From: a virus
Direction: 5' to 3' (one strand)
Virus record (IMG/VR): IMGVR_UViG_3300012582_000005
Coordinates: 64,001 to 128,000 of that record
DNA: 64,000 nt
Part shown: positions 1 through 64,000 of the stretch, in pieces
Layout: each line of letters opens with the position of its first letter
Position numbering within the stretch: the stretch's first letter is position 1
Position numbers and translations under genes: made by a program
Notes under the pieces: model-generated
What the model saw: only the letters and a program-made list of their open reading frames with translations
Database searches by the model: none
Told to the model about the DNA's origin: nothing

Positions 1-111
1 CAAATAAATGGTGAAGCAATTAAAAATGAAGGTGATACTGAAATTGATAAAATTAAAGAAGAAATAAAAGCTATGAATGCGAACACGTTCTTTTTTTGTA
101 TAAAAAAATAA
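1..111 (+). CDS. 3' end of an unidentified gene (partial)
   Basis: An open frame enters from the left edge and stops at TAA after 36 codons. The visible tail is Lys/Glu-rich and ends in a short hydrophobic stretch (FFFCIKK). It lies 21 bases before the baseplate gene on the same strand, so it may be another structural gene of the same operon. Too little is visible to name it. Confidence 0.55.
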   Translation, partial: QINGEAIKNEGDTEIDKIKEEIKAMNANTFFFCIKK

Positions 112-132
112 ATAAAAAGGAGTTTATACTTT

Positions 133-507
133 ATGGCATCACCATTAGATTTCAGAGACTTTTACATTACATGGCCAGGCCACCCCAGATACAAAGATGG
201 TGAGATTATTCAGCAAGATCCTGTTTCAGTAGTAATACAGAAGATTGAGTTATGTTTATTTACTAATAAGGGAGATTATATTGGTGATGTTGATTTAGGT
301 GCTGATCTTGATTTTTATTTATGGCAGACTACAGTATCACCAGAATTTATTAAAGGTGTTATACAACAACAATTCTCGCAATATATTCCCGAATTGACAC
401 AATTTAATTATACGCTTGATGTGTCATTAATGCAAGGTACTTTACAAGACATCCTTATTATTGATATTACTGTTAATGATGTTGGTGTTAGAGCAATATT
501 TAGATAA
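133..507 (+). CDS. Baseplate wedge protein, T4 gp25 / GpW-like
   Basis: This 124-residue protein has the size and layout of the gp25/GpW lysozyme-like baseplate family, which forms part of the wedge around the tail hub in contractile tails. Residues about 40-62 (LFTNKGDYIGDVDLGADLDF) match the family pattern in which a short 'T-x-x-G-E/D' turn precedes an acidic, Gly-rich strand. The start is supported by AGGAG at 118-122, 10 bases upstream. The gene follows directly on another same-strand gene, consistent with a tail operon continuing to the left. Assignment is by pattern recognition only. Confidence 0.7.
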   Translation: MASPLDFRDFYITWPGHPRYKDGEIIQQDPVSVVIQKIELCLFTNKGDYIGDVDLGADLDFYLWQTTVSPEFIKGVIQQQFSQYIPELTQFNYTLDVSLMQGTLQDILIIDITVNDVGVRAIFR

Positions 508-582
508 TATTTAATAAAATAGTGCTTTATTTGGCAAAATAAGCCATAATTTCCCATAGATACTATATTTCTATTCAAATAA

Positions 583-593
583 TTAATATATAA
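583..593 (+). promoter_or_regulatory. Late-promoter-like AT motif
   Basis: TTAATATATAA sits 23 bases before the holin-like gene. It matches the T[TA]ATATATA motif found before most leader-bearing genes here and resembles the T4 late -10 element TATAAATA. In DNA this AT-rich, a single copy is weak evidence. Confidence 0.4.
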
Positions 594-615
594 TGTAAAT
601 AGTATAGTAGTAATA

Positions 616-936
616 ATGTTATATTTAATTTCAAATTTTATTTTACAAGCAGGTGCAGTTGATAAAATGCTTGAAAAATTAGCTGAACAAGGTCCTGTAG
701 TTACTATTGCTATATTAGTATGTATATATTTCTATAAACAAGTAAATAAAAAGGAGAAAGAAATAGATACTCTTAATGGATATATCAGAGAAAGTGATAA
801 AGAGAACTTACAAATTTTGAATGATGTAAATAATACTCTTGATAAAGTATTAGAAAATCAAAAACATTCGAATGAAATAGTGATCAAAGAAATCGAAAAT
901 TTAAAAGAATATATATCATTAAAATTAGACAAATAA
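616..936 (+). CDS. Small membrane protein, holin-like (BhlA/UviB-type layout)
   Basis: 106 residues. An amphipathic N-terminus is followed by 'EQGPVVTIAILVCIYFYKQ' (about 24-42), one membrane span, then a charged, helical tail likely to form a coiled coil. The order 'QGP - single span - K/E-rich tail' is that of the BhlA/UviB holin-like family, which helps release endolysin. The gene stands alone after the baseplate gene with its own AT-rich upstream motif. It could be another single-span phage membrane protein, so the holin call is an inference. Confidence 0.5.
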   Translation: MLYLISNFILQAGAVDKMLEKLAEQGPVVTIAILVCIYFYKQVNKKEKEIDTLNGYIRESDKENLQILNDVNNTLDKVLENQKHSNEIVIKEIENLKEYISLKLDK

Positions 937-1023
937 TTATTTAAATCTATTTTCAATATTTCAATTTGTCATATAAATATTATAATTAGGGTTTGTTGTT
1001 TTGATAAATATCAATACTCATAT

Positions 1024-1034
1024 TTTATATATAA
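1024..1034 (+). promoter_or_regulatory. Late-promoter-like AT motif
   Basis: TTTATATATAA lies 26 bases before a gene whose product carries the putative capsid-targeting leader. Confidence 0.4.
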
Positions 1035-1060
1035 TTAATAAAAAAGTTTAATTAATAATT

Positions 1061-1498
1061 ATGGCCATTAAGAAATTTAACACATTTTTAAATGAAAAGA
1101 AATGGGCAAAAGATGTCCATCCCAAAAAGGGTAAAATGCACGATGTGCTTGGTATTCCAGAAGATAAAAAAATATCAGATGTATATACTTCAGGTAAAGA
1201 ACTAGCAGAAGATCTAGTTAAAAAAGTTGGAAAAAAGAAAGCCGCTTCTATGATAGATTTCGTAGCTAATGTTTCTAATGATGAACCAATTTTTAAAACT
1301 GCTCAAAAAGAATTGTCAGAAATTAAAGAAAATTTACAGAATAAGGATGATATTGAATATCCAATAATAGATGAATATCCAATATCAAATAATATAACAT
1401 TGGTATCTATTGAAAATGAAGTCGAATATCCTGAATATAAAATTCAATTTAAAACACCAAAAGGCATTTTTTTAGTAGATGCTAGAAAAATAAAATGA
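1061..1498 (+). CDS. Leader-bearing hypothetical protein
   Basis: 145 residues of unknown function. The N-terminus MAIKKFNTFLNE|KK fits the leader found on many proteins here and ends at L-N-E, the (I/L)-x-E signature cut by T4-type prohead protease. The body begins with a basic segment that includes KKISDVYTSGKEL and 'VKKVGKKKAASMIDFV', followed by an acidic repeat-like stretch with two 'EYPI' motifs and 'VEYPEY'. I infer a minor internal head protein. It shares the palindromic terminator at 1511-1562 with the convergent gene. Confidence 0.7.
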   Translation: MAIKKFNTFLNEKKWAKDVHPKKGKMHDVLGIPEDKKISDVYTSGKELAEDLVKKVGKKKAASMIDFVANVSNDEPIFKTAQKELSEIKENLQNKDDIEYPIIDEYPISNNITLVSIENEVEYPEYKIQFKTPKGIFLVDARKIK

Positions 1499-1510
1499 TG
1501 ATTTTTGATG

Positions 1511-1562
1511 AAAATAAAATATAAAGGGAGTTAATTAATTAACTCCCTTTATATTTTATTTT
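1511..1562. terminator. Bidirectional terminator, 52-base perfect palindrome
   Basis: Arms 1511-1532 and 1541-1562 are exact reverse complements, with centre AATTAATT. The core is a GGGAGTT/AACTCCC stem flanked by A and T tracts on both strands. It lies between convergent genes and supplies the stop codon of the minus-strand gene (1556-1558). Confidence 0.85.
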
Positions 1563-2227
1563 ATGCCCAACTCCTCTAATAATTCATTATTTATTTCACT
1601 ATAATCCTTTAAAGTTTTTGTAGTAACTAATTCACCAGTAAGTGAGTCTAAAACAAAATATGTAGATGTTCTATCTTTTTTTACTACTTTGTAATAAATT
1701 AAATATTTACCATATGATTCTAAAAAGTAATTAATGTAATTCATTATAATATTAAAATTTTTATCATAAAAACACATATTATCAGGTGATGATGTAAATA
1801 TTGCATAAACTAAACTATCATCTTTTTCTATATTATCCAATATAATTTTAGTTACATTAGGTAATTCTAAGTATCTATTTAAATAAATATCTAAATATGC
1901 TAATCTATAATTGAAAATTTTCACTTTATTTATATTTGTAATATATACAACAAAGTTAACCATATTTATATTATTTAAAAATTCTTCAAAATTTGTATAT
2001 TTATTTTGTGCTATTTTAGCAGATTCTAAATTATATGCAGAAACTATATACTTATTATTATCATATTCATCATTATTAGTAATATTGTAGAATACATAAT
2101 CTTTAATAAGTTTAGGATTTGATTCTAATGTTTCTATAAATTTATCAATTTTTATAATATCTTCATCATCTTCTTCCTCTTCATCATCCCAATCCGAAAA
2201 ATCTTCATATAATTTTAAATATTTCAT
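1556..2227 (-). CDS. Hypothetical protein with leader-like N-terminus and acidic tract
   Basis: 223 residues, not recognised. It starts MKYLKLYEDF, like the leader class, but continues into an Asp/Glu run (residues about 12-23) without a clear (I/L)-x-E site near residue 12. The rest is Asn/Tyr/Ile-rich with no motif I can name. It lies 10 bases downstream of the amidoligase-like gene and is probably co-transcribed with it. A GATATAAATA sequence within the end of that gene could act as a late promoter. Confidence 0.6.
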   Translation of the reverse strand: MKYLKLYEDFSDWDDEEEEDDEDIIKIDKFIETLESNPKLIKDYVFYNITNNDEYDNNKYIVSAYNLESAKIAQNKYTNFEEFLNNINMVNFVVYITNINKVKIFNYRLAYLDIYLNRYLELPNVTKIILDNIEKDDSLVYAIFTSSPDNMCFYDKNFNIIMNYINYFLESYGKYLIYYKVVKKDRTSTYFVLDSLTGELVTTKTLKDYSEINNELLEELGIK

Positions 2228-2237
2228 TGTTGGTGTA

Positions 2238-3602
2238 TTATTTCTTTTTAAATCCTTTTTTATTTATATCATTAGTACCATATTTCTTAATATTAAAAAA
2301 GTCTTGTTCATCATTAAGTACTTTAGTTTCTTGACTAACATGACCATCTACACCAATTTTACCTGAACGAAATACTCCACCGACCATATTACCACCCATA
2401 ACACCTTCTGTGAAATAGCAATCTTTTATTTCAGATTCTTTATCTACTTTACAAGACAGTAGTTTTGATTCTTCTGCGTAGGAGTCTGATAAATTACTCG
2501 ATAACATTATACTATTCTTAATTTGACTTCTGATAAAATTACATTCTGTAAAATCACCTTGTTCTAATGTACAGTTAATAAAATCCAACTGAGAAACTGG
2601 TCCTGTAAATTCTATATTTTCACCACCAACAATTTCAATACATCTAGTTTCAGTGTCATAATTTATGATTGCATTTTTAAAATTTTTACTATGTCTAATT
2701 AATTCATAAATATCATCATATAAAATTGAATAGTACGCACTTACTATTTCATAATCATTTCTTTTATCAATTTGAAGTTCCACTGTAGGGAATTGGGCCA
2801 TAAAGGTATCAAGTTTATTTAAAGCCTTATATTTTCTAATGTTTTCATCTAAATAAACTCTTAACATTTTAGCTTCATTATTATCCAATTGTTCGCCTAT
2901 AGAATTCCATGTTAATAAAATAAAGTAATCCATTAAGTCTAAAATTTCATTTACTTTGAATTGATAATTTTCGCCACCAATGTATCTAAATTCTAATCTA
3001 CCTTCTCCCATTGTTGCAAAATTAATTCCATAATATTTAGTATTGGGTAGTAATAATGAGTTTCCAAGAATATTTGCGGTTGAATTTGTGTAATCGTAAT
3101 CTTTATAAGGTATTATGTTTTTAATAGACTTAGCATATACGTTATCTTTTCTATCTGGAAATGAATCATAAATTTTAGTTTCTTCTAAATTTAAGATAAG
3201 TTTTAGAATATTAAGTTTTTCTATATTCTTACCAGAATCATTTGGAAACGAAATATTGATATGTAATCCAGTTCTATCGGTAGTGTGTGCTATTTGTTGT
3301 AATACTTTCAATATTTTGGATAATGTTAGTCTACATTCCAAATATGTTTGCGGCCCAGTTACTAATTCTAAACAATTGAATCCTCCACTCAAATCTGGCA
3401 AAATTTTAAAATTTTTAGAATCAACTTTAAAATTTTTATCACAATGTTGATAACCCCACACTTTAATTGGTGATAATTCTCTATTAAATATTTCTAATGT
3501 AATTGGATAATTGGCCTTAGAATATGCTTCAAATTCTATGCCTATAACAGCTTGTTTTAAGATACTATAATCATTTAAAAAAGAGTTGCTAAATAATTTC
3601 AT
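2238..3602 (-). CDS. Amidoligase-like protein with pentapeptide-like C-terminus
   Basis: 454 residues. The N-terminal two thirds follows the Amidoligase_2 (glutamate-cysteine-ligase-like) pattern: 'GIEFEAY' near residue 22, 'CLELVTGP' near 78, 'DRTGLHINISF' near 108 and 'GINFATMGEGRLEFRYIGG' near 192. Family members join carboxyl and amino groups using ATP and have been proposed to modify peptides or cell-wall components. Residues about 335-400 show pentapeptide-like spacing (FINCTLEQGDFTECNF...), suggesting a right-handed helix. The target is unknown; a tail, capsid or host-envelope substrate is possible. Confidence 0.65.
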   Translation of the reverse strand: MKLFSNSFLNDYSILKQAVIGIEFEAYSKANYPITLEIFNRELSPIKVWGYQHCDKNFKVDSKNFKILPDLSGGFNCLELVTGPQTYLECRLTLSKILKVLQQIAHTTDRTGLHINISFPNDSGKNIEKLNILKLILNLEETKIYDSFPDRKDNVYAKSIKNIIPYKDYDYTNSTANILGNSLLLPNTKYYGINFATMGEGRLEFRYIGGENYQFKVNEILDLMDYFILLTWNSIGEQLDNNEAKMLRVYLDENIRKYKALNKLDTFMAQFPTVELQIDKRNDYEIVSAYYSILYDDIYELIRHSKNFKNAIINYDTETRCIEIVGGENIEFTGPVSQLDFINCTLEQGDFTECNFIRSQIKNSIMLSSNLSDSYAEESKLLSCKVDKESEIKDCYFTEGVMGGNMVGGVFRSGKIGVDGHVSQETKVLNDEQDFFNIKKYGTNDINKKGFKKK

Positions 3603-3604
3603 TT

Positions 3605-3616
3605 AATATATATAAA
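3605..3616 (-). promoter_or_regulatory. Late-promoter-like AT motif
   Basis: On the minus strand TTTATATATATT lies only a few bases before the amidoligase-like start codon, so a transcript from it would have almost no leader. Confidence 0.35.
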
Positions 3617-3664
3617 TTTTTAGTTTTCTAAATGATTATATAGATTAAAAAAGAGGTATTAAAA

Positions 3665-3676
3665 TTTATATATACT
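3665..3676 (+). promoter_or_regulatory. Late-promoter-like AT motif
   Basis: TTTATATATACT lies 29 bases before the acidic leader protein gene. The same 12-mer occurs before the leader genes at 16299 and 19930. Confidence 0.45.
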
Positions 3677-3705
3677 TTTAACTAAAAAAAATATCAAATT
3701 AATTA

Positions 3706-4341
3706 ATGAAACATTTAAAAAGATTTAAAACATTCATAAACGAAAGCCTTGATTTAGAAATATTTAACAGATTGGTTGATAAAATATTAGCTATTCAAAA
3801 TAGCATTGATCCAAATGAATGTGAGTATCATGCTTTTACAAAAGATGAGTTAAGTGTTATGTCCGAAGAAGAACTTCATAGTGCATTAGAGGATGTAAAT
3901 GCAGCTAAAGCATCTTGTGAAGTTATGTCAGATGAGGAAGCTACATTAGAAGAAGAGGAAGAAGACATGATTAACCATGAAGATGGAAAAGAGCCGCGTG
4001 AAGAAGATTCTGATGAAGAAATTTCAAATTTTATAAGAAATGCAAAATTTGATGAAGATGATTCAGAAGATAATTCGGATGACGATTTTGCTGAGGATGA
4101 TTTTAGTCATTCTAAAGATGATGACGAAGACGAAGATGATGATTCACATGTTTTAAAATTTGATGATTGGGACGACGAAGAAGCTTATTCACATCACCAT
4201 CATGATGATTTTAAACACGATGAAATAGACGAAGATGATGAAGCGGATATGGATGAGTTTGAAGAAGAAGTATCGGATGAAGATGATTCTGAATCAAGTG
4301 AGCAGAAGCATAATCCAAATTTACCATCAGAAATGTGGTAA
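3706..4341 (+). CDS. Leader-bearing, highly acidic protein
   Basis: 211 residues. MKHLKRFKTFINE|SLDLE is the clearest leader, with I-N-E at residues 11-13. The middle and C-terminus are dominated by Asp/Glu (long 'DDDEDEDDDSH' runs) with a His cluster 'SHHHHDDFKHDE' near 163. Such composition suits a scaffold, metal-binding or DNA-mimicking internal head protein, but composition alone does not decide. A late-promoter-like 12-mer lies just upstream. Confidence 0.7.
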   Translation: MKHLKRFKTFINESLDLEIFNRLVDKILAIQNSIDPNECEYHAFTKDELSVMSEEELHSALEDVNAAKASCEVMSDEEATLEEEEEDMINHEDGKEPREEDSDEEISNFIRNAKFDEDDSEDNSDDDFAEDDFSHSKDDDEDEDDDSHVLKFDDWDDEEAYSHHHHDDFKHDEIDEDDEADMDEFEEEVSDEDDSESSEQKHNPNLPSEMW

Positions 4342-4391
4342 TAAATATACAATTATAAAAATTTAATATAGTTACCAAAATAATAACATTG

Positions 4392-4463
4392 TGGGGGATA
4401 ACGGTATCGATCCGTCTCTGACCAGCTTCAATGGCCTGCTTTCACCTGATTAGCTTAACCCCC
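4392..4463 (-). tRNA. tRNA-Phe (GAA)
   Basis: The minus strand folds into a cloverleaf: acceptor GGGGGTT/ATCCCCC (one mismatch), D-stem GCT/AGC, anticodon stem GGCCA/TGGTC with loop TTGAAGC (anticodon GAA), and T-stem GACGG/CCGTT with loop ATCGATA. Discriminator A; CCA not encoded. The T-loop starts with A rather than T and the variable region is short, so it is slightly degenerate. Confidence 0.7.
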
Positions 4464-4467
4464 TTTG

Positions 4468-4541
4468 TGTGTCCGATGGTATTCGAAACCATCCCAATAC
4501 TTCCACAAAGTATTGTGCTTAAACCACTACACTACAGACAC
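4468..4541 (-). tRNA. tRNA-His (GTG)
   Basis: Acceptor GTGTCTG/CGGACAC, D-stem GTG/CAC, perfect anticodon stem ATACT/AGTAT with loop TTGTGGA (anticodon GTG), and perfect T-stem ATGGT/ACCAT with loop TTCGAAT. A G precedes the acceptor, as expected for tRNA-His. It lies in tandem with tRNA-Phe, 4 bases apart. Confidence 0.9.
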
Positions 4542-4614
4542 CGCACAGGACTCGAACCTGTATTTTCACCCAATTATACGATTATGATTTTGGAGATCAT
4601 TCTAGTATCGGTGT
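4538..4614 (-). tRNA. tRNA-Trp-like element (CCA), abnormal architecture
   Basis: The minus strand has a perfect T-arm (ACAGG TTCGAGT CCTGT), an acceptor pairing ACACCG/CGGTGT, and an anticodon arm ATGAT CTCCAAA ATCAT identical in loop to normal tRNA-Trp. No D-arm lies between acceptor and anticodon arm; instead a D-arm-like stretch (TATAATTGGGTGAA) follows the anticodon arm. Its 3' end overlaps the tRNA-His 5' end by 4 bases, so both could not be cut from one transcript. It may be a decayed or rearranged tRNA. Confidence 0.4.
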
Positions 4615-4626
4615 GTATAAAAACAA

Positions 4627-4658
4627 AAAAACCCAAGCCTTTTAAGACTTGGGTTTTT
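4627..4658. terminator. Bidirectional terminator hairpin
   Basis: AAAAACCCAAG (4627-4637) pairs with CTTGGGTTTTT (4648-4658). It separates the minus-strand exported-protein gene from the tRNA block; the rest of 4659-4826 shows no gene. Confidence 0.7.
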
Positions 4659-4826
4659 AATTTCTTCCTTTATGTTTAGATTAACTTACATATAGGTTTT
4701 CCATTCCAAGTCTTCTTGTAGCTTTAAAATGAAAATGCCAAAATATGTTAGTTAAATTTTTCATTGCTTTATTTATTTATACTTATTATAACGTATATAT
4801 TTATAAAATGTTTTCTCTTTCTTTAA

Positions 4827-5816
4827 TTATTCTGAAATAAATTTATGAATACCGATTACATAATTATCTTGAACAATTTTTAATATGTATAATTGCTTGC
4901 CTTGTGTCTGCATTTTATGTAGCATTTCTACACTTGTTTTAAGAACATAATCATTATAAATTACTCTACCAAAAGCATCATATAAAATGAAATTAACACC
5001 TGTGAATGATTCCGATATTACTTTAATATTAACATCCGTTTGATTTGAATAAACATATGTAGTGATTATAGATAAATTAACATTAGCAATATGACTGTAT
5101 GTATAATCACCGTTATAATCTACCTGTTTTAATCTGTAATAATTAACTGGAAATGGATTGATATCTGAATAAGAATAATAATTTGTTGATGTTGATGTAC
5201 CATTACCTTTTATTTTTCCTAACTCATTCCATGATACCGCATCATCACTTCTTTCTAATATGAAATAATCATTATTTTTTTCCATTGCTGTACTCCATGT
5301 TAAAATAGCGGTATTATTTTTTGAGTCTCCTTTAAAATAGACTAATTCGACTGGTGCTGTAGATGTACACGGACACGTTAATGATATTGTTTGGTCAGGA
5401 ATACCAGGACCCTTAATTTCAACTGTAATACAAGGGTTAAAATAGTTATATGTTACAGTATTGCAATTACTTTGTAATGTGGATACATTTGCTGATGTTG
5501 TAGTGCCAGTTCCACCAGTATTGGGTAAATTATAAAATGAACTACCATTATTATCATATATTACACCTTGTAGCGTATATAAATTTGGTGGAATATTTAA
5601 ACCGCTAAATGTAACATTATAGCTTACAACATAGTTATAAACATAACCACATAAACAATAACCTGGATTACACCCATTAGGTGTTACTATCATTGATGTG
5701 ATATTTACATTTATATGTACACTATACCCATTCGTAGAATTAACATCTATTGGACATTGGGCGTAGCTGTTTAATTGCATAAACATTAATAACAATAATA
5801 CTAACAATTTTTTCAT
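4827..5816 (-). CDS. Exported protein with T9SS-cargo-like C-terminus
   Basis: 329 residues. A signal peptide (MKKLLVLLLLMFMQLNSYAQ, cleavage near 20) is followed by a Cys- and Thr-rich region (to about 155). Next comes 'APVELVYFKGDSKNNTAILTW' through 'EKNNDYFILERSDDAVSW', '...YYRLKQVDYNGDYTYS', and a final 70-residue domain ('FILYDAFGRVIYNDY', 'YILKIVQ...IHKFISE'). This block order is the hallmark of Bacteroidota surface proteins exported by the type IX secretion system with a type A sorting domain. The origin is probably a host gene. It may alter the infected cell surface. Confidence 0.8.
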   Translation of the reverse strand: MKKLLVLLLLMFMQLNSYAQCPIDVNSTNGYSVHINVNITSMIVTPNGCNPGYCLCGYVYNYVVSYNVTFSGLNIPPNLYTLQGVIYDNNGSSFYNLPNTGGTGTTTSANVSTLQSNCNTVTYNYFNPCITVEIKGPGIPDQTISLTCPCTSTAPVELVYFKGDSKNNTAILTWSTAMEKNNDYFILERSDDAVSWNELGKIKGNGTSTSTNYYSYSDINPFPVNYYRLKQVDYNGDYTYSHIANVNLSIITTYVYSNQTDVNIKVISESFTGVNFILYDAFGRVIYNDYVLKTSVEMLHKMQTQGKQLYILKIVQDNYVIGIHKFISE

Positions 5817-5833
5817 ACTTTTTAATTTTAGTA

Positions 5834-5922
5834 GCGTGTAAAGGATTCGAACCTATGTTTTTATCTGAAAAGATACTGTCCTACCGAAGAGTTACCCTCT
5901 TCCCACTAGACGAACACGCCAA
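5834..5922 (-). tRNA. tRNA-Glu-like (TTC) with hairpin inserted in the D-loop
   Basis: The minus strand has acceptor GGCGTGT/ACACGCT, 'TTCGTCTAGTGG...GTAGGAC' as in bacterial tRNA-Glu, T-loop TTCGAAT and discriminator A. The D-loop contains an extra hairpin GAAGAG-GGTAA-CTCTTC, making the gene 89 bases. The anticodon arm TATC-TTTTCA-GATA has a 6-base loop containing TTC, and the T-stem has one T-T mismatch. A glutamyl-tRNA synthetase gene lies at 49751. Confidence 0.65.
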
Positions 5923-5963
5923 ATGTTTTACAAAATTACAATTATTTTTTTAATTTTCCTAAT

Positions 5964-6332
5964 TTATTCTTCTATTTTCTGTATCCAATTAATAGAAATA
6001 ATATTAATATCATTTGAAATGAATTCCTCTTCATAGAATGTCATGGATACATTTAGATCGAATTCAAATTCTTGTAAAATTATACCTGCTTCTTTCATTA
6101 CAGGTGGTTTATTATTTTTGCTAATTGATATATGTCTACACCAACCATGTGGATGTTCTTCTATACTAAAAGCAATTCTATTACTATCACTTAAAATAGT
6201 TGTAAAATTAACATCATCTCCTACTGGATGGCTTTCACCATTAACAATAGAAATCATTTGTTTTAAATCTAATTTATTCTCATTTGCATGTAGAATAACC
6301 TGTTTTATTTTTTTCTTATCTTGTAATTTCAT
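5964..6332 (-). CDS. Hypothetical protein
   Basis: 122 residues. The middle 'EEHPHGWCRHISISKNNKPPVMKEAGIILQEFEF' resembles a recurring small phage domain (H-x-S-x-S ... P ... I-x-x-x-F) that I cannot name with confidence. Its ATG overlaps the upstream gene's stop (TAATG), indicating translational coupling with the 91-residue gene. Confidence 0.65.
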   Translation of the reverse strand: MKLQDKKKIKQVILHANENKLDLKQMISIVNGESHPVGDDVNFTTILSDSNRIAFSIEEHPHGWCRHISISKNNKPPVMKEAGIILQEFEFDLNVSMTFYEEEFISNDINIISINWIQKIEE

Positions 6333-6607
6333 TATGCTTGGAGGTAAGTGTTAAAGAATTGTTCGGCAGTTTCATCCGTTGATAGATTATCAACAAAACA
6401 TTTTTCAATTGTTTGAATTCCATCACCATCAAGAATTCCTATAATGAAGCCTTCATTTTCTTCATCTTCCAAATCTACGTTTTCTTCAAGTTCATCCAAG
6501 AAAATAGTTGTATAGAAATGAATGGATGGTTGAACTACAAGAAATGTTAGAACTGCGTCTAAGAACTCTTGTGATACATTTACTGTTAAATCTTTATATG
6601 TAGCCAT
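6332..6607 (-). CDS. Small acidic hypothetical protein
   Basis: 91 residues, not recognised. 'LDELEENVDLEDEENEGFIIGILDGDGIQTIE' forms an acidic centre. It is first in a two-gene unit with the next gene and has an exact Bacteroidota-type promoter upstream (6627-6657), suggesting early expression. Confidence 0.65.
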   Translation of the reverse strand: MATYKDLTVNVSQEFLDAVLTFLVVQPSIHFYTTIFLDELEENVDLEDEENEGFIIGILDGDGIQTIEKCFVDNLSTDETAEQFFNTYLQA

Positions 6608-6626
6608 AATTAGATATATTTGTATA

Positions 6627-6657
6627 CAAATATATGATAAAAATTTAATTTATCCAA
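6627..6657 (-). promoter_or_regulatory. Bacteroidota housekeeping-type promoter
   Basis: Minus strand: TTG (6655-6657), 20 bases, TATATTTG (6627-6634). This is the Bacteroidota -33/-7 consensus (TTG ... TAnnTTTG), 20 bases before the 91-residue gene. Confidence 0.75.
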
Positions 6658-6662
6658 AAATA

Positions 6663-6690
6663 TAAAGGACTTTTTTAAAAAAGTCCTTTA
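6663..6690 (-). terminator. Terminator hairpin, 28-base perfect palindrome
   Basis: TAAAGGACTTTTTT and its exact reverse complement abut. It lies 5 bases after the stop of the dioxygenase-like gene and before the next minus-strand promoter. Confidence 0.75.
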
Positions 6691-6694
6691 ATTA

Positions 6695-7660
6695 CTATAA
6701 TTTACTTAACATTGATTCATTTTTATATTCATGATTCAATGTTATTCTCATGAAAGTTCTTCTTTTACCTTTATCTATTAATAATGTTTCGTGTGGTGTA
6801 TTACTAGTCATGAAATAAAGCATATTTTTTTCAAATAGTACTTTTTTATCATCTGTTAATTGATCAGTCATATCATCATAAGCACCTTCTGATAGAATTT
6901 CACCTTTAAATGTTCCGTGCCATCCCTGACAACCAACCTCTGTAGATACTGTTAGAATACCACCTTTCTTTTCTGATATGTAATCACCAATAGGAATAGT
7001 TATATTATATGGTAATACCCAATCCATAGAAACATGGCTATTATCTTCTTTTACAACATAATTTTTTTTAGCTCTTGCTCCTCCCCAAGATGGTTTAGTA
7101 TCTCCCCAAGATGATTTTAATGTTTCTTCCTCTTCATCGTTTATTTTAGCACCACCCCATGTTGGTTTAGGACTTGCACCGCCCCATGACGATTTTATAG
7201 ACTCTTCTTCCTCAACATTTGCTTTTGCTCCTCCCCAAGTAGGTTTGGTATCACCCCAAGATGATTTAAAAGTTTTTTTCTCAGATACAAAATTAGGATC
7301 TACACAAAAATTACCATCTGCATGAACACCTTCTCTTCTTAAAAACTCAGGTTTAGTAAAAAATTTAGTATCAATAGTTACATAATGTGTATTAGCTCCT
7401 TCTTGTAATGGAATCATTTTAATAATATTATTAAATGATTCCTCCCATATTTTAAATCCTTCTGGTAAACTTATCCATTCACTATTATTTTCAAATTGAA
7501 GCATACTTAATTTTAAATCACCATGTTGAGGATCTGGTAATTTAATTTCACATATTTGTTTAATAATAGTATTGTGTAAATTAACATTTTCTACACCTTC
7601 GTTAACTTTAGGTACTTTTATTTGTTCAGTGTACTGTTTTCTATTTTTAAGATATTTCAT
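6695..7660 (-). CDS. 2OG-Fe(II)-dioxygenase-like protein with Trp-Gly repeat insert; leader-like N-terminus
   Basis: 321 residues. 'GVHADGNF' (H113-A-D115) and a distal 'NTPHETLLIDKGKRRTFMRITL' (H290, R301/R305) give the H-x-D...H...R spacing of cupin-type 2OG-Fe(II) oxygenases, with beta-strand-like sequence between. Residues 131-197 interrupt the fold with three imperfect repeats rich in SWG and TWGGA. The N-terminus MKYLKNRKQYTEQIKVPKVNE|G fits the leader class with a V-N-E site. The enzyme call is an inference from residue spacing. The late-like motif TTAATATATAAC precedes it. Confidence 0.55.
   Translation of the reverse strand: MKYLKNRKQYTEQIKVPKVNEGVENVNLHNTIIKQICEIKLPDPQHGDLKLSMLQFENNSEWISLPEGFKIWEESFNNIIKMIPLQEGANTHYVTIDTKFFTKPEFLRREGVHADGNFCVDPNFVSEKKTFKSSWGDTKPTWGGAKANVEEEESIKSSWGGASPKPTWGGAKINDEEEETLKSSWGDTKPSWGGARAKKNYVVKEDNSHVSMDWVLPYNITIPIGDYISEKKGGILTVSTEVGCQGWHGTFKGEILSEGAYDDMTDQLTDDKKVLFEKNMLYFMTSNTPHETLLIDKGKRRTFMRITLNHEYKNESMLSKL
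7070..7270 (-). repeat. In-frame Trp-Gly repeat array
   Basis: Three imperfect units of about 24 residues (K-S-S-W-G-D/G-x-x-x-P-T/S-W-G-G-A, then an acidic spacer) give six W-G pairs within residues 131-197 of the dioxygenase-like protein. Frame is kept, so copy number could vary without loss of function. Confidence 0.85.
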
Positions 7661-7683
7661 TATAAAAACATTATATTTTGTTA

Positions 7684-7695
7684 GTTATATATTAA
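7684..7695 (-). promoter_or_regulatory. Late-promoter-like AT motif
   Basis: Minus strand TTAATATATAAC, 23 bases before a leader-class gene; the same 12-mer precedes the leader gene at 41419. Confidence 0.4.
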
Positions 7696-7703
7696 GATTG
7701 GAA

Positions 7704-8183
7704 TTAGAAATATGAGTTAGTTACCCTTAAATCATAATCTACAAAACCTTCAAATTTAACATCATCAACTTCAATAAGACGTTTATGAATTTTATCATCG
7801 TTCCAACCTCTATTTTCCATTCTTTTAATAAGAATATCACGTGGAATATCAAGGTATATTATAAAATATTATTTTCTTATTTCTTTTGGTATTTGTTTAA
7901 TGCCATCAGTGGACATAATTAATATATTACCTTCCGTATCTATGGGTGTTCCATAATAATCACCATTAAATTCTTCCCATTCGAGTAATTTATCATTCTC
8001 AATTAATTCCTTGAATTCATTTTTAGATACAAAATTATAATCTTTACCATTAACTTCATCATTCTCTATTCTAATAGCTCTTGATGTATAGCTTATGGAT
8101 GGTATATATCCTCTTGAAATGAATCTTTCTTTAAGATATGTTTTACCACACCCGCATTTTCCCGCTATAATTATTTTATTCAT
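7704..8183 (-). pseudogene. gmk: Guanylate kinase-like gene interrupted by an in-frame TAA
   Basis: The first part (stop at 7869-7871) reads MNKIIIAGKCGCGKTYLKER (P-loop) followed by 'PSISYTSRAIRIENDEVNGKDYNFVS' and 'EWEEFNGDYYGTP', the GMP-binding features of guanylate kinases. Directly after TAA the same frame continues for 54 codons: 'YFIIYLDIPRDILIKRMENRGWNDDKIHKR...FVDYDLRVTNSYF', which is the missing C-terminal lid/core region. So one nonsense codon splits an otherwise intact kinase of about 160 residues. It could be a true pseudogene, readthrough, a sequencing error or two cooperating fragments. An upstream in-frame ATG at 8195 is also possible. Confidence 0.75.
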
Positions 8184-8463
8184 CGTAAATATCATTTATT
8201 CTTTTTTTCCTTACTTCAAATTTATCTATTTTAATATCGGAATAACACCATTTCCAAAAAATACTATTAGAAAAACTTTCCTTATAATAAGAAGTTTCAT
8301 ATCTTCTAAATACTAAATCTTTTTGTGAATCTTTTAAATATGACCACCATTCTTTATATGAAGATGGCATTTTACTAATCATTTTCATTATAAATTTATT
8401 TTCTTCACGTTTTAAATAACGTTCCGATGGTTGCCAATTATCTTTCTTTTCTTGCCAGTTCAT
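8176..8463 (-). CDS. Hypothetical protein
   Basis: 95 residues, rich in Trp, Lys and Tyr ('SSYKEWWSYLKDSQKDLVFRRYE'), not recognised. It overlaps the start of the kinase gene and is probably its operon partner. It follows the nusA terminator, so it may have its own promoter. Confidence 0.6.
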   Translation of the reverse strand: MNWQEKKDNWQPSERYLKREENKFIMKMISKMPSSYKEWWSYLKDSQKDLVFRRYETSYYKESFSNSIFWKWCYSDIKIDKFEVRKKRINDIYDE

Positions 8464-8465
8464 AA

Positions 8466-8491
8466 TTAAAAAGGGCGTTTTTCAACGCCCA
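8466..8491 (-). terminator. Rho-independent terminator after nusA
   Basis: Minus strand GGGCGTT/AACGCCC stem with a short loop and a following T tract, 10 bases past the nusA stop. Confidence 0.85.
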
Positions 8492-8499
8492 TTATCATT

Positions 8500-9771
8500 C
8501 TATTCAAATTCATTTGATAAAATTTGTATTACATCATCTATTGTTTCTTCTTCTAAATCAGTTCTTTTTATTAAATCTTTTTTATCAGATGCTAAAATTT
8601 GTTTAGCTGTATCCAAACCAACTTTTCTAAATTCGTTTATAATCCATGCTTCAATTTCATCAGAAAATTCTTGTAAATCAACATCATCTTCGTCAATTGC
8701 GACAGTTTTTCTGAATATTTCAACAGTTTTACCTAATATTCTACTTGCTAATTTAATATTAACTCCTTTTCTACCAATTGCTAAAGGAACTTGATCGTTA
8801 TTTAAGAAAACAATTATTTTATTTTCTTCAATTTTTACATCGGAGACTTTAGCAGGAGAAAGAACGCGATGAATAAGTAAATCGAAATTTTCAGTATAGT
8901 TAATAATATCAATGTTCTCATTTCTCAATTCTTTTACTATAGTATTTATTCTACTTCCTTTTGAACCAACACAAGCACCAACTGGATCTACTCTATCATC
9001 ATATGATTCAACTAATATTTTAGCTTTTTCACCTGGTTCTCTAACAACATATTTAATGGAGATTAGTCCATCGCCAACTTCTGGAATTTCATTCTCCATT
9101 AAACGTTCTAAAAATAAAGAATTTGTTCTCGATAGAATAATTACAGGTTTACCTTTAAAAGTATCAATTTTATGAACCAATGCTTTAATTGTATCACCTT
9201 TTTTATATCTGTCTGCAAATATTTGTTCTTCTTTAGGTAAAATAAGTTCTTTACCAAGAGCATCATGAATTATAATACTTCTATTATTAGTAAAACCAAT
9301 TACTTCACCATGAATTATTTCACCTAGTAGCTCTTCGTATCTTTCGGTTAATAAGTGGTTGTCCCAATCCTTTATTTTTTGAAGAAGTGCTTGTTTTGCT
9401 ATAAGTACATTTCTTCTACCGAAATCATCAATTTTAATTTCTTCTGAGCACTGTTCGCCTATTTCAAAATCATCAGCAATCTTTATTGCTTCTGTATGAG
9501 AAATATGTTTGTTTTCATCGTAATCAAAACTGTCTTCTGCGAATTCATCATCGACAATTTCTCTATTTCTCCAAATCTCTAAATCACCCTTTTCTATATT
9601 AACAATTACATTAAAATTAGTATCATCACCATATTTCTTTTTAACTATGGTTTTAAATACATCTTCTATAATTCTAATTGTAGTAGGTCTATCTATATTC
9701 TTTGTTTTAGCAAATTCTGCAAAAGAGCTTACTAAAGTATTTTCTTCTTTATTTATTTTCATTTTCTTCAT
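8500..9771 (-). CDS. nusA: Transcription elongation/termination factor NusA
   Basis: 423 residues, close to the length of Bacteroidota NusA. The order is complete: N-terminal RNA-polymerase-binding domain (1 to about 130, 'IIEDVFKTIVKKKYG', 'GDLEIWRNREIV'), S1 domain ('LGEIIHGEVIGFTNNRSIII...LILPKEEQI'), then KH1/KH2 with 'SRTNSLFLERLMENEIPEV', 'VDPVGACVGSKGSRINTIV', 'ENIDIINY' and 'PLAIGRKGVNIKLASRI'. NusA binds RNA polymerase and controls pausing, termination and antitermination. A phage copy could retune host polymerase on phage templates. The start may instead be the fourth-codon ATG. It overlaps the upstream 75-residue gene by 23 bases. Confidence 0.95.
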   Translation of the reverse strand: MKKMKINKEENTLVSSFAEFAKTKNIDRPTTIRIIEDVFKTIVKKKYGDDTNFNVIVNIEKGDLEIWRNREIVDDEFAEDSFDYDENKHISHTEAIKIADDFEIGEQCSEEIKIDDFGRRNVLIAKQALLQKIKDWDNHLLTERYEELLGEIIHGEVIGFTNNRSIIIHDALGKELILPKEEQIFADRYKKGDTIKALVHKIDTFKGKPVIILSRTNSLFLERLMENEIPEVGDGLISIKYVVREPGEKAKILVESYDDRVDPVGACVGSKGSRINTIVKELRNENIDIINYTENFDLLIHRVLSPAKVSDVKIEENKIIVFLNNDQVPLAIGRKGVNIKLASRILGKTVEIFRKTVAIDEDDVDLQEFSDEIEAWIINEFRKVGLDTAKQILASDKKDLIKRTDLEEETIDDVIQILSNEFE

Positions 9772-9976
9772 TTAATTTTTTATATAATTCCGTATTATCT
9801 TCATCCAATAAGCATAACTCTTTATTTTCTTCGTCTACAAATCCAGAAATTATAGGTAAATCATACATATAAGTATTATTATCTTCTTCTGTTCCAAAGC
9901 TTCTAATAACAAGTTCAAAGTTTTGAAACTCTTCAGGTAAAGATCCTAGGAATTCTACTAAATCTTTTATTTTCAT
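9749..9976 (-). CDS. Small hypothetical protein upstream of nusA
   Basis: 75 residues, acidic, with 'MKIKDLVEFLGSLPEEFQNFELVIRS'. This resembles short phage proteins that begin 'M-x-x-x-L-I-x-x-L-x-x-x-P-x-x-A', but no function is clear. It overlaps nusA, so the two are probably translated together. Confidence 0.6.
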   Translation of the reverse strand: MKIKDLVEFLGSLPEEFQNFELVIRSFGTEEDNNTYMYDLPIISGFVDEENKELCLLDEDNTELYKKLNEENENK

Positions 9977-10010
9977 TTTCTAAAAAGTATTTTTAATTAT
10001 AAACAAAAAA

Positions 10011-10277
10011 TCATTTTTGTTTTATATTTTTGCTTTGTTTTCTATTCCATTTGGAAAATGTGTCTACTTTATCTGGAAATTTAACACTCAACATAGAATA
10101 ATAATATTCCGCATCAGTTTCTCTATCCATAACGAATTTTAAAGGTATTGATGAGTTTTTAATCATATTGTCACAATACTTACATATTAGTTCAATATCC
10201 TCTAAATCATTTCCAAAACTTTTAAGATATTTATAATATTCATTTAGCTTAGTTATTTCAGTTTTTCGTCTATTCAT
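10011..10277 (-). CDS. Hypothetical protein
   Basis: 88 residues from ATG at 10277 (MNRRKTEITKLNEYYKYL); a longer frame would need a TTG start. It has 'ELICKYCDNMI' (C-x-x-C) but no second Cys pair. Not recognised. It precedes the nusA pair on the same strand. Confidence 0.5.
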   Translation of the reverse strand: MNRRKTEITKLNEYYKYLKSFGNDLEDIELICKYCDNMIKNSSIPLKFVMDRETDAEYYYSMLSVKFPDKVDTFSKWNRKQSKNIKQK

Positions 10278-10345
10278 ATTCGGATTAATTATAGTTACAT
10301 TATTAATAAATAATATCAATTTGTTTTATTTTTAGGCATAAAAAA

Positions 10346-10355
10346 TAATATATAC
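10346..10355 (+). promoter_or_regulatory. Late-promoter-like AT motif
   Basis: TAATATATAC, 18 bases before a leader-class gene. Confidence 0.4.
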
Positions 10356-10373
10356 AGAAAATATATTGAATAT

Positions 10374-10745
10374 ATGTCAATTAAGAAATTCACTTATTTC
10401 AGCGAAGAAACAAGAAATATAGAAAAAATTACTGAATCTTTAACTACTAAAGAAACCGATGTTTTAAATCTTTTAGGATGTAAAGATGAAATTAAAAAGA
10501 TTACTGCTGAACAATATGAAATCATCAGAAAAGAAGTGGGTAATAAAGATATTACTTCACTTGGAGTTTTTTATACCGATGATTGTTTAATTATAAAAAG
10601 TAAAAAAACATTTGATAATTGGGAAAATGTGTTAGGTTCAGATTTAGAGAGTTGTAATTTTGCACAAGTTGACGGTGAATTTTTAGCAGTATTGGATGAT
10701 ACTGTAGCAAAAGTTGAGAAAATTATAAATGCTATTAAGAAATAA
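10374..10745 (+). CDS. Leader-like hypothetical protein
   Basis: 123 residues. MSIKKFTYFSEETRNIEKITE|SL contains the K-K-F-x-x-F core and an I-T-E site at residues 19-21, so a longer version of the leader is plausible. The rest ('LGVFYTDDCLIIKSKKTFDNW') is not recognised. Monocistronic: a strong terminator follows. Confidence 0.65.
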   Translation: MSIKKFTYFSEETRNIEKITESLTTKETDVLNLLGCKDEIKKITAEQYEIIRKEVGNKDITSLGVFYTDDCLIIKSKKTFDNWENVLGSDLESCNFAQVDGEFLAVLDDTVAKVEKIINAIKK

Positions 10746-10748
10746 GTT

Positions 10749-10777
10749 AAAAAAGTGTTGGAATACAACACTTTTTT
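10749..10777 (+). terminator. Rho-independent terminator
   Basis: AAAAAAGTGTTG / CAACACTTTTTT stem with a 5-base loop, directly after the preceding stop. Confidence 0.85.
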
Positions 10778-10839
10778 ATTTCTATTCTATTTTTTAAACT
10801 ATATAACAATAAATAATATAAGAATTAAAGAACTTTTAA

Positions 10840-11022
10840 ATGAAATCGAGTCAGAACGATAGAATAATATTAGAAAGTATATTTCTACAGTTTCCACAAG
10901 CAAATTCGGGTAGAATTTATCCTGCTGATGCTTTTGAAGAGCATATAAAAAAGTTGGAAATACAAATTAGAAATGAAAAAATTAAAAACCGCAAAAAAAT
11001 TATAAAAGAGTTACTAAAATGA
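10840..11022 (+). CDS. Short protein resembling the N-terminus of a T4 gp21-type prohead protease
   Basis: 60 residues. 'RIILESIFLQFPQANSGRIYPADAFEEHIKKLE' matches the pattern at the start of T4-type prohead proteases and related head proteins (E-x-x-F-x-x-...-N-x-G-R-x-Y-P). The sequence then ends in a basic helix, with no catalytic region. It may be a truncated copy or a small regulator. Its stop overlaps the DHFR start (ATGA), so the two are translationally coupled. Confidence 0.5.
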   Translation: MKSSQNDRIILESIFLQFPQANSGRIYPADAFEEHIKKLEIQIRNEKIKNRKKIIKELLK

Positions 11023-11525
11023 TAAGTATAATATTAGCATGTGATAATAATTGGGGTATTGGATTTGAAAATAGTTTACAATACCATTTCGCAAAGGACT
11101 TAAAAAGATTTAAAGAATTAACATCAAAGAAAACTGTTGTTATGGGAAGGAAGACATGGGAGAGCTTACCATTCAAGCTTCCTAATAGGACAAATATAGT
11201 GATTTCAAGGGCTTATATGGAGTTAAATAAAAATCCTGATTTGATATTTGATTCAATTATACCAGTTCTTGAAATGGCTAAAACAGAGGATATTTGGGTT
11301 ATTGGTGGTTCTGAAATTTGTCAACTATTTATGCCTTATATAGATGTGATAGAATTAACGAAAGTCGAATGTGAAAGAAAATATGATGCTAATATCAAAT
11401 TTTTAGAGAATGAATTGAAAAATTTCTCTATACACAATATTGAAAATATTACAGATTTTGATAAAAAAGAGAATGTTGAATTAAATATACAATTCATTAC
11501 ATATAATAGAAAAAAGGACTCATAA
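11019..11525 (+). CDS. folA: Dihydrofolate reductase
   Basis: 168 residues, the usual DHFR length. It has 'ISIILACDNNWGIGFENSLQYHFAKDLKRFKELT' (substrate/NADPH site), 'VVMGRKTWESLPFKLPNRTNIVISR' and 'DIWVIGGSEICQLFMPYIDVIELTKV'. It reduces dihydrofolate to tetrahydrofolate, regenerating the cofactor oxidised by thymidylate synthase (gene at 43213), and so feeds phage dTTP synthesis. Confidence 0.95.
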   Translation: MISIILACDNNWGIGFENSLQYHFAKDLKRFKELTSKKTVVMGRKTWESLPFKLPNRTNIVISRAYMELNKNPDLIFDSIIPVLEMAKTEDIWVIGGSEICQLFMPYIDVIELTKVECERKYDANIKFLENELKNFSIHNIENITDFDKKENVELNIQFITYNRKKDS

Positions 11526-11536
11526 GAGTCCTTTTT
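11511..11536. terminator. Terminator hairpin after folA
   Basis: AAAAAGGACTC / GAGTCCTTTTT with a 4-base loop. The stem overlaps the folA stop codon and serves the convergent minus-strand gene as well. Confidence 0.85.
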
Positions 11537-11546
11537 CATTTCTTAT

Positions 11547-12620
11547 TTAATCCCAATTATCATAACTATTACTTTGATAGTTATATGTTGGTGTTTTCTT
11601 TTCTTCTTTTTTTCTTTCTTCGTCTCGTTTCTTCTTAATATCATCCATTGAGAAATGTGCTGAGTAAGCTTTCATACACTTTCTTCTATAATATTCGGCA
11701 GCGCTCTTAAATACAGATTCCCAATATTTTATAAATTCTAATGGGTTATCGATATACTTCTTTTTGACTCTAACATCCGATAGTTCATCGTTAGATTTAG
11801 CGTATTCATCCCATTGTAAAATGATTTCATTTTTTAAATATTCCACACCATGAACTTTAACAAGCTCATTGAAAATTTCATCTGCATTAAAATTTTTCAA
11901 AGCCTCATAAATTTTATAGTGTATTGATTTTCTCCAAAAATCCTCAAAAGAATGAGTGTTTTCAACATCATATCTTTCAACTTCTTGAAAGAACTGATTT
12001 ACCCTTGCACTAATTTCATGTTTAACACTCAAACTTATACAAGTTAGTAGATAAATCATTGCATAGTCATTATCATCTATAACACCTGATTTAAAATAGT
12101 TTTTAATCGCGTTAAGTTGATATCCTTTATGAAATGTTTTCTTCTTGTTTTTCTTTAAATTTAATTTTTCTATTAATTTAGTCAACTCATAAGCCAACGT
12201 ATCTTCTAGTTCATCGAGAAAATCGTCATTTGTTAAAATTGCTCTCCAATCTTCTTCATTAAAATTACAGTTTACTATCAAATTTACTGTTTTGTCGTCC
12301 AAAATGATGTTTGCAGACATATCAAGTGGATAGTCCTTAACATCTAGTTGTCCATAAAGATTAAACTTAATATTCCACTTATCCGCCATTTTAAGAACTA
12401 TATCATTCTTGTGTACAAATTTTTCAATGTATTTTTTATCCATAAATACATTATGTACAAGTGAGTAATCGGCTGAATGTTTGGTGAATGTATCATTTTT
12501 AGTGTCAGAAAACTTCTTCAACATTTCTTTGTAATACACTTCAACAATGACTTGAATCCAGTTTACAACTGATTCTGAAATACCATGAGCGTTATAATCT
12601 TTGATGTGTTTTAATGCCAT
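11547..12620 (-). CDS. Hypothetical protein, possible degenerate metalloprotease
   Basis: 357 residues. 'LEDTLAYELTKLIEKLN' (about 143-159) looks like a helix where phage putative metalloproteases carry H-E-x-x-H, but the His residues are missing, so activity is doubtful. 'MIYLLTCISLSVKHEISARVNQFFQEV' follows, and the C-terminus is Lys/Glu then Asn/Tyr-rich. The N-terminus MALKHIKDYNAHGISES is only weakly leader-like. It has a host-type promoter rather than the late motif. Confidence 0.55.
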   Translation of the reverse strand: MALKHIKDYNAHGISESVVNWIQVIVEVYYKEMLKKFSDTKNDTFTKHSADYSLVHNVFMDKKYIEKFVHKNDIVLKMADKWNIKFNLYGQLDVKDYPLDMSANIILDDKTVNLIVNCNFNEEDWRAILTNDDFLDELEDTLAYELTKLIEKLNLKKNKKKTFHKGYQLNAIKNYFKSGVIDDNDYAMIYLLTCISLSVKHEISARVNQFFQEVERYDVENTHSFEDFWRKSIHYKIYEALKNFNADEIFNELVKVHGVEYLKNEIILQWDEYAKSNDELSDVRVKKKYIDNPLEFIKYWESVFKSAAEYYRRKCMKAYSAHFSMDDIKKKRDEERKKEEKKTPTYNYQSNSYDNWD

Positions 12621-12641
12621 ATTCTTTGATAATTACAGATA

Positions 12642-12672
12642 CAAAGTTAATGTATTTTTTAGTAAAAACCAA
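12642..12672 (-). promoter_or_regulatory. Bacteroidota housekeeping-type promoter
   Basis: Minus strand: TTG (12670-12672), 20 bases, TAACTTTG (12642-12649), 22 bases before the 357-residue gene. Confidence 0.75.
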
Positions 12673-12700
12673 CAAATTCTATAATATTTTTCAAAAATTA

Positions 12701-15019
12701 TTAAATTTCTCCTAATCTATACTGTAATTCCTCATTAAATTGAGCATTAGATACATCACCCTGCCATCCACGATGCGGAATATTAACTGTAGTAAATCGT
12801 GGTTCATCTATATTAAAATCTTCCCAATCTTCATAATAACGTTTTATAGCATTAAGAATTTTTTTATCATCGTATTTTACCGCTATTAACCATTCGTATT
12901 TAAATTGAAATCTTGGCCCACTTTCTACATCATCCATTACAATAGTAGTAATATCAACAAGTCTATCTGTGATTTTATCATACGCTTGTTCTAAATCAGC
13001 ATTTTCTTGTGCATTATTCATAGAATATTTTATAGCATCACTAATATCTTTATAATCAGTTTTAAGAACTAGCCGTATCAATTTACCAGAAATATTATTT
13101 CTAAATATATCTTTCCAATTATCATTCCACACAAGTTCATTTTCTTCGAACCAAGACTTAATAATAGCAATATCATTTTCCATTAATGTTAATATAGTTT
13201 CTCTATTTTTTTCATTTATTGTAGAAAAATCAATATCATTTAAAGAATATTCTATATAACCATAATCCCAACTCCCGCTTAAAATATCTTTTGCATATTT
13301 TCTTGATGATATTCTGTGATAAACTTTATCACTATCATTAAACATAAAAATTAATTGAATATACTCTTCAAATGAAACCCATAAAAAATCATCTTTATAC
13401 ACTAAATCGGATACACCACATTTTTTTATTTTATCGCCAATATTATTATTTTCAATCAAGCCATATTTCATTAAACTAAGTAAGTTGGAAACATTATTAT
13501 TTTTTAGAATATCTGGTTTATATTTTAATATTACTTCCGCACATTCTTTATTGGTAGCTTCATATAAAGCTATACCATGCTCTATCCATTGTTTATCAGT
13601 ATGATTTAAAATTGTATTAAGAATTTCAGGATCTTTTATATGTCCTGGTATTTTAAAGTTACCATCATATTCCCAATCTTTGTACTTTATTAGATTATTT
13701 TGTTGTTTAACTATGTCAGCTATTTCTGAACTAAATGATATGTAATCTCCAAATCTATTTTCGTATATTGCAGTTTCTACCACACATAAACCATCGGCTT
13801 CATCATTTGTATTATCAATACCTAAAGCAACTATAGCATCCCCGATACCATTTCGATTTTTTTTAAATAATATGTAAACAGTTTCAAAATTATTTGGATC
13901 CAATAAATCATCATTATCGTCATCTATCATCCACACATAATCATCATATTCTTTTAATACTTTTGCATTGGGATTAATTATTCTATTTCCAAAAACATCT
14001 TTATTTCTGTTATAATAGATTTTTTCTTCATTACCTCCAGATTGAGAACGAAATTTAAGATACCAGTTATGTAATTTACTACTTTTATAAACTTCATTAT
14101 ATAAAAATGGTTGAAATTTACCATCTATATACTCATATCCTAAATATGCAAACGTATCCATATAAGGCATTTCTACAGCATCCCATTCTATATTAGGTAC
14201 AGAAACTTTTAAAAGCGGTAACTCTTTAGATGTTTTACCATCAGTTATAGCATATCTCCCACTACTTTGAGTTTCTTTATACCACCACCCTATTTCTCTT
14301 GCATATGCTTTAAATGATTCTTCTAATGCTGAATCAATGGTGTATATTCTATCCATAAATGTAAATATTTTACCATTATCATTATTATCGATAACATTAT
14401 CCCATATAATGGCTCTACCCATAACTTTATTGTTTTCATTATTCAATAAAACTAAAAGTTTGCATGGTGTATCATTATTGTAGTAAATAGAGAAGAAATC
14501 TTGTGCATTAGTGCCTCTCATACAACTATTTATAAGAGATGAATCACCAACCATACTAAATCTATCGTAATTATCTTCGTAGTAATATTTCTTTATGGAT
14601 GCTTCGTCTTTTGCTAAAACAAATCTTGTTGGTTTTTGCTTGGATTTATATTCATTTACAAATTTCTCTATTTCTGATTCTGAATAATGTACACCTAATT
14701 TAATTACTATAGCTTTCGCTAATTTACCAATAGAAATCTTTTGTCTACCTCTAACATTCCATTTGTCTGCTATTTCTTGACCATTATCTCTGTTAATTTC
14801 TCTATTAGCAGGTAAATAAGAAACTAAACCATCTTCCTTATCAAAATCTATATAAGAATTATCAACTACATCAGCACTCTCTTCCTGTGCTTTTAACAGA
14901 GTTTTAGCTACAGGGCTTTCCATAGTTTTAAGGATTTTAACCAATTCATCACTACAAACTACAACTTTTTCTAAAATTAAACCTTCAAATAAAAAATCAA
15001 ATCTTTTTAAATATTTCAT
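12701..15019 (-). CDS. Large SCM/DRIY-family paralogue A, leader-bearing
   Basis: 772 residues, the longest member of a six-gene family in this window. Order: leader MKYLKRFDFLFE|GLILE; 'NSYIDFDKEDGLVSYLPANRE' (54-73); 'KISIGKLAKAIV ... EIEKFVNEYKS' (94-126); core with S165-C166-M167-R168, 'GRAIIWD' (201-207), 'MDRIY' (222-226), 'WWYK', 'SSGRYAITDGK' and 'MPYMDTFAYL'; then a long, unshared C-terminal half. The invariant Cys is a candidate catalytic residue, but no family is recognised. The leader and late-type motif suggest a virion-packaged effector. Confidence 0.8.
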   Translation of the reverse strand: MKYLKRFDFLFEGLILEKVVVCSDELVKILKTMESPVAKTLLKAQEESADVVDNSYIDFDKEDGLVSYLPANREINRDNGQEIADKWNVRGRQKISIGKLAKAIVIKLGVHYSESEIEKFVNEYKSKQKPTRFVLAKDEASIKKYYYEDNYDRFSMVGDSSLINSCMRGTNAQDFFSIYYNNDTPCKLLVLLNNENNKVMGRAIIWDNVIDNNDNGKIFTFMDRIYTIDSALEESFKAYAREIGWWYKETQSSGRYAITDGKTSKELPLLKVSVPNIEWDAVEMPYMDTFAYLGYEYIDGKFQPFLYNEVYKSSKLHNWYLKFRSQSGGNEEKIYYNRNKDVFGNRIINPNAKVLKEYDDYVWMIDDDNDDLLDPNNFETVYILFKKNRNGIGDAIVALGIDNTNDEADGLCVVETAIYENRFGDYISFSSEIADIVKQQNNLIKYKDWEYDGNFKIPGHIKDPEILNTILNHTDKQWIEHGIALYEATNKECAEVILKYKPDILKNNNVSNLLSLMKYGLIENNNIGDKIKKCGVSDLVYKDDFLWVSFEEYIQLIFMFNDSDKVYHRISSRKYAKDILSGSWDYGYIEYSLNDIDFSTINEKNRETILTLMENDIAIIKSWFEENELVWNDNWKDIFRNNISGKLIRLVLKTDYKDISDAIKYSMNNAQENADLEQAYDKITDRLVDITTIVMDDVESGPRFQFKYEWLIAVKYDDKKILNAIKRYYEDWEDFNIDEPRFTTVNIPHRGWQGDVSNAQFNEELQYRLGEI

Positions 15020-15042
15020 TAAAACTTATTATAACTTTTTTC

Positions 15043-15053
15043 TATATATAAAA
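15043..15053 (-). promoter_or_regulatory. Late-promoter-like AT motif
   Basis: Minus strand TTTATATATAG, 23 bases before paralogue A. Confidence 0.4.
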
Positions 15054-15066
15054 ACTCTGATATTAA

Positions 15067-15753
15067 ATGACATCTAATAGCAATCTTAGAAAAATTTTAA
15101 AGAATCTTACTTTTATGAAAATGACAGAAAGGGTTGCATCTTTAAGTTATGATAAGAAGTATCAAGTTGGTTCAATTGTAGTTAATAAGGAATTTTCTAA
15201 AATTGCTGCTATAGGATATAATGGTAATTATCCTGGTGGTCCCAATGAAAGGGATTCTATGGTGTCTGGTGAATCAGGATTTCTTCATGCAGAAGAAAAT
15301 GCTATCATTGAAGCTAATATGATTGATCCAGAGAATCACATTTTATTTGTAACAATGACACCGTGTAAAATGTGCGCTAAAAGAATAGCAAGGAAGAATA
15401 TAAAAGAAGTTGTAGCCCTTAATGTTTATAATGGTAAAGAACACGAGGAAATTTTTAGAAACTCTGGCGTTAAGTTTTATTATCTAATTGATAAAATAAA
15501 AGAATTATTTATTAACACTCCTTTCTTTGATGAACTTATAACTATAAAAAGAGATATTATATCACCTGATATTACAGATGATGAAAAAAAATTTAGATTA
15601 GAAAAATTATTGTTTAATCAATTAGATGTTTTTTTTGAACATAAAAAAGATTCTTTAAATAGAATACCGTTTGATAAAATGAAGTTTAATTTAAATGAAT
15701 TGGAGAATAGTTATATTGATTCATTTTTTGAAATTGTTTATGAAATATTATAA
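15067..15753 (+). CDS. dCMP/cytidine deaminase family protein with C-terminal extension
   Basis: 228 residues. The deaminase zinc site is H74-A-E76 with P99-C100-x-x-C103 ('FLHAEENAI', 'TMTPCKMCAKRIA'). 'KKYQVGSIVVNKEFSKIAAIGYNGNYPGG' is the family N-terminus. Phage members usually convert dCMP to dUMP, the substrate of thymidylate synthase. Residues about 145-228 are an extra, unrecognised region. Together with folA and thyA it forms a dTTP supply route. Confidence 0.85.
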   Translation: MTSNSNLRKILKNLTFMKMTERVASLSYDKKYQVGSIVVNKEFSKIAAIGYNGNYPGGPNERDSMVSGESGFLHAEENAIIEANMIDPENHILFVTMTPCKMCAKRIARKNIKEVVALNVYNGKEHEEIFRNSGVKFYYLIDKIKELFINTPFFDELITIKRDIISPDITDDEKKFRLEKLLFNQLDVFFEHKKDSLNRIPFDKMKFNLNELENSYIDSFFEIVYEIL

Positions 15754-15780
15754 AAAAAGCCTCTAAATTAGAGGCTTTTT
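15754..15780. terminator. Bidirectional terminator hairpin
   Basis: AAAAAGCCTCT / AGAGGCTTTTT with a 5-base loop, between convergent genes. Confidence 0.85.
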
Positions 15781-15783
15781 AAT

Positions 15784-16236
15784 TTATGATACCGAATCAA
15801 ATGCACTTTGTATTTTTGTTTGAATTTTATTAGTATCCACAACATCACCTTTTTTGATAAGTTTTTTATATTCATCGATAATACCGCTAATGAAATCCAA
15901 TTTAGTTGTCAATTCATCTTCCGACATACTACCATTACCATTATCACCAAAATCTAATGGTTTAGCTTCATCATTAGATGCAACAGGTTCAGAAACATCT
16001 TCCTTTGGTTCTTCTACAGCAGGTTCTTCTACAGCAGGTTCTTCAATAGGTTCTTCCGTAGTTTCTGGTTCAGTTATGGGAGTTTCTTCTGTTGATGGTG
16101 CTTCTTCTGCTTTTTCAGTTTCAGTATCTAAATCAGCAACAGGTTCTTGAACATCATCTTCAAATTCATAAATGTTTAATCCTTCTTTGATAGCTTTTCT
16201 GTAATCGTCGAAACCTTTTACATATTTATTTTTCAT
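15784..16236 (-). CDS. Leader-like, Pro/Glu-repeat acidic protein
   Basis: 150 residues. The N-terminus MKNKYVKGFDDYRKAIKE|GL ends in I-K-E followed by Gly-Leu, compatible with prohead-protease cleavage. Residues about 30-92 are low-complexity E/P/T with 'EEPAVEEPAVEEP' repeats; the C-terminal 50 residues form a likely helical domain. Composition suggests an extended internal or scaffold protein. It is divergent from the next leader gene, with opposed late-type motifs between them. Confidence 0.7.
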   Translation of the reverse strand: MKNKYVKGFDDYRKAIKEGLNIYEFEDDVQEPVADLDTETEKAEEAPSTEETPITEPETTEEPIEEPAVEEPAVEEPKEDVSEPVASNDEAKPLDFGDNGNGSMSEDELTTKLDFISGIIDEYKKLIKKGDVVDTNKIQTKIQSAFDSVS

Positions 16237-16256
16237 AGTATATCTTAATACTTTTT

Positions 16257-16268
16257 ATTATATATTAA
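16257..16268 (-). promoter_or_regulatory. Late-promoter-like AT motif
   Basis: Minus strand TTAATATATAAT, 20 bases before the Pro/Glu-rich leader gene. Confidence 0.4.
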
Positions 16269-16284
16269 AAATATCAAGTCTTTT

Positions 16285-16296
16285 TTTATATATACT
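16285..16296 (+). promoter_or_regulatory. Late-promoter-like AT motif
   Basis: TTTATATATACT, identical to those at 3665 and 19899, ending 2 bases before the ATG at 16299. If it is a -10 element, translation from that ATG would be leaderless or would need a downstream start. Confidence 0.35.
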
Positions 16297-16298
16297 AT

Positions 16299-16772
16299 AT
16301 GAAACATATACTACAATTTAATGATTTTTTAAATGAAGGATTAATGTCATTATTTAAAAAAAGAGAGGAAGAAACTGATGAAGTTATGGTACAAAAATTA
16401 ATAATAAAATTATATTCAGCTACAAATGAATTAGAAAAAAGATATGTCTTACTTTCAAAAGAACAAGAAGACTATATGTTCGAAGACTATGTTCATCAAT
16501 TAGAAAAAGTAACAGAAATATTTAATAAAATTATAACCACAAACGCTGTAATACCTTATATTAAACATGTTGATGGTAAAGTTATAGTTAGAGATGATAC
16601 TAAAATTATCGAAGCGTATAGAAAAATAGAATCTACCATAAAAAAAATCAAAAAAGTTTACGCAGAACAGAGTATAATGCTTACATATGAAAAATGTATA
16701 AACAATTTGATAAATATAGCTAAAGAATGGCTTGAAATAAAACCAACAATTACAAAGACTAATAGATTTTAA
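16299..16772 (+). CDS. Leader-bearing helical protein
   Basis: 157 residues. MKHILQFNDFLNE|GLMSLF is a clear leader with L-N-E at residues 11-13. The remainder is charged and mostly helical ('KLIIKLYSATNELEKRYVLLSKEQEDYMFEDY') and not recognised. It is followed 2 bases later by another leader-like gene, forming a pair. Confidence 0.7.
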   Translation: MKHILQFNDFLNEGLMSLFKKREEETDEVMVQKLIIKLYSATNELEKRYVLLSKEQEDYMFEDYVHQLEKVTEIFNKIITTNAVIPYIKHVDGKVIVRDDTKIIEAYRKIESTIKKIKKVYAEQSIMLTYEKCINNLINIAKEWLEIKPTITKTNRF

Positions 16773-16774
16773 TT

Positions 16775-17047
16775 ATGAAACACATCAAAACTTTCGAAAG
16801 CTTTAAAACTCCAAAATGTGCGTTAAATTACAAAAAAGGTGAAGAAATAGTATTCATAAAAGATTATGATGATAAATTAAAAAGAGGAACTACTTATAAA
16901 GTAATCAACGTTGATGATAGTATGATTACTATCGAAGATATAAAAAGTCATATTAGAGCAGATGTGAAATTTGATGGGGAAGTTGAGAATTATTTCAAAA
17001 AATGCAATCCTTATAATACTGATTTAGATTCAGATTTATTAAATTAA
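16775..17047 (+). CDS. Small leader-like protein with SH3-like body
   Basis: 90 residues. MKHIKTFESFKTPK matches the first half of the leader but lacks an (I/L)-x-E site. 'YKKGEEIVFIKDYDDKLKRGTTYKVINVDDSMITIED' has the spacing of a small SH3/KOW-type barrel. Probably co-expressed with the preceding gene; its end overlaps the convergent gene by 9 bases. Confidence 0.6.
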   Translation: MKHIKTFESFKTPKCALNYKKGEEIVFIKDYDDKLKRGTTYKVINVDDSMITIEDIKSHIRADVKFDGEVENYFKKCNPYNTDLDSDLLN

Positions 17048-17386
17048 TTGATTAATTATTTTTTTTCTCATTAGTCTTTTCATTTCTGAGTTATTATTAA
17101 TATTCAAATTGTAATCATATACTAAACTAACTTCCATTCTATTTTCATCACCAACATATGTTTCTATTGATGTTATTATCACATTACCAAATCCAATAAT
17201 ATCATTATTCCATATAAATATAATATGTTTAGCACGACTTCCACTAACCTCATAACTAAAAATATCATTAATCCATTTTCTAAAAAATTTTCTATTTTTA
17301 GATTTTGAAACATTACAAGTTAAACTATATTGTGCAATATTTGATAATGATTCATCACTGTCTAAGTTGATAATTATAGTTTCCAT
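17039..17386 (-). CDS. Hypothetical protein, paralogue of the gene at 22608
   Basis: 115 residues. It aligns by eye with the protein at 22608-22952: F-x-x-x-W-x-x-x-I-x-x-Y-x-V, 'GFGNVIITSI', 'RMEVSLVYDYNLNI' and a basic C-terminus ending I-x-x-L-[IL]. Function unknown. The two are 5 kb apart on opposite strands, indicating duplication within the genome. Confidence 0.6.
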   Translation of the reverse strand: METIIINLDSDESLSNIAQYSLTCNVSKSKNRKFFRKWINDIFSYEVSGSRAKHIIFIWNNDIIGFGNVIITSIETYVGDENRMEVSLVYDYNLNINNNSEMKRLMRKKIINQLI

Positions 17387-17468
17387 AGCATATTTATACT
17401 AAATTTTAATTTTGTTTTATCACTAAACTAAATTTAATTCTCTTGTATAAAAGTAAAATATTTATAAA

Positions 17469-18269
17469 ATGCAAGAAATTTTAGACAAAATAAAAATATT
17501 TAATGATGATAATTTTGTTTTCGATGAAAAAGCACATGCTTATACATATGGAAAAGAGAAATTAACATCAGTAACTACTTTTATTAAAAATTTCTCAGAA
17601 CCATTTGATGCTGAATATTGGAGTAAGAGAAAAGCTAAAGATAGAATAGCTGAGAAAAGAGGTATTTCGCGTGAGCAAATAAAAGATAATGATCCTGATT
17701 TAGATTTGACAATAAAAGAAATTATTGGCGAATGGGATAAAAAGAGGGATACTGCTTGTGATATGGGTACAAATGTTCATTTTTATATTGAAAATAAATT
17801 TACACCTGGATCAACAATCACAAGAGATAATTTCGAAGACTTAGAAACCCTAAGAAGGATTGATAAATTTGAAACATTATATGAATCAAAATTAACTAAT
17901 GTAATTCCAATTGCACAAGAATTAAGAATATTTTCAAGAAAATTAAAATTGGCTGGAACTATTGATGGACTTTTTATGAGAAATGGTAAATTGATGATTT
18001 TAGATTATAAAACTAATGCTAAAATGTCCACTGATGCTGATAAATGTTGGCAAAAACTTAAAGCACCATTTCATGATGAATGGGAGAATGAATTAAATAA
18101 GTATTCAATTCAATTAAATTTATATAAATTAATTCTTTCTGAATATGATATTCACGTTGATTCTTGCGCATTAGTTTATATTCCACCATCAATTGATGAA
18201 CCAAAGATACTAAAAGTTAAGGATTATGAATCTAAATTAAGAGCTTACTTTGGACTAGGAAGAAAATAG
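17469..18269 (+). CDS. PD-(D/E)XK nuclease (RecB/Cas4-like)
   Basis: 266 residues. Family motifs in order: 'DMGTNVHFYIENKF' (about 97-110), 'AQELRIFSRKLKLAGTIDGLFMRNGKLMILDYKTN' (about 148-182; catalytic E, D and D-x-K with D174/K176 approximate), and 'NKYSIQLNLYKLIL', the Q-x-x-x-Y helix typical of RecB-type nucleases. Likely a single-stranded-end exonuclease in replication or recombination. No helicase domain is fused. Confidence 0.85.
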   Translation: MQEILDKIKIFNDDNFVFDEKAHAYTYGKEKLTSVTTFIKNFSEPFDAEYWSKRKAKDRIAEKRGISREQIKDNDPDLDLTIKEIIGEWDKKRDTACDMGTNVHFYIENKFTPGSTITRDNFEDLETLRRIDKFETLYESKLTNVIPIAQELRIFSRKLKLAGTIDGLFMRNGKLMILDYKTNAKMSTDADKCWQKLKAPFHDEWENELNKYSIQLNLYKLILSEYDIHVDSCALVYIPPSIDEPKILKVKDYESKLRAYFGLGRK

Positions 18270-18304
18270 AAAATAGAAAAAATATTAGAATAGCTTTATT
18301 TATT

Positions 18305-18432
18305 ATTAGTTCCTTAGATGCCTCTCTACCTATGATGAAGATGCACACTTGCTGAGGACTTTTTCGGTGAATCAAATTACATAGGAGTAAGATATGACCA
18401 TAAGGCTCTGCCTATTAGACGTAATAGGCATC
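18305..18432 (+). ncRNA. Structured RNA candidate with possible pseudoknot
   Basis: This non-coding stretch is richer in G+C than its surroundings and has complementary segments. TCCTTAG (18311-18317) pairs with CTGAGGA (18352-18358); CCTATG (18329-18334), inside that loop, pairs with CATAGG (18380-18385), giving an H-type pseudoknot. GCCTATTA (18410-18417) pairs with TAATAGGC (18422-18429) around loop GACG. GATGCC (18317-18322) can alternatively pair with GGCATC (18427-18432). No known class is recognised. The strand is assumed to be that of the upstream nuclease. Confidence 0.5.
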
Positions 18433-18463
18433 CTTTAAACTTTTAGTAAAATTATTAATTCGC

Positions 18464-18652
18464 TTATAAATCATATTTCTTTTTAATATCATTAATGTAT
18501 TTGAAATTACAAAAATTCAAAACTAATAATGCAACAACTATAACAATACTCAAACCAAATGCTATAACACTTTTAATTTTTAATATTGAACATATACTTA
18601 TAATGATAAGCAAAATAGCTGAAAGTAGTAAAATCCATTTTAAATATTTCAT
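18464..18652 (-). CDS. Small two-span membrane protein
   Basis: 62 residues with two hydrophobic segments (about 5-23 and 29-49) and a basic C-terminus. It starts MKYLK, but what follows is a membrane span, not the leader. It overlaps the upstream gene by 4 bases (ATGA). Function unknown. Confidence 0.65.
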   Translation of the reverse strand: MKYLKWILLLSAILLIIISICSILKIKSVIAFGLSIVIVVALLVLNFCNFKYINDIKKKYDL

Positions 18653-19128
18653 ACCTTTAAAGATTTAATTTTTTCTTTTCTTGTTTTTTCTGGGTAATGG
18701 TAAAGTACTTTTTTCGGCTTTGGTGTTTTAAATAGTGTATCTAATCTTATAATATAATCCCATCCACTTTGGGCACTATAGTGTACATGTCTTTCATAAT
18801 TTATATCATTATTTCTACCAAATCTATACCATATAAAGATAAATCTTTTTTGCGCATGATATTTAATATTACCATTTTTAGTTACCTTTTTAAGTCTAAA
18901 TCCGAGCATATTGGGTAAATATTCATATGTAGTTCCATTAGTTCCCTTATGATGCTTATGAACATTTACGCACGCCCACGATGTCTCCACACTATCCGTA
19001 TAATAAGCATTTTTTGTTTTAGCTATTATAATAGAATTATCATAGCTAAAATATAACCACAAACCTAAAATTCTTATTTGTGGATAAAATCTTCCTTTTC
19101 TTACATCTTGCTTTACTCTATATTTCAT
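18649..19128 (-). CDS. Hypothetical protein
   Basis: 159 residues from ATG at 19128; a longer frame would use TTG. Rich in aromatic and basic residues ('GRFYPQIRILGLWLYFSYDNS', 'KRFIFIWYRFGRNN'). Not recognised. Its ATG overlaps the stop of the RNA ligase gene, giving a coupled RNA ligase - this gene - membrane protein unit. Confidence 0.65.
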   Translation of the reverse strand: MKYRVKQDVRKGRFYPQIRILGLWLYFSYDNSIIIAKTKNAYYTDSVETSWACVNVHKHHKGTNGTTYEYLPNMLGFRLKKVTKNGNIKYHAQKRFIFIWYRFGRNNDINYERHVHYSAQSGWDYIIRLDTLFKTPKPKKVLYHYPEKTRKEKIKSLKV

Positions 19129-19787
19129 AATTTTTCCCAAGGATTTACACCATCAATAGATTTATTAAATTCTTTTTTACTATGTCTCCAGTGATTTTGT
19201 GGTATAATAAACGTTTTTCTAACAAATTTGTTTAAATTATTACTAAAATCATTAATATTAAAACTGTCAGCTTTTCTAATAACAAATCCTTCAACATCAT
19301 CAGAAGAATTTTTTATGTAATTATCAAAATCTTTTAATATTTTATCTTTATCATAAATACCATAATAAAATTCTGGTACAGTAACCAAATTTAACTTATT
19401 TGCAATATTTTTAGTTTCTTCCCAACTTAAACACACATCACCATCCCATAAAGAAAACATATAAAAAAAATCCAATAAACTATTATAATTACAAGTATGT
19501 TTATAAAATAAATTTTCACCAACAATTCTTTGAGTTTCTGATATATTACCTCGAATTTTTAAAAGTCTTAATGTATCTATCCATCTACGGTCTTCCGTAT
19601 CCATATTCGATGATAATGATCTAGCATGAATATAATCGTTGTATATTGTTGTATTTTCACCATCCATTTTTATAGTTCCAACAACTACTTCATTTTCGAA
19701 ATGTGCATCAGATTTACACATTTTATCATCTGTAGTACAATTTTCTGAGTATGGAATGTGAAAACTTCTTGGGTATTTAATCTTCAT
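19125..19787 (-). CDS. RNA ligase family protein (short, Rnl2/Rnl5-like)
   Basis: 220 residues from ATG at 19787. Nucleotidyltransferase motif I is K40-M-D-G-E-N; further motifs are 'IVGENLFYKHTCNY', 'FYMFSLWDG' (III), 'VEGFVIRK' (IV) and 'NKFVRK' (V). It would seal RNA ends via ligase-adenylate, for example in repair of tRNA cut by host defences. A second, Rnl1-type ligase is at 52317. A host-type promoter precedes it, suggesting early expression. Confidence 0.85.
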   Translation of the reverse strand: MKIKYPRSFHIPYSENCTTDDKMCKSDAHFENEVVVGTIKMDGENTTIYNDYIHARSLSSNMDTEDRRWIDTLRLLKIRGNISETQRIVGENLFYKHTCNYNSLLDFFYMFSLWDGDVCLSWEETKNIANKLNLVTVPEFYYGIYDKDKILKDFDNYIKNSSDDVEGFVIRKADSFNINDFSNNLNKFVRKTFIIPQNHWRHSKKEFNKSIDGVNPWEKL

Positions 19788-19820
19788 AATAGTAAATATA
19801 CATAAAGATAATATAAAATG

Positions 19821-19851
19821 CAAATATACAAGATATTATTTTAAATCACAA
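19821..19851 (-). promoter_or_regulatory. Bacteroidota housekeeping-type promoter
   Basis: Minus strand: TTG (19849-19851), 20 bases, TATATTTG (19821-19828), 34 bases before the RNA ligase ATG. Confidence 0.75.
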
Positions 19852-19898
19852 AAATAAATTAAATTTGGTATAAACTGTCAAAAAGTGAATATATTATC

Positions 19899-19910
19899 TT
19901 TATATATACT
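19899..19910 (+). promoter_or_regulatory. Late-promoter-like AT motif
   Basis: TTTATATATACT, 19 bases before a leader gene. Confidence 0.45.
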
Positions 19911-19929
19911 AAAAAATAGTTTATAACTC

Positions 19930-20373
19930 ATGAAAAGAAGAATTAAATCTTTCTCATTATTCAAAGAATCCTATTTACATGAATTCGAAGATGATGCGCT
20001 ATTACCAGACGAATTAGAAGATAATAATACAGAAGAAACTCATAATGATGATGAATTTGCTGATGATGAAGAATCTCACGAAGAAGACGTTGAAGAAGAA
20101 AACACAGAATTAAAAGATAAAATTGTTGCTATTTTAGATTCCAATTATGCTGATAATCTTAGAGATATTATTGATGGTGTTATGAATGAATTAGGTGATG
20201 ATGAAGACAAAGATGTCATTGCTGATGCTATTGTTGATGCTATTGAAGATAAAGTTCAAGCTATCTTAATTGCTGATGATGAAGAATCCGAAGAATCTCA
20301 CGAAGAAGAAGGCGAAGAGAAAACTGAAGATGAAGAAGGTGAAGACTTAGATATTGAAGAAGATGCTGAATAA
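19930..20373 (+). CDS. Leader-bearing acidic protein
   Basis: 147 residues. MKRRIKSFSLFKE|SYLHE resembles the leader, although F-K-E departs from the strict (I/L)-x-E. The body is extremely acidic (two long E/D tracts) around a central hydrophobic helical domain, 'IVAILDSNYADNLRDIIDGVMNELGD...DAIEDKVQAILI'. Similar in character to the proteins at 3706 and 15784. Likely an internal head or scaffold protein. Confidence 0.7.
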   Translation: MKRRIKSFSLFKESYLHEFEDDALLPDELEDNNTEETHNDDEFADDEESHEEDVEEENTELKDKIVAILDSNYADNLRDIIDGVMNELGDDEDKDVIADAIVDAIEDKVQAILIADDEESEESHEEEGEEKTEDEEGEDLDIEEDAE

Positions 20374-20386
20374 TTTTAAATAATAT

Positions 20387-20414
20387 AAAAAAGGGAGTTT
20401 TAACTCCCTTTTTT
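20387..20414. terminator. Bidirectional terminator hairpin
   Basis: AAAAAAGGGAGTT / AACTCCCTTTTTT with a 2-base loop, between convergent genes. Confidence 0.85.
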
Positions 20415-20416
20415 AG

Positions 20417-20734
20417 TTACAATTGTTTTTCATTATCATCACATTCAGATTTAATAGCTTTAGCAAAAATATGTTTAGTCCATCCATTTTCCCAACCATG
20501 ATTATTTGCAATCAAAAATCTACCTTCTGCATCTATTTTAGTAATCTTATGAGCATCAATAAATCTGCCGTTCACTTTACAAAAGACTATATCACCAACT
20601 TGATATTCATCTTGTTTTTCGAATGTGATTAAAGAGCCCGTTTTTAAAATTGGTGTCATTGAATTTCCAAAACACTTCATTTTACCAACACCATGTTTAT
20701 CCAAATCTTCTAAAATTCTTAAATATTTATTCAT
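20417..20734 (-). CDS. S24/S26-type Ser-Lys peptidase domain protein
   Basis: 105 residues. 'CFGNSMTPILKTGSLITFEK' holds the nucleophile S25; 'GDIVFCKVNGRFIDAHKITKI' holds K63, 38 residues later, the spacing of the LexA/signal-peptidase Ser-Lys dyad. There is no DNA-binding domain and no membrane span, so it is neither a full repressor nor a signal peptidase. It could cleave a phage or host protein, or itself. It lies 10 bases after the next upstream gene. Confidence 0.75.
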   Translation of the reverse strand: MNKYLRILEDLDKHGVGKMKCFGNSMTPILKTGSLITFEKQDEYQVGDIVFCKVNGRFIDAHKITKIDAEGRFLIANNHGWENGWTKHIFAKAIKSECDDNEKQL

Positions 20735-20743
20735 GTTATTTAT

Positions 20744-21793
20744 TTACATATCTTCTACTCTCAAGAAAGTTGTAGCAGATGTATAGAAATTAAAATCTAA
20801 TGATGCAAACAACAACAATATTGGATTATTAACAAATGGATTTTTTACAGTATTAAAATAAACTAGTGGCCTAGTAGGATTAACTACGTATCTATTACCT
20901 TCTTTAATAAAGAACGCACCACGTTTAAAACCCTTAAGATATGCCACTTGGTTTGTATCAATTTCATAAATGAATCTATTTTTCCATTTACCGACAAGTT
21001 TTATATAAGGTTTTTCTGCATACTCTTCATCATTTTTGGTTTCAAATTTGAAGTAAGGTGTTAAATCTGGTGTAACCATTATAACAGAACCATCTAATGT
21101 TTTATCTTCGATAAATTGAATAAAATATTCTTCAATATCGAAATCTGTGGATGTTTCATCTTCAATAAACTTCCACACATTTTTCATTTTAACCTTATTC
21201 TGATTGTATGCCATTTTATCAGCAGACTTCAAAATTGATTCAAACATATTCTTATAGAACTTCAATTTAAAATTGCTTTCAAGAATATGAACATATTTAG
21301 CTTGTTCTTCTACAGGTTGCTCTAATATTTTCTCATACCACTTTAAATCTAATTGATAGTCAGTAGATGAATGATTTTTCATATTATCATCAAAATAAAA
21401 ATCAATAATATTTAATTCCTGTAAACGAGATAATACTAATAAATTTAAAAGTAAGTTTCCATCATCGAGTTTTGTAGTATCGGGATTATACAAATCCTCT
21501 ACATATGTTGATAAAATACCTTCTTTATCTTTTACTTTAGCAGATTCTAAGCATTGTATATAAAGTTCTTTAATTCTTTGTTTAATTGGCGTAGTATCAA
21601 TTTTTTTCTCAGCTTTCTTAGGTTCTTCATCCTCAACATCATCTAAAAATTTAGATGCTTTAGATTTAGTATCAGTAGGTATTACTGATGATATAGCTTC
21701 TTCTTTTACAGTAACAACTTGATTATCAGTATTATCATCATCAAATATGTTATCAATTTTTTTCTTTACGTCAGGATTTATTTTTTCGCTCAT
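20744..21793 (-). CDS. Hypothetical protein with acidic N-terminal region
   Basis: 349 residues from MSEKINPD; another in-frame ATG lies 27 bases upstream (21820). Residues 1 to about 65 are low-complexity and charged; the rest is a folded, mostly helical domain with aromatic segments near the C-terminus ('PYFKFETKNDEEYAEKPYIKLVGKW', 'LLFASLDFNFYTSATTFLRVEDM'). Not recognised; size and layout would suit a structural protein. Confidence 0.6.
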   Translation of the reverse strand: MSEKINPDVKKKIDNIFDDDNTDNQVVTVKEEAISSVIPTDTKSKASKFLDDVEDEEPKKAEKKIDTTPIKQRIKELYIQCLESAKVKDKEGILSTYVEDLYNPDTTKLDDGNLLLNLLVLSRLQELNIIDFYFDDNMKNHSSTDYQLDLKWYEKILEQPVEEQAKYVHILESNFKLKFYKNMFESILKSADKMAYNQNKVKMKNVWKFIEDETSTDFDIEEYFIQFIEDKTLDGSVIMVTPDLTPYFKFETKNDEEYAEKPYIKLVGKWKNRFIYEIDTNQVAYLKGFKRGAFFIKEGNRYVVNPTRPLVYFNTVKNPFVNNPILLLFASLDFNFYTSATTFLRVEDM

Positions 21794-21918
21794 AACTAAA
21801 ATATTCAATAATTTAACCATTCTACGTTTTTAAAAACCAAATGTTTTAAAAATTATCAAAAATTATCAATAATTACATTGTTATAGATTAAACTAAATAA
21901 GAATTATTCATATAAACT

Positions 21919-22608
21919 ATGAAAAAAATAGAAAAAACTATGAATTTAGATAAAGACTTTGCACTATTTGCTAAATCTAAAGGTGTACCTTCCACCACAT
22001 TAGATAAATATAAAAAACTATTTCCACAAGCATCTTTAACACCTGCTATAGTAGAAGAGAGAAATTTAAATATTGCTATAATGGATGTCTTTTCGAGATT
22101 AATGATGGATAGAATTATTTTTTTAGGAACTGAAATTGATGATTATGTTGCAAATGTTATATCCGCACAATTTCTTTATTTAACATCTATAGATAAAACG
22201 GCTGATATTAAACTTTACATTAATAGCCCAGGTGGTTCTGTTTATGATGGTAATTCCATTCTCGATGTAATGGATTTAGTTGAAACTGATGTAGCAACTG
22301 TTTGTACAGGATTAGCAGCTTCTATGGCTGCTGTAATTTTAAGTCATGGTACAGAAGGAAAAAGATGTTCACTTAGTAGAAGTAGAGTTATGATACACCA
22401 ACCTCTTGGTGGAACTTGGGGACAAGCATCTGATATAGAAATTGAAGCTAAAGAAATTAAAAAAATTAAGAGAGAATTAGTACAAACATTAGCAGATAAC
22501 ACAAAACAACCATTTAAGAAGGTATGGAGAGATTGTGATAGAGATAAATGGTTAGATGCTAAAGAAGCATTAGGTTATGGATTGATTGATAAAATTCTAA
22601 GTAAATAA
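21919..22608 (+). CDS. clpP: ATP-dependent Clp protease proteolytic subunit ClpP
   Basis: 229 residues. Catalytic triad: S135 in 'GLAASMAAVIL', H160 in 'VMIHQPLGGTWGQASD', and an Asp in 'RDCDRDKWLDAKEAL'. 'LYINSPGGSVYDGNSILD' is also diagnostic. ClpP forms a barrel that degrades unfolded proteins fed by ClpX/ClpA. No Clp ATPase is in the window, so it may use the host's. With the phage tmRNA at 33570 it could degrade tagged products. It starts a run of overlapping genes (TAATG with the next). Confidence 0.95.
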   Translation: MKKIEKTMNLDKDFALFAKSKGVPSTTLDKYKKLFPQASLTPAIVEERNLNIAIMDVFSRLMMDRIIFLGTEIDDYVANVISAQFLYLTSIDKTADIKLYINSPGGSVYDGNSILDVMDLVETDVATVCTGLAASMAAVILSHGTEGKRCSLSRSRVMIHQPLGGTWGQASDIEIEAKEIKKIKRELVQTLADNTKQPFKKVWRDCDRDKWLDAKEALGYGLIDKILSK

Positions 22609-22952
22609 TGAATTTTCCAAGTTACATAATTTTAAATTCTTATACTATAAATAAAGACATTATAACATTTGACATACCATCATTAAATTATGAATTTTAT
22701 TTGGAATGGTCAAAAAATATAGTTAATTATAATGTTAAAGCAAAAGAAATATTTTTAACATATAAAAAAAATGAAAAATGGTCAGGGTTTATATTAAATG
22801 GTGTATTTCCTACAAGTATTTCAACTGTTGATAGAGATGGTTTATATGAAGTATCATTAATGTATGATTGCTATTTCAATGTATCAGATGAATACACAAA
22901 TAAAATGTTAAAATACGAAATACGAAAAGACAAAATAAAAGATTTATTATGA
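22608..22952 (+). CDS. Hypothetical protein, paralogue of the gene at 17039
   Basis: 114 residues. Shares the W-x-x-x-I...Y-x-V, 'GFILNGVFPTSI' and 'LYEVSLMYDCYFNV' pattern with the protein at 17039-17386. Coupled to clpP by stop/start overlap and to the next gene by an ATGA overlap. Function unknown. Confidence 0.65.
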   Translation: MNFPSYIILNSYTINKDIITFDIPSLNYEFYLEWSKNIVNYNVKAKEIFLTYKKNEKWSGFILNGVFPTSISTVDRDGLYEVSLMYDCYFNVSDEYTNKMLKYEIRKDKIKDLL

Positions 22953-23284
22953 AAGATAAAATAAAAGAATTTTTAAAGTTAACTCAATTTTATGATTTAA
23001 CTAAAGCACAATTAAGCGCTTTAATAGACGGTGATGGTGAAAAATCAGTTTTAAGTTCGCAATTTAAAAGACATTTTAATATTGAAGAATTAGAAGAAAG
23101 AATTTTACCATTTTATGAGAAAAATTTAACAGAATCAGATATTGACGAAATTTTATTGTTTTTAAAATCGCCTATTGGACAGACTATGATTAGAGTAAAT
23201 AGTCAAATATCAGCAGATATTAATAATATTACTAATAGTTGGTTTGTTGAAAAGTACGAACAAGCAATAAAAGAATTACAATAG
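22949..23284 (+). CDS. DUF2059-like protein
   Basis: 111 residues. 'ILPFYEKNLTESDIDEILLFLKSPIGQTMI' matches the DUF2059 signature (P-x-Y-x-x-x-x-[ST]-x-x-E/D-[IL]...F-x-x-S-P-x-G). Unlike many bacterial members it has no signal peptide. The domain's function is unknown. Confidence 0.65.
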   Translation: MKDKIKEFLKLTQFYDLTKAQLSALIDGDGEKSVLSSQFKRHFNIEELEERILPFYEKNLTESDIDEILLFLKSPIGQTMIRVNSQISADINNITNSWFVEKYEQAIKELQ

Positions 23285-23332
23285 GAAGAAATATACATAG
23301 AATACATACATAAAATAGTGCATGTATTTTCT

Positions 23333-23671
23333 ATGGTTTTCATTGAATGGGAAAATAAAAAATTATTACAATTAGAAACTTATTCATTTTCTACGCAATT
23401 AGCATTCACTAATAAATCATGTGAAATTTTCATAGATACGGAAAATAAAGACATAGAACTGACAAAATACTTTCAAATATGGAAAAGTGATATGGAATGG
23501 AGAGATTTAATACTTTTTGATACTAAAAAAGGAAAGTATTTTATCATTATAACTGCTAAACCAGTAATAATACAAACTAATAATCAAGGTTTTATATCTA
23601 GTTGTAAACTTAGAATTGATACAATTGAAGAAATTTCGAGACATATGAAAATTTTAAAATTTTTTAAATAA
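23333..23671 (+). CDS. Hypothetical protein
   Basis: 112 residues from ATG at 23333; a GTG start 15 bases upstream is possible. 'MEWRDLILFDTKKGKYFIIITAKPVII' suggests a beta-rich small domain. Not recognised; ends in a basic helix like its small neighbours. Confidence 0.55.
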   Translation: MVFIEWENKKLLQLETYSFSTQLAFTNKSCEIFIDTENKDIELTKYFQIWKSDMEWRDLILFDTKKGKYFIIITAKPVIIQTNNQGFISSCKLRIDTIEEISRHMKILKFFK

Positions 23672-23717
23672 AACATTTAATGAATTTTATACTATAATTA
23701 AAAAAATAAAAATAAAT

Positions 23718-23939
23718 ATGAAAATTTATATTAACACTAAAATTGATCCACCAGTTGGAGTTATTTCAGACATTGGTGAAAAAATTGGAATAGGTACAGC
23801 TTCAGGACTTGTTCACAAATGGTTTAATGAATATAATGAATTTGTATATGATTCTGATATTTCTGATGTTGTTTTCTACAAAAAGGCAACATCTGGTTTT
23901 TGGGAAGTAAAACAAGAACACGTAATAAAATGGAAATAA
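23718..23939 (+). CDS. Small hypothetical protein
   Basis: 73 residues, starting MKIYINTKIDPPVGVISDIGEKIGIG. Not recognised. It ends 1 base before the next gene, so it is part of the ClpP-to-Nudix gene run. Confidence 0.55.
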   Translation: MKIYINTKIDPPVGVISDIGEKIGIGTASGLVHKWFNEYNEFVYDSDISDVVFYKKATSGFWEVKQEHVIKWK

Positions 23940-23940
23940 A

Positions 23941-24216
23941 ATGGGAAAGCTAAAAATATACGAAGCGATTGTAAGAGGTGAGAAAAAACTATTATTTTGG
24001 TGTAAAGCTTGTTCATCAAATCATTCTGTAGATACAGATAAAATTGAATGGAATGGTGATAATTATACACCGACAATAAATGCAGATATTAAAATAATTT
24101 CTCATAAAAATATTAAATGTCATTCATTTATTAAAAATGGTCATATAATATATCTCGATGAATCAGAACACGAGTATAGAGGTAAAAAAATTGAATTGGA
24201 CGAATTTTATCATTAA
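23941..24216 (+). CDS. Small putative zinc-binding phage protein (DUF6527-like)
   Basis: 91 residues. 'LLFWCKACSSNHSVDTDKIEWNGDNYTPTINADI' followed by 'KCHSFIKNGHIIYLDESEHEYRGKKIEL' fits a widespread small phage family (C-x-x-C...H, W-x-[FW]-N-G, P-T, C-H-S-F, G-x-I...D...H...G), often mislabelled ammonia monooxygenase. The Cys/His set suggests one metal site. Role unknown. Stop/start overlap with the Nudix gene. Confidence 0.7.
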   Translation: MGKLKIYEAIVRGEKKLLFWCKACSSNHSVDTDKIEWNGDNYTPTINADIKIISHKNIKCHSFIKNGHIIYLDESEHEYRGKKIELDEFYH

Positions 24217-24878
24217 TGAAATTAACAGTAGATGCAGTAGTATTTGGTTATGTTGAAAAAGATTTGAAAATTCTTTTAATAAAAAGAAAATATGAACCTT
24301 TTCAAGATTCTTGGGCATTACCTGGAGGTTTTGTTTTAGAAGAAGAGTCTGTTGATGATGCAGTAGAAAGAGAATTAAAAGAAGAAGCAGGTATTGAAGA
24401 TATTTATTTAGAACAACTGTATACTTTTGGTGAAGTAAAAAGAGATCCAAGAGAAAGAATTGTGTCTGTTGCATATTATGGTTTAGTAAATCCTGATAAA
24501 CATCTATTACACGCAAAAACAGATGCATGTGACGCAAAATGGTTTTCAGTTAAGACTCTCCCATTGATAGCATTCGATCATATAAACATAATTGAAATTG
24601 CATATAGAAGACTGCAAAGTAAAGTATCATATCAACCAATAGGATTTGAGTTATTACCATCTAAATTTCCATTCTCTCAATTACAAAGTTTATATGAAAC
24701 TATCTTAGATATACCATTTGATAGAAGAAATTTTAGAAAGAAATTTCTAAAATTAAATATTATTGATCAATTGAGTGAGAAGCAAATGGATGTGCCGTAT
24801 AGAGCAGGTAGTCTATTTAAATTTAATAAAAAGAAATACGAAAATAAATTAGAGAACGGTTTTTATTTTGAAATATAA
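24216..24878 (+). CDS. Nudix protein with NrtR-like winged-helix C-terminus
   Basis: 220 residues. The Nudix box is intact, 'GGFVLEEESVDDAVERELKEEAGI' (about 36-59). The C-terminal 80 residues ('FPFSQLQSLYETILDIPFDRRNFRKKFLKL...YRAGSLFKFNKKKY') match the winged-helix of NrtR, the regulator that senses ADP-ribose and controls NAD genes. It lies just upstream of NadM-Nudix and NAMPT, so it may regulate or support NAD salvage, or hydrolyse ADP-ribose. Confidence 0.85.
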   Translation: MKLTVDAVVFGYVEKDLKILLIKRKYEPFQDSWALPGGFVLEEESVDDAVERELKEEAGIEDIYLEQLYTFGEVKRDPRERIVSVAYYGLVNPDKHLLHAKTDACDAKWFSVKTLPLIAFDHINIIEIAYRRLQSKVSYQPIGFELLPSKFPFSQLQSLYETILDIPFDRRNFRKKFLKLNIIDQLSEKQMDVPYRAGSLFKFNKKKYENKLENGFYFEI

Positions 24879-25546
24879 TGTTTGGATTTTTAAAAAAGAA
24901 AAAAGCTAATAGAGTTGGTATATTCAATGTACCTAAACTAAATTATACATCATGGAATAGTTTTGGAATCTTCAATGAATTAAAAGAAGATAGTGAAGAA
25001 ACACATAAAAAAATATTAGATGAATTCGAACTAATAAGTGATGATGATATTAAAATAATAAAAAGTTTAGGATTTAATAGAAACGTAGATGAATATTCAC
25101 CCAATATTTTAAATAAATTAAAATCTATTATAGATGATGGTGGTGTCTTAATTAAGAAATCCAGTATATTAAAAATTAGTAGAAGTTATAATATGACTTT
25201 TATGCAAGCAAATGAATATCGCGGAAAATTATCACCTACTAATATAAAAGATATAGTAAAAATTAAAAATAGTATTGATAAATGGTCATCAGATTTTAAA
25301 TACTATTCTAAAGTTACTCATAATCCACCACCAAATACATCATGGATAGAAATAGTAGAGGGTGACTATAATGTATGGCCAACAATAAAAGCTTATAAAA
25401 AAGAACCTATTCTTCATATTTTAGAAAAAGAAAATTCTGATAAAATAATTTTTGTATCGGTTGTAAGAAATGATATTTATGTTCCTTTAACTTATATTAA
25501 AAGTGAAAGGAAAAGTAAAATTGATGATGTATTAGAAGATAAATAA
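24878..25546 (+). CDS. Hypothetical protein
   Basis: 222 residues, starting MFGFLKKKKANRVGIFNVPK. Helical with basic and acidic stretches; a Trp-rich middle 'PPPNTSWIEIVEGDYNVWPT'. Not recognised. Its ATG overlaps the stop of the Nudix gene, and the next gene follows in 1 base, so it belongs to this operon. Confidence 0.6.
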   Translation: MFGFLKKKKANRVGIFNVPKLNYTSWNSFGIFNELKEDSEETHKKILDEFELISDDDIKIIKSLGFNRNVDEYSPNILNKLKSIIDDGGVLIKKSSILKISRSYNMTFMQANEYRGKLSPTNIKDIVKIKNSIDKWSSDFKYYSKVTHNPPPNTSWIEIVEGDYNVWPTIKAYKKEPILHILEKENSDKIIFVSVVRNDIYVPLTYIKSERKSKIDDVLEDK

Positions 25547-25547
25547 C

Positions 25548-25850
25548 ATGAAAGATACTTTACTTGAACTAATATCAATTGTAGAATCTTTAGCCATAAA
25601 AATTGATGATAGAGAATTTGCAATATTAAACAATGAATATTATCCACCTAAAATAGAATTTCATAGAATTGGCACACGTGGCGAATCCAATAGATTGATT
25701 GAATTGAAGACTAATTTATTAGCTCCACCTACCCGTGGTGAGAGAATTGATAATTTAAATAATGAATTCCAAGAAGAGAAAATTAGACTTTTAGAAGAAA
25801 AAGTTAAACTTTTAGAAGCTATTTTATTTAAAGATAATAACATTTTTTAA
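25548..25850 (+). CDS. Small hypothetical protein with coiled-coil C-terminus
   Basis: 100 residues. The last 35 ('NLNNEFQEEKIRLLEEKVKLLEAILF') have heptad Leu spacing typical of a short coiled coil. Last gene of the run that begins at clpP. Function unknown. Confidence 0.55.
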   Translation: MKDTLLELISIVESLAIKIDDREFAILNNEYYPPKIEFHRIGTRGESNRLIELKTNLLAPPTRGERIDNLNNEFQEEKIRLLEEKVKLLEAILFKDNNIF

Positions 25851-25856
25851 TAAAGC

Positions 25857-25887
25857 TTGCTTTTTCGTAAATAATTCCATAATTTTG
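25857..25887 (+). promoter_or_regulatory. Bacteroidota housekeeping-type promoter
   Basis: TTG (25857-25859), 20 bases, TAATTTTG (25880-25887). The next ATG is only 3 bases on, so the transcript may be leaderless. Confidence 0.7.
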
Positions 25888-25890
25888 TTT

Positions 25891-26238
25891 ATGGAAAAGC
25901 AAGAGTGTATAGACTTGGCTCTAAAAATTTTTAATGAAAGTGGTGAAAAATTCGAATTCAGAGAACCTATATACGAATATTCACATACTATCTTGTTTTA
26001 TTCTGCTAAGATAAACGTTTCTGCTAAAATAGAATTTCTTGATAAAAATGTACATATCACTCTCGAAAAACATGATAATGAAGAGGTGAACTTACATATT
26101 AGTTACGATGCTACATTTGGAACAAAAGTTTACTATTTTATCGAAATTATCAAAAAATACAGAAAGATTAATAAAATGTGTAAAGTATTGGTAAATAATG
26201 AGATACCAAGAAAATTTATCATTAAAACTTTATTGTAA
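25891..26238 (+). CDS. Hypothetical protein
   Basis: 115 residues from ATG at 25891 (MEKQECIDLALKIFNESGEKFEF). Beta-rich middle, basic C-terminus. Not recognised. A host-type promoter overlaps the start region, so expression is probably early and perhaps leaderless. Confidence 0.55.
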   Translation: MEKQECIDLALKIFNESGEKFEFREPIYEYSHTILFYSAKINVSAKIEFLDKNVHITLEKHDNEEVNLHISYDATFGTKVYYFIEIIKKYRKINKMCKVLVNNEIPRKFIIKTLL

Positions 26239-26288
26239 AAAATTTTAACTACTTATATGTGTAATAAATACATAAAGGGGTAAAACTT

Positions 26289-26300
26289 TTAATATATACT
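26289..26300 (+). promoter_or_regulatory. Late-promoter-like AT motif
   Basis: TTAATATATACT, 7 bases before the NadM-Nudix frame. The enzyme is not leader-bearing, so the motif is not exclusive to leader genes. Confidence 0.35.
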
Positions 26301-26307
26301 GTGTATA

Positions 26308-27294
26308 ATGTACACAAATGAAATAACACAAAATATGAAAACAGGAATAATAGTAGCTCGATTTCAAAATCATACCCTTCATGAAGGTCAAAGATTTCTT
26401 GTAGATACAGTAATAAAAAATCACAAAAGAGTTATTATTTTCTTGGGAGTAACGCCTGTTATGTCAAGAAAAAACGCATTGGATTATAAGAATAGAGAAA
26501 TGATGGTTAAATCTTTATATCCATCGATAGAAATTTACCCACTTTATGATCACAAATCTAATGAAGATTGGGTAATAAGTTTAGAAGGTATAATCAATGA
26601 ATTAATACCCGATAAAAATGTAGTTCTATATGGTAGTAGAGACTCGTGTATTAATACGTATTTAAGACATGGTGGTAAATATAAATCTATAATTATTCCA
26701 CAAAAAGAAAATCATAATGCCACAGAATTAAGAGAAATAACAGCAAATGAATATATCAATTCTGATGATTTTAGAAAAGGTATTATATATGCACAATACA
26801 ATAATTTTTACCCTACAGCGTTCGCTACAGTAGATGTTATTGCAACTAGATTTTTAGATGGTGAATTAGAAGTTCTTCTTGGTCAAAAATCATATGAAGT
26901 AGGTAAGAACTTATGGAGAATTCCTGGTGGATTTATAGATCCTACTGATGAATTTGGTAGAGATACTGCATCAAGAGAACTTTGTGAAGAAACTTGTATT
27001 AGTGCATCACCATCATTATTTAATATCATTGATCAAGTAAGAGTAAATGATTGGAGATATATTGGTACTGAACATAGTATCATGACTACTATTTATTCTG
27101 TACATATTGGTTCAGGATGGCATGATAAAGTAATTAATAGTCATGCTAAAGCAAGTGATGATTTAGCTAAAGTAAAATGGTTTAAATTTTCAGAACTCAA
27201 TTTAGAAGAAGGTGTAGTAAGAGAACATAGAAAGTGTCTTAACATATTCATGAATCATCCACATTTTCAATATATTCAAAAACAACAAGCATAA
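26308..27294 (+). CDS. nadM: NMN adenylyltransferase / Nudix hydrolase (NadM-Nudix)
   Basis: 328 residues. The N-terminal nucleotidyltransferase domain (about 10-165) has 'TGIIVARFQNHTLHEGQ' (the G-x-F-x-x-H-x-G-H region), 'FLGVTPVMSRKNALDYKNREMM' and 'HNATELREI'. The C-terminal Nudix domain (about 175-325) has 'WRIPGGFIDPTDEFGRDTASRELCEET'. Such fusions make NAD from NMN and ATP and hydrolyse ADP-ribose or related compounds. It lies 17 bases before NAMPT. The true start may be the second Met (MKTGIIVARF). Confidence 0.92.
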   Translation: MYTNEITQNMKTGIIVARFQNHTLHEGQRFLVDTVIKNHKRVIIFLGVTPVMSRKNALDYKNREMMVKSLYPSIEIYPLYDHKSNEDWVISLEGIINELIPDKNVVLYGSRDSCINTYLRHGGKYKSIIIPQKENHNATELREITANEYINSDDFRKGIIYAQYNNFYPTAFATVDVIATRFLDGELEVLLGQKSYEVGKNLWRIPGGFIDPTDEFGRDTASRELCEETCISASPSLFNIIDQVRVNDWRYIGTEHSIMTTIYSVHIGSGWHDKVINSHAKASDDLAKVKWFKFSELNLEEGVVREHRKCLNIFMNHPHFQYIQKQQA

Positions 27295-27311
27295 AAAATA
27301 AATTTAATATT

Positions 27312-28892
27312 ATGGAAACAAATACAGATACAATTACTTTAAATAGAGAAACTAGAAGACTATTACTAAGATTTTCTAATAAAGCCATTAATAATGTTAT
27401 GACAAAAGATGCTGTAATCAAAGCATTAGAACGTGCATTACAATCTATTGAGCCGAATTTAATTTTATTAACTGATGCATATAAATATTCACATCCGAAG
27501 TTTTATACACCAGGTTTAACTAAAATGATTTCGTATTTAGAATCTAGAGGTGGTAAATTTCAAGAGACTGTAATGTTTGGTATTCAATATATTTTGAAAA
27601 AATATTTAGTTGGTAGTGTTTTATCCGAATATATGGTAGAAGAGGCTGAAGAGAAGTTGAATGGTGAAAATGGTGTTTTTGGTAAAGACGGTTCTTTCTC
27701 TAAAGAACAATGGTTAAAAATGATTAAAAAGCATGATGGGAAATTCCCAATAAGAATAAAATCTGTACCTGAAGGTGCTGTAGTACCTGTTAAAAATGTT
27801 CTTGCTTTAATTGAAAGTACTGATGATGAATTCCCTTGGGTAACAGGATTTATTGAATCATTATTTCTTGAAATTTGGTATCCAATCACTGTAGCAACAT
27901 TATCAAGAGAAGTTAAAAAAGTTGTAGTTGAATATCTCATCAAGACTGGTGCTAATCCAGCAATGATTCCAACAATGGTACAATTTATTTTAAATGATTT
28001 TGGATTCAGGGGCGCATCAAGTGTTGAATCAGCAAGTATAGGCGGGGCATCACATTTAGTCAATTTCATGGGATCTGACAACGTTGCTGGTTCTGATATG
28101 CTAATGAAATTTTATAATACTAAAACAATGTGGGGAAAATCTATTGATGCTACAGAACATTCTATTTGTACAATGGAGGGAGAAGATGGAGAGCTTGAGG
28201 TATTTAAACGTGTATTACTATCTAAACCAAAGGGATTAGTTGCGTGTGTTTCTGATTCATTTGACATTTTAAGGGCATGTATGCAATATTGGGGAACAGA
28301 CTTACGTGATATTATTTTAGCAAGAGAAGGTACTTTAGTAATTAGACCTGATAGTGGTGATCCTGTAATGACTCTAAAAGCAGTATTTAAAATTCTATTT
28401 GATAAATTTGGATATACTGTAAATGAGAAAGGCTTTAAAGTATTACCACCACAAGTAAGAGTTATTCAAGGTGACGGCGTTAATTATGATTCTATCAAAG
28501 CTATGTACCAAGCATTAATGGAAAATGGTATAGCATCAGAAAATTTAGTTCTTGGTATGGGTGGAAAGCTTTTACAAGCAGGAATTGATAGAGATTTACA
28601 AAACTTTGCAATTAAAACATGTTTTGCAATTATTAATGGTAAAGAAGTTGACATTGTTAAATCACCAAAAGAAATTGATAAAGATGGTAACATCAAAGTT
28701 AGTTTCAAAAAATCTAAAAAAGGTATGATGAAATTAGTCAAAACTTCTGATGGTGGTTATTACACAATTACATCTGCTGAAGAAGGTTATAATGAAGCTA
28801 AATGTGAATTGGTAACTATTTTTGAAAATGGTGTTTTATTAGTAGATGATAGTATTGAAACAATTCGTCAAAGAGCCGAATTAGTATATTAA
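27312..28892 (+). CDS. nadV: Nicotinamide phosphoribosyltransferase (NAMPT)
   Basis: 526 residues, slightly longer than typical. 'LTDAYKYSHPKFYTPGLTKMISYLESRGG', 'VEYLIKTGANPAMIPTMVQFILNDFGFRGASSVESASIGGASHLVNFMGSDNVAG', 'EHSIC', 'VSDSFDILRA', 'VIRPDSGDP' and 'GMGGKLLQAGIDRDLQNFAIKTC' are the family blocks. It converts nicotinamide and PRPP to NMN, which NadM then turns into NAD. This pair is the two-step NAD-restoring pathway reported in phages that counters NAD-depleting defences. About 50 N-terminal residues precede the usual core start. Confidence 0.95.
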   Translation: METNTDTITLNRETRRLLLRFSNKAINNVMTKDAVIKALERALQSIEPNLILLTDAYKYSHPKFYTPGLTKMISYLESRGGKFQETVMFGIQYILKKYLVGSVLSEYMVEEAEEKLNGENGVFGKDGSFSKEQWLKMIKKHDGKFPIRIKSVPEGAVVPVKNVLALIESTDDEFPWVTGFIESLFLEIWYPITVATLSREVKKVVVEYLIKTGANPAMIPTMVQFILNDFGFRGASSVESASIGGASHLVNFMGSDNVAGSDMLMKFYNTKTMWGKSIDATEHSICTMEGEDGELEVFKRVLLSKPKGLVACVSDSFDILRACMQYWGTDLRDIILAREGTLVIRPDSGDPVMTLKAVFKILFDKFGYTVNEKGFKVLPPQVRVIQGDGVNYDSIKAMYQALMENGIASENLVLGMGGKLLQAGIDRDLQNFAIKTCFAIINGKEVDIVKSPKEIDKDGNIKVSFKKSKKGMMKLVKTSDGGYYTITSAEEGYNEAKCELVTIFENGVLLVDDSIETIRQRAELVY

Positions 28893-28896
28893 ACCT

Positions 28897-28936
28897 GTTT
28901 ATACGGATTTGTATTTCCACACAAATCCGTATAAAC
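28897..28936. terminator. Bidirectional terminator, 16-bp stem
   Basis: GTTTATACGGATTTGT (28897-28912) pairs exactly with 28921-28936 around an 8-base loop, and contains the stop codon of the convergent endonuclease gene. Confidence 0.85.
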
Positions 28937-29633
28937 TTTCTAAACTTTTGTATTCCCTATTACAAAACCTACGAATTTTATCTTGATTATAAATATTTTG
29001 AGAAGCCGAATTTATTGATTCAAATTCACCAATAATATTACCATCCAAATCATATTGTACAACCTCACGTTTCACTCTACTTTTAATTAATGGAAAATAT
29101 TCATTTTCATATCTAAAGTAATATCCACCAACAACATTACTATATTTAATACCTTTACAGCAATTACTTACACTTTTTCTATCAAATCCAAGTATTTTTT
29201 TAATATCGTGTGTTGATAAAAATTTATCTAAAATATCATTTGTATTTATATCATATTGATATATTACTTTTTTTAAATTGCACATTTTAAGTTTCATTTT
29301 AGATACTTCTTTATGCTTTTTACCAGTCCAATCAACACCACTATTACCACCATCTGTCATGTTTTTAAGATTGAACCCCCATGCCTTAAATTGTGAAATC
29401 CAGTACTGTTCGAGAGTATCAATATTAACATCGTTTCCTTCATCTAATATTTCAATTATTGGTTTAGTTCCGTTACTTTTTAATTTTTTAAGCCAGTTAT
29501 TTTTATAGTTTTTAAATTTTAAACATGATGGTAACATATGTTGTTTTAATCTTCTTTTTATATTATTAGTTTTACCAATATATTTAATTTTTAAATCAAT
29601 CGGATCTGTCAATGTGTAAATATATTGAATCAT
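28899..29633 (-). CDS. GIY-YIG endonuclease with NUMOD-like C-terminus
   Basis: 244 residues. 'YIYTLTDPIDLKIKYIGKTNNIKRRLKQH' is the GIY-YIG N-terminus, followed by 'WISQFKAWGFNLKNMTDGGNSG'. Two DNA-recognition-like repeats follow: 'IYQYDINTNDILDKFLSTHDIKKIL...NCCKG...GYYFRY' and 'VVQYDLDGNIIGEFESINSASQNI...YGFVWKY'. These repeats resemble NUMOD/IENR domains of phage homing endonucleases. It is free-standing, not inside an intron that I can see. Confidence 0.88.
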   Translation of the reverse strand: MIQYIYTLTDPIDLKIKYIGKTNNIKRRLKQHMLPSCLKFKNYKNNWLKKLKSNGTKPIIEILDEGNDVNIDTLEQYWISQFKAWGFNLKNMTDGGNSGVDWTGKKHKEVSKMKLKMCNLKKVIYQYDINTNDILDKFLSTHDIKKILGFDRKSVSNCCKGIKYSNVVGGYYFRYENEYFPLIKSRVKREVVQYDLDGNIIGEFESINSASQNIYNQDKIRRFCNREYKSLESLYGFVWKYKSV

Positions 29634-29648
29634 TATACGTGTTATTTT

Positions 29649-29660
29649 TTTATATATAGT
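29649..29660 (+). promoter_or_regulatory. Late-promoter-like AT motif
   Basis: TTTATATATAGT, 4 bases before the ATG of paralogue B. Confidence 0.35.
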
Positions 29661-29664
29661 AAAA

Positions 29665-31236
29665 ATGTTACATCCAATGCTATTTTTCGATGATTTTCTA
29701 AATGAAGAAAAAGAAGAAATGAGAGATGATCATTACTTTAATAGAATTGATAAGGGTGAAGTATCAGGTTTAAAATTCAGAAATTGGGAAAAGATTTCAC
29801 ATTATATTAAACTCCTTCAAGCTAACCCAGAAGGTATGACGCTTACAAAATTAGTTGGTGTTAATCCAATAACTAAACAAAAAGAAAATACTAACAGTTA
29901 TGCAAGACATATAAGTTGGTTGTATTTAAAGAAATTAATAACAATTAAGAAAGGTGAAAGAAGAGGACAGGCTCATACTATTAAACCAACCGAAAAATTA
30001 TTGGCTTTGACACCAGAACAAATAGAAAATCCACTATCTATAGGAAATAAGGAATTTTTAAGCTCTAAAATTATTGAGATTTTAGAAAAATTTCCCAAGG
30101 ATGATAAAATAGCACAATTTATTTTAAGTTTAGAAAATAATAAAGAATCTCTTCAACATTTATATTTGAATATTGAAGGTGAACCAGGTATGGTAAGTTT
30201 CCTACCAGCTAATAGAGAAAAAAATGTCGAGAATGAAGAATTTTGGAAAAATAGATATAGACAAACAACATCGATAGGTAAACTAGTAAGAGCTTTGATG
30301 CAAAAAGAAGGACAATCTTTTGCGGATGTAGAAATTGAAAAATTTGGTAATACTTTTAAATCTATTCAATTGGAAGTTACTATCTTTAAAAACTTTCAAA
30401 TAGTACAAGGACAAGATATTAAAAAATGGTATAATTATTCGAGTTATCAAACATCAGGTTTCGAGGAATCACCATTAAATAAAAGTTGCATGAAACATGA
30501 TAAGTGTGATAATTACTTTACTGTTTATACAGATAATCCTAATGTATCATTATTAATATTATTAAATGATGATGGTAAATTAATGGGTAGAGCTATTGTA
30601 TGGAATGGTGTTGAAATGGAAGATGGTAAGAAAATAAATTTCATGGATAGAATTTACTATAATTCTGAAGCAGAAGTAGAATTATTTAAAACATTTGCTA
30701 AAAGAAAAAATTGGTGGTTTAAAGTAGTTCAATCACATAAAGATAGTACAATTTCAAATGGAAGCATTACATATAATGATGTGTTAAAATTTGAGTTGCC
30801 TAATGTTGGATGGAGTAGGATATCCAAACCATACTTAGATACTTTAAAATATTTTAACAATACTACAGGTTCATCAAATAATGAATTTAAGAATTCTGAA
30901 TATAGATTACTTCAACCAGGTGAAAAAATAAAAATAACTGCTGATATAGCAAAGTATGGTTGGGCGGATATGATTAAATATATTGGTAAAGTATTTACAG
31001 TTAGAGATAGTAATGATACTCTATTTAAAGGTACGATGAGAGGGTATTATTTTACAGAGAGTGAAATTTCTGATTACTTTGTACCAGCCGATTGTGTTGA
31101 ACCATTAAATAATCCAGGAACATATAAATTAAAAATTAAAGATAGTAAGAATCCTAAATATTATCTATCCTCTAAAATGACAAATAATACTAAACAACAA
31201 TGGTCTTCCACAGACGGTACATATAAACCTGTATAA
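29665..31236 (+). CDS. Large SCM/DRIY-family paralogue B, leader-bearing, with winged-helix-like insert
   Basis: 523 residues. Leader MLHPMLFFDDFLNE|EK (L-N-E at 12-14). Residues about 43-112 ('HYIKLLQANPEGMTLTKLVG...NSYARHISWLYLKKLITIKKGERRGQAHTIKPT') look like a winged-helix domain, absent from the other members. The shared part follows: 'GMVSFLPANRE', 'SIGKLVRAL', S274-C275-M-K, 'GRAIVWNG', 'FMDRIYY', 'NWWFK' and 'KPYLDTLKYF'. The C-terminus 'PGEKIKITADIAKYGWADMIKYIGKVFTV' is SH3-like. Only member on the plus strand. Confidence 0.8.
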   Translation: MLHPMLFFDDFLNEEKEEMRDDHYFNRIDKGEVSGLKFRNWEKISHYIKLLQANPEGMTLTKLVGVNPITKQKENTNSYARHISWLYLKKLITIKKGERRGQAHTIKPTEKLLALTPEQIENPLSIGNKEFLSSKIIEILEKFPKDDKIAQFILSLENNKESLQHLYLNIEGEPGMVSFLPANREKNVENEEFWKNRYRQTTSIGKLVRALMQKEGQSFADVEIEKFGNTFKSIQLEVTIFKNFQIVQGQDIKKWYNYSSYQTSGFEESPLNKSCMKHDKCDNYFTVYTDNPNVSLLILLNDDGKLMGRAIVWNGVEMEDGKKINFMDRIYYNSEAEVELFKTFAKRKNWWFKVVQSHKDSTISNGSITYNDVLKFELPNVGWSRISKPYLDTLKYFNNTTGSSNNEFKNSEYRLLQPGEKIKITADIAKYGWADMIKYIGKVFTVRDSNDTLFKGTMRGYYFTESEISDYFVPADCVEPLNNPGTYKLKIKDSKNPKYYLSSKMTNNTKQQWSSTDGTYKPV

Positions 31237-31260
31237 TTTTAACAAAAATAATTAAAAAAT

Positions 31261-31728
31261 ATGTATTTTGATAAATTTGATACTTTTAATAAAAATAACA
31301 CCAAACATTTTCTTAGTGGTATAGTTCTCATCATGGAGAATAAAATATTATTAGTACATCCAACAAAATTTAAAGACAAACCATATAAATGGTCAATTCC
31401 TAAAGGACACAACGAAACAGATATGTCGGATTTAGAAACTGCTATAACAGAATTAGAAGAAGAAGCTAATATAAAAATACATCCACATAAATTAGAAAAT
31501 TCTATTAATGGCGTTTTAAACTATAGTAAAGGTGCTAAAAATAAAGAATTGAAATATTACGTATTAATAATTAATAGAAATGAATTAGATTTCAAATTAT
31601 ACAATAATATGATTCTAAGATATTTCCTTGATAAATTAGAAATATCAGAAGCAGGGTTCTTTTCTAAAAATGAGGCAGTTGATTTAATAGAAGAACAACA
31701 AAAACCACTATTAAAATTTTTATCTTAA
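31261..31728 (+). CDS. Nudix hydrolase-like protein, divergent box
   Basis: 155 residues. 'WSIPKGHNETDMSDLETAITELEEEANI' sits where the Nudix box belongs. The E-x-x-E-E core is kept, but the first Glu (Met here), the Arg of R-E (Thr) and the final Gly (Asn) differ. It may therefore have altered or weak activity. One of three Nudix domains within 8 kb. Confidence 0.75.
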   Translation: MYFDKFDTFNKNNTKHFLSGIVLIMENKILLVHPTKFKDKPYKWSIPKGHNETDMSDLETAITELEEEANIKIHPHKLENSINGVLNYSKGAKNKELKYYVLIINRNELDFKLYNNMILRYFLDKLEISEAGFFSKNEAVDLIEEQQKPLLKFLS

Positions 31729-31777
31729 TATTTACTCTACTACATATTTCTAATATATAAAAGAAATTAAAGAGCAA

Positions 31778-32278
31778 ATGGAAATCTTTACAATTAAAAA
31801 TAATACACATAGTTCAAAATTATATGGATTTTTACCTCATATTGGATTTACATACAAGGAAAAAATAGAATTTGAGTGTAAATTCGATAAGAATTGTATA
31901 TATTTTATAGATGGTGTTGATAAATGGGATATTAATAAGCTTTATGGTTTTTCAACTTCATATTTTCATCATATACAATCAGCAAGAGTTGGTTGGAGAT
32001 GTACAGATGGTGAAAATATTGAATTATTAGCATATTGTTATGATAAAAGTGTAAGAATAACAGAAGTATCCATAGGTAAAGTCAAACCTGATGAATTATT
32101 CAAATGTAGTATAAGTGTTGAAAAAGATTATTTCACTTTTATTTTTGAATCAAACAAAAAAGTTATAATGATTAAAAAAGAGCAAAAAAGCTGGAATTTC
32201 AAATATAAGTTATATCCATACTTTGGTGGAAATCGAAAATCACCACATAAAATGGATATTTACCTGAAAGAACTTTAA
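31778..32278 (+). CDS. Hypothetical protein, cytoplasmic paralogue of the lipoprotein at 34143
   Basis: 166 residues, no signal peptide. It shares with the protein at 34143 'DINKLYGF', 'SARVGWR', 'IELLAYCY' and 'LYPYFGGN..SPH...I.LK'. Function unknown. The pair shows one family used with and without a lipoprotein signal. Confidence 0.7.
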   Translation: MEIFTIKNNTHSSKLYGFLPHIGFTYKEKIEFECKFDKNCIYFIDGVDKWDINKLYGFSTSYFHHIQSARVGWRCTDGENIELLAYCYDKSVRITEVSIGKVKPDELFKCSISVEKDYFTFIFESNKKVIMIKKEQKSWNFKYKLYPYFGGNRKSPHKMDIYLKEL

Positions 32279-32296
32279 AAATATTAAACATTTTTC

Positions 32297-32327
32297 TTGT
32301 TTTTAGAGATAAGTTTATCTATCTTTG
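32297..32327 (+). promoter_or_regulatory. Bacteroidota housekeeping-type promoter
   Basis: TTG (32297-32299), 20 bases, TATCTTTG (32320-32327), 21 bases before the ATG at 32349. Confidence 0.75.
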
Positions 32328-32348
32328 TATAAAATAAAGAAAAACTTT

Positions 32349-32669
32349 ATGAAAATAAGAAAGATTTTCAAACGTGTTGGACATTCTTTTACAAATTATG
32401 AATATTTAGTAGAAGTTGATTGGGAAACTAATGTCACTAAATACGGAGATGAAAAAATGGAAGATAGATATAAAACTGACGTATTTTCATTAGAAATACT
32501 TGAAACTGCTTCCAATTTTAAAATATATTCAGACGAAATTTCTGATTGTGATGTTCAATGGTGGAAAGACATGTTAAAAGAGGAGCTAAAAATTACTACA
32601 ATGAATAGTAAATTTTTATATAGTTTTATAAAAATGAAAGTGAAAAAAGTATTGACAAAAATAAATTAA
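32349..32669 (+). CDS. Hypothetical protein
   Basis: 106 residues from ATG at 32349 (MKIRKIFKRVGHSF). Basic N- and C-termini. Not recognised. First of a short run of three small genes under a host-type promoter. Confidence 0.55.
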   Translation: MKIRKIFKRVGHSFTNYEYLVEVDWETNVTKYGDEKMEDRYKTDVFSLEILETASNFKIYSDEISDCDVQWWKDMLKEELKITTMNSKFLYSFIKMKVKKVLTKIN

Positions 32670-32674
32670 TTGTT

Positions 32675-33094
32675 ATGACAGAAGAGGATAAAAAACGTTC
32701 CGATGAAATAAACGCTAAAATCGAAAAAATTAATAAAGTCACAACTTTATGCGATTTTGAACAATTCTCGTCATATACAATTGATAATATAAAAGAAGCA
32801 TTGGATACAATTTCAAATGACGATAAGTTATATGTTCTATGGAATTGGGGGAAAAATGATAACTTCGTAAAAGATAACAAATGGACTGATGTTGTTGTAG
32901 AATATACTAAAGAATATAGACTTTTAATTGAAATTACTAAATATAATAATAATTTCATAAAAGATTATATTAGAGAGCAATTCAAAACACTACAAGATGC
33001 ATCATTAGAACTAATGTATATACATAAAGATTACGAAAACGAAGATTTAAAAGCTACTATTGATAAAACTAATAACATTATAAATAATGAATAG
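32675..33094 (+). CDS. Hypothetical helical protein
   Basis: 139 residues, charged and helical ('TEEDKKRSDEINAKIEKINKV', 'NFIKDYIREQFKTLQDASLELMYIHKDYE'). Not recognised. Second gene of the run from 32349. Confidence 0.6.
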   Translation: MTEEDKKRSDEINAKIEKINKVTTLCDFEQFSSYTIDNIKEALDTISNDDKLYVLWNWGKNDNFVKDNKWTDVVVEYTKEYRLLIEITKYNNNFIKDYIREQFKTLQDASLELMYIHKDYENEDLKATIDKTNNIINNE

Positions 33095-33096
33095 TG

Positions 33097-33306
33097 ATGG
33101 ATTTAGAACAAGCTATAAATTTTGCTGAAAATAAAAAAGCTAAATGGGAAAAGGATAGAGGATCCAAAATTTCCGATTTTGTTTGGTATGTAATTACTTT
33201 TAATGATAGTTATGCTATTATTGATAGTACACAAATGAAAAGGCATCCCGTAATAATAAAAAGAGTTGTATATGATACAAATGTTGGCATTTATAAATTA
33301 GATTAA
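33097..33306 (+). CDS. Small hypothetical protein
   Basis: 69 residues from ATG at 33097; the preceding GTG overlaps the previous stop. 'VWYVITFNDSYAIIDSTQMKRHP' is beta-like. Not recognised. The tRNA block starts 6 bases later. Confidence 0.55.
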   Translation: MDLEQAINFAENKKAKWEKDRGSKISDFVWYVITFNDSYAIIDSTQMKRHPVIIKRVVYDTNVGIYKLD

Positions 33307-33312
33307 TAATAA

Positions 33313-33387
33313 CACTCTGTACGTCAATTTGGTTAGACTGTTGGGATTCTAACCCCGACAATGCAGGTTCGAGTCCTGTCAGGGTGA
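33313..33387 (+). tRNA. tRNA-Arg (TCT), possibly with 8-base anticodon loop
   Basis: Acceptor CACTCTG/CAGGGTG, D-stem GTC/GAC, T-stem GCAGG/CCTGT with loop TTCGAGT, discriminator A followed by CA. The best anticodon stem is GTTGGG/CCCGAC (one G-T pair), leaving loop ATTCTAAC (8 bases); a 7-base loop needs a mismatched stem. The anticodon is read as TCT, which serves AGA, a codon common in AT-rich genomes. Confidence 0.8.
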
Positions 33388-33484
33388 CAATATTAAATAG
33401 TATGTAGAAAAGTGGGAAAAAATGACAAATTTTTACAAATATATAAATAACATTTTAAACAAATAATCGTTTATTATAATACAT

Positions 33485-33557
33485 CGCAGGATGGAGAAGA
33501 TGGTATCTCGCAAGGCTCATAACCTTGAGGTCGCAAGTTCGAGTCTTGCTCCTGCTA
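33485..33557 (+). tRNA. tRNA-Met (CAT), initiator-like features
   Basis: Acceptor CGCAGGA/TCCTGCT with an unpaired first base (C-T), D-arm GAGA/TCTC, perfect anticodon stem CAAGG/CCTTG with loop CTCATAA, perfect T-stem GCAAG/CTTGC with loop TTCGAGT. The unpaired first base and the 'TGGAG...GGTA.CTCG' D-arm recall initiator tRNA, but the three G-C pairs of an initiator anticodon stem are missing. Confidence 0.88.
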
Positions 33558-33569
33558 CAATAAATACAT

Positions 33570-33926
33570 GGGGGTGAAAACGTATAGATTGGCTGTACTC
33601 GTGTTAAATTTGCAAGTCGTGTAATTGTTATGAACACGTTAATTCAACTAACAAAAAGTTAAATGACAACGTTAATTCGTTTGAGCAATCAATTCTTAAT
33701 GAGTTGTTCGCTCCAGTTGAAATGGCAGTAGCTGCTTAATACCATTTCAAAACTGTCGTAAAAAGGCACAAAAAACAGTTTGGCTCTTCTGTAAAAAGAA
33801 CATAGATAATTTACCAGTTGGCTCACTATCCAATTTATTATCGAAAACTCTAAAGTGAGATAAACTTGTAGTAGATTTAATGTTAGCAGAACAAGACCTC
33901 GATGTCGTAATCGAGCATCTCCACCA
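33570..33926 (+). ncRNA. ssrA: Transfer-messenger RNA (tmRNA)
   Basis: A 357-base RNA without a proper ORF. The 5' end GGGGGTG (33570-33576) pairs fully, with G-T wobbles, with CATCTCC (33916-33922), followed by an encoded ACCA end. A T-arm CTCGA/TCGAG precedes this end. An internal frame ends in ...EMAVAA-TAA (stop 33737-33739), matching the small, Ala-Ala-terminated proteolysis tags of tmRNAs. Its upstream codons read NELFAPV and before that SFEQSIL. Pseudoknot-like pairings probably fill the rest. It frees stalled ribosomes and tags products for ClpXP-type proteases. It lies in tandem with two tRNAs. Confidence 0.85.
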
Positions 33927-33978
33927 TATTCCCATCATTTCCTGAGAAATCAAAGTGGTGGATGTAATTTTAAATTAA

Positions 33979-34052
33979 TGGGGGTGGCTCGCCTTAACGG
34001 TTCTTGCCGACAAGAAGCATCCGATATTTATATCATACAGGGGGCGAAACCA
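33979..34052 (+). ncRNA. Structured RNA candidate, three-way junction
   Basis: GGT..TCGCC (33983-33993) can pair with GGCGA..ACC (34043-34051), enclosing two hairpins: CGG TTCTTG-CCGA-CAAGAA (GCAT) CCG at 33998-34023 and GATAT-TT-ATATC at 34023-34034. The GC-rich ends stand out from the AT-rich surroundings. It begins ATGGGGGTGG, echoing the tmRNA 5' end (ATGGGGGTGA). It lies after the tmRNA and before the lipoprotein promoter. Class unknown. Confidence 0.5.
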
Positions 34053-34093
34053 TTACTTTTATTATACTTCCAAAATAAAACCTCATTAAATAT

Positions 34094-34124
34094 TTGATAG
34101 TGTGGATTTAATTTCCTATATTTG
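34094..34124 (+). promoter_or_regulatory. Bacteroidota housekeeping-type promoter
   Basis: TTG (34094-34096), 20 bases, TATATTTG (34117-34124), 18 bases before the lipoprotein ATG. Confidence 0.75.
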
Positions 34125-34142
34125 TAGAAATAAATCTACGAT

Positions 34143-34739
34143 ATGAAATTAAAGCTATTATTACTATTTATAATGATTATTTCTACATCATGTGTAAAAG
34201 ATTTAGAAAGTCTTTTAGGTATAAACGAGTGGAAAACCTATACTATAGGCGCTGGTAATCACTTTTCTGATGGTTTTAAGGTAAATACACTATCAAAAGA
34301 CCACTTGGATTTTGTAGCTGTTTTTGATGAAACTGCTATTTATGATTTACACAATAAAAATCAAGATGATATTAATAAACTCTATGGATTTACTGATTGT
34401 AATTCAACAGTAGAAGAAAATAGCGCAAGATTTGGATGGAGATGGTCAATAAAAGAAAATAAAATAGAAATTTTAGCATATATTCATAAAAACGGTAAAA
34501 TAGTTTTCGAAAACGATAAACCTATTCATATGGGATATGCTGAATTTGGAGAAGAAGGTAGTTATAGTATTTATGTTGTTGGTGATTCTTATAATTTTAA
34601 CTACAATGGTAATTTAGTTGTTGTAGAACATCAACGTGGTTGTAATGAGCAACATGCAATAAGAACTATTTTGTATCCATATTTTGGTGGCAATGAAACC
34701 GCACCACACACAGTTAATATTAGAATTAAACAGAAATAA
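34143..34739 (+). CDS. Putative lipoprotein, paralogue of the protein at 31778
   Basis: 198 residues. The signal MKLKLLLLFIMIISTSC has a lipobox (S-T-S-C, Cys17), so it is probably anchored in the host envelope. The mature part shares 'DINKLYGF', 'SARFGWRW', 'IEILAYIHKNGK' and 'LYPYFGGNETAPHTVNIRIK' with the cytoplasmic paralogue. A host-type promoter suggests early production, which would fit superinfection exclusion or surface change, but this is inference. Confidence 0.8.
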   Translation: MKLKLLLLFIMIISTSCVKDLESLLGINEWKTYTIGAGNHFSDGFKVNTLSKDHLDFVAVFDETAIYDLHNKNQDDINKLYGFTDCNSTVEENSARFGWRWSIKENKIEILAYIHKNGKIVFENDKPIHMGYAEFGEEGSYSIYVVGDSYNFNYNGNLVVVEHQRGCNEQHAIRTILYPYFGGNETAPHTVNIRIKQK

Positions 34740-34796
34740 AATCAATATCACTTTGATGATTCTGAATAGAATAATCATCGTAAAAAATTGAAATTT

Positions 34797-35138
34797 ATGA
34801 GAGAAATTTATGTAAACAAAGAAGAAATAACAGAAATAAATGGCTTCCTTCAAAAAGAAGTTGATGGTGAAAATAATTTGATTTTTTTAAGAGTGACTAA
34901 TGCTGAACTTTATCAAAATTTAGTCGAAAACAATAATTATACATTGAGGATACCCGATGTAATAATTTATAGAAAAAAGAAAACATACAATGAAAATAAA
35001 ATGGATATGCTATTTTATAATTGTAAAATAATGGCACATAATCCAAAGGATATGAGTATTGTTTATATGAATTCATATAAAAATTGGTTAAAAATTAACC
35101 ATGTGAGAAAGAATAGAATTAAAAATCTTCCTGAGTAA
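34797..35138 (+). CDS. Hypothetical protein
   Basis: 113 residues from ATG at 34797 (MREIYVNKEEITEING). Ends in a basic helix 'NHVRKNRIKNL', like several small proteins here (17039, 22608). Not recognised. Confidence 0.55.
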   Translation: MREIYVNKEEITEINGFLQKEVDGENNLIFLRVTNAELYQNLVENNNYTLRIPDVIIYRKKKTYNENKMDMLFYNCKIMAHNPKDMSIVYMNSYKNWLKINHVRKNRIKNLPE

Positions 35139-35139
35139 A

Positions 35140-35481
35140 CTATTTCCAAAAAATTTGAATAAGTATTATAGTTAATGTCACTGTTAAACATATAAATGAT
35201 TTTAACGATAAATTCTCACCCATAAAAAAATAGCTCAAACAAAAGAACACTAAATTACCTACAGCAAAAGTTAATATTCTAATAGGCCAATTAGATCCGA
35301 AATACTCAATACCATTTTTTGTAGCCTTCATATAAAAGAATGCTATTGGTAATGCCATAAAATACAAGAACAGTGTCTTATATCCTTTAAGAAAATTCAA
35401 TTTATCCGAACCATATAGTTGAAACCATACCAGTATTTGACCAATAGTTAATAAAAAGATTGAAAGAATCAACTTTATCAT
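35140..35481 (-). CDS. Small multi-span membrane protein, DMT/SMR-like
   Basis: 113 residues with four hydrophobic segments. 'YFGSNWPIRILTFAVGNLVFFCLSYFFMGENLSLKSFICLTVTLTIILIQ' resembles the C-terminal half of drug/metabolite-transporter-like small membrane proteins. Its start overlaps the stop of the CAAX-type protease gene, so the two membrane proteins are co-translated. Confidence 0.6.
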   Translation of the reverse strand: MIKLILSIFLLTIGQILVWFQLYGSDKLNFLKGYKTLFLYFMALPIAFFYMKATKNGIEYFGSNWPIRILTFAVGNLVFFCLSYFFMGENLSLKSFICLTVTLTIILIQIFWK

Positions 35482-36095
35482 TAAGATACAATTGATACTA
35501 TAAAATTATGTAAGCCGTGTGCGAAAGTTGGTACTAAAATATTTCTTTTATAAATTAAATATAAACTCGCAAATAAAAATCCTTTAAGCAAAGCAGCAAG
35601 CACTCCAAATAATCCTTGATACGCATGCCCAATAGAAAATATAAGAGAAGATATTAATATCGATATAAATACACCTTTAGTATTATTACCGTAGACATCA
35701 GTTAATCTCCCTATCATATAATGTCTAAATATTATTTCTTCTACTATGGGTGCTATAATTACAGATGAAAAAAACATCTGTGTATGTGTTATTATTTGCG
35801 GAAATATTGGAGTACTAATTACTATCAATAATAAAAATGATATGATCATCAATGTTGATAAATAGAAAGTTTGATTATCATCAACAGGTTTTATAGGATA
35901 AATATTATTCATATTAATTTTATGTTTATTCCATACACACATACATATTAATGTAATTAAAAGTGGAATTAATTGAAAATCGTATGGTGTAATTCCTAAA
36001 TTTATTCTAAAAGTTCTAAAAATTAAAAATATCTCGAATACTACTAGTATAAGATTAGTTGTTTTGTTTTTAAATAATTTAAATTTCGATTCCAT
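35481..36095 (-). CDS. CPBP (CAAX-type) intramembrane metalloprotease
   Basis: 204 residues, multiple membrane spans. Conserved motifs: 'PIVEEIIFRHYM' (E119-E120-x-x-x-R124), 'FSIGHAYQG' (H157) and 'PTFAHGLHNFI' (H193, N197), the full active-site set of CPBP glutamic/metallo-proteases. Bacterial members often give immunity to bacteriocins or process membrane peptides. It is paired with a small membrane protein and lies downstream of the endolysin. Confidence 0.88.
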   Translation of the reverse strand: MESKFKLFKNKTTNLILVVFEIFLIFRTFRINLGITPYDFQLIPLLITLICMCVWNKHKINMNNIYPIKPVDDNQTFYLSTLMIISFLLLIVISTPIFPQIITHTQMFFSSVIIAPIVEEIIFRHYMIGRLTDVYGNNTKGVFISILISSLIFSIGHAYQGLFGVLAALLKGFLFASLYLIYKRNILVPTFAHGLHNFIVSIVS

Positions 36096-36156
36096 TTTTA
36101 GTATACTTATATGACATATATAAAATTGAATTCAAAAGTTTCAAAATTAAAAAAAA

Positions 36157-36237
36157 TTATTTTAAAAGATGATTATATTTATCTAATAAAGTCAAAGTAG
36201 CACTACCTATCACACCATCTATTAATAAAACATATAA
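36157..36237 (-). pseudogene. Remnant of a peptidoglycan-binding-like domain
   Basis: After the endolysin stop, another frame reads 'YVLLIDGVIGSATLTLLDKYNHLLK' then stop, with no start codon. It resembles the D-G-x-[IL]-G-x-x-T segment near the C-terminus of the endolysin ('VDGMLGKQT'). This suggests a truncated second copy or a former C-terminal extension. Confidence 0.45.
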
Positions 36238-36251
36238 CTAATATTTTTTAA

Positions 36252-36791
36252 TTAAGCGGGTATCCATTGACTTCTATTAATCCACCCATTCAAAAATTTT
36301 TGTTGTGAAGGATTACTTGTAACTAAACTTTGATAAAAGGCTTTTTGGGCAGCACAATATTGTTGTAAAATTTGATTATCTGTATATTTTGCTATTTCGG
36401 AAATTGTTTGTTTACCCAACATACCATCCACTGTAATTTTTGATCCAAGCGCATTTAATGCTCTTTGTAATAAAATATGTGCTCTTTGACTTCCCGCATT
36501 TACAGCAACATCAAATACTTTAATGGCCACTCTTTCTTGAAAAGAATCATATGCTATTCTCCAAAAATTATGAAAATAAATATCTTTTGCTTCATCTTGA
36601 GTTAAAGATTTAATATCTAACACATCTACCACACCATCATGATTAATATCTTCGTGTATGGATTGTAAAAATCTAAGAGATACACCATATAGTGTAGGCC
36701 CACCAGCGTCATTTGCTATATTTGTAAATTTATTTCCTTCGTGAAGGAAAATATAAGGCATTGCTTTTATGAAATTATTTGTATATGCCAT
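36252..36791 (-). CDS. GH108 endolysin (N-acetylmuramidase)
   Basis: 179 residues. 'MPYIFLHEGNKFTNIANDAGGPTLYGVSLRFL' contains the catalytic Glu (E18) and the family's 'D-x-G-G-x-T-x-x-G' motif. An EF-hand-like loop 'DINHDGVVDVLDIKSL' (about 48-63) precedes 'KVFDVAVNAGSQRAHILLQRAL'. A C-terminal 'ITVDGMLGKQTISEI' and 'RSQWI' complete the type. It cuts the glycan backbone of peptidoglycan at lysis. No signal peptide, so it would rely on the holin-like protein. Confidence 0.9.
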   Translation of the reverse strand: MAYTNNFIKAMPYIFLHEGNKFTNIANDAGGPTLYGVSLRFLQSIHEDINHDGVVDVLDIKSLTQDEAKDIYFHNFWRIAYDSFQERVAIKVFDVAVNAGSQRAHILLQRALNALGSKITVDGMLGKQTISEIAKYTDNQILQQYCAAQKAFYQSLVTSNPSQQKFLNGWINRSQWIPA

Positions 36792-36809
36792 AAAATATAA
36801 TTTATTTTC

Positions 36810-36820
36810 TTTATATATCT
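36810..36820 (-). promoter_or_regulatory. Late-promoter-like AT motif
   Basis: Minus strand AGATATATAAA, 18 bases before the endolysin; a weaker match to the late-type motif. Confidence 0.3.
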
Positions 36821-36910
36821 GTCATAAAATACCTTTTATTTCCACTAAATATTAAAAATTAAGCACATTTTTTACTATATAATAAAACAAAGTAATACTT
36901 TTAGCTATAT

Positions 36911-37309
36911 ATGTACATGATGGAATTTACACCTGATGCAATTCATAATTTAAAAACAGATGAAGTAATAGTGTTTAGCACTAACTTAGAGGGGAAGCAC
37001 TGTAGAGGGCTTGCAAAATATTGTTTCCAAAAATTTGGTGCTATATATGGTCAAGCTACTGGTTTTCAAGGACAATGCTATGCTTTTGCAACTAGAACAA
37101 TAGATAAAAAAATATCTATATCTTATATAAAAGAACAAATTGAATCTTTTATTGAATTTGTTAAAAAAGAAAAAGATTTAACATTTTTTGTAACTAAAAT
37201 AGGTTCTGATGAATTCGAAATAGGGGATATTGCTGTATTATTCATGAGTTATGAATATCCAGATAACGTAATATTTCCAAAAGAATTTTATGAATGGTCA
37301 AAGCTTTAA
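36911..37309 (+). CDS. A1S_2505-type phage protein, macro-domain-like
   Basis: 132 residues; the true start is probably one of the following Mets (MEFTPDAIHNL). 'VFSTNLEGKHCRGLAKYCFQKFGAIYGQATGFQGQCYAFATR' and 'LTFFVTKIGSDEFEIGDIAVLF...NVIFPKEFYEW' match a widespread phage non-structural family. Its N-L-x-G-x-H-G-x-G-x-A region recalls macro (ADP-ribose-binding) folds. Activity unknown; the nearby NAD genes make an ADP-ribose link worth testing. Confidence 0.75.
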   Translation: MYMMEFTPDAIHNLKTDEVIVFSTNLEGKHCRGLAKYCFQKFGAIYGQATGFQGQCYAFATRTIDKKISISYIKEQIESFIEFVKKEKDLTFFVTKIGSDEFEIGDIAVLFMSYEYPDNVIFPKEFYEWSKL

Positions 37310-37356
37310 AAATACGACTTCGCCAAAGTTGGGTTAATCAGCCGCCTAAGTGCTGT

Positions 37357-37384
37357 GAAAGTCCTGGATTATTTCAGGACTTTC
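37357..37384. terminator. Terminator hairpin
   Basis: GAAAGTCCTG (37357-37366) pairs with CAGGACTTTC (37375-37384), and overlaps the end of paralogue C. The preceding 37310-37356 is unusually GC-rich with small inverted repeats (ACTT..AAGT, AGC..GCT) and may be part of the 3' structure. Confidence 0.75.
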
Positions 37385-39285
37385 TTCATTACAGATTTTT
37401 TTATAACCTTCTTCACAATTTTTTTCTTATCTTTAACTTTTTTATCAACAATTTCTTTTAAAATATATTTGTTCATAAGATTATCTTTATTTCCATAACT
37501 AATTAATTTAGCACCCATTTTATTAACTAATTTAGCAATCGACTTAGTATCTAAAACATCAACATCAATACATTTTATATTAATGATATTCTTAACTTTT
37601 TTAAATAGGTTATTTGTATTATCTGTATTAAAAATAACTTTTAACACACCCATAGTAATACCACTACAAAAAATGTAATCCATTGCCTGCGATTTCAAAG
37701 TTTTCAATGCATTCTTATCCATCATACTGATTATATCATCGATACAAATAATTTTATCTAAAAATTGTATTGCACAAACATGCGCAAAATTTTGTTTTTT
37801 GATATATTTTATTATTTTATTCATTTTAACATTTTTGTTATCACTTTTATTTATACCTAAAAGTGGATAATCTAATGTATCATAACGATATGAATAAAGA
37901 GAAGGAATATCTCGTATAAAACTATATTTTTGTGTATTTCTCTCTTTGATTCTTCTTTCTAAAATATTTACAAGTTTATCTATATTTTGTCCTTCTGATA
38001 AAATATCAGTAAGCAATTTATAAAAATTATTAGGTTTTAATTGTCTTACGCTTAAATTTTGTAAGATATATTTATCAATTCTTTTCCGATAAATTTTATC
38101 TATTAAATCTGTATGTTGTTGAATAATTGTGTTTATTGGTACAAATTTAGAAAAATCAATTTCAGACAAACAATTAATATTATCCTTAACAAACTTTGAA
38201 AGTTGTCCATTATATTTAACTAAATTATATTTTTTATTTTTCAAAAAGAAAACATCATCTTTAAATTTAATATTATCAACTTTAACTTTGAAATGTTTAG
38301 AGAGAATACCCAATCGTTTTAATATAGAATCATATCCACGATTTTCATTATAGCCACCATTAACGGCTGTCCAATATTCCACACTTTTACCATCTTTGTT
38401 TCCTAAGTATAACATCAATTCACCATTAACTAAATCTTCTTTAAGATACTTCATAGTATCCATATAAGGCTTCTTTAAAGAACACCAATTCAACAACGGT
38501 ATATTAGCTTTAATATTAGGATTACTCAAAGTAGTCTTACCATTATTTAATATAAAGCTATCACTACTCTGTCTTTCTTTACACCACCAACTTTTAGAAT
38601 GAATATAATCTTTTACAGTTGAAAGAAATCTATCATCATAACAATAAATTCTATCAACATAAGTTTGATTTTTTACCTTACCTATAATAGAATTATGCCA
38701 TACGATAGCTCTTGAAAGAAGTTTTTCATTTTTGTCGATACAGACAAGCATAGAAACATTCTTATTTTTAGTATAAACTGATAAAAAAGTTCCACAAAGA
38801 TTGTGTCTCATGCAGCTACCATTTAAACTACTATCATTTATATCTTTAGCATAATTAATAAAATTATACCATTTCTTAATATCATCACCTTTAACTAATT
38901 CGAATCTAAATTTAGATTCGGATGATCTAAATTTATTCGAAAAATCTTCAATATCGGAATCAGTAAATTTAATATTCTTAGCTTCTAATACTGAACGAAT
39001 TACCGCACCTACACGGACATTTGTCCTACTTTTTATTATCCATTTCTCATTATCTGATATTTCTTTACCCGTTCTAAAGTCAACTTCTTTATTAGTACTT
39101 AAATAACTAACCATTCCATCTTCTGTAGAAATATCTATATAACTAAACTTTATATCTAAAGCTTCTCTCTTTTTATGTAAATTAATTAAATTCTTGGAAA
39201 TGAAATGATTAATCTTAGATAATTTATCAAGCATTTTATCACTTAATATAATAGCTTTTGTAGATTTTTGTTTTGTATTAGGCAT
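37369..39285 (-). CDS. Large SCM/DRIY-family paralogue C, no leader
   Basis: 638 residues from ATG at 39285 (MPNTKQKSTKAIILSDKML); upstream only a TTG is available. Shared core: 'FSYIDISTEDGMVSYLSTNKE', 'GSCMRHNLC', 'SRAIVWHNS', 'TYVDRIYCYD', 'WWCKERQSS', 'NNGKTTLSNPNI' and 'KPYMDTMKYL'. The C-terminus is long, Ile/Lys-rich and unique, ending in a Lys/Val-rich basic tail. No capsid-targeting leader, and a host-type promoter instead of the late motif, so this member may act early from inside the cell. Confidence 0.8.
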   Translation of the reverse strand: MPNTKQKSTKAIILSDKMLDKLSKINHFISKNLINLHKKREALDIKFSYIDISTEDGMVSYLSTNKEVDFRTGKEISDNEKWIIKSRTNVRVGAVIRSVLEAKNIKFTDSDIEDFSNKFRSSESKFRFELVKGDDIKKWYNFINYAKDINDSSLNGSCMRHNLCGTFLSVYTKNKNVSMLVCIDKNEKLLSRAIVWHNSIIGKVKNQTYVDRIYCYDDRFLSTVKDYIHSKSWWCKERQSSDSFILNNGKTTLSNPNIKANIPLLNWCSLKKPYMDTMKYLKEDLVNGELMLYLGNKDGKSVEYWTAVNGGYNENRGYDSILKRLGILSKHFKVKVDNIKFKDDVFFLKNKKYNLVKYNGQLSKFVKDNINCLSEIDFSKFVPINTIIQQHTDLIDKIYRKRIDKYILQNLSVRQLKPNNFYKLLTDILSEGQNIDKLVNILERRIKERNTQKYSFIRDIPSLYSYRYDTLDYPLLGINKSDNKNVKMNKIIKYIKKQNFAHVCAIQFLDKIICIDDIISMMDKNALKTLKSQAMDYIFCSGITMGVLKVIFNTDNTNNLFKKVKNIINIKCIDVDVLDTKSIAKLVNKMGAKLISYGNKDNLMNKYILKEIVDKKVKDKKKIVKKVIKKSVMKKVLK

Positions 39286-39303
39286 ATTTTTTATATTATA
39301 TAC

Positions 39304-39334
39304 CAAATATACTAATATTTATTTAAGTCTACAA
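39304..39334 (-). promoter_or_regulatory. Bacteroidota housekeeping-type promoter
   Basis: Minus strand: TTG (39332-39334), 20 bases, TATATTTG (39304-39311), 18 bases before paralogue C. Confidence 0.75.
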
Positions 39335-39388
39335 CATATCATTAAAAAAAATACATCTTATGTAAGATAAATTGAATAAATTCACAAT

Positions 39389-41419
39389 TTAAGGAAATTT
39401 GTCCACAATATAACAAAATTTATCACCACGAATTTCAGCTTTGACTTCTACATTAGGAAAATTTAATCTAAGCCATTTTTGAACATATGAAATTCTAGTA
39501 TTTTTTCCGAATTCTGTATTAGATTCTAATATTTCATTAATTGCAAAAGATGGATTATTAGTTAAAATATTTTTTATAGCAAATTCTCTGATTTTTTCCG
39601 TATTTTCTTTTATTATGTTAAGCAAATATGTAGTATTAACACTTTGTACAAATTCATTGAAATATTTTCCTATAAAATTCATTTTTACTTGACGACTATT
39701 TGCTATATATTCGTTATACATTTCAATTACATCTTTATCTTGTAAAACAACTGTTCTAATATATTCTTTACACATTTTTATAACTGCACTTTCTCCACCA
39801 ATATTATATTCATTTTCAATAATAGAAATTAAATAGCGTTTACTTTTTTCATCATCTTTAAGCTTTGTGTAATATTCATTTTCCAAAGCATTAATATCAC
39901 CATCTATATTAATATTTAATTCAAAATTATCATTTAAAATTATACCAAATGTTATAGGCCTTAACACAATTATAAATTCTCTAACCTTAGAAAAATTTTC
40001 ATTAATTTCTTTAGACATTATTTGCACACCTAATATCTTTTGAATGAAGTTTCTTATTTCAGAACTATCAATTCCCTTAATATAAACATTAGTATTTTCT
40101 AGCATATCCATCATTATATCAGAGCGATATTCTTCACATAAAACTTTTGAACCAATTTTTCTAACAAGTTCGTGCGTTTCATAATTCGAAATAAATGGTT
40201 TTAATTTCATTATATCTTCTTCGCTTTCATTTCTTATCACACTTGATATAATAGTTGAATAGTAATTCATAACTAAAACATTTTTATCATCTACTTTCCA
40301 TATCTCAGGATTTCCATTTATTTTAGTAGGATTTGCTAATAATAAATTATTAAAATCTAATCCTGTATTGGATGATAAATCTCTAACTTCTTTAAGTGTA
40401 TCAACATAATATCTATTGGAAATAAAAAATCCATTTGTTTCGTCCCATTTTTGTTTCCAGTTTGAAGCATTTTGCATGAAATAATTAAATAAAACTGGAA
40501 TATATTTACCATCAATAACATCATATGAAAAATATCTCAATGAGTCCATATATGGTTTTTCCCAAGTTTCCCAATCACCATCAGGTAATATAACTTTTAT
40601 ATTAGGATGTTCTATTACCAACTTACCATTGCTCACAACATAATATTCTGATCCTTGTTTTGTTTTACAATACCAACCGTTAGAATGTGCATATGATTTA
40701 AATTTATCGGTGATAGAATCACTAACCGCATATATTCTATCCATATAAACTTCTGGTTTACCATCTATAGTAGAATTATACCATACTATAGCTCTACCCT
40801 GTATCTTATCATCATCTGTCAATAAAATACATAATGATACATTAGGATTTTTAATATAGACACTAAAATACTCTTGACAACTATCATATCTCATACAAGA
40901 ATTAAACAATGAAGAATGTGAACTTTCATCCGACTCATGATCATAATTACCTTCAAAATAATATTTCTTTACATCATAACCTTTAACTAATTTAAAACTA
41001 CCTGTATTTTGTATAGCTTTATATTCGTTAATAAACTTTTCTAATTCAGATTCAGATTCAGATATATTGACATATGGTGATTTTTTCAATATAGCAGAAA
41101 CAATTTTACCTATAGAAACATCTTGTCTTTTTTTAGTGGCCCACTTTTCAGTTTCAGGTAATTCTTGTTTAGTTTGGAAATCTATTTCTCTATTAGCAGG
41201 AAGCCAAGAAACCATACCCAATTTAGGACTATATTCAATATAAGAATTATCAGTATCTTCTAAATTATCACCATGATCCATATTTACCATATACTTTGCA
41301 TATGGATGCTTCATATTTTTAAGTACATCTCTCATTTTTTCACCAAAATATAGTACTTTTTCAAGTAATAAGCTTTCTAATATTGCATCATATTGTAAAA
41401 ATCTCTTTAAATATATCAC
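39389..41419 (-). CDS. Large SCM/DRIY-family paralogue D, leader-bearing
   Basis: 676 residues, GTG start. The leader MIYLKRFLQYDAILE|SLLLEK has I-L-E at 13-15 and then resembles paralogue A ('FEGLILEKVV'). The core contains 'NSYIEYSPKLGMVSWLPANREI', 'VSIGKIVSAIL', 'LEKFINEYKAIQ', 'NSCMRYDSC', 'GRAIVWYNS', 'VYMDRIYAVSD', 'GWYCK' and 'EKPYMDSLRYF'. The C-terminus is unique and mostly helical. Late-type motif upstream. It lies tandem with paralogue C, so the two probably arose by duplication. Confidence 0.8.
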   Translation of the reverse strand: MIYLKRFLQYDAILESLLLEKVLYFGEKMRDVLKNMKHPYAKYMVNMDHGDNLEDTDNSYIEYSPKLGMVSWLPANREIDFQTKQELPETEKWATKKRQDVSIGKIVSAILKKSPYVNISESESELEKFINEYKAIQNTGSFKLVKGYDVKKYYFEGNYDHESDESSHSSLFNSCMRYDSCQEYFSVYIKNPNVSLCILLTDDDKIQGRAIVWYNSTIDGKPEVYMDRIYAVSDSITDKFKSYAHSNGWYCKTKQGSEYYVVSNGKLVIEHPNIKVILPDGDWETWEKPYMDSLRYFSYDVIDGKYIPVLFNYFMQNASNWKQKWDETNGFFISNRYYVDTLKEVRDLSSNTGLDFNNLLLANPTKINGNPEIWKVDDKNVLVMNYYSTIISSVIRNESEEDIMKLKPFISNYETHELVRKIGSKVLCEEYRSDIMMDMLENTNVYIKGIDSSEIRNFIQKILGVQIMSKEINENFSKVREFIIVLRPITFGIILNDNFELNINIDGDINALENEYYTKLKDDEKSKRYLISIIENEYNIGGESAVIKMCKEYIRTVVLQDKDVIEMYNEYIANSRQVKMNFIGKYFNEFVQSVNTTYLLNIIKENTEKIREFAIKNILTNNPSFAINEILESNTEFGKNTRISYVQKWLRLNFPNVEVKAEIRGDKFCYIVDKFP

Positions 41420-41436
41420 AAAAACAAATTGTTTTC

Positions 41437-41448
41437 GTTATATATTAA
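41437..41448 (-). promoter_or_regulatory. Late-promoter-like AT motif
   Basis: Minus strand TTAATATATAAC, 17 bases before the GTG of paralogue D. Confidence 0.4.
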
Positions 41449-41485
41449 AATAGTATTTGGTTAAATTTTTAATTATATTTGGTTT

Positions 41486-42079
41486 ATGAGATATAATGAT
41501 ATAGGCATATGTGTCGAATTATACAAAAATTTGCTATATAAATCAAAATCAGATGATGATTATTATTTGGATATTCCCAAACCAATATCTGATATAGAAT
41601 TCGCACTTATAACAGATTTCATATTTGGTATTAATATAGGAATTTCAGCATTAGCTTTTACATCTAAAAATGAACACGAAATTTGTCCACCGAATAAAAC
41701 TTTTGATAAATTAAGCGTAGAAGACTATAGAACAGTTGAATACGATTTAGCAATAATTTCATTTAAATTGAAATTATCACAATCACAATATATTGATTCT
41801 AAATTTAATAAAGCATCTCATGGTAATACATACGAAATGGATAATATTGTATGGAGGAGCATTTTTGGTAAATCTTGTATTAATGGTGCAATAATACAAA
41901 TTTATGGACAATGTAAGGTTACAAAAATTGACGAATTTTATAGATTAAAACATTGGTATGAAAATAGAATCAATAAATTAGATCCTGCAAGAGAAGAATT
42001 TATTGATAAAATAACAAGCTTAAAGGCTTTAAATAAAAAACTAATTAAAAATAATGAGAAGGAGATTTTTTACGACTGA
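41486..42079 (+). CDS. Hypothetical protein
   Basis: 197 residues, not recognised. Contains 'DIEFALITDFIFGINIGISALAF' and a C-terminal helical charged segment. TATATTTG (41474-41481) just upstream is a -7 candidate but has no TTG at the right distance. Its end overlaps the phosphatase gene by 26 bases. Confidence 0.6.
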   Translation: MRYNDIGICVELYKNLLYKSKSDDDYYLDIPKPISDIEFALITDFIFGINIGISALAFTSKNEHEICPPNKTFDKLSVEDYRTVEYDLAIISFKLKLSQSQYIDSKFNKASHGNTYEMDNIVWRSIFGKSCINGAIIQIYGQCKVTKIDEFYRLKHWYENRINKLDPAREEFIDKITSLKALNKKLIKNNEKEIFYD

Positions 42080-42800
42080 TGCGCATGGTAGTTACAGAGC
42101 TTTAAAGCAATGTTTAGACAAAGTTAATTTTGACTATGATAATGATTTGCTTATATATGGCGGCGATATTGTAGACGGTTGGTCAGAAACGAAAGAGTCA
42201 ATTGATTTATTAATGTCTATAAAAAATCTCCAATTGTTAATGGGTAATCATGATGATTGGTTTATTAGATACTACGAAGAAAAATTAGAATTTAATGAAT
42301 TATCATGTTGGTTAATGCATGGTGGTGAAGAGGCATTAATGTCATACCCAAATAAAATTATTCCTAAAGAGCATTATGACTTTATGAAAAATAATGCTAA
42401 AGGATATTATTTAACAGATGATAACAAACTATTTGTACATGCTGGAATAGTAGAAGATTTATCATTAGAACATCACACGTTAGACAATTTTATTTGGAAT
42501 ATGTCATTTCCTAAATATTGTAAACAAATAAATAGAGCAATTAGAGGATTTGATGAAATATATATTGGACATACACCTACATCAAATATAATAAAAGGAA
42601 CATATGAACCTGTAAATCTACACAATGTTTGGGCAATTGATACTGCTGCTGCATTTGAAGGATATTTAACTATAATTGATATTGACACTAAAGATTATTG
42701 GCAATCAGATTTAGTTAGAATCCTTTATGCTGATGAACGTGGGAGAAATCAATTATCTTGGAACGAAAGAGAAGCATATAAAAAAAGGGGATTGTTATAA
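42054..42800 (+). CDS. PPP-family metallophosphatase
   Basis: 248 residues. Metal-binding motifs in order: 'TTDAHGSYRAL' (D-x-H-G), 'LIYGGDIVDGWSET' (G-D-x-x-D-G), 'LLMGNHDDWF' (G-N-H-D), 'LFVHAGI' (H-A-G) and 'IYIGHTPT' (G-H-T). Related phage enzymes (lambda phosphatase type) remove phosphate from proteins; others cleave dinucleoside polyphosphates. Either could apply. The first motif has T-D in place of the usual G-D. Confidence 0.92.
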   Translation: MRRRFFTTDAHGSYRALKQCLDKVNFDYDNDLLIYGGDIVDGWSETKESIDLLMSIKNLQLLMGNHDDWFIRYYEEKLEFNELSCWLMHGGEEALMSYPNKIIPKEHYDFMKNNAKGYYLTDDNKLFVHAGIVEDLSLEHHTLDNFIWNMSFPKYCKQINRAIRGFDEIYIGHTPTSNIIKGTYEPVNLHNVWAIDTAAAFEGYLTIIDIDTKDYWQSDLVRILYADERGRNQLSWNEREAYKKRGLL

Positions 42801-42811
42801 TCCCCTTTTTT
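42781..42811. terminator. Bidirectional terminator hairpin
   Basis: AAAAAAGGGGATT / AATCCCCTTTTTT, with a 5-base loop, overlapping the phosphatase stop and serving the convergent gene. Confidence 0.85.
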
Positions 42812-42813
42812 AT

Positions 42814-43209
42814 TTAGAAAAATAATACTTCAAATCTTTCTGGCATTTTATAACTATCTTTTGTATATGTTAATTCTACATCACGAGTTATCCAAAATCT
42901 AAGATATGTAAATCTCATTTTTGGATCAACCATTATATGAAGTTTAAATTTATCAAATAAAATAAAACCTGTTGTATAAGGTCTACCATCATTATTTATA
43001 ACTTCAGTAGTATTAACTTCAGATGACATAGATACCCAAGTAAAAGAAATCGAATCCGACAATATAACACTGACACTTGCAGCAGATATTATAAACAATT
43101 CATTAGTAAAACTTTCATCACTATCAAGTTTATCTATCTTATCACATCTAAGATATGTCGTACATAACATTTCAATATAAGCTATAAATTCTTTTTGTAT
43201 TTTATTCAT
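42814..43209 (-). CDS. Hypothetical protein
   Basis: 131 residues, beta-rich ('LFIISAASVSVILSDSISFTWVSMSSEV', 'MRFTYLRFWITRDVELTY'). Not recognised. It starts 4 bases after the thymidylate synthase stop, so it is in the same transcript. Confidence 0.6.
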   Translation of the reverse strand: MNKIQKEFIAYIEMLCTTYLRCDKIDKLDSDESFTNELFIISAASVSVILSDSISFTWVSMSSEVNTTEVINNDGRPYTTGFILFDKFKLHIMVDPKMRFTYLRFWITRDVELTYTKDSYKMPERFEVLFF

Positions 43210-43212
43210 ATT

Positions 43213-44055
43213 TTATATAGCAATCTCCAATGTAGATGTTAATTTTTTTATACCTGTAGTGTTTGTTATTATAAAATCACTTAGTGTAATATCATAGAAT
43301 TTCTTAGATGTCAATTCAAGCATAGGAATAATATTTAATGGTGTTCTATTTAATATTTCTTTAGCTGCATCAATATGTCTATCATAAATATGAAGATTTT
43401 GTACAAAATGACAAAACTTACCAATATTATATCCTAAATGGGAAGCTACCATCATCTGTAAAGCTACATATTGAATCTTGTTAATATATCCAGCCATAAT
43501 ATAATCATTCGATCTTTGATTTAATGTCATATCTAAATATAAAATATCATTCACTTTTCTAACAGACCATATAGTTTCAAACGCACACGGATATAAACCT
43601 TTAGTTTCTTTTAAATCACCTTCTTGTAATAAATTAATTACATGTCTTCTACTAAATGGATCATGTTCTAATCCATATAATAAATTATCCATTAATTTCC
43701 ACTTACCAACAGTAGCACCATATCTTTGTCCTATAGTTCCATCACCAATATTCCATTCATCCCACCACATAATTCCTCTATTATGAGCAGATTCAAGTGA
43801 TGAATTTTGATCTTGATATATCCATAATATTTCTTGTATACCCATTTTAGTGGCAGTATTTCTTAAAGTGGTTATCGGAAACTCACCTTTACTAATATCA
43901 TACTCTTCAAATACTTGTGTTATAAAATAAGAGTGTGCGGAAACACCATCTTTATATTTAGGTCTTGGGTTTTCATCTTTACAACCTTCTGTAAGAATTT
44001 TATTCAGATTTTCAATATAGTACTTATCAGCTTTATTCATAGATTTAAATAACAT
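43213..44055 (-). CDS. thyA: Thymidylate synthase
   Basis: 280 residues, the usual bacterial length. Catalytic Cys157 in 'GLYPCAFETIWSV', 'DPFSRRHVINLLQEGDL' (phosphate-binding Arg pair) and 'LNQRSNDYIMAGYINKIQYVALQMM', where the Asn (I-N-K) indicates dUMP rather than dCMP as substrate. It methylates dUMP to dTMP using methylene-tetrahydrofolate, linking to the phage DHFR and dCMP deaminase. Confidence 0.95.
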   Translation of the reverse strand: MLFKSMNKADKYYIENLNKILTEGCKDENPRPKYKDGVSAHSYFITQVFEEYDISKGEFPITTLRNTATKMGIQEILWIYQDQNSSLESAHNRGIMWWDEWNIGDGTIGQRYGATVGKWKLMDNLLYGLEHDPFSRRHVINLLQEGDLKETKGLYPCAFETIWSVRKVNDILYLDMTLNQRSNDYIMAGYINKIQYVALQMMVASHLGYNIGKFCHFVQNLHIYDRHIDAAKEILNRTPLNIIPMLELTSKKFYDITLSDFIITNTTGIKKLTSTLEIAI

Positions 44056-44093
44056 TTTTACAGTTATTATAGCTAATATTTCTATAATGTTTA

Positions 44094-44528
44094 TTATAAC
44101 ATCTGACTAAATTGCTTAACTAAATGTTCTATTTCTTTTGTTTGCTTTTCTGATAAAGTTGTAATAACAATTTTAGAATATTCATGAAGTTTACCCAAAT
44201 CGGAAATAAAAGCTAAATCATTAAAAGTTTCATTACTAATCTTAAATTTATCCATTATATCAGTTTTTGTATGAAAACCATCACCATCTAAATATCTACC
44301 ATTTAAATAAACGTATACATGTCTAATATCCTTAACATTATCAGAAAATTCTAATTTAGAGACAAATAGAAATTTATCAAAATTAAAGTACTTATGAAGA
44401 ATATTACAGAAAATATGTGAATTTTCGTCAATATTTTTAAATCTTTTTTGTACTAAATCCGTTAATGATTGTAGTATTTTAGTAGGGCTTTTAGATTCTT
44501 GAATAAAATTGTTAAAATTCTTAATCAT
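44094..44528 (-). CDS. Leader-bearing hypothetical protein
   Basis: 144 residues. MIKNFNNFIQE|SKSPTK is a short leader with I-Q-E at 9-11. The remainder ('LQSLTDLVQKRFKNIDENSHIFCNILHKYFNFDKFLF', 'HVYVYLNGRYLDGDGFHTKTDIMDKF') looks like a small folded domain of unknown role, reminiscent of short phage peptidase-like or D-G-D-containing proteins. Confidence 0.65.
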   Translation of the reverse strand: MIKNFNNFIQESKSPTKILQSLTDLVQKRFKNIDENSHIFCNILHKYFNFDKFLFVSKLEFSDNVKDIRHVYVYLNGRYLDGDGFHTKTDIMDKFKISNETFNDLAFISDLGKLHEYSKIVITTLSEKQTKEIEHLVKQFSQML

Positions 44529-44534
44529 TATTAC

Positions 44535-44565
44535 TTGGATTTAAAACTTTTTTATATTATATTTG
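44535..44565 (+). promoter_or_regulatory. Bacteroidota housekeeping-type promoter
   Basis: TTG (44535-44537), 20 bases, TATATTTG (44558-44565), 28 bases before the ATG at 44594. Confidence 0.75.
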
Positions 44566-44575
44566 TATATATTAA
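44565..44575 (-). promoter_or_regulatory. Late-promoter-like AT motif
   Basis: Minus strand TTAATATATAC before the leader gene at 44528, abutting the divergent host-type promoter. The two motif classes point to opposite genes of different type. Confidence 0.4.
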
Positions 44576-44593
44576 AATTATTTACGTAACGCC

Positions 44594-45055
44594 ATGATGG
44601 AATTCAGCAATGATGATTTAAATAAAAAGATTTTTATTCGTTATAATTTAGGTAAAAAACTAAATGAAAACGAGGAAGAAATCAGTGATAACGTTCTTTT
44701 AGAAGTTACAACTCTAGAAAAAGTTGAAGAAGTAGGACAAATAGTTACCCAATTACAAGACGGCTCTCTTAGACCTATAAATACATTCAAAATTGCAAAT
44801 GATTATGTCGATGATGTATTTCTTGTGATTAATGTAACTAAAACTAAAAATTTAGTAGTTGCTCCAATGAGTCCCGATTTTAATATTTCAAAATTTATTA
44901 CGAATTACGTACAAAATAACGTAACCGAAATTCCTAAAAGAGCATTGAAGTTTATTATGGATGAGAAAGTTATAACAGAAGAATACGAAATGGCGGCTAT
45001 CCTAAGAGATGAAATTTTTAAAAGGGAAGGTAGTTCATCAAAAGTTAACGAATAA
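44594..45055 (+). CDS. Hypothetical protein with UVR-like C-terminal helix pair
   Basis: 153 residues. The C-terminal 'KRALKFIMDEKVITEEYEMAAILRDEIFKRE' resembles the UVR motif of UvrB/UvrC and McsA (Y-E-x-A-A-x-x-R-D-x-I), a helical hairpin used for protein contacts. The N-terminal 110 residues are not recognised. An exact host-type promoter suggests early expression. Confidence 0.65.
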   Translation: MMEFSNDDLNKKIFIRYNLGKKLNENEEEISDNVLLEVTTLEKVEEVGQIVTQLQDGSLRPINTFKIANDYVDDVFLVINVTKTKNLVVAPMSPDFNISKFITNYVQNNVTEIPKRALKFIMDEKVITEEYEMAAILRDEIFKREGSSSKVNE

Positions 45056-45056
45056 T

Positions 45057-45084
45057 AAAAAAGGGAGCTAATAGCTCCCTTTTT
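45057..45084. terminator. Bidirectional terminator hairpin
   Basis: AGGGAGCT / AGCTCCCT stem (3-base loop) flanked by A and T tracts, between the convergent UVR-like and thioredoxin genes. Confidence 0.85.
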
Positions 45085-45088
45085 CTGT

Positions 45089-45394
45089 TTATAATCCATT
45101 TATAGTATTTAATAATTCTGTTTTAGATACAGCACCAATTTTTTTAGTTATTAGATGCCCGTCCTTAAAGAATAACATAGTTGGTATACTTCTGATACCA
45201 TATTTAGTTGTAATGTCTCTATCAGCATCTACGTCTATTTTATGAATAACATATTGCCCATTTGAATCATTATTCAACTCTTCCAAAATAGGAAGCATCG
45301 TTAGACAAGGCCCACACCACGAAGCAGCAAAATCTACAACTACGACACCTGTCGCAATCTTCTCATCAAAATTATTTTTGTTTATTACTTCCAT
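45089..45394 (-). CDS. trxA: Thioredoxin
   Basis: 101 residues, a single thioredoxin domain. Active site 'FAASWCGPCLTMLPIL' (C27-G-P-C30), plus 'IDVDADRDITTKYGIRSIPTMLFFKDG' with the cis-Pro. It supplies reducing power, for example to a ribonucleotide reductase elsewhere in the genome, or acts as a protein cofactor. Confidence 0.95.
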   Translation of the reverse strand: MEVINKNNFDEKIATGVVVVDFAASWCGPCLTMLPILEELNNDSNGQYVIHKIDVDADRDITTKYGIRSIPTMLFFKDGHLITKKIGAVSKTELLNTINGL

Positions 45395-45478
45395 TTTTTA
45401 AATTATTTTTTCATATTTATTATATGCATAAATATGCTTTGGTTTAATATTAATGTCTATTTTTATTCATCACTTAAT

Positions 45479-45517
45479 AAAAAAAGGGATACATATTTCT
45501 ATATATCCCTTTTTTTA
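45479..45517 (-). terminator. Terminator hairpin
   Basis: GGGATA/TATCCC stem flanked by A and T tracts, just downstream of the 719-residue peptidase gene. Confidence 0.7.
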
Positions 45518-45530
45518 TGCTTTTTAGTTT

Positions 45531-47690
45531 TTATTCATCGTCGTCATCCTCTTCTTCCTCTTCATCATCAATTACAGAAGATTTTTTGAATTTATAAGTA
45601 TCAATAAGATTAAATAATACCGTCTTATCAAATGAATCTACACTTCTATCACTTTCTTTTATTTTCTTAACAAAATCATCATAAGATTTAATACCATTAA
45701 TTCTGATAACAAAGTATCCTTGTCCACTACTAGCGATACTGCTTCTATTTAAGAAAATTGTAGTATCACCATCAGCTTGTATTGTAAATGTCCACACATT
45801 ACCCTTAACATCTCTATAAGAATCTTTAAGAGAAACACCTGGTTTACTATCAGAATTAATATTTACAAGTTCGAAGGCTTTATCAAAATTTTTCTCATTA
45901 TATAATGGTTCACTATCCTTTTTAGAAAATCCAACTTTATCTTTAATAGAATCATATAATTCATCCCACGATTTTACAGCACCATGAAATAAAAGTTTAT
46001 ATTGTCCTTTAGTATTAGAGCTACTTATCAAGAATACGCTTACAATATTTCCATCAATTTCAATATTATAAATAGTACCATCTTTATCTTCAAATCGCTC
46101 CTTAAATATTAGAGAACCTTCTTCACCAACTTCTGCTTTTTTAAGATCAAAAACTTTAACTATATTATCAATAGTAAGTGGTTTACCAAACATATTCATT
46201 TGAGTACCACTATTATCAAATTTACCAACAACTGTACCAGCTTTAGTACTAACAATAGCACCAAGTTGTTTTTTAAACTTTTCTATAGTGCTATCCACTA
46301 TATTGGATACAACTTCATATGGTTTGCTACTATCAAATACTAAAGCTATATCAAAATATTTTTTATCTCCGCTAACAGCACTACCATTTCTTACTAATTC
46401 AACGGCTTTAATTCTACTATCATCATTAATAATATCTTGAATCTTAATGAATGAAACAGACGGCGGAACTATTAAAGTCACTGTACGCTTAGTCTCTTTA
46501 ATAACGGCATTTTGAGTTTTCTTCTTTTTCTTTTTTCTTTTTAGTGACACAACATCTTTAATTCTTTCCCATAATTCATTGAAATTTTTTGGAATATTTG
46601 ACTTCAATGATTCATGATATACAATATCTGGCATACCATTCTGCAATTCTTTTGCAATAGATACAGTATCACTATTAATAGTGATCATCCAAATTGTACC
46701 TTCTTTATCCGCAAAATATTCAGATTTATCATCAGTATCACCATGACTTTGAATTTTAGTTAATTCAAAGAAAGATGGAACATTATCAACATTAAAAGTT
46801 AAATCAGCACCATCGACAGGAATACCATCATCATCTTTTTTGGTTGTATTTTGCCAAGTATTATTATGTTGATAAGACGTGCTTTTATTTCTACTATTAT
46901 AATGTGTGTGACCACTGCCATATTCATCATAATTATTACCATAAGTAGTAATTTTCTTTTTCTCTTTTTCTTCGTCTCTTGGTGTACGTTTTGTTGGCAA
47001 TTTCTCCCAATTAATTTTAGCAGATGCATGTGCAATTTGTTCAATTAATTTGATATTTACATATTCATCCCTAGTATGTTCACCCCAAACTGCTGCTGAA
47101 ATATTTGTACATTCTGGAATTATACCCATGAATACGGCTGTGTCGGTATAAACCCCTGTATCATCAGGACGATATTGTAATCCATTTTTACCATAATCTT
47201 TCGAAAGAGCTTCGGCAAAATCTATACTTGCACAAATACTACCTCTTTGTTTTGTAATAATTGAACCCGATTTTTTCCTGTCGAATGCAATAGCTCTCTT
47301 AAACTTTCTAAAATAGTCAGGCTCATTTTTTAAAGCCCATCTTGAACCAATACAACCAGTTTCTTCACCCACAAAGAAGTAATATGTACCAGGAACATTT
47401 TGTTCAATTAGATACATCAAAATACATACTCCTGCTTTATTGTCACCACCTAATATTGTTGTGCCATCAGTTCTAATGATATCACCTTGTATGATATGAT
47501 TAATTTTCATACGAGTAGATACTGTATCCAAGTGGCAAGTAAATAATGTTTCACTTTCGCCAATAACGATTCTATAATTACCAACTTCATCCTTTTCCAA
47601 CCCATTTGGTAAAAGGTGAGTAATAGTTTCCTCATATCCGTGTGGAATAGTCCATTGGGTAAATTTCAAGAAAGTTTTTTTGAAATCCAT
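45531..47690 (-). CDS. M20/M28-type zinc aminopeptidase-like protein with three C-terminal repeats
   Basis: 719 residues. The peptidase domain (1 to about 235) has metal and catalytic motifs 'FTCHLDTV' (H53, D55), 'ILGGDNKAGV' (D83), 'FVGEETGCIGS' (E109/E110), 'AFDRK' and a late 'GEHTRDEY'. After a His/Asn-rich linker (about 240-285) come three related units of about 85 residues, starting near 298, 508 and 610, each with 'F-x-[DE]-x-[DKE]-G-x-[IV]-[WY]-x-[MIF]-x-I' and ending 'K-x-[WYF]-x-[DE]-[LF]'. The C-terminal end is acidic. Repeats may bind substrate or a structure. A host-type promoter precedes it. Confidence 0.8.
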   Translation of the reverse strand: MDFKKTFLKFTQWTIPHGYEETITHLLPNGLEKDEVGNYRIVIGESETLFTCHLDTVSTRMKINHIIQGDIIRTDGTTILGGDNKAGVCILMYLIEQNVPGTYYFFVGEETGCIGSRWALKNEPDYFRKFKRAIAFDRKKSGSIITKQRGSICASIDFAEALSKDYGKNGLQYRPDDTGVYTDTAVFMGIIPECTNISAAVWGEHTRDEYVNIKLIEQIAHASAKINWEKLPTKRTPRDEEKEKKKITTYGNNYDEYGSGHTHYNSRNKSTSYQHNNTWQNTTKKDDDGIPVDGADLTFNVDNVPSFFELTKIQSHGDTDDKSEYFADKEGTIWMITINSDTVSIAKELQNGMPDIVYHESLKSNIPKNFNELWERIKDVVSLKRKKKKKKTQNAVIKETKRTVTLIVPPSVSFIKIQDIINDDSRIKAVELVRNGSAVSGDKKYFDIALVFDSSKPYEVVSNIVDSTIEKFKKQLGAIVSTKAGTVVGKFDNSGTQMNMFGKPLTIDNIVKVFDLKKAEVGEEGSLIFKERFEDKDGTIYNIEIDGNIVSVFLISSSNTKGQYKLLFHGAVKSWDELYDSIKDKVGFSKKDSEPLYNEKNFDKAFELVNINSDSKPGVSLKDSYRDVKGNVWTFTIQADGDTTIFLNRSSIASSGQGYFVIRINGIKSYDDFVKKIKESDRSVDSFDKTVLFNLIDTYKFKKSSVIDDEEEEEDDDDE

Positions 47691-47728
47691 TGATTTTTAT
47701 GTTTGTTTATATATTAAAATCTATTTTA

Positions 47729-47759
47729 CAAAGTTATAGAAAAAAAGTAGAAAATACAA
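47729..47759 (-). promoter_or_regulatory. Bacteroidota housekeeping-type promoter
   Basis: Minus strand: TTG (47757-47759), 20 bases, TAACTTTG (47729-47736), 38 bases before the 719-residue peptidase. Confidence 0.75.
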
Positions 47760-47779
47760 ATTTTGAAGCACTTTTTTAA

Positions 47780-47807
47780 TAAAAAAAGGGGAGAAAAAAT
47801 CTCCCCT
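47780..47807 (-). terminator. Rho-independent terminator
   Basis: Minus strand GGGGAG/CTCCCC stem with a 7-base loop and long T tract, just after the 402-residue peptidase gene. Confidence 0.8.
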
Positions 47808-47812
47808 AAAAA

Positions 47813-49021
47813 TTAAATTGTATCTCTTAAATACATTTTTGGTATATGTTTGTACGAATTACAACATGGACAAAGTTTTATACCATCAATGTCTTCTTCT
47901 AGAATTTCTTTACACTCCTTACATTTATCATTTACTGCATAATAATCATTCTCTTTTTTAGTAAGTCCCCAATTTTCTAAAATATCATCTTCACTAATAG
48001 ATAAGCCACCATTGTTATAAATATCATCAAAATCCGTTTCGTCATCTTCGATATTTTCTCTGTTATCATTTCTAAAATACGAGCTTCTTCCATAGTCGTA
48101 GTTGTCAAAATCATCATCATTATCGCGCCCATACCCGTACCCACTATATGAGTACGAATAGCCCCCCTTACTATGCTTATTGTTTTTATCGTGTGGAAAA
48201 CGAGTATCTATGAAATCTAACATCAATTCGGATACTAAATTATAGCATTTTTGCACTGCATTTAAATCAAGAACTTCATTATCAGAATGAGGCGAGTAAT
48301 AACCACATGACATATTAGCACATGCTACAGCTAATCCTTTTCCCTTCAATTCTAAAACATCTGTCATTAACCCCGTAGTTTCTCTATACCCATGTTTTTC
48401 TAAATATGGTGCAACAGCTTTTTCAAAATTAGCACCATACAATTCTGTACCCGCATTATAAATGAAGTCGTCAGAACCTTTTCTATCGCATTGCAAAACA
48501 AATCCACAATCATCAAAAAATTGCATATTAGCTCTACCTGAACCAATACAACCAACTTCTTCGTCTTTAAAAAAAGCAATTTTAACTTTTGGAAGTAATT
48601 CAAGCATAGAAAGACACATGAACACACCCACTTTGTCATCACCACCAACACCTACTTGAGTTCGTTTATCATTTGAAAATGCCCAAATAATATTTTCATC
48701 CTGCATAACCTGAAAATGTTCATGAATACTATGAACTGTATCTGTGTGAGAAACAATTGCTGGATATAAATCAGCATTTCCTTTAGTTGCATAAATATTA
48801 CCATATGCATCCTCTTGAACATGAACATTTTTCTTTTTTTTCAAAAAGCCTATAATATACTGCATCATTCTATCACATTTATATGAACTCGTTTGAACAG
48901 AGTGTACGTCTTTCAATAGGTTCACATTCAATGTAATAGGTATTTCTGGTGCGGTTATTGGAGGATAAACGCTATAATTTGTTCTTTTAGGAACTATAAC
49001 TAATTTATTGTTATTAGACAT
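47813..49021 (-). CDS. M20-type (peptidase T-like) peptidase with zinc-ribbon C-terminus
   Basis: 402 residues. Motifs: 'AIVSHTDTVHS' (H92, D94), 'VGVGGDDKVGV', 'FKDEEVGCIGSG', 'QCDRKGSDDF', 'LMTDVLEL' and 'YYSPHSDNE'. These parallel the neighbouring 719-residue protein, so the two are paralogues. After a Gly/Tyr/Asp-rich linker (about 288-345) the C-terminus has 'CKECKEILEEDIDGIKLCPCC', a likely zinc ribbon. Probably releases amino acids from peptides, perhaps those made by ClpP. Confidence 0.85.
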   Translation of the reverse strand: MSNNNKLVIVPKRTNYSVYPPITAPEIPITLNVNLLKDVHSVQTSSYKCDRMMQYIIGFLKKKKNVHVQEDAYGNIYATKGNADLYPAIVSHTDTVHSIHEHFQVMQDENIIWAFSNDKRTQVGVGGDDKVGVFMCLSMLELLPKVKIAFFKDEEVGCIGSGRANMQFFDDCGFVLQCDRKGSDDFIYNAGTELYGANFEKAVAPYLEKHGYRETTGLMTDVLELKGKGLAVACANMSCGYYSPHSDNEVLDLNAVQKCYNLVSELMLDFIDTRFPHDKNNKHSKGGYSYSYSGYGYGRDNDDDFDNYDYGRSSYFRNDNRENIEDDETDFDDIYNNGGLSISEDDILENWGLTKKENDYYAVNDKCKECKEILEEDIDGIKLCPCCNSYKHIPKMYLRDTI

Positions 49022-49037
49022 ATATTGAATATTTATA

Positions 49038-49068
49038 CAAAATTACAAAATTTATAAGATAAAAACAA
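49038..49068 (-). promoter_or_regulatory. Bacteroidota housekeeping-type promoter
   Basis: Minus strand: TTG (49066-49068), 20 bases, TAATTTTG (49038-49045), 16 bases before the peptidase ATG. Confidence 0.75.
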
Positions 49069-49084
49069 GTTTTTATTCTTAAAT

Positions 49085-49687
49085 TTAAGAACCTACTACA
49101 ACTTTTGCGTAGCGAATAACTTTATCATTTAATAAATATCCTTTCTCTAAGATATCTACTATTTTACCTTTCATACCTTCCGTTGGTATTTGTGTAATTG
49201 CCTCATGTAATTCTGGTGTAAAATCTGCTCCCATACAATCCATAATCTTTACACCCTTGGCTTCTAATACTTTTACAAGTCCATTATAAACCAATTTAAC
49301 ACCTTCGTCATCAGTTACTAAAATAGCTCTTTCGAAGTTATCTAATGTTGGTAAAATTGATTTGATTACACTTTCCCCAGCATTTGTTAATATTTCAGTT
49401 TTTTCTTTTGCAGTTCTTTTACGAAAATTATCAAAATCTGCATATAATCTCAAGTGTTTGTTATTTGCTTCTGCCAATTCTTTTTCTAATATGTCAGTAT
49501 CAACAACTCTCTTAGCATAGGAATATAACATACCTGGTAATAAAGTTCTCAATTTAACATCTTCAATATCAAACATACGTTCTTCTGTATATGCCGAAAT
49601 ATAATCACCTGCACCAGTTACAGTATTTACAAGTTTTTCTTCACCATACAATAATGGATTTTCTTTTGTAGTTTCTTTATCTCCCAT
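49085..49687 (-). CDS. grpE: GrpE, nucleotide exchange factor of DnaK
   Basis: 200 residues. 'LEKELAEANNKHLRLYADFDNFRKRTAKEKTEILTNAGESVIKSILPTLDNFERAI' is the GrpE long helix, and 'LEAKGVKIMDCMGADFTPELHEAITQIPT...GKIVDILEKGYLLNDKVIRYAKVVV' the beta domain. The first 70 residues are unlike cellular GrpE. It speeds ADP release from DnaK and may adapt host chaperones for phage protein folding. No dnaK or dnaJ is in the window. It follows gltX, with a terminator between. Confidence 0.95.
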   Translation of the reverse strand: MGDKETTKENPLLYGEEKLVNTVTGAGDYISAYTEERMFDIEDVKLRTLLPGMLYSYAKRVVDTDILEKELAEANNKHLRLYADFDNFRKRTAKEKTEILTNAGESVIKSILPTLDNFERAILVTDDEGVKLVYNGLVKVLEAKGVKIMDCMGADFTPELHEAITQIPTEGMKGKIVDILEKGYLLNDKVIRYAKVVVGS

Positions 49688-49719
49688 GACTTAAATTTTT
49701 CATTTATAAAAAGTTTAAT

Positions 49720-49747
49720 AAAAATGGGGAGCTTTACTCCCCATTTT
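49720..49747 (-). terminator. Rho-independent terminator after gltX
   Basis: AAAAATGGGGAG / CTCCCCATTTT with a 5-base loop, 4 bases past the gltX stop. Confidence 0.85.
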
Positions 49748-49750
49748 TAT

Positions 49751-51352
49751 TTATGCTAATGCTGTTTTTAATCTACTAATAGTTTCTTCTTTTCCAAGAA
49801 TTTCAGAAGTAGTCATTAAATCTGGACCAGGGATACCACCTGTTAATGCCATTCTAAGAGAAGGCATTACTTTACCCATCTTAATTTCAACTTCATTACA
49901 GATGTCAAATATTTTTTGTTTAATAACATCACCTCTCCATTCAATACCTTCAGATTCATCAACAAATTTAGAGAACACTGTTTTAAATTCTGGCTCTATT
50001 TTAGTTGCATCAATTGCTGGCACACTGAAGAAAATATCAACAACCGCTTTAAAATCAGTTCTAAATACAGAACGTTCTTTTGCAAGCTCGGCAATTTTAT
50101 CGAGTTGTTCAGGTGTGTATTTATCTTTTTCTTCGTCAGAAATTCCAGATGATTTAAATACATCATCAGTTTTAGCTTTTTTCAAGTACTGTTGATTGAA
50201 CCAATCTGCTTTCTTAATATCAAATTTAGCACCAGCCTTTTGAATTCCTTCAAGTGAGAATGCATCCACTAGTTCATCCATTGACAACATCTCTCTATTA
50301 TCACCAGGAGACCAACCAAGTAAACATAGGAAATTTACAATAGCATCAGATTCATATCCTTTACCTTTGAAACCCATATTTACATTTTTATCACCCTTAT
50401 CATCAGTTTGTTCCCAATCAAGAGGGAATACTGGAATACCATATTCATTTGCTTTTCTCTTACTTAATTTACCTTTTCCATCAGGATTAAGTAATAGCGG
50501 TAAATGTGCAAATTTCGGAGGTGTCCAACCAAAAGCATCATACAACATAATGTGAAGTGGTGTAGACGGTAACCATTCTTCACCTCTAATTACATGGGTG
50601 ATTTCCATGTTATGGTCATCACAAATATTAGCAAAATGGTATGTTGGAATACCATCAGATTTAATAAGTACTTTATCATCTGTTTGGTTAGAGTTAAAAG
50701 ATACATTACCTCTAACAATATCAGTAAAACTGACAGTTTTATTTTCAGGTGTATTAAATCTTACAACATAATTACCTTCTTTGATTTTAGCTTCAACTTC
50801 TTCTTCTGACATTGTGAATGAATTTTTCATATTCATTCTCGTTTGTCTATTATAAGACCAATCTTGCCTATCACCACGCGCAGCAGTAAGTTCTTCCGAA
50901 CTATCAAATGCATAATATGCACCACCTTTAGCAATAAGTTCTTCAATGAAAGGCTTGTAATCTCTTTCAGATTGTCTGTATGGTGCATGTGGTCCACCAA
51001 CCCAAGGAGATTCATCTGGTGTAATACCTACCCACGCCAAGGCATCCTTAATGTAATCTTCTGCCGTGTCAACAAAGCGGGTTCTATCGGTATCTTCAAT
51101 CCTTAAAAGGAAATCACCGCCATGTTTTTTAGCAAACAAATAATTATAAATAGCAGTTCTCAATCCACCAATATGTAATCCACCTGTTGGCGATGGTGCA
51201 AATCTCACCCTAACTTTACCAGCTGGTGCATGATCGAGTTTTATTAGAGCATCTTTTTCTGTAGCAGGTAAATCCGCTGGTGTTTGACTTTCTTTCAAAA
51301 AATCAGAATAATCTTTCTTTAGATGCTTTTTATTCATGTCTTGTTTGCTCAT
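49751..51352 (-). CDS. gltX: Glutamyl-tRNA synthetase
   Basis: 533 residues. Class I signature 'RFAPSPTGGLHIGGLRTAIYNYLFAKKHGGDFLLRIEDTDRTR' (HIGH site at 60-63), 'HVIRGEEWLPSTPLHIMLYDAFGW', KMSKS-like 'GKGKLSKRKA' and a C-terminal anticodon-binding region. It charges tRNA-Glu with glutamate. An extra N-terminus of about 45 residues contains MNKKHLKKDYSDFLKE|S, which resembles the capsid-targeting leader, with L-K-E. The phage also has an unusual tRNA-Glu (5834). The promoter is of host type, suggesting early expression. Confidence 0.95.
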   Translation of the reverse strand: MSKQDMNKKHLKKDYSDFLKESQTPADLPATEKDALIKLDHAPAGKVRVRFAPSPTGGLHIGGLRTAIYNYLFAKKHGGDFLLRIEDTDRTRFVDTAEDYIKDALAWVGITPDESPWVGGPHAPYRQSERDYKPFIEELIAKGGAYYAFDSSEELTAARGDRQDWSYNRQTRMNMKNSFTMSEEEVEAKIKEGNYVVRFNTPENKTVSFTDIVRGNVSFNSNQTDDKVLIKSDGIPTYHFANICDDHNMEITHVIRGEEWLPSTPLHIMLYDAFGWTPPKFAHLPLLLNPDGKGKLSKRKANEYGIPVFPLDWEQTDDKGDKNVNMGFKGKGYESDAIVNFLCLLGWSPGDNREMLSMDELVDAFSLEGIQKAGAKFDIKKADWFNQQYLKKAKTDDVFKSSGISDEEKDKYTPEQLDKIAELAKERSVFRTDFKAVVDIFFSVPAIDATKIEPEFKTVFSKFVDESEGIEWRGDVIKQKIFDICNEVEIKMGKVMPSLRMALTGGIPGPDLMTTSEILGKEETISRLKTALA

Positions 51353-51387
51353 AATTTTTATGTTTTTTTCTATTATAATTATTTAAA

Positions 51388-51418
51388 CAAAATTAATGTT
51401 TTTTTTCACAAAAAACAA
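51388..51418 (-). promoter_or_regulatory. Bacteroidota housekeeping-type promoter
   Basis: Minus strand: TTG (51416-51418), 20 bases, TAATTTTG (51388-51395), 35 bases before gltX. Confidence 0.75.
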
Positions 51419-51452
51419 AATATTAATTAACTTTTTTTGAAAATATTACTAA

Positions 51453-52007
51453 TTATTTATTAAAGTATTTAGTAATACCATATAAACTACTTCTCATTTC
51501 ACCCATTATTGAATCAATAACATCTTGTGTAGTGGTTATTTTTTCACCATTAAGAACAAACATAGGATTTTTATAATTAATAAAGTATACTTCCACCGTG
51601 CTTGTTAAATCATATTTATCTTTACTTTTATATTCGTATGATTCAGAAACAGCTTTTATTACAATACCATCTTTATTAATATAATACGTCTCTCTAACAA
51701 TATCATTACCAATAATATAATCTATTGATACCTTACCTGTTAACACTTTAGATTTAACTTCTTTAGAACCAACATATTTTTTAAAAACTAAATTTATTAA
51801 TGTACCATCATCCAATAAAACAAAATCACTACCAGACACCTCTTTATTGAAAGTCTTATCAATAACTTTAACTGCTTTTTTAATGTGTTTCAAATCGATT
51901 TTCTTTTTGCTATATTTTGTAGCAACGGTCGAATCTACTAAAGTATTTGCGAATGAATTTACCACAGCGAACAACGTCACCATTAATAAGAATAATAGTT
52001 TTTTCAT
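51453..52007 (-). CDS. Exported hypothetical protein
   Basis: 184 residues with a clear signal peptide (MKKLLFLLMVTLFAVVNSFA, cleavage near 20). The mature part is Lys-rich with beta-type segments ('LTGKVSIDYIIGNDIVRETYYINKDGIVIKAV'). Not recognised; no lipobox. Likely periplasmic in the infected cell. Confidence 0.7.
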   Translation of the reverse strand: MKKLLFLLMVTLFAVVNSFANTLVDSTVATKYSKKKIDLKHIKKAVKVIDKTFNKEVSGSDFVLLDDGTLINLVFKKYVGSKEVKSKVLTGKVSIDYIIGNDIVRETYYINKDGIVIKAVSESYEYKSKDKYDLTSTVEVYFINYKNPMFVLNGEKITTTQDVIDSIMGEMRSSLYGITKYFNK

Positions 52008-52076
52008 AGTTTTTTATATTTAGATTTTCATTATAAAGGTTTAAAATTAGAAAGTTTTAAAATTGTAAAATTATTT

Positions 52077-52310
52077 TCAAATATGCGTGATTTCTCCTTT
52101 AATTATTTTTACTATATCTTTTGAACTTACTATAACACACTGTGACATAATATCATCCATTCTTTTTAATGGTATATCATAATGCTCTAAACCCTCTGTT
52201 TTATGAAACCAAACTGGGTTTATATTAAGTGATATAGCCATCTTATGTAGATTTTCTATTGAATAAGGTAAGCACACTAAATGTCTTTTTTTATCACACA
52301 CAAATATCAT
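52077..52310 (-). CDS. DUF4031-like small protein
   Basis: 77 residues. 'HLVCLPYSIENLHKMAISLNINPVWFHKTEGLEHYDIPLKRMDDIMSQ' fits the short DUF4031 family (W/C..., L-H-x-x-A, W-F-x, H-Y-D-[IL], R). Function of the family is unknown to me. It follows the Rnl1 gene by 6 bases and is probably co-transcribed. Confidence 0.65.
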   Translation of the reverse strand: MIFVCDKKRHLVCLPYSIENLHKMAISLNINPVWFHKTEGLEHYDIPLKRMDDIMSQCVIVSSKDIVKIIKGEITHI

Positions 52311-52316
52311 ATGTGA

Positions 52317-53468
52317 TTATTTTAGTTTACCTGTTTCAACAAATTCTTTAGCTTTACCTAAATAATAAGTCTTCTTTTTCAAATATCGAGAAACTATATT
52401 AAATGGCTCTTCTTGGTTATTTATCACTGCCATATACATTCCAAAATATTTAGTTTTTTTATTAGCTATAGAAAATGCCTTAACATCCTTTTTATAAAAT
52501 GTTTCAAATTCTTCTACTTTAGAATTTATGTCTTTAAGTGTCTCCATTAAAAAAACATTAACTCTTTTTATGACAGAATCTATTAAAGCTCTTACTTCCA
52601 CATCCTTTTCATCTATTTGACCTAATACATCATCTATCTGTTCATCTAATACTTTTTCAATTAGAAAATCAGGTCTATGTATATAATCAGTTAATAGATG
52701 ATGTCTATCGCAATACCATTTACTTTTATACTTTACTAAATCACCCCCACATTCTATTACGACACCCTCTATATCTTCTGATACATCAACAAATGCTAAT
52801 ATTTCATCCCAAGTAGTATATGCCTCTACTTTTGGTGTTTTTACATCATTTAATAATTCACCTAAAGTATTTAAAGGTAAATAAAAGCCATTTGTGTTAT
52901 CTCTCAATCGTATTAAAATCAATTCAGTTTGTTCATATTTTAGTACGACTCTATTAAATGGTGATACTAATTCAAACACGGCAACTAAATTATTAATCAA
53001 TGTGTAATCAACTACTGCTTTTATATTAGGATTAGTATCATATATTTCTTGCGCCATCAAAGATTGTGTGTTATCTAATACCGACATTTTAGATTTAGCC
53101 AATATTTTACCGTTTGGTAACTGTATGAAACTTATAACAGAACCATCTTCTTTATTAGTAACATTATCAATTTTTAAATCTTTAACCAATTCAAATTGTG
53201 TTTCGGCAACTTGATTTAAATTGAAAAATTTATGCAATAATCTAAAAGACTTATAAAAAGTTCCATCTAAATTGAATACATATACCAAACCTCTCATTTC
53301 ATACGCGTTATTTTCTACGAAGTCATTATAAGAAGCAAGTCTATAATTGAAAATAGAAATTTTATATCCATCAACATATTGAACAGATTCGTAGAAAGTT
53401 AATGAGCCAGTTCTATTAACTAAATCAACAGCTTCTTCGTAAGATGGTATATGAAATTTTTCTATCAT
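52317..53468 (-). CDS. rnlA: T4 Rnl1-type RNA ligase
   Basis: 383 residues, near T4 Rnl1 (374). 'YKISIFNYRLASYNDF...YEMRGLVYVFNLDGTFYKSFRLLHKFFNLNQ' is the Rnl1 N-terminus. Adenylation motif 'NKEDGSVISF', then 'VAVFELVSPFNRVVLKY', 'IEGVVIE' (IV) and 'VKYKSKWY' (V), and a helical C-terminal domain. T4 Rnl1 reseals host tRNA cleaved by anticodon nucleases. A kinase/phosphatase partner (Pnkp) is not in the window. Confidence 0.92.
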   Translation of the reverse strand: MIEKFHIPSYEEAVDLVNRTGSLTFYESVQYVDGYKISIFNYRLASYNDFVENNAYEMRGLVYVFNLDGTFYKSFRLLHKFFNLNQVAETQFELVKDLKIDNVTNKEDGSVISFIQLPNGKILAKSKMSVLDNTQSLMAQEIYDTNPNIKAVVDYTLINNLVAVFELVSPFNRVVLKYEQTELILIRLRDNTNGFYLPLNTLGELLNDVKTPKVEAYTTWDEILAFVDVSEDIEGVVIECGGDLVKYKSKWYCDRHHLLTDYIHRPDFLIEKVLDEQIDDVLGQIDEKDVEVRALIDSVIKRVNVFLMETLKDINSKVEEFETFYKKDVKAFSIANKKTKYFGMYMAVINNQEEPFNIVSRYLKKKTYYLGKAKEFVETGKLK

Positions 53469-53484
53469 GTATATAATTACTACA

Positions 53485-53515
53485 CAAAGATAGTAATTAT
53501 ATACTAAAAATACAA
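53485..53515 (-). promoter_or_regulatory. Bacteroidota housekeeping-type promoter
   Basis: Minus strand: TTG (53513-53515), 20 bases, TATCTTTG (53485-53492), 16 bases before rnlA. Confidence 0.75.
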
Positions 53516-53531
53516 ATTTAAATGAATTATT

Positions 53532-54095
53532 TTAAAAATCATTTAAATCACTACCATCTTCCACTGGTGGTTGTTCTTGTTGATTTACATCTGCTTGATT
53601 TTCATCATCATATCTAACATTTACAATTGTGCCAAAATATGTATCCATCATAGATTTAGAACTAATTTTTGATTTTGTTTTTCTATTAGCTGTTACATCC
53701 ATTCCAAGGGACTTTGGCATTTCATCAAAATCAAAACTTTTAGATTTCATAGTTTCTTTTTCTACTTGCTCTTTTATTTCATCATCAGTTTTCTTCCTAT
53801 GAAATTCAGGTATATCAACACCAATGCAATATAATCTCACCTTTGTGGATAATACTACTGTCTGTGGATTCATACCATATATTAATAATGTACCATATTC
53901 ATCAGAATTAACAACTGATATAGAATGTTCACTAACTTCCGACATAAATGATGGATTTATAAACTCCACATAATAAAATCCCAATCTACCAAGTTCTTGT
54001 TGACATCGTTGATTAACTGTATCAAAATCTCGTCTTATTTTTTTTAATTCTCTAACAACTCGAATAAAGTCGTTTTTATCGTATAATTTTCTCAT
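53532..54095 (-). CDS. Hypothetical protein
   Basis: 187 residues, helical N-terminus, beta-rich middle ('EYGTLLIYGMNPQTVVLSTKVRLYCIGV') and a low-complexity Gln/Asp-rich tail. Not recognised. Confidence 0.6.
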   Translation of the reverse strand: MRKLYDKNDFIRVVRELKKIRRDFDTVNQRCQQELGRLGFYYVEFINPSFMSEVSEHSISVVNSDEYGTLLIYGMNPQTVVLSTKVRLYCIGVDIPEFHRKKTDDEIKEQVEKETMKSKSFDFDEMPKSLGMDVTANRKTKSKISSKSMMDTYFGTIVNVRYDDENQADVNQQEQPPVEDGSDLNDF

Positions 54096-54133
54096 GTTTT
54101 ATGTTATTGTATATCTTATATAAGTATTGAATT

Positions 54134-54331
54134 TTATGCTAATGGACATTTTTTATGAAAACTTTTTATATATCTGTAATAATCATTATTGGAGGATTGT
54201 TTATATTTTACTGGATTTTTCTTAATAGTATCTGATGGTATACTTTTTATCTGCGCATATTCAAATGATTCTAAATCACATGACATTAGTATTGAAACCA
54301 ATACAATAACTAAAAACATTAAATTTCTCAT
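54134..54331 (-). CDS. Small putative lipoprotein
   Basis: 65 residues. MRNLMFLVIVLVSILMSC is a lipoprotein signal with Cys18 after L-M-S. The mature peptide is only about 47 residues, basic and Tyr/Ser-rich. Candidate for an envelope-located immunity or lysis-related factor; no family recognised. Confidence 0.6.
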   Translation of the reverse strand: MRNLMFLVIVLVSILMSCDLESFEYAQIKSIPSDTIKKNPVKYKQSSNNDYYRYIKSFHKKCPLA

Positions 54332-54408
54332 AATATATACACTTTATATAAATATAACGATATTATATCGTTTCTACAAATATTGTATGAAAATTTATCT
54401 AAAAAGTT

Positions 54409-56661
54409 TTAAAATGTTTGTTTTTTATAAATAATTTCACCATGTTCTATATCATAAAAATAAATATTATCTTCTGAAATTTCTTTCAATAGCTCTTTCA
54501 TCTTATTGTCATCATATAAAATAGCAGATGCAACCTCTGTAAAATCTACATTCTCGAAGAAAATATCATCAGATATATCAAAAATACTAATTAATCTTTT
54601 AACGTCAAAATCAGTAACATTGTTTGAAAGAACTTTTAAAAATGAGTCACTATGATTAATAAGTAATGTAAATTCTTCCATTTTGAAATTTTTATTTACC
54701 ACTTCAAATATATCACGTTCTATAATTTTACCCCAACCTTGCTCACATACACTATGTAAAGAGCTACCATTTCTTACAGGCTCATTAAATACAACACCAA
54801 AATAACCATTATCAGTATCGTTAATTATTCCAATACAACCATTGTTAACACTTCTTAAATTTTTATTATCTCTTGTTATAATAATTCTATCCCCTATTTC
54901 TGGTGTTTTTATAACAATAGAGTTTTTAATATATTTCGATAAAAGTACTTCACATATCAAATTATACAATATTGGTTTAATATTATCGTTATCAATTAAT
55001 GATACTATATAATCAATACTTTTTAAATTTTTATTATCTAAAGTCATAATATTAATAGGTTCTAAAGCAATTTCTGGTATTATCAAGCTTTTATAATCAG
55101 TATAATCACCAACAATTTTAACCCATTTAACATCTCTTAATTCTATATTTGCTATATGTTCTCTATCTGTTTCTATCAATTTATAAATTCTACCAACTAA
55201 TTTTTTAGCACCATTTGGTAGACTATGTTTATCCATATAATTTGATAATTCTTTAGTTACAATAACATAATCATTAAGATTAAAATGTTTTTTAAAAAAT
55301 GTGAAATATTCAGATACTAATTTTTTTAATACTACTTTAACTTTAATGATATCACTCGAACTTATTAATTCTGAAATTGTTTTTTTACTGATAGTTTCAT
55401 AAAATACTTCTTCAGTATTATCTTTAACATACTCTGATATTTCATTATGTAAATCAACTACTAATGTTCTTCCATTAACAAATTCTTTAACTTCACCTGC
55501 TATAGCTACTAAACTGGGATCACCCACTATAATATTTCTTATAGAATCATTACTAATATCAATTTTAACATATACATCATCACCAACACTATATTCTTCG
55601 ACACCATCTTTAATATCTATTCTTTTTATTTTATCTAACGATATATTAGAAAGTTGTGATATTTTTAATATAGCCTTGTACGGATTAATATATCTACTAT
55701 TATTATTACTATAACCACCAATTTGACTATCCCACATTTCCATATAATCATTATTATTAGAATAATTTTCAAGACAATATACTAATTCATTATTTTGAAT
55801 AGTATATTTTAAAAATCTCATAGAATCCATATAAGGTTTTCTAATATTACTACCACCCCATCTTATATTAATTGGTAATAATACTCTCAATTTAGGATCA
55901 TAGAGAGATTCCACACCATTAAATATTTCATTATAATCATTACTTTGCTTTACTCTAAACCACCAACCTTTTTCTTCCGCATAATTTTTCATTGCTTGTT
56001 CAGCACCATCATTTATGCTATAAATTCTATCCATATAAATGCCAATTTTACCATTGACTACTATGTTATTCCACACAATAGCTCTTGCTTCAACTTTCTT
56101 ATCATTTGATAATAAAACACACAATGAAGCATTAGAATTATCAGTATAAACTTTAAAAAAATTTGAACAATCATCATATCTCATACACGATCTATATAAA
56201 GAACAATATTCACCACCACCTGGTTGATAATTATCTTCATTATAATAGAATACTATATCTTGTCCTTTCACAAGCTTTATGGTTTCTTCATCTTCTCTTA
56301 CTTTTTGTGATGCTTTATATTTGTTGATGAAATGTTCTATTTCAGTGTTCGTAAATTGAACATTCATCTTAGATGATAGTACCATTACAAGGCGGCTAAT
56401 TTTCATTTTTTCTCTTCTATTGGAATTAAATTTATCTGTGACTTCTTCATCCCATCTATTTTTTAAAAATGATACCATACCATCATCTTTAGTTATATCA
56501 AAATATGACATATCAGTATCTTCATTTTCTGAAGCACATTTTAAAATAAAATCTGCAACTTTATCATTCATCAATTCTAATTTAGAAAATAATGTAGGAC
56601 TTAATATCAACTCTTTTTCTTGTAATAATCCGATAAGAACATTTAACAATTTATCAATCAT
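54409..56661 (-). CDS. Large SCM/DRIY-family paralogue E
   Basis: 750 residues. The N-terminus MIDKLLNVLIGLLQEKELIL lacks the K-x-F-x-x-F leader, though L-L-Q-E is a possible cleavage site. The core keeps 'MSYFDITKDDGMVSFL', 'IEHFINKYKASQK', 'RSCMRYDDC', 'ARAIVWNN', 'IYMDRIYSIND', 'GWWFRVKQS' and 'RKPYMDSMRFL'. The C-terminal half contains two SH3/KOW-like stretches, one being 'EIGDRIIITRDNKNLRSVNNGCIGIIND'. It starts 3 bases after a leader-bearing gene, so the two are one unit. Confidence 0.8.
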   Translation of the reverse strand: MIDKLLNVLIGLLQEKELILSPTLFSKLELMNDKVADFILKCASENEDTDMSYFDITKDDGMVSFLKNRWDEEVTDKFNSNRREKMKISRLVMVLSSKMNVQFTNTEIEHFINKYKASQKVREDEETIKLVKGQDIVFYYNEDNYQPGGGEYCSLYRSCMRYDDCSNFFKVYTDNSNASLCVLLSNDKKVEARAIVWNNIVVNGKIGIYMDRIYSINDGAEQAMKNYAEEKGWWFRVKQSNDYNEIFNGVESLYDPKLRVLLPINIRWGGSNIRKPYMDSMRFLKYTIQNNELVYCLENYSNNNDYMEMWDSQIGGYSNNNSRYINPYKAILKISQLSNISLDKIKRIDIKDGVEEYSVGDDVYVKIDISNDSIRNIIVGDPSLVAIAGEVKEFVNGRTLVVDLHNEISEYVKDNTEEVFYETISKKTISELISSSDIIKVKVVLKKLVSEYFTFFKKHFNLNDYVIVTKELSNYMDKHSLPNGAKKLVGRIYKLIETDREHIANIELRDVKWVKIVGDYTDYKSLIIPEIALEPINIMTLDNKNLKSIDYIVSLIDNDNIKPILYNLICEVLLSKYIKNSIVIKTPEIGDRIIITRDNKNLRSVNNGCIGIINDTDNGYFGVVFNEPVRNGSSLHSVCEQGWGKIIERDIFEVVNKNFKMEEFTLLINHSDSFLKVLSNNVTDFDVKRLISIFDISDDIFFENVDFTEVASAILYDDNKMKELLKEISEDNIYFYDIEHGEIIYKKQTF

Positions 56662-56664
56662 AAA

Positions 56665-57015
56665 TTACTCAGAAACTTTTACCCACTCAGCTATTTTATC
56701 TTCACAGAATTCTTTAAGATATTGATCATTATTTTTAACAACCTCTTCAATTTCTTCATCTGACATATCCCAATCTTTGGTGGTATGTCCTTCTTCTGGA
56801 TTAAATTGATCTTCAAAAGTATCTCTACCGTGTTTATCTACAAACCATTTTACTATATCATCCAAAGTAGCTAACAATTCAAAAGCTTCTACATCGCCAT
56901 TTTCGTGAACTTTTTCAATATAAATTATATCATCTGTTTCAAAGTGTGGGTATAAACCAGCAGTAAAGGTTTTGCTTTCATTAACGAAAGAGTTAAATTT
57001 CTTTAAAAATTTCAT
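56665..57015 (-). CDS. Leader-bearing hypothetical protein
   Basis: 116 residues. MKFLKKFNSFVNE|SKTF is a strong leader (V-N-E at 11-13). The body is acidic ('FETDDIIYIEKVHENGDVEAFELLATLDDIVKWFVDKHG'), not recognised. Directly upstream of paralogue E; possibly its partner or co-packaged protein. Confidence 0.7.
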   Translation of the reverse strand: MKFLKKFNSFVNESKTFTAGLYPHFETDDIIYIEKVHENGDVEAFELLATLDDIVKWFVDKHGRDTFEDQFNPEEGHTTKDWDMSDEEIEEVVKNNDQYLKEFCEDKIAEWVKVSE

Positions 57016-57034
57016 TTTATTAATTTCTTTTGGT

Positions 57035-57045
57035 GTATATATAAA
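57035..57045 (-). promoter_or_regulatory. Late-promoter-like AT motif
   Basis: Minus strand TTTATATATAC, 19 bases before the leader gene that heads the paralogue E unit. Confidence 0.4.
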
Positions 57046-57050
57046 AAATA

Positions 57051-57072
57051 AACGGGGTTTAAAACCCCGTTC
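57051..57072 (-). terminator. Terminator hairpin after the polymerase fragment
   Basis: AACGGGGTTT / AAACCCCGTT stem, starting 4 bases past the stop of the DNA polymerase N-terminal gene; confirms that the frame is a genuine gene end. Confidence 0.8.
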
Positions 57073-57076
57073 TTTA

Positions 57077-58564
57077 TTACAAATTATTCAATTCATCTTC
57101 TAATTTCTTAAGCTCTTTTTCTACCTCTTTTAAATCATTTTTCGCATTATCCATTAATCCCTTATAATGCTTTCTCTGTGCATACACATCTTCCAAAAAC
57201 CCTACAGTAACAGATTTCTCATTACTAAATACCGCACCATTAACACAAACAATATCAGTTTCTTCAATTTTATTAATTACACCATCAAATTCAGCATAAC
57301 CCAAATCATCTTTTAATTGAAATCCTCTAAATGTTTCAGGCGCAATATTCAACTCCATCTGAGTTCGCGGATATAGTGAAGCAAAGTCATATGTTGCTAT
57401 CCACTCTTGTAGTCCTTTTTCTGGGCTTTTTACATAACCCCCTGCAATAGTTTCAGCAGCATCATCTTCAAAATCTTTACAAAGAACTATGTTCTTTTCT
57501 TCTCTAAATTTACCTCTTAAAAATCCTTCAGTGGAAACCAAAGTTGCATTAAGATTTTTATATGCAAAATCACATAATCTAATTTTAGAAAGATTGGCCA
57601 TTGAAATTATAATATCCAACAATCTAGTCTTTTCGTGAATCATTCTAACAAGTATAGTATCAACAGCATTATAAAAAGCATACTCTACAAAATTGTTTTC
57701 ATACATATCCTGTAAAGAACCTTCGTAATGATGTTTAGATATATTTTTGAATAAGTGTCTACCTACCCAATCTAAGCTATTACTTTCTTTAACTTTTACG
57801 AACTGATTCCAAGGCTTCTTCCAAATTTCCATATAGTCAATTACCAATCTATGAGCAGGAACTTCATATGGTGTACCAAATACTTTCTCCAATCTTTTAG
57901 TAGGACTGGATACCGATGGATCAATACCCAATCTTCTACAACGATTAATTAAAAATGTCCAGTCGTAATCTACGAAATTCCATCCTGTAATAACAGGCAT
58001 CTTTGGAATCAAATCATGAAATAAATATTTCATCATTTCCTTTTCTGGATTATCATATCCACCAAAATATTTATATTTCAATTTTATTTTTAAATTGAAA
58101 TCTTTAAAATGGTTTTCAATATCATCCTTTACTTTCTCTAACTCTTGTTGTGTTAGAGGTTTCAATCCTAATATCAATACATTATCATCATTTACAATTG
58201 CAACTGTTAGTACTCTGGTTGTAGCATCTTTAGGATCAACAAATCCTGTAGGAAGGATTTCGGTCTCAATATCTATAAAAAACATTTTAGGATATTGTGG
58301 CGCAAATAATCTATCTTGTTCTTCTTTTTCGAGAGCATCTACAAATTCATATATTGAAAAACGATTCGGATTATTTGTTGGAACTAATTTAACAGCCTTT
58401 TTATCCCACGTTTGATATTTTGGATGTTTATCTTTATCATCAAATGTTGTAGGAACAAATTTCCTTGGATTTTTCCAATTATAATGATTGAACACCACAT
58501 TACCTTGTTCATTAATTTCAGAAATTATTAGCTTTCCAGCTTTGTATTCAAAGTCAAGTACCAT
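57077..58564 (-). CDS. Family B DNA polymerase, N-terminal half of a split enzyme
   Basis: 495 residues, against about 900 for T4 gp43. The exonuclease domain is present: 'MFFIDIETE' (D98/E100), 'ITGWNFVDYDWTFL' and 'EYAFYNAVDTILV'. The palm begins with motif A 'TYDFASLYPRTQMELNIAPETF' (D near 393). The protein stops after 'VYAQRKHYKGLMDNAKNDLKEVEKELKKLEDELNNL', in the fingers, before motifs B and C. A terminator follows, so the missing half (with Y-G-D-T-D-S) must be encoded elsewhere. The Lys/Glu/Leu tail could be a coiled coil that joins the halves. Confidence 0.9.
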   Translation of the reverse strand: MVLDFEYKAGKLIISEINEQGNVVFNHYNWKNPRKFVPTTFDDKDKHPKYQTWDKKAVKLVPTNNPNRFSIYEFVDALEKEEQDRLFAPQYPKMFFIDIETEILPTGFVDPKDATTRVLTVAIVNDDNVLILGLKPLTQQELEKVKDDIENHFKDFNLKIKLKYKYFGGYDNPEKEMMKYLFHDLIPKMPVITGWNFVDYDWTFLINRCRRLGIDPSVSSPTKRLEKVFGTPYEVPAHRLVIDYMEIWKKPWNQFVKVKESNSLDWVGRHLFKNISKHHYEGSLQDMYENNFVEYAFYNAVDTILVRMIHEKTRLLDIIISMANLSKIRLCDFAYKNLNATLVSTEGFLRGKFREEKNIVLCKDFEDDAAETIAGGYVKSPEKGLQEWIATYDFASLYPRTQMELNIAPETFRGFQLKDDLGYAEFDGVINKIEETDIVCVNGAVFSNEKSVTVGFLEDVYAQRKHYKGLMDNAKNDLKEVEKELKKLEDELNNL

Positions 58565-58634
58565 TAGCTTTATTTTTTATTCAGTGTTTATATTATAGAC
58601 TGAATAAAAATATAGTTTAATGTTATTCAAAAAA

Positions 58635-59207
58635 TTAAAATCTTATTCTTGATGTAGTTTGTCCTGTATATGGACTTATAAAAATACTTAATGTTTTAAG
58701 AGTATTATATGATGGATCAATACATTTAATAATATATTCAAAATCTTTATAGTCCTTTTCTCTACCATATGCTAATTTAGCATTAATAATGGATTGTAAT
58801 GTATCAAGTTTCATATCATATTTATCAATATAATCTTTTTCTTCATCATCAACAAATATATCAACAGTAATACCATTAAAAATAAATTTACTACATGAAT
58901 AATTATCATCCGATTCACTTACTTCAAAATCATGTGATATAATTTCTAATATTTCCGATGAAACTATAATATCAATATCTTTAATTTTTCTATCAATAAG
59001 ATTATAAAATTTAAGAACAGTACTACCACCTATAATAATATCATATCTTCTTGATAATTCTTTAATTGAAGTATAAATTTTAGGATCTATATTGGCAGGA
59101 TTTAATTTATATTTTCCACCATCATATAAAGACATAAATCTATGCTTTCTCAAAACCTCTTTAAGTTTTTTTTGTATTATTTTCTTTGCTGTATATGAAT
59201 ATGCCAT
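58635..59207 (-). CDS. Nucleotidyltransferase-fold protein
   Basis: 190 residues. 'YDIIIGGSTVLKFYNLIDRKIKDIDIIV' gives the G-G-S and D-x-D motifs (about 57-80), and 'NGITVDIFVDD' the third Asp, with 'QSIINAKLAYGREKDYKDFEYII' following as in AbiEii/MNT-like enzymes. Substrate unknown; relatives modify tRNA, proteins or small molecules, and some are toxins. Confidence 0.75.
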   Translation of the reverse strand: MAYSYTAKKIIQKKLKEVLRKHRFMSLYDGGKYKLNPANIDPKIYTSIKELSRRYDIIIGGSTVLKFYNLIDRKIKDIDIIVSSEILEIISHDFEVSESDDNYSCSKFIFNGITVDIFVDDEEKDYIDKYDMKLDTLQSIINAKLAYGREKDYKDFEYIIKCIDPSYNTLKTLSIFISPYTGQTTSRIRF

Positions 59208-59215
59208 AAAATAAA

Positions 59216-59242
59216 ATCTCCACTACTTATAGTAATGGAGAT
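59216..59242 (-). terminator. Terminator-like hairpin
   Basis: ATCTCCACTACT / AGTAATGGAGAT with one mismatch and a short TATA loop, between two minus-strand genes. Confidence 0.6.
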
Positions 59243-59266
59243 AGTTAAAGTTTTATAATTGTTAAC

Positions 59267-60031
59267 TTATATACTAAGTTTAGTTCTTACCTCAGATACT
59301 CTATTTAAATAATCTTGTGGTCTACCTTTACCTAAATAAGTATTATAATGAACTTTCCATTGCTTAGACCTAGAATGGATACTATCATGAATATCTAATC
59401 TCTTTATTATTAATAATAATTGTGCTGTTATTGCACCAAAGAAAACATAATTACAGTGTTCCCACTGAACTTGAGTTCTCCAATCTATACCAGTTTTTTG
59501 TTTTATTCTATCTAAATAAGGTTTAAGGTGAGGATGATTTATAACATCTTTTGTAGCATTAAATGCACATCTATCGATTTGCCAAGGGCCTTTACCTTTT
59601 GTACCACCCTGTTTAAAATGATTGGTATAATAACCCAATCTTGATTCTGCCATTGTTATTTCAATTAAAAAATTTAATTTATTTGAATCTAATGGAAGCG
59701 AGTCGTATAAAATATCAAAACTATTCAAAACATTAACTTCAATCATTTCATAATTAATTGATAAATCTTTTGTAGTAAGCTTACAATAATTAGATTCAAA
59801 TTTATGAAAGGTTGGTTTCCTTTTTACAGCTTTTTTACCTTTCTTTTTTACTTTAGTTATAGGCTTTATAACGTTTATTTTTTGTACTTCTTCAATTTTT
59901 TTACCGATTTCTTCACAAACAACATTGTTAGGATTCATCGACATTACATTTTTATCAACAACTACAGGAGATTTTGTTTGTGCTCCTAATAATAAGATTG
60001 TTAATAAAAATAAAATTGTACATTTTCTCAT
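59267..60031 (-). CDS. Exported lytic transglycosylase-like protein
   Basis: 254 residues. An N-terminal signal (MRKCTILFLLTILLLGAQT) is followed by a Lys-rich linker (about 55-75) and a lysozyme-like domain: 'NFLIEITMAESRLGYYTNHFKQGGTKGKGPWQID' with the probable catalytic Glu in 'AESRLG' and the G-P-W-Q-I motif. It would act on peptidoglycan from outside the inner membrane, in lysis, or as a pre-made periplasmic enzyme. Second wall-active enzyme after the GH108 endolysin. Confidence 0.8.
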   Translation of the reverse strand: MRKCTILFLLTILLLGAQTKSPVVVDKNVMSMNPNNVVCEEIGKKIEEVQKINVIKPITKVKKKGKKAVKRKPTFHKFESNYCKLTTKDLSINYEMIEVNVLNSFDILYDSLPLDSNKLNFLIEITMAESRLGYYTNHFKQGGTKGKGPWQIDRCAFNATKDVINHPHLKPYLDRIKQKTGIDWRTQVQWEHCNYVFFGAITAQLLLIIKRLDIHDSIHSRSKQWKVHYNTYLGKGRPQDYLNRVSEVRTKLSI

Positions 60032-60063
60032 AATTTTTACATTTTAGTTAAACATTGAAAAAA

Positions 60064-60270
60064 TTAAAGAACTGCTTTAATTTTTTCTTCTCTTATATTC
60101 TCTAAATATCCACTATAATAAAGAGTATTAAAATATGCATTACTTTCATTAATTCTATTTTCATAGCGATAGGTTATCATATTTTCATATAACCTAAGTA
60201 TCCATTCCTTTGTAATATTTGATTGAATTTCGTCAACTTTACTAATATTTAAATAATATTTTTCTATCAT
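60064..60270 (-). CDS. Small hypothetical protein
   Basis: 68 residues, Tyr/Asn/Ile-rich. Not recognised. Its ATG overlaps the stop of the preceding gene (ATGA). Confidence 0.55.
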   Translation of the reverse strand: MIEKYYLNISKVDEIQSNITKEWILRLYENMITYRYENRINESNAYFNTLYYSGYLENIREEKIKAVL

Positions 60271-60626
60271 TTTACAACTGATTCTATTTTTGCCTTTCTT
60301 GAAACTACGTCTCTATCTTCTAATATGTTGTAAGATTCTAAGGTATTTAAAAGTAATTTTCTAACATTAGAATCTGTAGATACTGCTAAATATGATATAA
60401 TAGAAAGAATTGACTTTCTTCTTTCAGAAGACATTTCATCAAGTTTTTCTAAATTTATTGACTTGTCTTCAAGAATTTCTAGTGGATTAGTCCATGAACC
60501 AACATATCCATAACCATGACCGAAAGTATTCGATGCTGTTGAGTTGTTAGTTATTGAACCATAAGAAGAACTATATTGAACATTTGATATATGTCCTTGT
60601 CCTTGTGTTAACACATTTTTTGCCAT
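60267..60626 (-). CDS. Hypothetical protein with Gly/Ser-rich N-terminus
   Basis: 119 residues. The first 45 are Ser/Gly/Asn/Tyr-rich ('SSSYGSITNNSTASNTFGHGYGYVGSW'), followed by a helical domain ('EMSSERRKSILSIISYLAVSTDSNVRKLLLNTLESY'). Could be a minor virion protein; not recognised. Confidence 0.6.
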   Translation of the reverse strand: MAKNVLTQGQGHISNVQYSSSYGSITNNSTASNTFGHGYGYVGSWTNPLEILEDKSINLEKLDEMSSERRKSILSIISYLAVSTDSNVRKLLLNTLESYNILEDRDVVSRKAKIESVVK

Positions 60627-60695
60627 TTTTAAACATTATTTTCTTATTATAGAAAAAAAATAAATAAAGTTTGTATCATGGTAATAAAGTAAAAA

Positions 60696-60722
60696 ATAAG
60701 GAACTGAATATCAGTTCCTTAT
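60696..60722 (-). terminator. Terminator hairpin
   Basis: AAGGAACTGA / TCAGTTCCTT with a 3-base loop, just downstream of the small membrane protein gene. Confidence 0.75.
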
Positions 60723-60729
60723 AACAAAA

Positions 60730-60999
60730 TTATTTTGAATTTTTATCTCGTTCTTCGTGTACTTTCTCTTTAATATGATCTAATAATTCATCTATATCAA
60801 ATTGCCTTTGTATACACACATATAATATTACACCATACATAATTAATAAAAATAGACTTATTATAACATTTAATAAAAAGAATACTATTATTAAACTTAT
60901 CATATTACGATTCGAATGAATGATTCCAAGCCTATTAAATAGCCAGTATCCTGCGCCCAAATTAAAGAATATAGAAAATAATATTATTTGTGTTATCAT
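60730..60999 (-). CDS. Small membrane protein
   Basis: 89 residues with two to three hydrophobic segments (about 2-22, 32-60) and a charged C-terminal helix. Its ATG overlaps the M16 peptidase stop, so it is translated together with that enzyme and could anchor or regulate it. Confidence 0.65.
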   Translation of the reverse strand: MITQIILFSIFFNLGAGYWLFNRLGIIHSNRNMISLIIVFFLLNVIISLFLLIMYGVILYVCIQRQFDIDELLDHIKEKVHEERDKNSK

Positions 61000-62108
61000 A
61001 TAAGTTCTTTATCTCTATTTTTAATAAATCCATCCAATGAAAAATGTTTATCATACACTTGATATATTTCATCCAATGTTAAAGTTTCAATTTTTTCATT
61101 CAATTTAGCTATATCAGGATTAATAATATCTGATATGTCTGTATATCTATTTATATCTTTTTTCTCTCTCAATATAAGACTACTCTTTCTAACTAACTCA
61201 AGTCTTTGCGGAGTTAGATATTTTTCTTTATTTGAAAGCACTTCTGCTAAAACAGATTCTAATTCATTTACATTTTTATCACTTGTCATTGTAGAAATAT
61301 TCAAATAAGGAAGAGTCCCTAATTTCGATGAATGACAATGTAAATAGTATACAAGTCCTCTTTTCTCTCTAATTTCTTGATATAGTGGTGAATTCAAACC
61401 ACTAATTAACATGCTATTGATAAACATTATAACAGGATAATCTTCCGTTCCTACTGGTAATGGCTTATTCCATATAATACCAGTTTTATCTCCTGGGAAA
61501 TTACCTGGTTCTAAAATAATATCTTTTGAAAATTTCCAATCAGATAAAAGTAATCCACCTCTATCCTTAAAACCAATATTAGCATCCGTAAGCTCAAATG
61601 TTTTTGAAATATTAACGATACAATCAGGCTCTTGATACTGTAGTTTAAAGAAGTCTAAGCAATCTTGATATGTAAAATTTTCAATATCCTCTTTTAATCC
61701 AATAGGGCTATAAGATCCATAATATCTTCTAAAGAAATTTTCGCTATGTGACGAATACTGTTCAGTAAAACCATCCATATATTCTTCGAGAACAATTTTC
61801 TTTTCTTTTTCACAATCTTCTGGTGTAGGAGTAAAATATGATAACCTCTCTATTAAAATGCTTCTAAAAGGTGCTAAATATTTCTCTAATCCTGTAAAAT
61901 AAAAAACTATCTCATTATTATCTGTATAAGCATTCCACGATATACCATTTTCTTGTAAGACATTTTGTAAATCATCAAAATTTTTGCAAAACATATGCTC
62001 CATAAAATGACTAATGCCGTACCAACCTTTTTTTTCTAAGTTAATAGAGCCTTTATATACAAAATATATACCAGATAAGTCTGTGGGATTTTTAAGATTT
62101 ATAATCAT
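60996..62108 (-). CDS. M16-family zinc peptidase
   Basis: 370 residues from ATG at 62108; a TTG lies upstream. The inverted zinc motif H-x-x-E-H is 'GISHFMEHMF' (H34, E37, H38), with the third ligand Glu in 'KKIVLEEYMDG', about 71 residues later. 'SPLYQEIREKRGLVYYLHC' is the family's C-terminal R/Y region. Cellular members degrade small peptides or process precursors. Rare in phages; paired here with a small membrane protein. Confidence 0.88.
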   Translation of the reverse strand: MIINLKNPTDLSGIYFVYKGSINLEKKGWYGISHFMEHMFCKNFDDLQNVLQENGISWNAYTDNNEIVFYFTGLEKYLAPFRSILIERLSYFTPTPEDCEKEKKIVLEEYMDGFTEQYSSHSENFFRRYYGSYSPIGLKEDIENFTYQDCLDFFKLQYQEPDCIVNISKTFELTDANIGFKDRGGLLLSDWKFSKDIILEPGNFPGDKTGIIWNKPLPVGTEDYPVIMFINSMLISGLNSPLYQEIREKRGLVYYLHCHSSKLGTLPYLNISTMTSDKNVNELESVLAEVLSNKEKYLTPQRLELVRKSSLILREKKDINRYTDISDIINPDIAKLNEKIETLTLDEIYQVYDKHFSLDGFIKNRDKELI

Positions 62109-62150
62109 TGAGTTTTGTTTAATTTTGTTATTATACAAACTCTTATTTCA

Positions 62151-62456
62151 TTAGTTTAAGTTTTCTTCGACTTTTTTAAATAATTCTTTGATTGTGAATC
62201 TTTCGTTTAATATTTTTTCTAACTTTGTATCAATTTTCAATTTATAAACACCATCTACTCTTATAAATTCAGTAGTTGCTGAAAAATAAACTATGTTGTT
62301 AAGTCTTGGTCCAATGGATATTCCAACTTCCACCATAGCAATAACTCTATTTGGCATTTTTTCTTTCATTCTAAAATTAAGGTAATACATAAACATTTTG
62401 AATACATATTTTTTACCTCTTATGAAGTCAATTTTACTATTTTCAATTTTTACCAT
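62151..62456 (-). CDS. Hypothetical protein
   Basis: 101 residues, mixed alpha/beta ('MPNRVIAMVEVGISIGPRLNNIVYFSATTEFIRVDGVYKLKID'), ending in a helical 'IKELFKKVEENL'. Not recognised; size and C-terminal pattern recall the small proteins at 17039 and 22608. Confidence 0.55.
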   Translation of the reverse strand: MVKIENSKIDFIRGKKYVFKMFMYYLNFRMKEKMPNRVIAMVEVGISIGPRLNNIVYFSATTEFIRVDGVYKLKIDTKLEKILNERFTIKELFKKVEENLN

Positions 62457-62477
62457 AAATAAACCTTTTAAAATTAT

Positions 62478-64000
62478 CTAAAATCTAAACATATCATAGT
62501 GTGATTGCGTATTTAAATATTGATAGAAGTTTTCTTTTAAATCTCTTTCTAAAATTGTTAATTCTTTAACTGAACAATAAACATCACCATTTTTAAATTT
62601 AACTCGAATGGAATCTCTTCTATATCCATCATTTACACCAATAACTTCACCATAATCATATGGTATAGATTTATCTTTAGTTATAAATTTTATAAGTTTT
62701 TCTATTTTACTTAATTCTCGCAAACGTTTTACTTTAGTTTTAAGTGATAAACAAGTAAACCAATATGGTTCAGCTTGAATATAAATATCATCATCACCAC
62801 TATCTGTTAAAAAACATTTCGATACACCATACTTATTTTCTATTTCATTTTTAGTGACTTTATACATATTAGACTTGCATATTTTTTCAATTATTTTTTT
62901 AGATACCTTTATAGCTATTTTACCTTCGATTAAAGACAAATCGGGATATTTTATAATATATTTTTGAATAACCGTCTCTTCAAATAAATGTTGAGTTCTA
63001 ATAAATTTTTGAATATCAATATTAAATATAATTTCTGGATTTTTTTCTAAAATTATATTTAATAGCTCTTTAGATAGTTGTGTAATATCACTCGAAATTA
63101 CTGTCTGTGGTGCTTCATCAAGAACCATTTTAAAATGTTCTGAACATATAGAATATAATTTAAATTGAGTATATTGTTTTAAATATTGATAAGTATTATC
63201 TACTTCAAAAATTAAATCATCTTTAAATAAATCAAATAAATATACATGATATTCTGTTGGGACTACATCACCAATATGTGATATTATATTAGTATCACTA
63301 TGATTAAATTTAGATTTTAAATTTTTCTTTACGCCTTTAACAGTTATCAATTCATCACTACCTTTGATCAATTTAATATTAAATATAAAATTCTCTTGAT
63401 ATACTCTTCCATAATCAGTATCGTCAATCCAAGCATATCCATTATCATATTTAATTAAAATTAAATCACCAACAGTCAATCTCCTATTAAGTAAGTCTCT
63501 TCTACTATCATAATTTACATTATCATAAATATTTCCATCAGTACCTTTAAAATTAAATTTAAAATTACATTTATTATATGAAGTAAGAACTGGTAAACAT
63601 TTATCATTATTAGAAATATATCCAAAAAATGACATTGTATCAATATATGGCATTTTAGGACAATTTTCCCAATTTATTTTTTCATTTAGATGAAATATAA
63701 TATTTGGATTTTCTATAGTTTTTTTACCATTACTAATAGATACATTTCCACTACCTTGATTATTTTTAAAATACCAACCTCTACTTTTACAATAATTTTT
63801 AACTGCTGATTCAAATAGAGATTTTGTTGTGTATATTCTATCTAAAAATACCGAATCTTCGCCATTGATAGAAGTTTTATCCCATACAATAGCTCTACCA
63901 ATAAGTTTCTTTGTTTCTTTATTTATTAGACACAACATGGAAACATTTTCGTTATCTCTATAAATTTTGAAATAGTCCGAGCTTACGGCTCTCATACAAC
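62478..64000 (-). CDS. Large SCM/DRIY-family paralogue F (5' end beyond the window)
   Basis: At least 506 residues; the frame continues past the window end. The last bases encode C-M-R and a preceding xGT codon compatible with Ser, so the S-C-M-R motif is split by the boundary and the first visible ATG is not the true start. Core motifs: 'YFKIYRDNENVSMLCLIN', 'GRAIVWDKT', 'FLDRIYTTK', 'GWYFKNNQGSG', 'SNGKKTIENPN' and 'MPYIDTMSFF'. The C-terminal 'DYGEVIGVNDGYRRDSIRVKFKNGDVYCSVKEL' is SH3-like. Whether it has the leader cannot be seen. Confidence 0.8.
   Translation of the reverse strand, partial: CMRAVSSDYFKIYRDNENVSMLCLINKETKKLIGRAIVWDKTSINGEDSVFLDRIYTTKSLFESAVKNYCKSRGWYFKNNQGSGNVSISNGKKTIENPNIIFHLNEKINWENCPKMPYIDTMSFFGYISNNDKCLPVLTSYNKCNFKFNFKGTDGNIYDNVNYDSRRDLLNRRLTVGDLILIKYDNGYAWIDDTDYGRVYQENFIFNIKLIKGSDELITVKGVKKNLKSKFNHSDTNIISHIGDVVPTEYHVYLFDLFKDDLIFEVDNTYQYLKQYTQFKLYSICSEHFKMVLDEAPQTVISSDITQLSKELLNIILEKNPEIIFNIDIQKFIRTQHLFEETVIQKYIIKYPDLSLIEGKIAIKVSKKIIEKICKSNMYKVTKNEIENKYGVSKCFLTDSGDDDIYIQAEPYWFTCLSLKTKVKRLRELSKIEKLIKFITKDKSIPYDYGEVIGVNDGYRRDSIRVKFKNGDVYCSVKELTILERDLKENFYQYLNTQSHYDMFRF

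What the first reader, a model, noticed from the sequence alone, without database searches (positions are those of the whole stretch)
8500..9771. Complete phage-encoded NusA
All NusA domains are present with strong resemblance to Bacteroidota NusA. Phages usually recruit host NusA (as in lambda antitermination) rather than bring one. A phage copy could compete with host NusA and switch termination behaviour.
Basis: partly seen in the sequence, partly recalled or inferred. Interest (0 to 1): 0.7.

Follow-up and report, generated by a model that had tools for sequence, protein, structure and literature searches.

The report
Huge phage carrying its own NusA
A 636-kilobase virus of Bacteroidota bacteria carries a complete, long-maintained copy of the bacterial gene for NusA, a core protein that steers how RNA polymerase pauses and stops; phages normally borrow the host's NusA, and different phages captured the gene at least twice.

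Summary
Window 8500-9771 (-) encodes a 423-aa full-length NusA (TIGR01953 321.8 bits, cut-off 253.4; NusA_N, KH1, KH2, an S1-like barrel in the AF2 model, and the Bacteroidota-type C-terminus). It is not contamination or a recent host insertion. The surrounding DNA is identical to the 636-kb uncultured phage LR756504.1 (size matches a complete genome in the Mahaphage clade, PMC7162821), the gene has phage base composition (GC3 0.125; sister bacteria 0.35-0.77), and it lies outside the bacterial rimP-nusA-infB context. It nests on a long branch within one Bacteroidota clade. Fourteen further IMG/VR records carry NusA, none with rimP or infB in the fetched DNA. The tree and AU tests require at least two captures. 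Purifying selection is shown in the other phages (dN/dS about 0.04-0.27). The same phage encodes NusG and sigma-like genes, but no RNAP beta, NusB, S10 or Rho was detected. Best explanation: phage NusA loads onto host RNA polymerase during infection and tunes pausing and termination at the phage's abundant intrinsic terminators. Function is inferred, not shown. I found no published report of phage-encoded NusA in the open-access library.

The parts
8500..9771 (-). nusA: 423-aa NusA, complete reading frame
9367..9735 (-). NusA N-terminal domain (residues 13-135), the RNA polymerase-binding part in known NusA
   Evidence: PF08529 1.9e-26; 27 of 27 invariant positions kept
9130..9318 (-). S1-type RNA-binding barrel (residues about 152-214)
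   Evidence: within TIGR01953 span; five strands in the model
8830..9036 (-). KH1 domain (residues 246-314)
   Evidence: PF13184 9.3e-27; DPVGACVGSKGSRI motif intact
8692..8829 (-). KH2 domain (residues about 315-360), motif LAIGRKGVNIKLAS
   Evidence: PF07650 5.3e-10
8503..8691 (-). Bacteroidota-type C-terminal helical region (residues 361-423)
   Evidence: 18 of 18 invariant positions kept; helices in the model
8468..8490 (-). intrinsic terminator about 10 bases after the nusA stop: GGGCGTTGAAAAACGCCC TTTTT
   Evidence: sequence
9749..9976 (-). 75-aa ORF of unknown function directly upstream, overlapping the nusA start by 23 bases (suggests co-transcription and coupled translation)
   Evidence: no family match

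Best explanation
It is a functional NusA captured long ago from a Bacteroidota host by a huge phage and kept for the phage's own transcription. Proposed mechanism: the phage protein binds elongating host RNA polymerase through its conserved N-terminal domain, lays nascent RNA on its S1-KH1-KH2 surface, and raises pausing and intrinsic termination at the hairpin terminators that punctuate phage operons. It would supplement or displace host NusA while phage NusG and phage sigma factors occupy the same polymerase at other steps. Shown: an intact, conserved, phage-resident NusA; no detectable phage RNA polymerase beta gene; co-encoded NusG and sigma-like genes; excess of intrinsic terminators; purifying selection in the other phage copies. 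Inferred: expression, polymerase binding, effect on termination, displacement of host NusA.
For: NusA equivalog-domain score above cut-off. Only 9 of 128 positions that are invariant in 62 Bacteroidota NusA are changed, 0 of 27 in the N-terminal domain, despite about 1.0-1.3 substitutions per site on its branch. Phage composition: nusA GC3 0.125, sister bacterial genes 0.35-0.77. No RNAP beta in the 636-kb genome, so transcription presumably uses host polymerase; NusG equivalog (145.3 bits, cut-off 135.7) and four sigma-70 region-2 hits, two over the cut-off. Terminator-like hairpins 13 against 3.5 (sd 2.1) expected in 1-20 kb and 14 against 4.5 (sd 2.3) in 40-60 kb, several immediately at gene 3' ends. 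Fourteen other viral records carry NusA, with dN/dS about 0.04-0.27 among ten full-length copies.
Against: No expression or binding data. The window gene has no close phage relative, so its own dN/dS cannot be measured. The other largest genomes retrieved (634, 642 and 735 kb) have NusG but no NusA over the cut-off, so NusA is not needed by all of them. Elevated rates may mean the protein has moved to another role.
Confidence: 0.6

Rival explanations
1. The phage NusA is a takeover tool against the host: it competes for RNA polymerase or for host Nus partners, weakening host rRNA antitermination or host NusA-dependent regulation, rather than serving phage terminators.
For: NusB and S10 (NusE) were not detected in the phage, so a phage NusA would have to work with or disturb the host's antitermination set. 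KH-domain positions, which touch RNA, hold eight of the nine changed invariant residues.
Against: The changed residues are mostly conservative and RNA-binding motifs are intact, which does not look like a dominant-negative form. The phage's own genes are rich in intrinsic terminators.
Confidence: 0.17
2. It makes transcription immune to something that acts on host NusA: a host defence, or an antiterminator or inhibitor of a competing phage that binds host NusA but not the phage version.
For: Known phage proteins target NusA or NusA-bound complexes (lambda N and Q; Xp10 p7: PMC4499122, PMC7171158, PMC6624301). The protein is diverged (at most 60% identical) while its polymerase-binding invariants are kept.
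Against: No such inhibitor or defence was identified here; invariant positions of the N-terminal domain, which lambda N contacts, are unchanged.
Confidence: 0.1
3. It is a host gene in transit: bacterial contamination of the assembly or a recent passive insertion with no role.
For: Most other 'phage' hits in the phage collection look like bacterial contamination; MT835665.1 is a rimP-nusA-infB contig.
Against: Identical in a separately deposited 636-kb phage record; phage composition; long branch with conserved invariants; phage neighbours; no rimP or infB beside the 14 other viral copies, with terminase or endolysin nearby in two.
Confidence: 0.02
4. NusA here works mainly outside termination, for example as an RNA-binding chaperone, in transcription-coupled repair, or in transcription-translation coupling.
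For: Cellular NusA has such roles (general knowledge); the phage also invests in translation and protein quality (GltX, GrpE, ClpP, tmRNA).
Against: No specific link found; the terminator excess points to the classical role.
Confidence: 0.1

Closest known systems
Bacteroidota chromosomal NusA (TIGR01953; e.g. loci L006, L007, L009, L010)
   Same: Same domain order, same C-terminus, 57-59% identity; window NusA nests inside this clade with 100% SH-aLRT support and shares the insertion FAEDSFDYDENKHIS with L006.
   Different: Carried by a phage, not between rimP and infB, AT-rich (GC3 0.125), long branch, followed by its own terminator.
NusA of other phages in IMG/VR (L004-type and L087/L088-type records)
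   Same: Full-length Bacteroidota-type NusA in phage genomes; members share ClpP and a repeated 'SCMR' protein family with the window.
   Different: 46-52% identical and from separate captures: one origin for all is rejected (AU p 0.0005), as is window with L088 (p 0.0003); window with the L004 clade weakly (p 0.038).
Phage-encoded NusG (636-, 634-, 642- and 735-kb phages; annotated nusG in Microcystis phage MaAM05)
   Same: A general elongation factor of the host type carried by a phage in which no polymerase beta gene was detected (636-kb genome).
   Different: NusG is more widespread among these phages; NusA over the cut-off only in the 636-kb one of the four.
Lambda N / Q and Xp10 p7 antitermination
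   Same: A phage acts on NusA-bound host elongation complexes.
   Different: Those phages encode small proteins that recruit or counter host NusA; this one encodes the NusA itself.

Membership tests
NusA (TIGR01953 / NusA family) | Whole-domain profile score above curated cut-off | tested here: met
   321.8 bits, cut-off 253.4, profile 3-338 of 340
NusA (TIGR01953 / NusA family) | N-terminal RNA polymerase-binding domain | tested here: met
   PF08529 1.9e-26; 27/27 invariant positions kept
NusA (TIGR01953 / NusA family) | S1 RNA-binding domain | tested here: met
   covered by TIGR01953; five-strand segment in AF2 model residues 152-214; no separate Pfam S1 hit
NusA (TIGR01953 / NusA family) | Two KH domains with GxxG-type motifs | tested here: met
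   PF13184 and PF07650 above cut-offs; VGSKGSR and IGRKGVN motifs
NusA (TIGR01953 / NusA family) | Fold of solved NusA | tested here: met
   top Foldseek PDB hits are NusA, e.g. 9a74, 4mtn, 1hh2; domain arrangement between chains differs, query-normalised TM 0.5-0.6
NusA (TIGR01953 / NusA family) | Binds RNA polymerase; stimulates pausing and intrinsic termination | not testable with these tools
   needs biochemistry
NusA (TIGR01953 / NusA family) | C-terminal AR1/AR2 repeats as in E. coli (not universal, so not defining) | tested here: not met
   protein ends with the about 60-aa Bacteroidota C-terminus, as its bacterial relatives do
Bacterial chromosomal nusA (contamination rival) | rimP-nusA-infB neighbourhood | tested here: not met
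   absent around the window gene and all 14 viral loci, several of which are short; present at most bacterial loci
Phage with its own multisubunit RNA polymerase (phiKZ-like) | RNAP beta gene | tested here: not met
   PF00562 no match in 636,363 bp; controls positive in 14 of 14; a highly diverged or split viral RNAP could be missed
Full phage-borne Nus antitermination set | NusB and NusE (S10) also encoded | tested here: not met
   PF01029 and PF00338 no match
Full phage-borne Nus antitermination set | NusG also encoded | tested here: met
   TIGR00922 145.3 bits, cut-off 135.7, in LR756504.1 463251-463808

The most novel reading that the evidence does not exclude
Some huge Bacteroidota phages replace both general elongation factors of the host polymerase, NusA and NusG, and add sigma factors, building a phage-specific elongation complex on a host enzyme, so that termination and coupling rules switch during infection without a viral polymerase.
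Probability: 0.3. Interest if true: 0.78.

Novelty: new member of a known kind. Interest (0 to 1): 0.55.

Why it matters
NusA is the textbook host factor that phages recruit. A phage that carries its own, together with NusG and sigma factors but no detectable polymerase beta gene, suggests takeover at the level of elongation and termination rather than initiation. Captures on at least two occasions, with purifying selection in the better sampled group, argue for a real benefit. It makes a direct test possible: does swapping NusA on host RNA polymerase change which terminators are read? It also offers a natural set of diverged NusA proteins for finding which surfaces matter.

Tried and rejected
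Contamination or recent host insertion: rejected. Single origin of all phage NusA: rejected; union of L088 with the L004 clade is not rejected (p 0.063), so 'three captures' is only suggested. Phage RNA polymerase beta, NusB, S10, Rho: none detected. NusG phylogeny: too short and long-branched to resolve; only its best matches (genomes of L009, L010, L006) hint at the same donor lineage as NusA. First viral scan with single-sequence peptides found nothing; alignment and DNA-motif scans worked. Hits in Listeria, Enterococcus, Salmonella and Acinetobacter 'phage' records were set aside as probable bacterial DNA without checking each. The viral structure library BFVD gave no NusA, only weak matches, mostly S1-domain proteins. 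The literature searches found no phage-encoded NusA; closed-access papers, preprints and the supplementary tables of PMC7162821 were not searchable, so it may be listed there unremarked.

Full report
What is there. The reverse-strand ORF 8500-9771 encodes 423 aa. It scores 321.8 bits against TIGR01953 NusA (cut-off 253.4) and carries NusA_N, KH_5 and KH_2 above their Pfam cut-offs. The closest solved structures are all NusA, and the AlphaFold2 model has mean pLDDT 86, pTM 0.61; individual domains fit well, while the relative domain arrangement differs between structures, as expected of a flexible protein. No PHROG matched it significantly, and no NusA turned up in the BFVD viral structure library.

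Where it is. The window is bases 64,001-128,000 of a 288,572-base IMG/VR record. Its first 29,771 bases are 100% identical to LR756504.1, a 636,363-bp phage genome. Al-Shayeb et al. 2020 (PMC7162821) report a complete, circular 636-kb genome and state that their five genomes of more than 634 kb fall in the Mahaphage clade with predicted Bacteroidetes hosts; the size match with LR756504.1 is my link, not an accession check. That paper's main text does not mention NusA or NusG. A second IMG/VR record of 347,857 bases (L156) carries the phage's NusG; the two lengths add up to 636,429, so the two records probably are the two parts of that genome (inference).

Not contamination and not recent. Nothing resembling rimP or infB is among the neighbouring ORFs. 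Its GC3 is 0.125, like other phage genes of the window (0.126-0.254), while nusA of the six sister bacteria measured has 0.354-0.766. The tree puts it within a Bacteroidota clade (loci L006, L007, L009, L010, L012, L014-L016, L020; titles name Chitinophagaceae, Cytophagaceae, Cytophagales, Aquirufa) with 100% SH-aLRT support, on a branch of 1.0-1.3 changes per site, against a median end branch of 0.08. The window and L006 also share the insertion FAEDSFDYDENKHIS, which is shorter in L004, L088 and L003. Despite the long branch only 9 of 128 Bacteroidota-invariant positions are changed: none of 27 in the N-terminal domain, 1 of 14 in S1, 4 of 54 in KH1, 4 of 15 in KH2, none of 18 in the C-terminus. 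That pattern indicates constraint.

Other phages. A NusA DNA motif found 14 IMG/VR records, none with rimP or infB within the fetched stretch (several stretches are short, and some records, such as L093, hold only part of the gene; some records are near-duplicates of each other). One (L098) has a terminase large subunit about 9 kb away; another (L088) has an endolysin about 1.6 kb upstream. Members share ClpP and the repeated 'SCMR' family with the window. Their NusA proteins are 46-52% identical to the window's. The tree separates three groups: the window; the L004-type clade; and L087/L088, nested among other bacteria (100% support). AU tests reject one clade of all phage NusA (p 0.0005) and window with L088 (p 0.0003), weakly reject window with the L004 clade (p 0.038), and do not reject L088 with the L004 clade (p 0.063). 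So at least two captures are supported, three are suggested; the sub-groups were named after seeing the tree and long branches are in play. Pairwise dN/dS among ten full-length copies is about 0.04-0.27 (synonymous distances above 1 in the L088 comparisons are unreliable): purifying selection.

Transcription gear of this phage. No RNAP beta match in the 636-kb genome; no NusB, S10 or Rho RNA-binding domain. It does encode a NusG above the equivalog cut-off (LR756504.1 463251-463808) and four sigma-70 region-2 hits, two of them over the cut-off; the two examined further are ECF-like. The 634-, 642- and 735-kb phage genomes also have NusG, but no NusA over the cut-off. Terminator-like hairpins are three to four times more frequent than in shuffled sequence (some palindromes are counted on both strands), and several sit immediately after genes, including one about 10 bases after nusA itself (8473-8490).

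How it probably works. The N-terminal domain is the part of cellular NusA that binds RNA polymerase; the S1-KH1-KH2 surface guides nascent RNA and favours hairpin-dependent pausing and termination (established knowledge of NusA). With these parts intact and no detectable viral polymerase beta, the simplest account is that the phage protein works on host polymerase and adjusts pausing and intrinsic termination for phage operons, alone or together with phage NusG. Why bring one rather than borrow is open: supply during a long infection, better fit to AT-rich phage terminators, or escape from factors that act on host NusA. None of these steps has been observed.

Novelty. NusA itself is a well-known family and this is a clear member. 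Phage-encoded NusG, sigma factors and translation factors are known. A phage-encoded complete NusA was not found in the open-access library or in PHROGs; absence from these sources is not proof that nobody has listed one.

Noticed in passing
LR756504.1 463251-463808 (+) (L100:1480-2040); outside the window: The same phage encodes a NusG above the TIGR00922 cut-off; related NusG genes occur in the 634-, 642- and 735-kb phage genomes and in Microcystis phage MaAM05.
   Followed up: yes
33570-33926 (+): A tmRNA (Rfam RF00023, 65 bits) next to two tRNAs; ARAGORN did not call it.
   Followed up: no
33313-33388 (+): A tRNA with an 8-base anticodon loop, called with a four-base anticodon UCUA (would read UAGA); a possible frameshift-type or stop-reading tRNA.
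   Followed up: partly
7700-8195 (-): Guanylate kinase gene interrupted by one in-frame TAA (PKEIRK*YFIIYLDIPRD); the rest of the protein continues in the same frame.
   Followed up: partly
12701-15019 (-), 29665-31236 (+), 37369-39306 (-), 39389-41419 (-), 54409-56661 (-), 62478-63995 (-): A paralogous family of about 500-770-aa proteins (core with SCMR and GRAI.W motifs), no Pfam match for the one tested, also present beside NusA in the other phages.
   Followed up: partly
starts of ORFs at 1061, 3706, 12701, 16299, 16775, 56665 (its high end) and others: Many unrelated ORFs begin with a leader like MKhLKrFxxFxNE, in the related phages too; it recalls (from memory) the capsid-targeting leaders of T4 internal proteins.
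   Followed up: no
57077-58564 (-): Family B DNA polymerase ORF that covers only the exonuclease and the first third of the polymerase domain; the rest must be elsewhere or missing.
   Followed up: no
26308-28892 (+), 49085-51352 (-), 21919-22608 (+): NAD-salvage genes (NUDIX protein and NAMPT), GrpE with GltX side by side, and ClpP: a broad set of host-type housekeeping genes.
   Followed up: no
L158:5010-5516 (+), IMGVR_UViG_3300030019_001127: A further, very diverged phage NusG (33% identical).
   Followed up: no
5832-5920 (-): A tRNA found by Rfam (35.9 bits) but not by ARAGORN.
   Followed up: no

What the first reader, a model, noticed from the sequence alone, without database searches (positions are those of the whole stretch)
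33570..33926. Phage tmRNA together with phage ClpP and several peptidases
A tmRNA with an encoded CCA end and a tag ending ...EMAVAA lies in the same genome segment as ClpP (21919), two M20-like peptidases (45531, 47813), an M16 peptidase (60996) and GrpE. Inference: the phage carries its own ribosome rescue and protein-recycling route. The tag frame is longer and different from usual Bacteroidota tags, so it may direct products to the phage ClpP.
Basis: partly seen in the sequence, partly recalled or inferred. Interest (0 to 1): 0.75.

Follow-up and report, generated by a model that had tools for sequence, protein, structure and literature searches.

The report
Megaphage tmRNA with SmpB and ClpXP
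This 636-kb bacterial virus carries a real gene for tmRNA, an RNA that frees stuck ribosomes and tags their unfinished proteins, and elsewhere in its genome it also carries the tmRNA's helper protein and a protease set that could destroy tagged proteins; the pairing of tag and protease is plausible but unproven.

Summary
Window 33570-33926 is a complete one-piece tmRNA (Rfam RF00023, 65.2 bits against a cut-off of 47, E 3.7e-23). It has a G3:U70 alanine signal, an encoded CCA and a 24-residue tag, DNVNSFEQSILNELFAPVEMAVAA. ARAGORN misses it, probably because its T-loop is non-canonical.

The window is 100% identical to part of LR756504.1, a published 636-kb Mahaphage. That genome also encodes full-length SmpB, ClpX, a class I Clp ATPase with a ClpP-docking loop, and three ClpP-family proteins, one of them in the window. 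The M20-like, M16 and GrpE genes have no demonstrated link to it.

The last inference, that the tag feeds the phage ClpP, is open. Four of the six ClpX residues known to read ssrA tags are changed in the phage ClpX. The AVAA end should also suit host Clp proteases.

Lak phages carry tmRNA, SmpB and ClpP too. The 735-kb relative has an intron-split tmRNA with a tag ending VLA, no ClpP, and a Clp ATPase without the docking loop. Phage tmRNA and SmpB were already reported in huge phages. The protease set in the same genome and the altered ClpX were not found in the literature searched.

The parts
33570..33926 (+). tmRNA (ssrA) gene, one-piece form, 357 nt
   Evidence: RF00023 65.2 bits, E 3.7e-23, model 1-374; ARAGORN negative
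33570..33576 (+). 5' strand of acceptor stem GGGGGUG, with G3 of the G3:U70 alanine identity pair
   Evidence: cmscan alignment shows all seven pairs as standard; sequence
33665..33739 (+). tag reading frame, resume codon GAC to TAA: DNVNSFEQSILNELFAPVEMAVAA (24 aa)
   Evidence: frame set by alignment of GAC-AAC to the model's GCA-AAC; translation; Lak tmRNAs also resume at GAC
33898..33915 (+). T arm CTCGA-TGTCGTAA-TCGAG with a non-canonical 8-nt loop in place of TTCGANT
   Evidence: sequence; alignment with six other phage tmRNAs, which keep the usual loop; fold
33916..33922 (+). 3' strand of acceptor stem CAUCUCC (U70 pairs with G3)
33923..33926 (+). discriminator A and encoded CCA
   Evidence: sequence
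21919..22608 (+). ClpP-family serine protease (229 aa), candidate end-point protease of the route
   Evidence: PF00574 231.7 bits; PRK00277 253.1 against cut-off 249; head-maturation model NF045542 97.6, below its cut-off of 120; PDB ClpP alignment with Ser/His/Asp conserved
33485..33558 (+). tRNA-Met (CAT) directly upstream of the tmRNA; neighbour, probably the same small-RNA cluster
33313..33388 (+). tRNA with an 8-nt anticodon loop (ATTCTAAC), neighbour of the tmRNA
   Evidence: ARAGORN 'tcta'; RF00005 43.4 bits

Best explanation
The gene makes a working phage tmRNA. Charged with alanine through its G3:U70 acceptor and bound by the phage's own SmpB (or the host's), it enters ribosomes stalled on broken mRNA, takes over as message at GAC 33665, adds A-DNVNSFEQSILNELFAPVEMAVAA and frees the ribosome at the TAA. 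This keeps ribosomes available during a long infection in which mRNA is cut by phage or host nucleases. The Ala-Ala end marks the product for Clp proteases, most likely the host ClpXP/ClpAP and/or the phage's class I Clp ATPase with phage ClpP. Shown here: the RNA structure and tag frame, and the presence of SmpB, ClpX, the Clp ATPase and the ClpPs. Inferred: charging, tagging, degradation, which protease acts, and the benefit to the phage.
For: Full-length RF00023 match at 65.2 bits. G3:U70, encoded CCA, and a tag frame in register with the model's resume site ending AVAA, with chance 4.5e-4 for an Ala-Ala end at the fixed frame. Phage SmpB 174.3 bits against a cut-off of 130, covering profile 14-152 of 156, with the GKK(x)Y(D/N)K(R/K) tail motif kept and aligned to the other Mahaphage SmpBs. 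SmpB is present in all Mahaphage genomes tested: 634, 636, 642 and 735 kb and 15 Lak phages. tmRNAs above cut-off in Lak A1, B1 and C1. The 735-kb tmRNA and its intronless relative L122 keep the same 33-codon tag frame over 8 codon differences (3 of them synonymous), and ARAGORN calls that frame independently in L122.
Against: No expression, charging or tagged-protein data. The T-loop and D-loop are non-canonical, which might weaken EF-Tu or SmpB binding. The parts are not in one operon: tmRNA at 280.5 kb, SmpB at 540 kb, ClpX at 38 kb, ClpPs at 146, 292 and 371 kb of LR756504. Two Mahaphages with SmpB (634 and 642 kb) gave no convincing tmRNA, and LR756500 has a tmRNA without SmpB, so the pair is not obligatory.
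Confidence: 0.78

Rival explanations
1. Matched phage pair: the long tag is read specifically by the phage's own ClpX or class I Clp ATPase working with phage ClpP, so that tagged products go to a phage-run recycling route that is partly separate from the host's.
For: A complete Clp set lies in the same genome. The phage ClpX has V154T, T199M, R228K and H230Q at residues that read ssrA in E. coli (PMC7652416), as expected if its tag preference had shifted. Class I ATPases of the 636- and 642-kb phages carry a VGF docking loop, while that of the 735-kb phage, which has no ClpP, has none and its tag ends VLA. A precedent for a matched tag and protease is Mesoplasma florum tmRNA with Lon (PMC9097571, PMC10873288).
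Against: The same substitutions may simply mean that the phage ClpX no longer reads ssrA-type tags; in human ClpX, leucines at 199 and 230 go with no ssrA degradation (PMC7652416). The AVAA end keeps the Ala-Ala that host ClpX needs. The tag/ClpP correlation rests on very few lineages. The genes are unlinked.
Confidence: 0.25
2. Rescue only: the phage needs the ribosome release, the tag is read by host proteases or ignored, and the phage ClpX/ClpP serve unrelated jobs such as turnover of phage or host regulators.
For: The 735-kb phage has tmRNA and SmpB but no ClpP, and its tag does not end in Ala-Ala. The 642-kb phage has three ClpPs but no detected tmRNA. ClpX in the 636-kb phage is altered at ssrA-reading residues.
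Against: The 636-kb and Lak tags keep the Ala-Ala-COOH degron, which would be pointless if the tag were ignored.
Confidence: 0.35
3. Decoy or relic: the tmRNA is a non-functional copy, or one that ties up SmpB or interferes with host tmRNA, as shown for the tRNA-like stub of phage DS6A.
For: Non-canonical T-loop and D-loop. A decoy tmRNA-like RNA is known from mycobacteriophage DS6A (PMC4131195).
Against: Full length, all seven acceptor pairs, intact tag frame with stop, encoded CCA, and its own SmpB in the same genome.
Confidence: 0.08
4. The ClpP in the window is a prohead (head maturation) protease and has nothing to do with tagging.
For: Its best PHROG is 'head maturation protease' (phrog_94, 143 bits).
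Against: It fails the ClpP-related head-maturation cut-off (97.6 against 120) and passes ClpP subfamily cut-offs. Its best solved relatives are ATP-dependent ClpPs. All five Mahaphages tested have a separate T4 gp21-like S77 candidate, though those of the 636-, 642- and 735-kb phages score 23-25 bits, below the cut-off of 27.
Confidence: 0.15

Closest known systems
tmRNAs and SmpB reported in huge phages (Al-Shayeb et al. 2020, PMC7162821)
   Same: Same clade and the same genome set; LR756504.1 contains the window at 100% identity. That paper already lists tmRNAs and SmpB among huge-phage genes.
   Different: Those tmRNAs were called with ARAGORN, which misses this one, the Lak ones and the intron-split 735-kb one. 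The paper's main text does not mention ClpP; ClpX was not searched for in it.
Other phage tmRNAs (mycobacteriophages Bxz1/Wildcat, Bacillus phage G, Melnitz; PMC4131195, PMC9004378)
   Same: Phage-borne ssrA; 402 of 18,146 phage genomes had one in the 2021 survey (PMC9004378).
   Different: The Melnitz gene is two-piece; here the gene is one-piece, with a 24-aa tag and a SmpB and Clp set in the same genome.
Bacterial ssrA-SmpB-ClpXP trans-translation
   Same: Same parts list and the same Ala-Ala tag end.
   Different: Tag 24 aa against the commonest 10 aa (PMC11915505), odd T-loop, ClpX without the N-terminal zinc-binding part and with altered ssrA-reading residues.
Mesoplasma florum tmRNA tag with its Lon (PMC9097571, PMC10873288)
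   Same: Precedent for a tag matched to its own protease.
   Different: Protease is Lon, in a bacterium; here any match is only a hypothesis.
tmRNA genes with a T-loop group I intron (PMC11915505)
   Same: The 735-kb phage and L112 tmRNAs are broken in the T-loop region by group I introns.
   Different: These are in phage or viral contigs; the window's own tmRNA has no intron.

Membership tests
tmRNA (RF00023) | Covariance-model score above gathering threshold over the full length | tested here: met
   65.2 against 47 bits, model 1-374
tmRNA (RF00023) | Alanine-type acceptor with G3:U70 and 3' CCA | tested here: met
   GGGGGUG/CAUCUCC plus ACCA
tmRNA (RF00023) | Canonical T-loop (TTCGANT) and D-loop GG (usual, but not required by the covariance model) | tested here: not met
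   Loop TGTCGTAA and D region AAACGTATAGAT; six other phage tmRNAs aligned keep the usual T-loop
tmRNA (RF00023) | Tag frame from the resume codon to a stop, with a hydrophobic end | tested here: met
   24 codons, AVAA end
tmRNA (RF00023) | Alanylation and tagging in cells | not testable with these tools
   needs bench work
SmpB | NCBIfam equivalog score and near-full-length match | tested here: met
   NF003843 174.3 against 130; TIGR00086 168.7 against 119.1; LR756504 540096-540530
SmpB | C-terminal tail that enters the mRNA channel | tested here: inconclusive
   Tail present (GKKQYNKKESIKAKDIKRDLDRNL) and similar to other Mahaphage SmpBs; somewhat short, function untested
ClpX | Equivalog score | tested here: met
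   NF003745 450.3 against 359; TIGR00382 411.1 against 370.75
ClpX | N-terminal zinc-binding domain | tested here: not met
   Match starts at profile position 40 of 418
ClpX | ssrA-reading residues Y153, V154, T199, V202, R228, H230 (E. coli) | tested here: not met
   Y153 and V202 kept; V154T, T199M, R228K, H230Q (PMC7652416)
ClpX | IGF-type ClpP-docking loop | tested here: met
   KVGF aligned to the IGF loop
ClpP (window 21919-22608) | ClpP family match and Ser/His/Asp triad | tested here: met
   PF00574 231.7 bits; GLAASMA, MIHQP and RDCDRD aligned to PDB ClpPs
ClpP (window 21919-22608) | Strict ClpP equivalog cut-offs (TIGR00493, NF011091) | tested here: not met
   237.0 against 308.6 and 304.5 against 361; subfamily cut-offs NF001368 and NF009205 are met
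Phage head maturation protease, ClpP-related (NF045542) | Curated cut-off | tested here: not met
   97.6 against 120

The most novel reading that the evidence does not exclude
The Mahaphage has a self-contained, partly orthogonal tagging-and-destruction line: its own tmRNA writes a long phage tag, its own SmpB delivers it, and its own re-tuned ClpX or Clp ATPase with phage ClpP reads it, separating phage recycling from host quality control. The sister 735-kb lineage has dropped the protease side, so there tagging serves rescue alone.
Probability: 0.22. Interest if true: 0.78.

Novelty: new variant of a known kind. Interest (0 to 1): 0.52.

Why it matters
It makes a testable case that some of the largest phages carry not just a ribosome-rescue RNA but every part from tagging to proteolysis. 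It also shows that the standard annotation tool misses tmRNA genes in this clade (this phage, Lak, 735 kb), so phage trans-translation is under-counted. If the tag and the phage unfoldase are matched, it gives a natural orthogonal degron system and a direct test of how tag and protease co-evolve.

Tried and rejected
(1) Finding close relatives of the window tag by its end (pattern for EMAVAA*): nine hits, none a tmRNA. (2) SmpB relatives in viral contigs: only two contigs of one sample, both 100% identical; in genome contigs only 41-50% identical bacterial SmpBs, so host origin is unresolved. (3) tmRNA in the 642-kb phage by Rfam and by pattern: nothing convincing; same for the 634-kb phage by Rfam. 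(4) Head-maturation reading of ClpP: considered and judged unlikely. (5) Stop-codon reassignment as a reason for stalling: ORFs end in TAA/TAG/TGA and coverage hardly improves under recoding. (7) Exact splice sites of the 735-kb tmRNA intron could not be fixed by the usual U/G rule. (8) Comparison with host Bacteroidota tmRNA tags was not made with the searches available.

Full report
What the sequence is. The window is 100% identical over all 64,000 bases to positions 250,433-314,432 (reverse strand) of LR756504.1. That record is a 636,363-base phage with no annotated features; its length matches the 636-kb genome of the 2020 huge-phage study. The study's genomes over 634 kb are predicted to replicate in Bacteroidetes and fall in its Mahaphage clade (PMC7162821). 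I therefore studied the whole phage, not only the window.

The observation. Rfam's tmRNA model matches 33570-33926 on the + strand over its full length, 65.2 bits against a gathering score of 47, E 3.7e-23. It is the only match in G000, the 288-kb virus record that holds the window. All seven acceptor pairs are standard, including G3:U70, the alanine identity pair (established knowledge), and CCA is encoded. The model's resume codon (GCA-AAC) aligns to GAC-AAC; from there the frame is open for 24 codons and ends AVAA-TAA. A frame of 8-35 codons from that point is common in shuffles (48%), but one ending in Ala-Ala occurs in only 0.045%. ARAGORN, the tool used by the 2020 study, does not report the gene. 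A likely reason is the T-loop, TGTCGTAA in place of TTCGANT; six other phage tmRNAs keep the usual form. The D region is also odd (AAACGTATAGAT). Whether these two changes compensate each other is unknown.

Partners in the same phage genome. SmpB: 540,096-540,530, 170.8 bits to Pfam and 174.3 against a cut-off of 130 in NCBIfam. ClpX: 37,587-38,744, above both ClpX equivalog cut-offs. Class I Clp ATPase: 534,497-536,443, 648 aa with two AAA modules and a VGF loop where ClpA/ClpC dock on ClpP (loop assignment by eye). ClpP family: the window's 21919-22608; 370,660-371,439; and a divergent third at 146,134-146,688. The parts are not clustered.

Is the ClpP a head protease? PHROGs names it so. 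But it passes two ClpP subfamily cut-offs, fails the head-maturation cut-off, aligns to solved ClpPs with Ser, His and Asp conserved, and every Mahaphage tested has a separate S77 (T4 gp21-like) candidate (the three largest only at 23-25 bits against a cut-off of 27). It falls short of the strict ClpP equivalog cut-offs. I call it a ClpP-family protease, function not shown.

Can the phage ClpX read the tag? In E. coli ClpX, six residues (Y153, V154, T199, V202, R228, H230) make the ssrA contacts, and changes at several of them greatly weaken recognition (PMC7652416). Aligned to solved ClpX sequences, the phage protein keeps Y153 and V202 but has V154T, T199M, R228K and H230Q, with two residues missing before the RKH site; it also lacks the zinc-binding N-terminus. 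Either it has shifted preference, perhaps to the phage tag, or it no longer handles ssrA tags at all. The tag itself keeps the Ala-Ala end needed by ordinary ClpX.

Relatives. Lak A1, B1 and C1 carry RF00023 tmRNAs above cut-off (47-54 bits); the A1 and B1 tags read DDEIDFRMAA and DDEIEFRMAA, also resuming at GAC. Fifteen Lak records and the 634-, 642- and 735-kb phages carry SmpB. The 735-kb phage has a tmRNA candidate (21 bits alone) broken in the T-loop region by a group I intron (96 bits). Its 33-aa tag ends ...VEDLVLA, and the uninterrupted relative L122 (75.6 bits) has ...VEDLILA, called independently by ARAGORN. Eight codons differ between the two tags, three of them synonymous; this is consistent with a translated frame but too few to prove selection. 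The 735-kb phage has no ClpP and its class I ATPase lacks the docking loop, while the 642-kb ATPase has one together with three ClpPs. I found no tmRNA in the 642- or 634-kb phages. LR756500 (462 kb) has a tmRNA tagged GNNAEMRMAA and no SmpB. So SmpB is the steady part, and tmRNA and ClpP vary. The pattern 'ClpP present, docking loop present, tag ends AA' is suggestive but rests on very few lineages.

What is known. Phage tmRNAs are known (402 of 18,146 genomes, PMC9004378), as are tmRNA and SmpB in huge phages (PMC7162821) and T-loop introns in tmRNA genes (PMC11915505). A full-text search for papers holding phage, tmRNA, ClpX, ClpP and SmpB returned none whose title or abstract describes a phage with the whole set. 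I did not test the tag against host tags.

Mechanism and verdict. Most likely this is a working tmRNA served by phage SmpB that frees ribosomes stalled on cut mRNA and adds an Ala-Ala degron. Two RNA ligases in the window fit a phage that faces RNA cleavage, by inference only. That the gene is a phage tmRNA: about 0.9. That it performs trans-translation in infection: about 0.78. That its tag is read specifically by phage Clp enzymes: about 0.25. The M20-like, M16 and GrpE genes are real or probable but have no demonstrated tie to it.

Noticed in passing
33313-33388 (+): tRNA with an 8-nt anticodon loop ATTCTAAC; ARAGORN reads a four-base anticodon UCUA. It could be a +1 frameshift or amber (UAG) suppressor, or an odd Arg-UCU tRNA. 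The genome uses TAG as an ordinary stop in about a tenth of long ORFs.
   Followed up: partly
LR756504.1 136122-136197, 402360-402435, 461088-461164 (minus strand): Three related tRNA-like genes for which ARAGORN prints a two-base anticodon (tt, tt, at), suggesting shortened anticodon loops.
   Followed up: no
33927-34142: Non-coding stretch just downstream of the tmRNA holding a G+C-rich block (33980-34060) in a 26% G+C genome; folds at -50 kcal/mol over 216 nt (no shuffle control), no Rfam family, no second copy in the phage.
   Followed up: partly
L033 about 1250-1865 (minus strand), LR756503.1 near 718388: tmRNA of the 735-kb phage interrupted in the T-loop region by a group I intron; acceptor GGGCTCG/CGGGTCC with G3:U70; ARAGORN blind to it.
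   Followed up: partly
L112 12139-12679 (minus strand): Second viral tmRNA with a group I intron at the T-loop (72.4 bits); sister L127 is uninterrupted and its tag ends AAVVGA.
   Followed up: partly
24216-28892: NAD-metabolism cluster: NrtR-type NUDIX regulator, cytidyltransferase/NUDIX protein and nicotinamide phosphoribosyltransferase; may rebuild NAD+ against NAD-depleting defences (inference).
   Followed up: no
19125-19823 and 52317-53468 (minus strand): Two RNA ligases (PF09414; PF09511, T4 Rnl1-like), possible tRNA repair against anticodon nucleases.
   Followed up: no
8500-9771 (minus strand): Phage-borne NusA-like protein with NusA_N and KH domains.
   Followed up: no
45531-47690 (minus strand): Peptidase-like gene with diverged DNA-level copies of part of it at three other places in LR756504 (near 206.8, 239.4 and 565.9 kb).
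   Followed up: no
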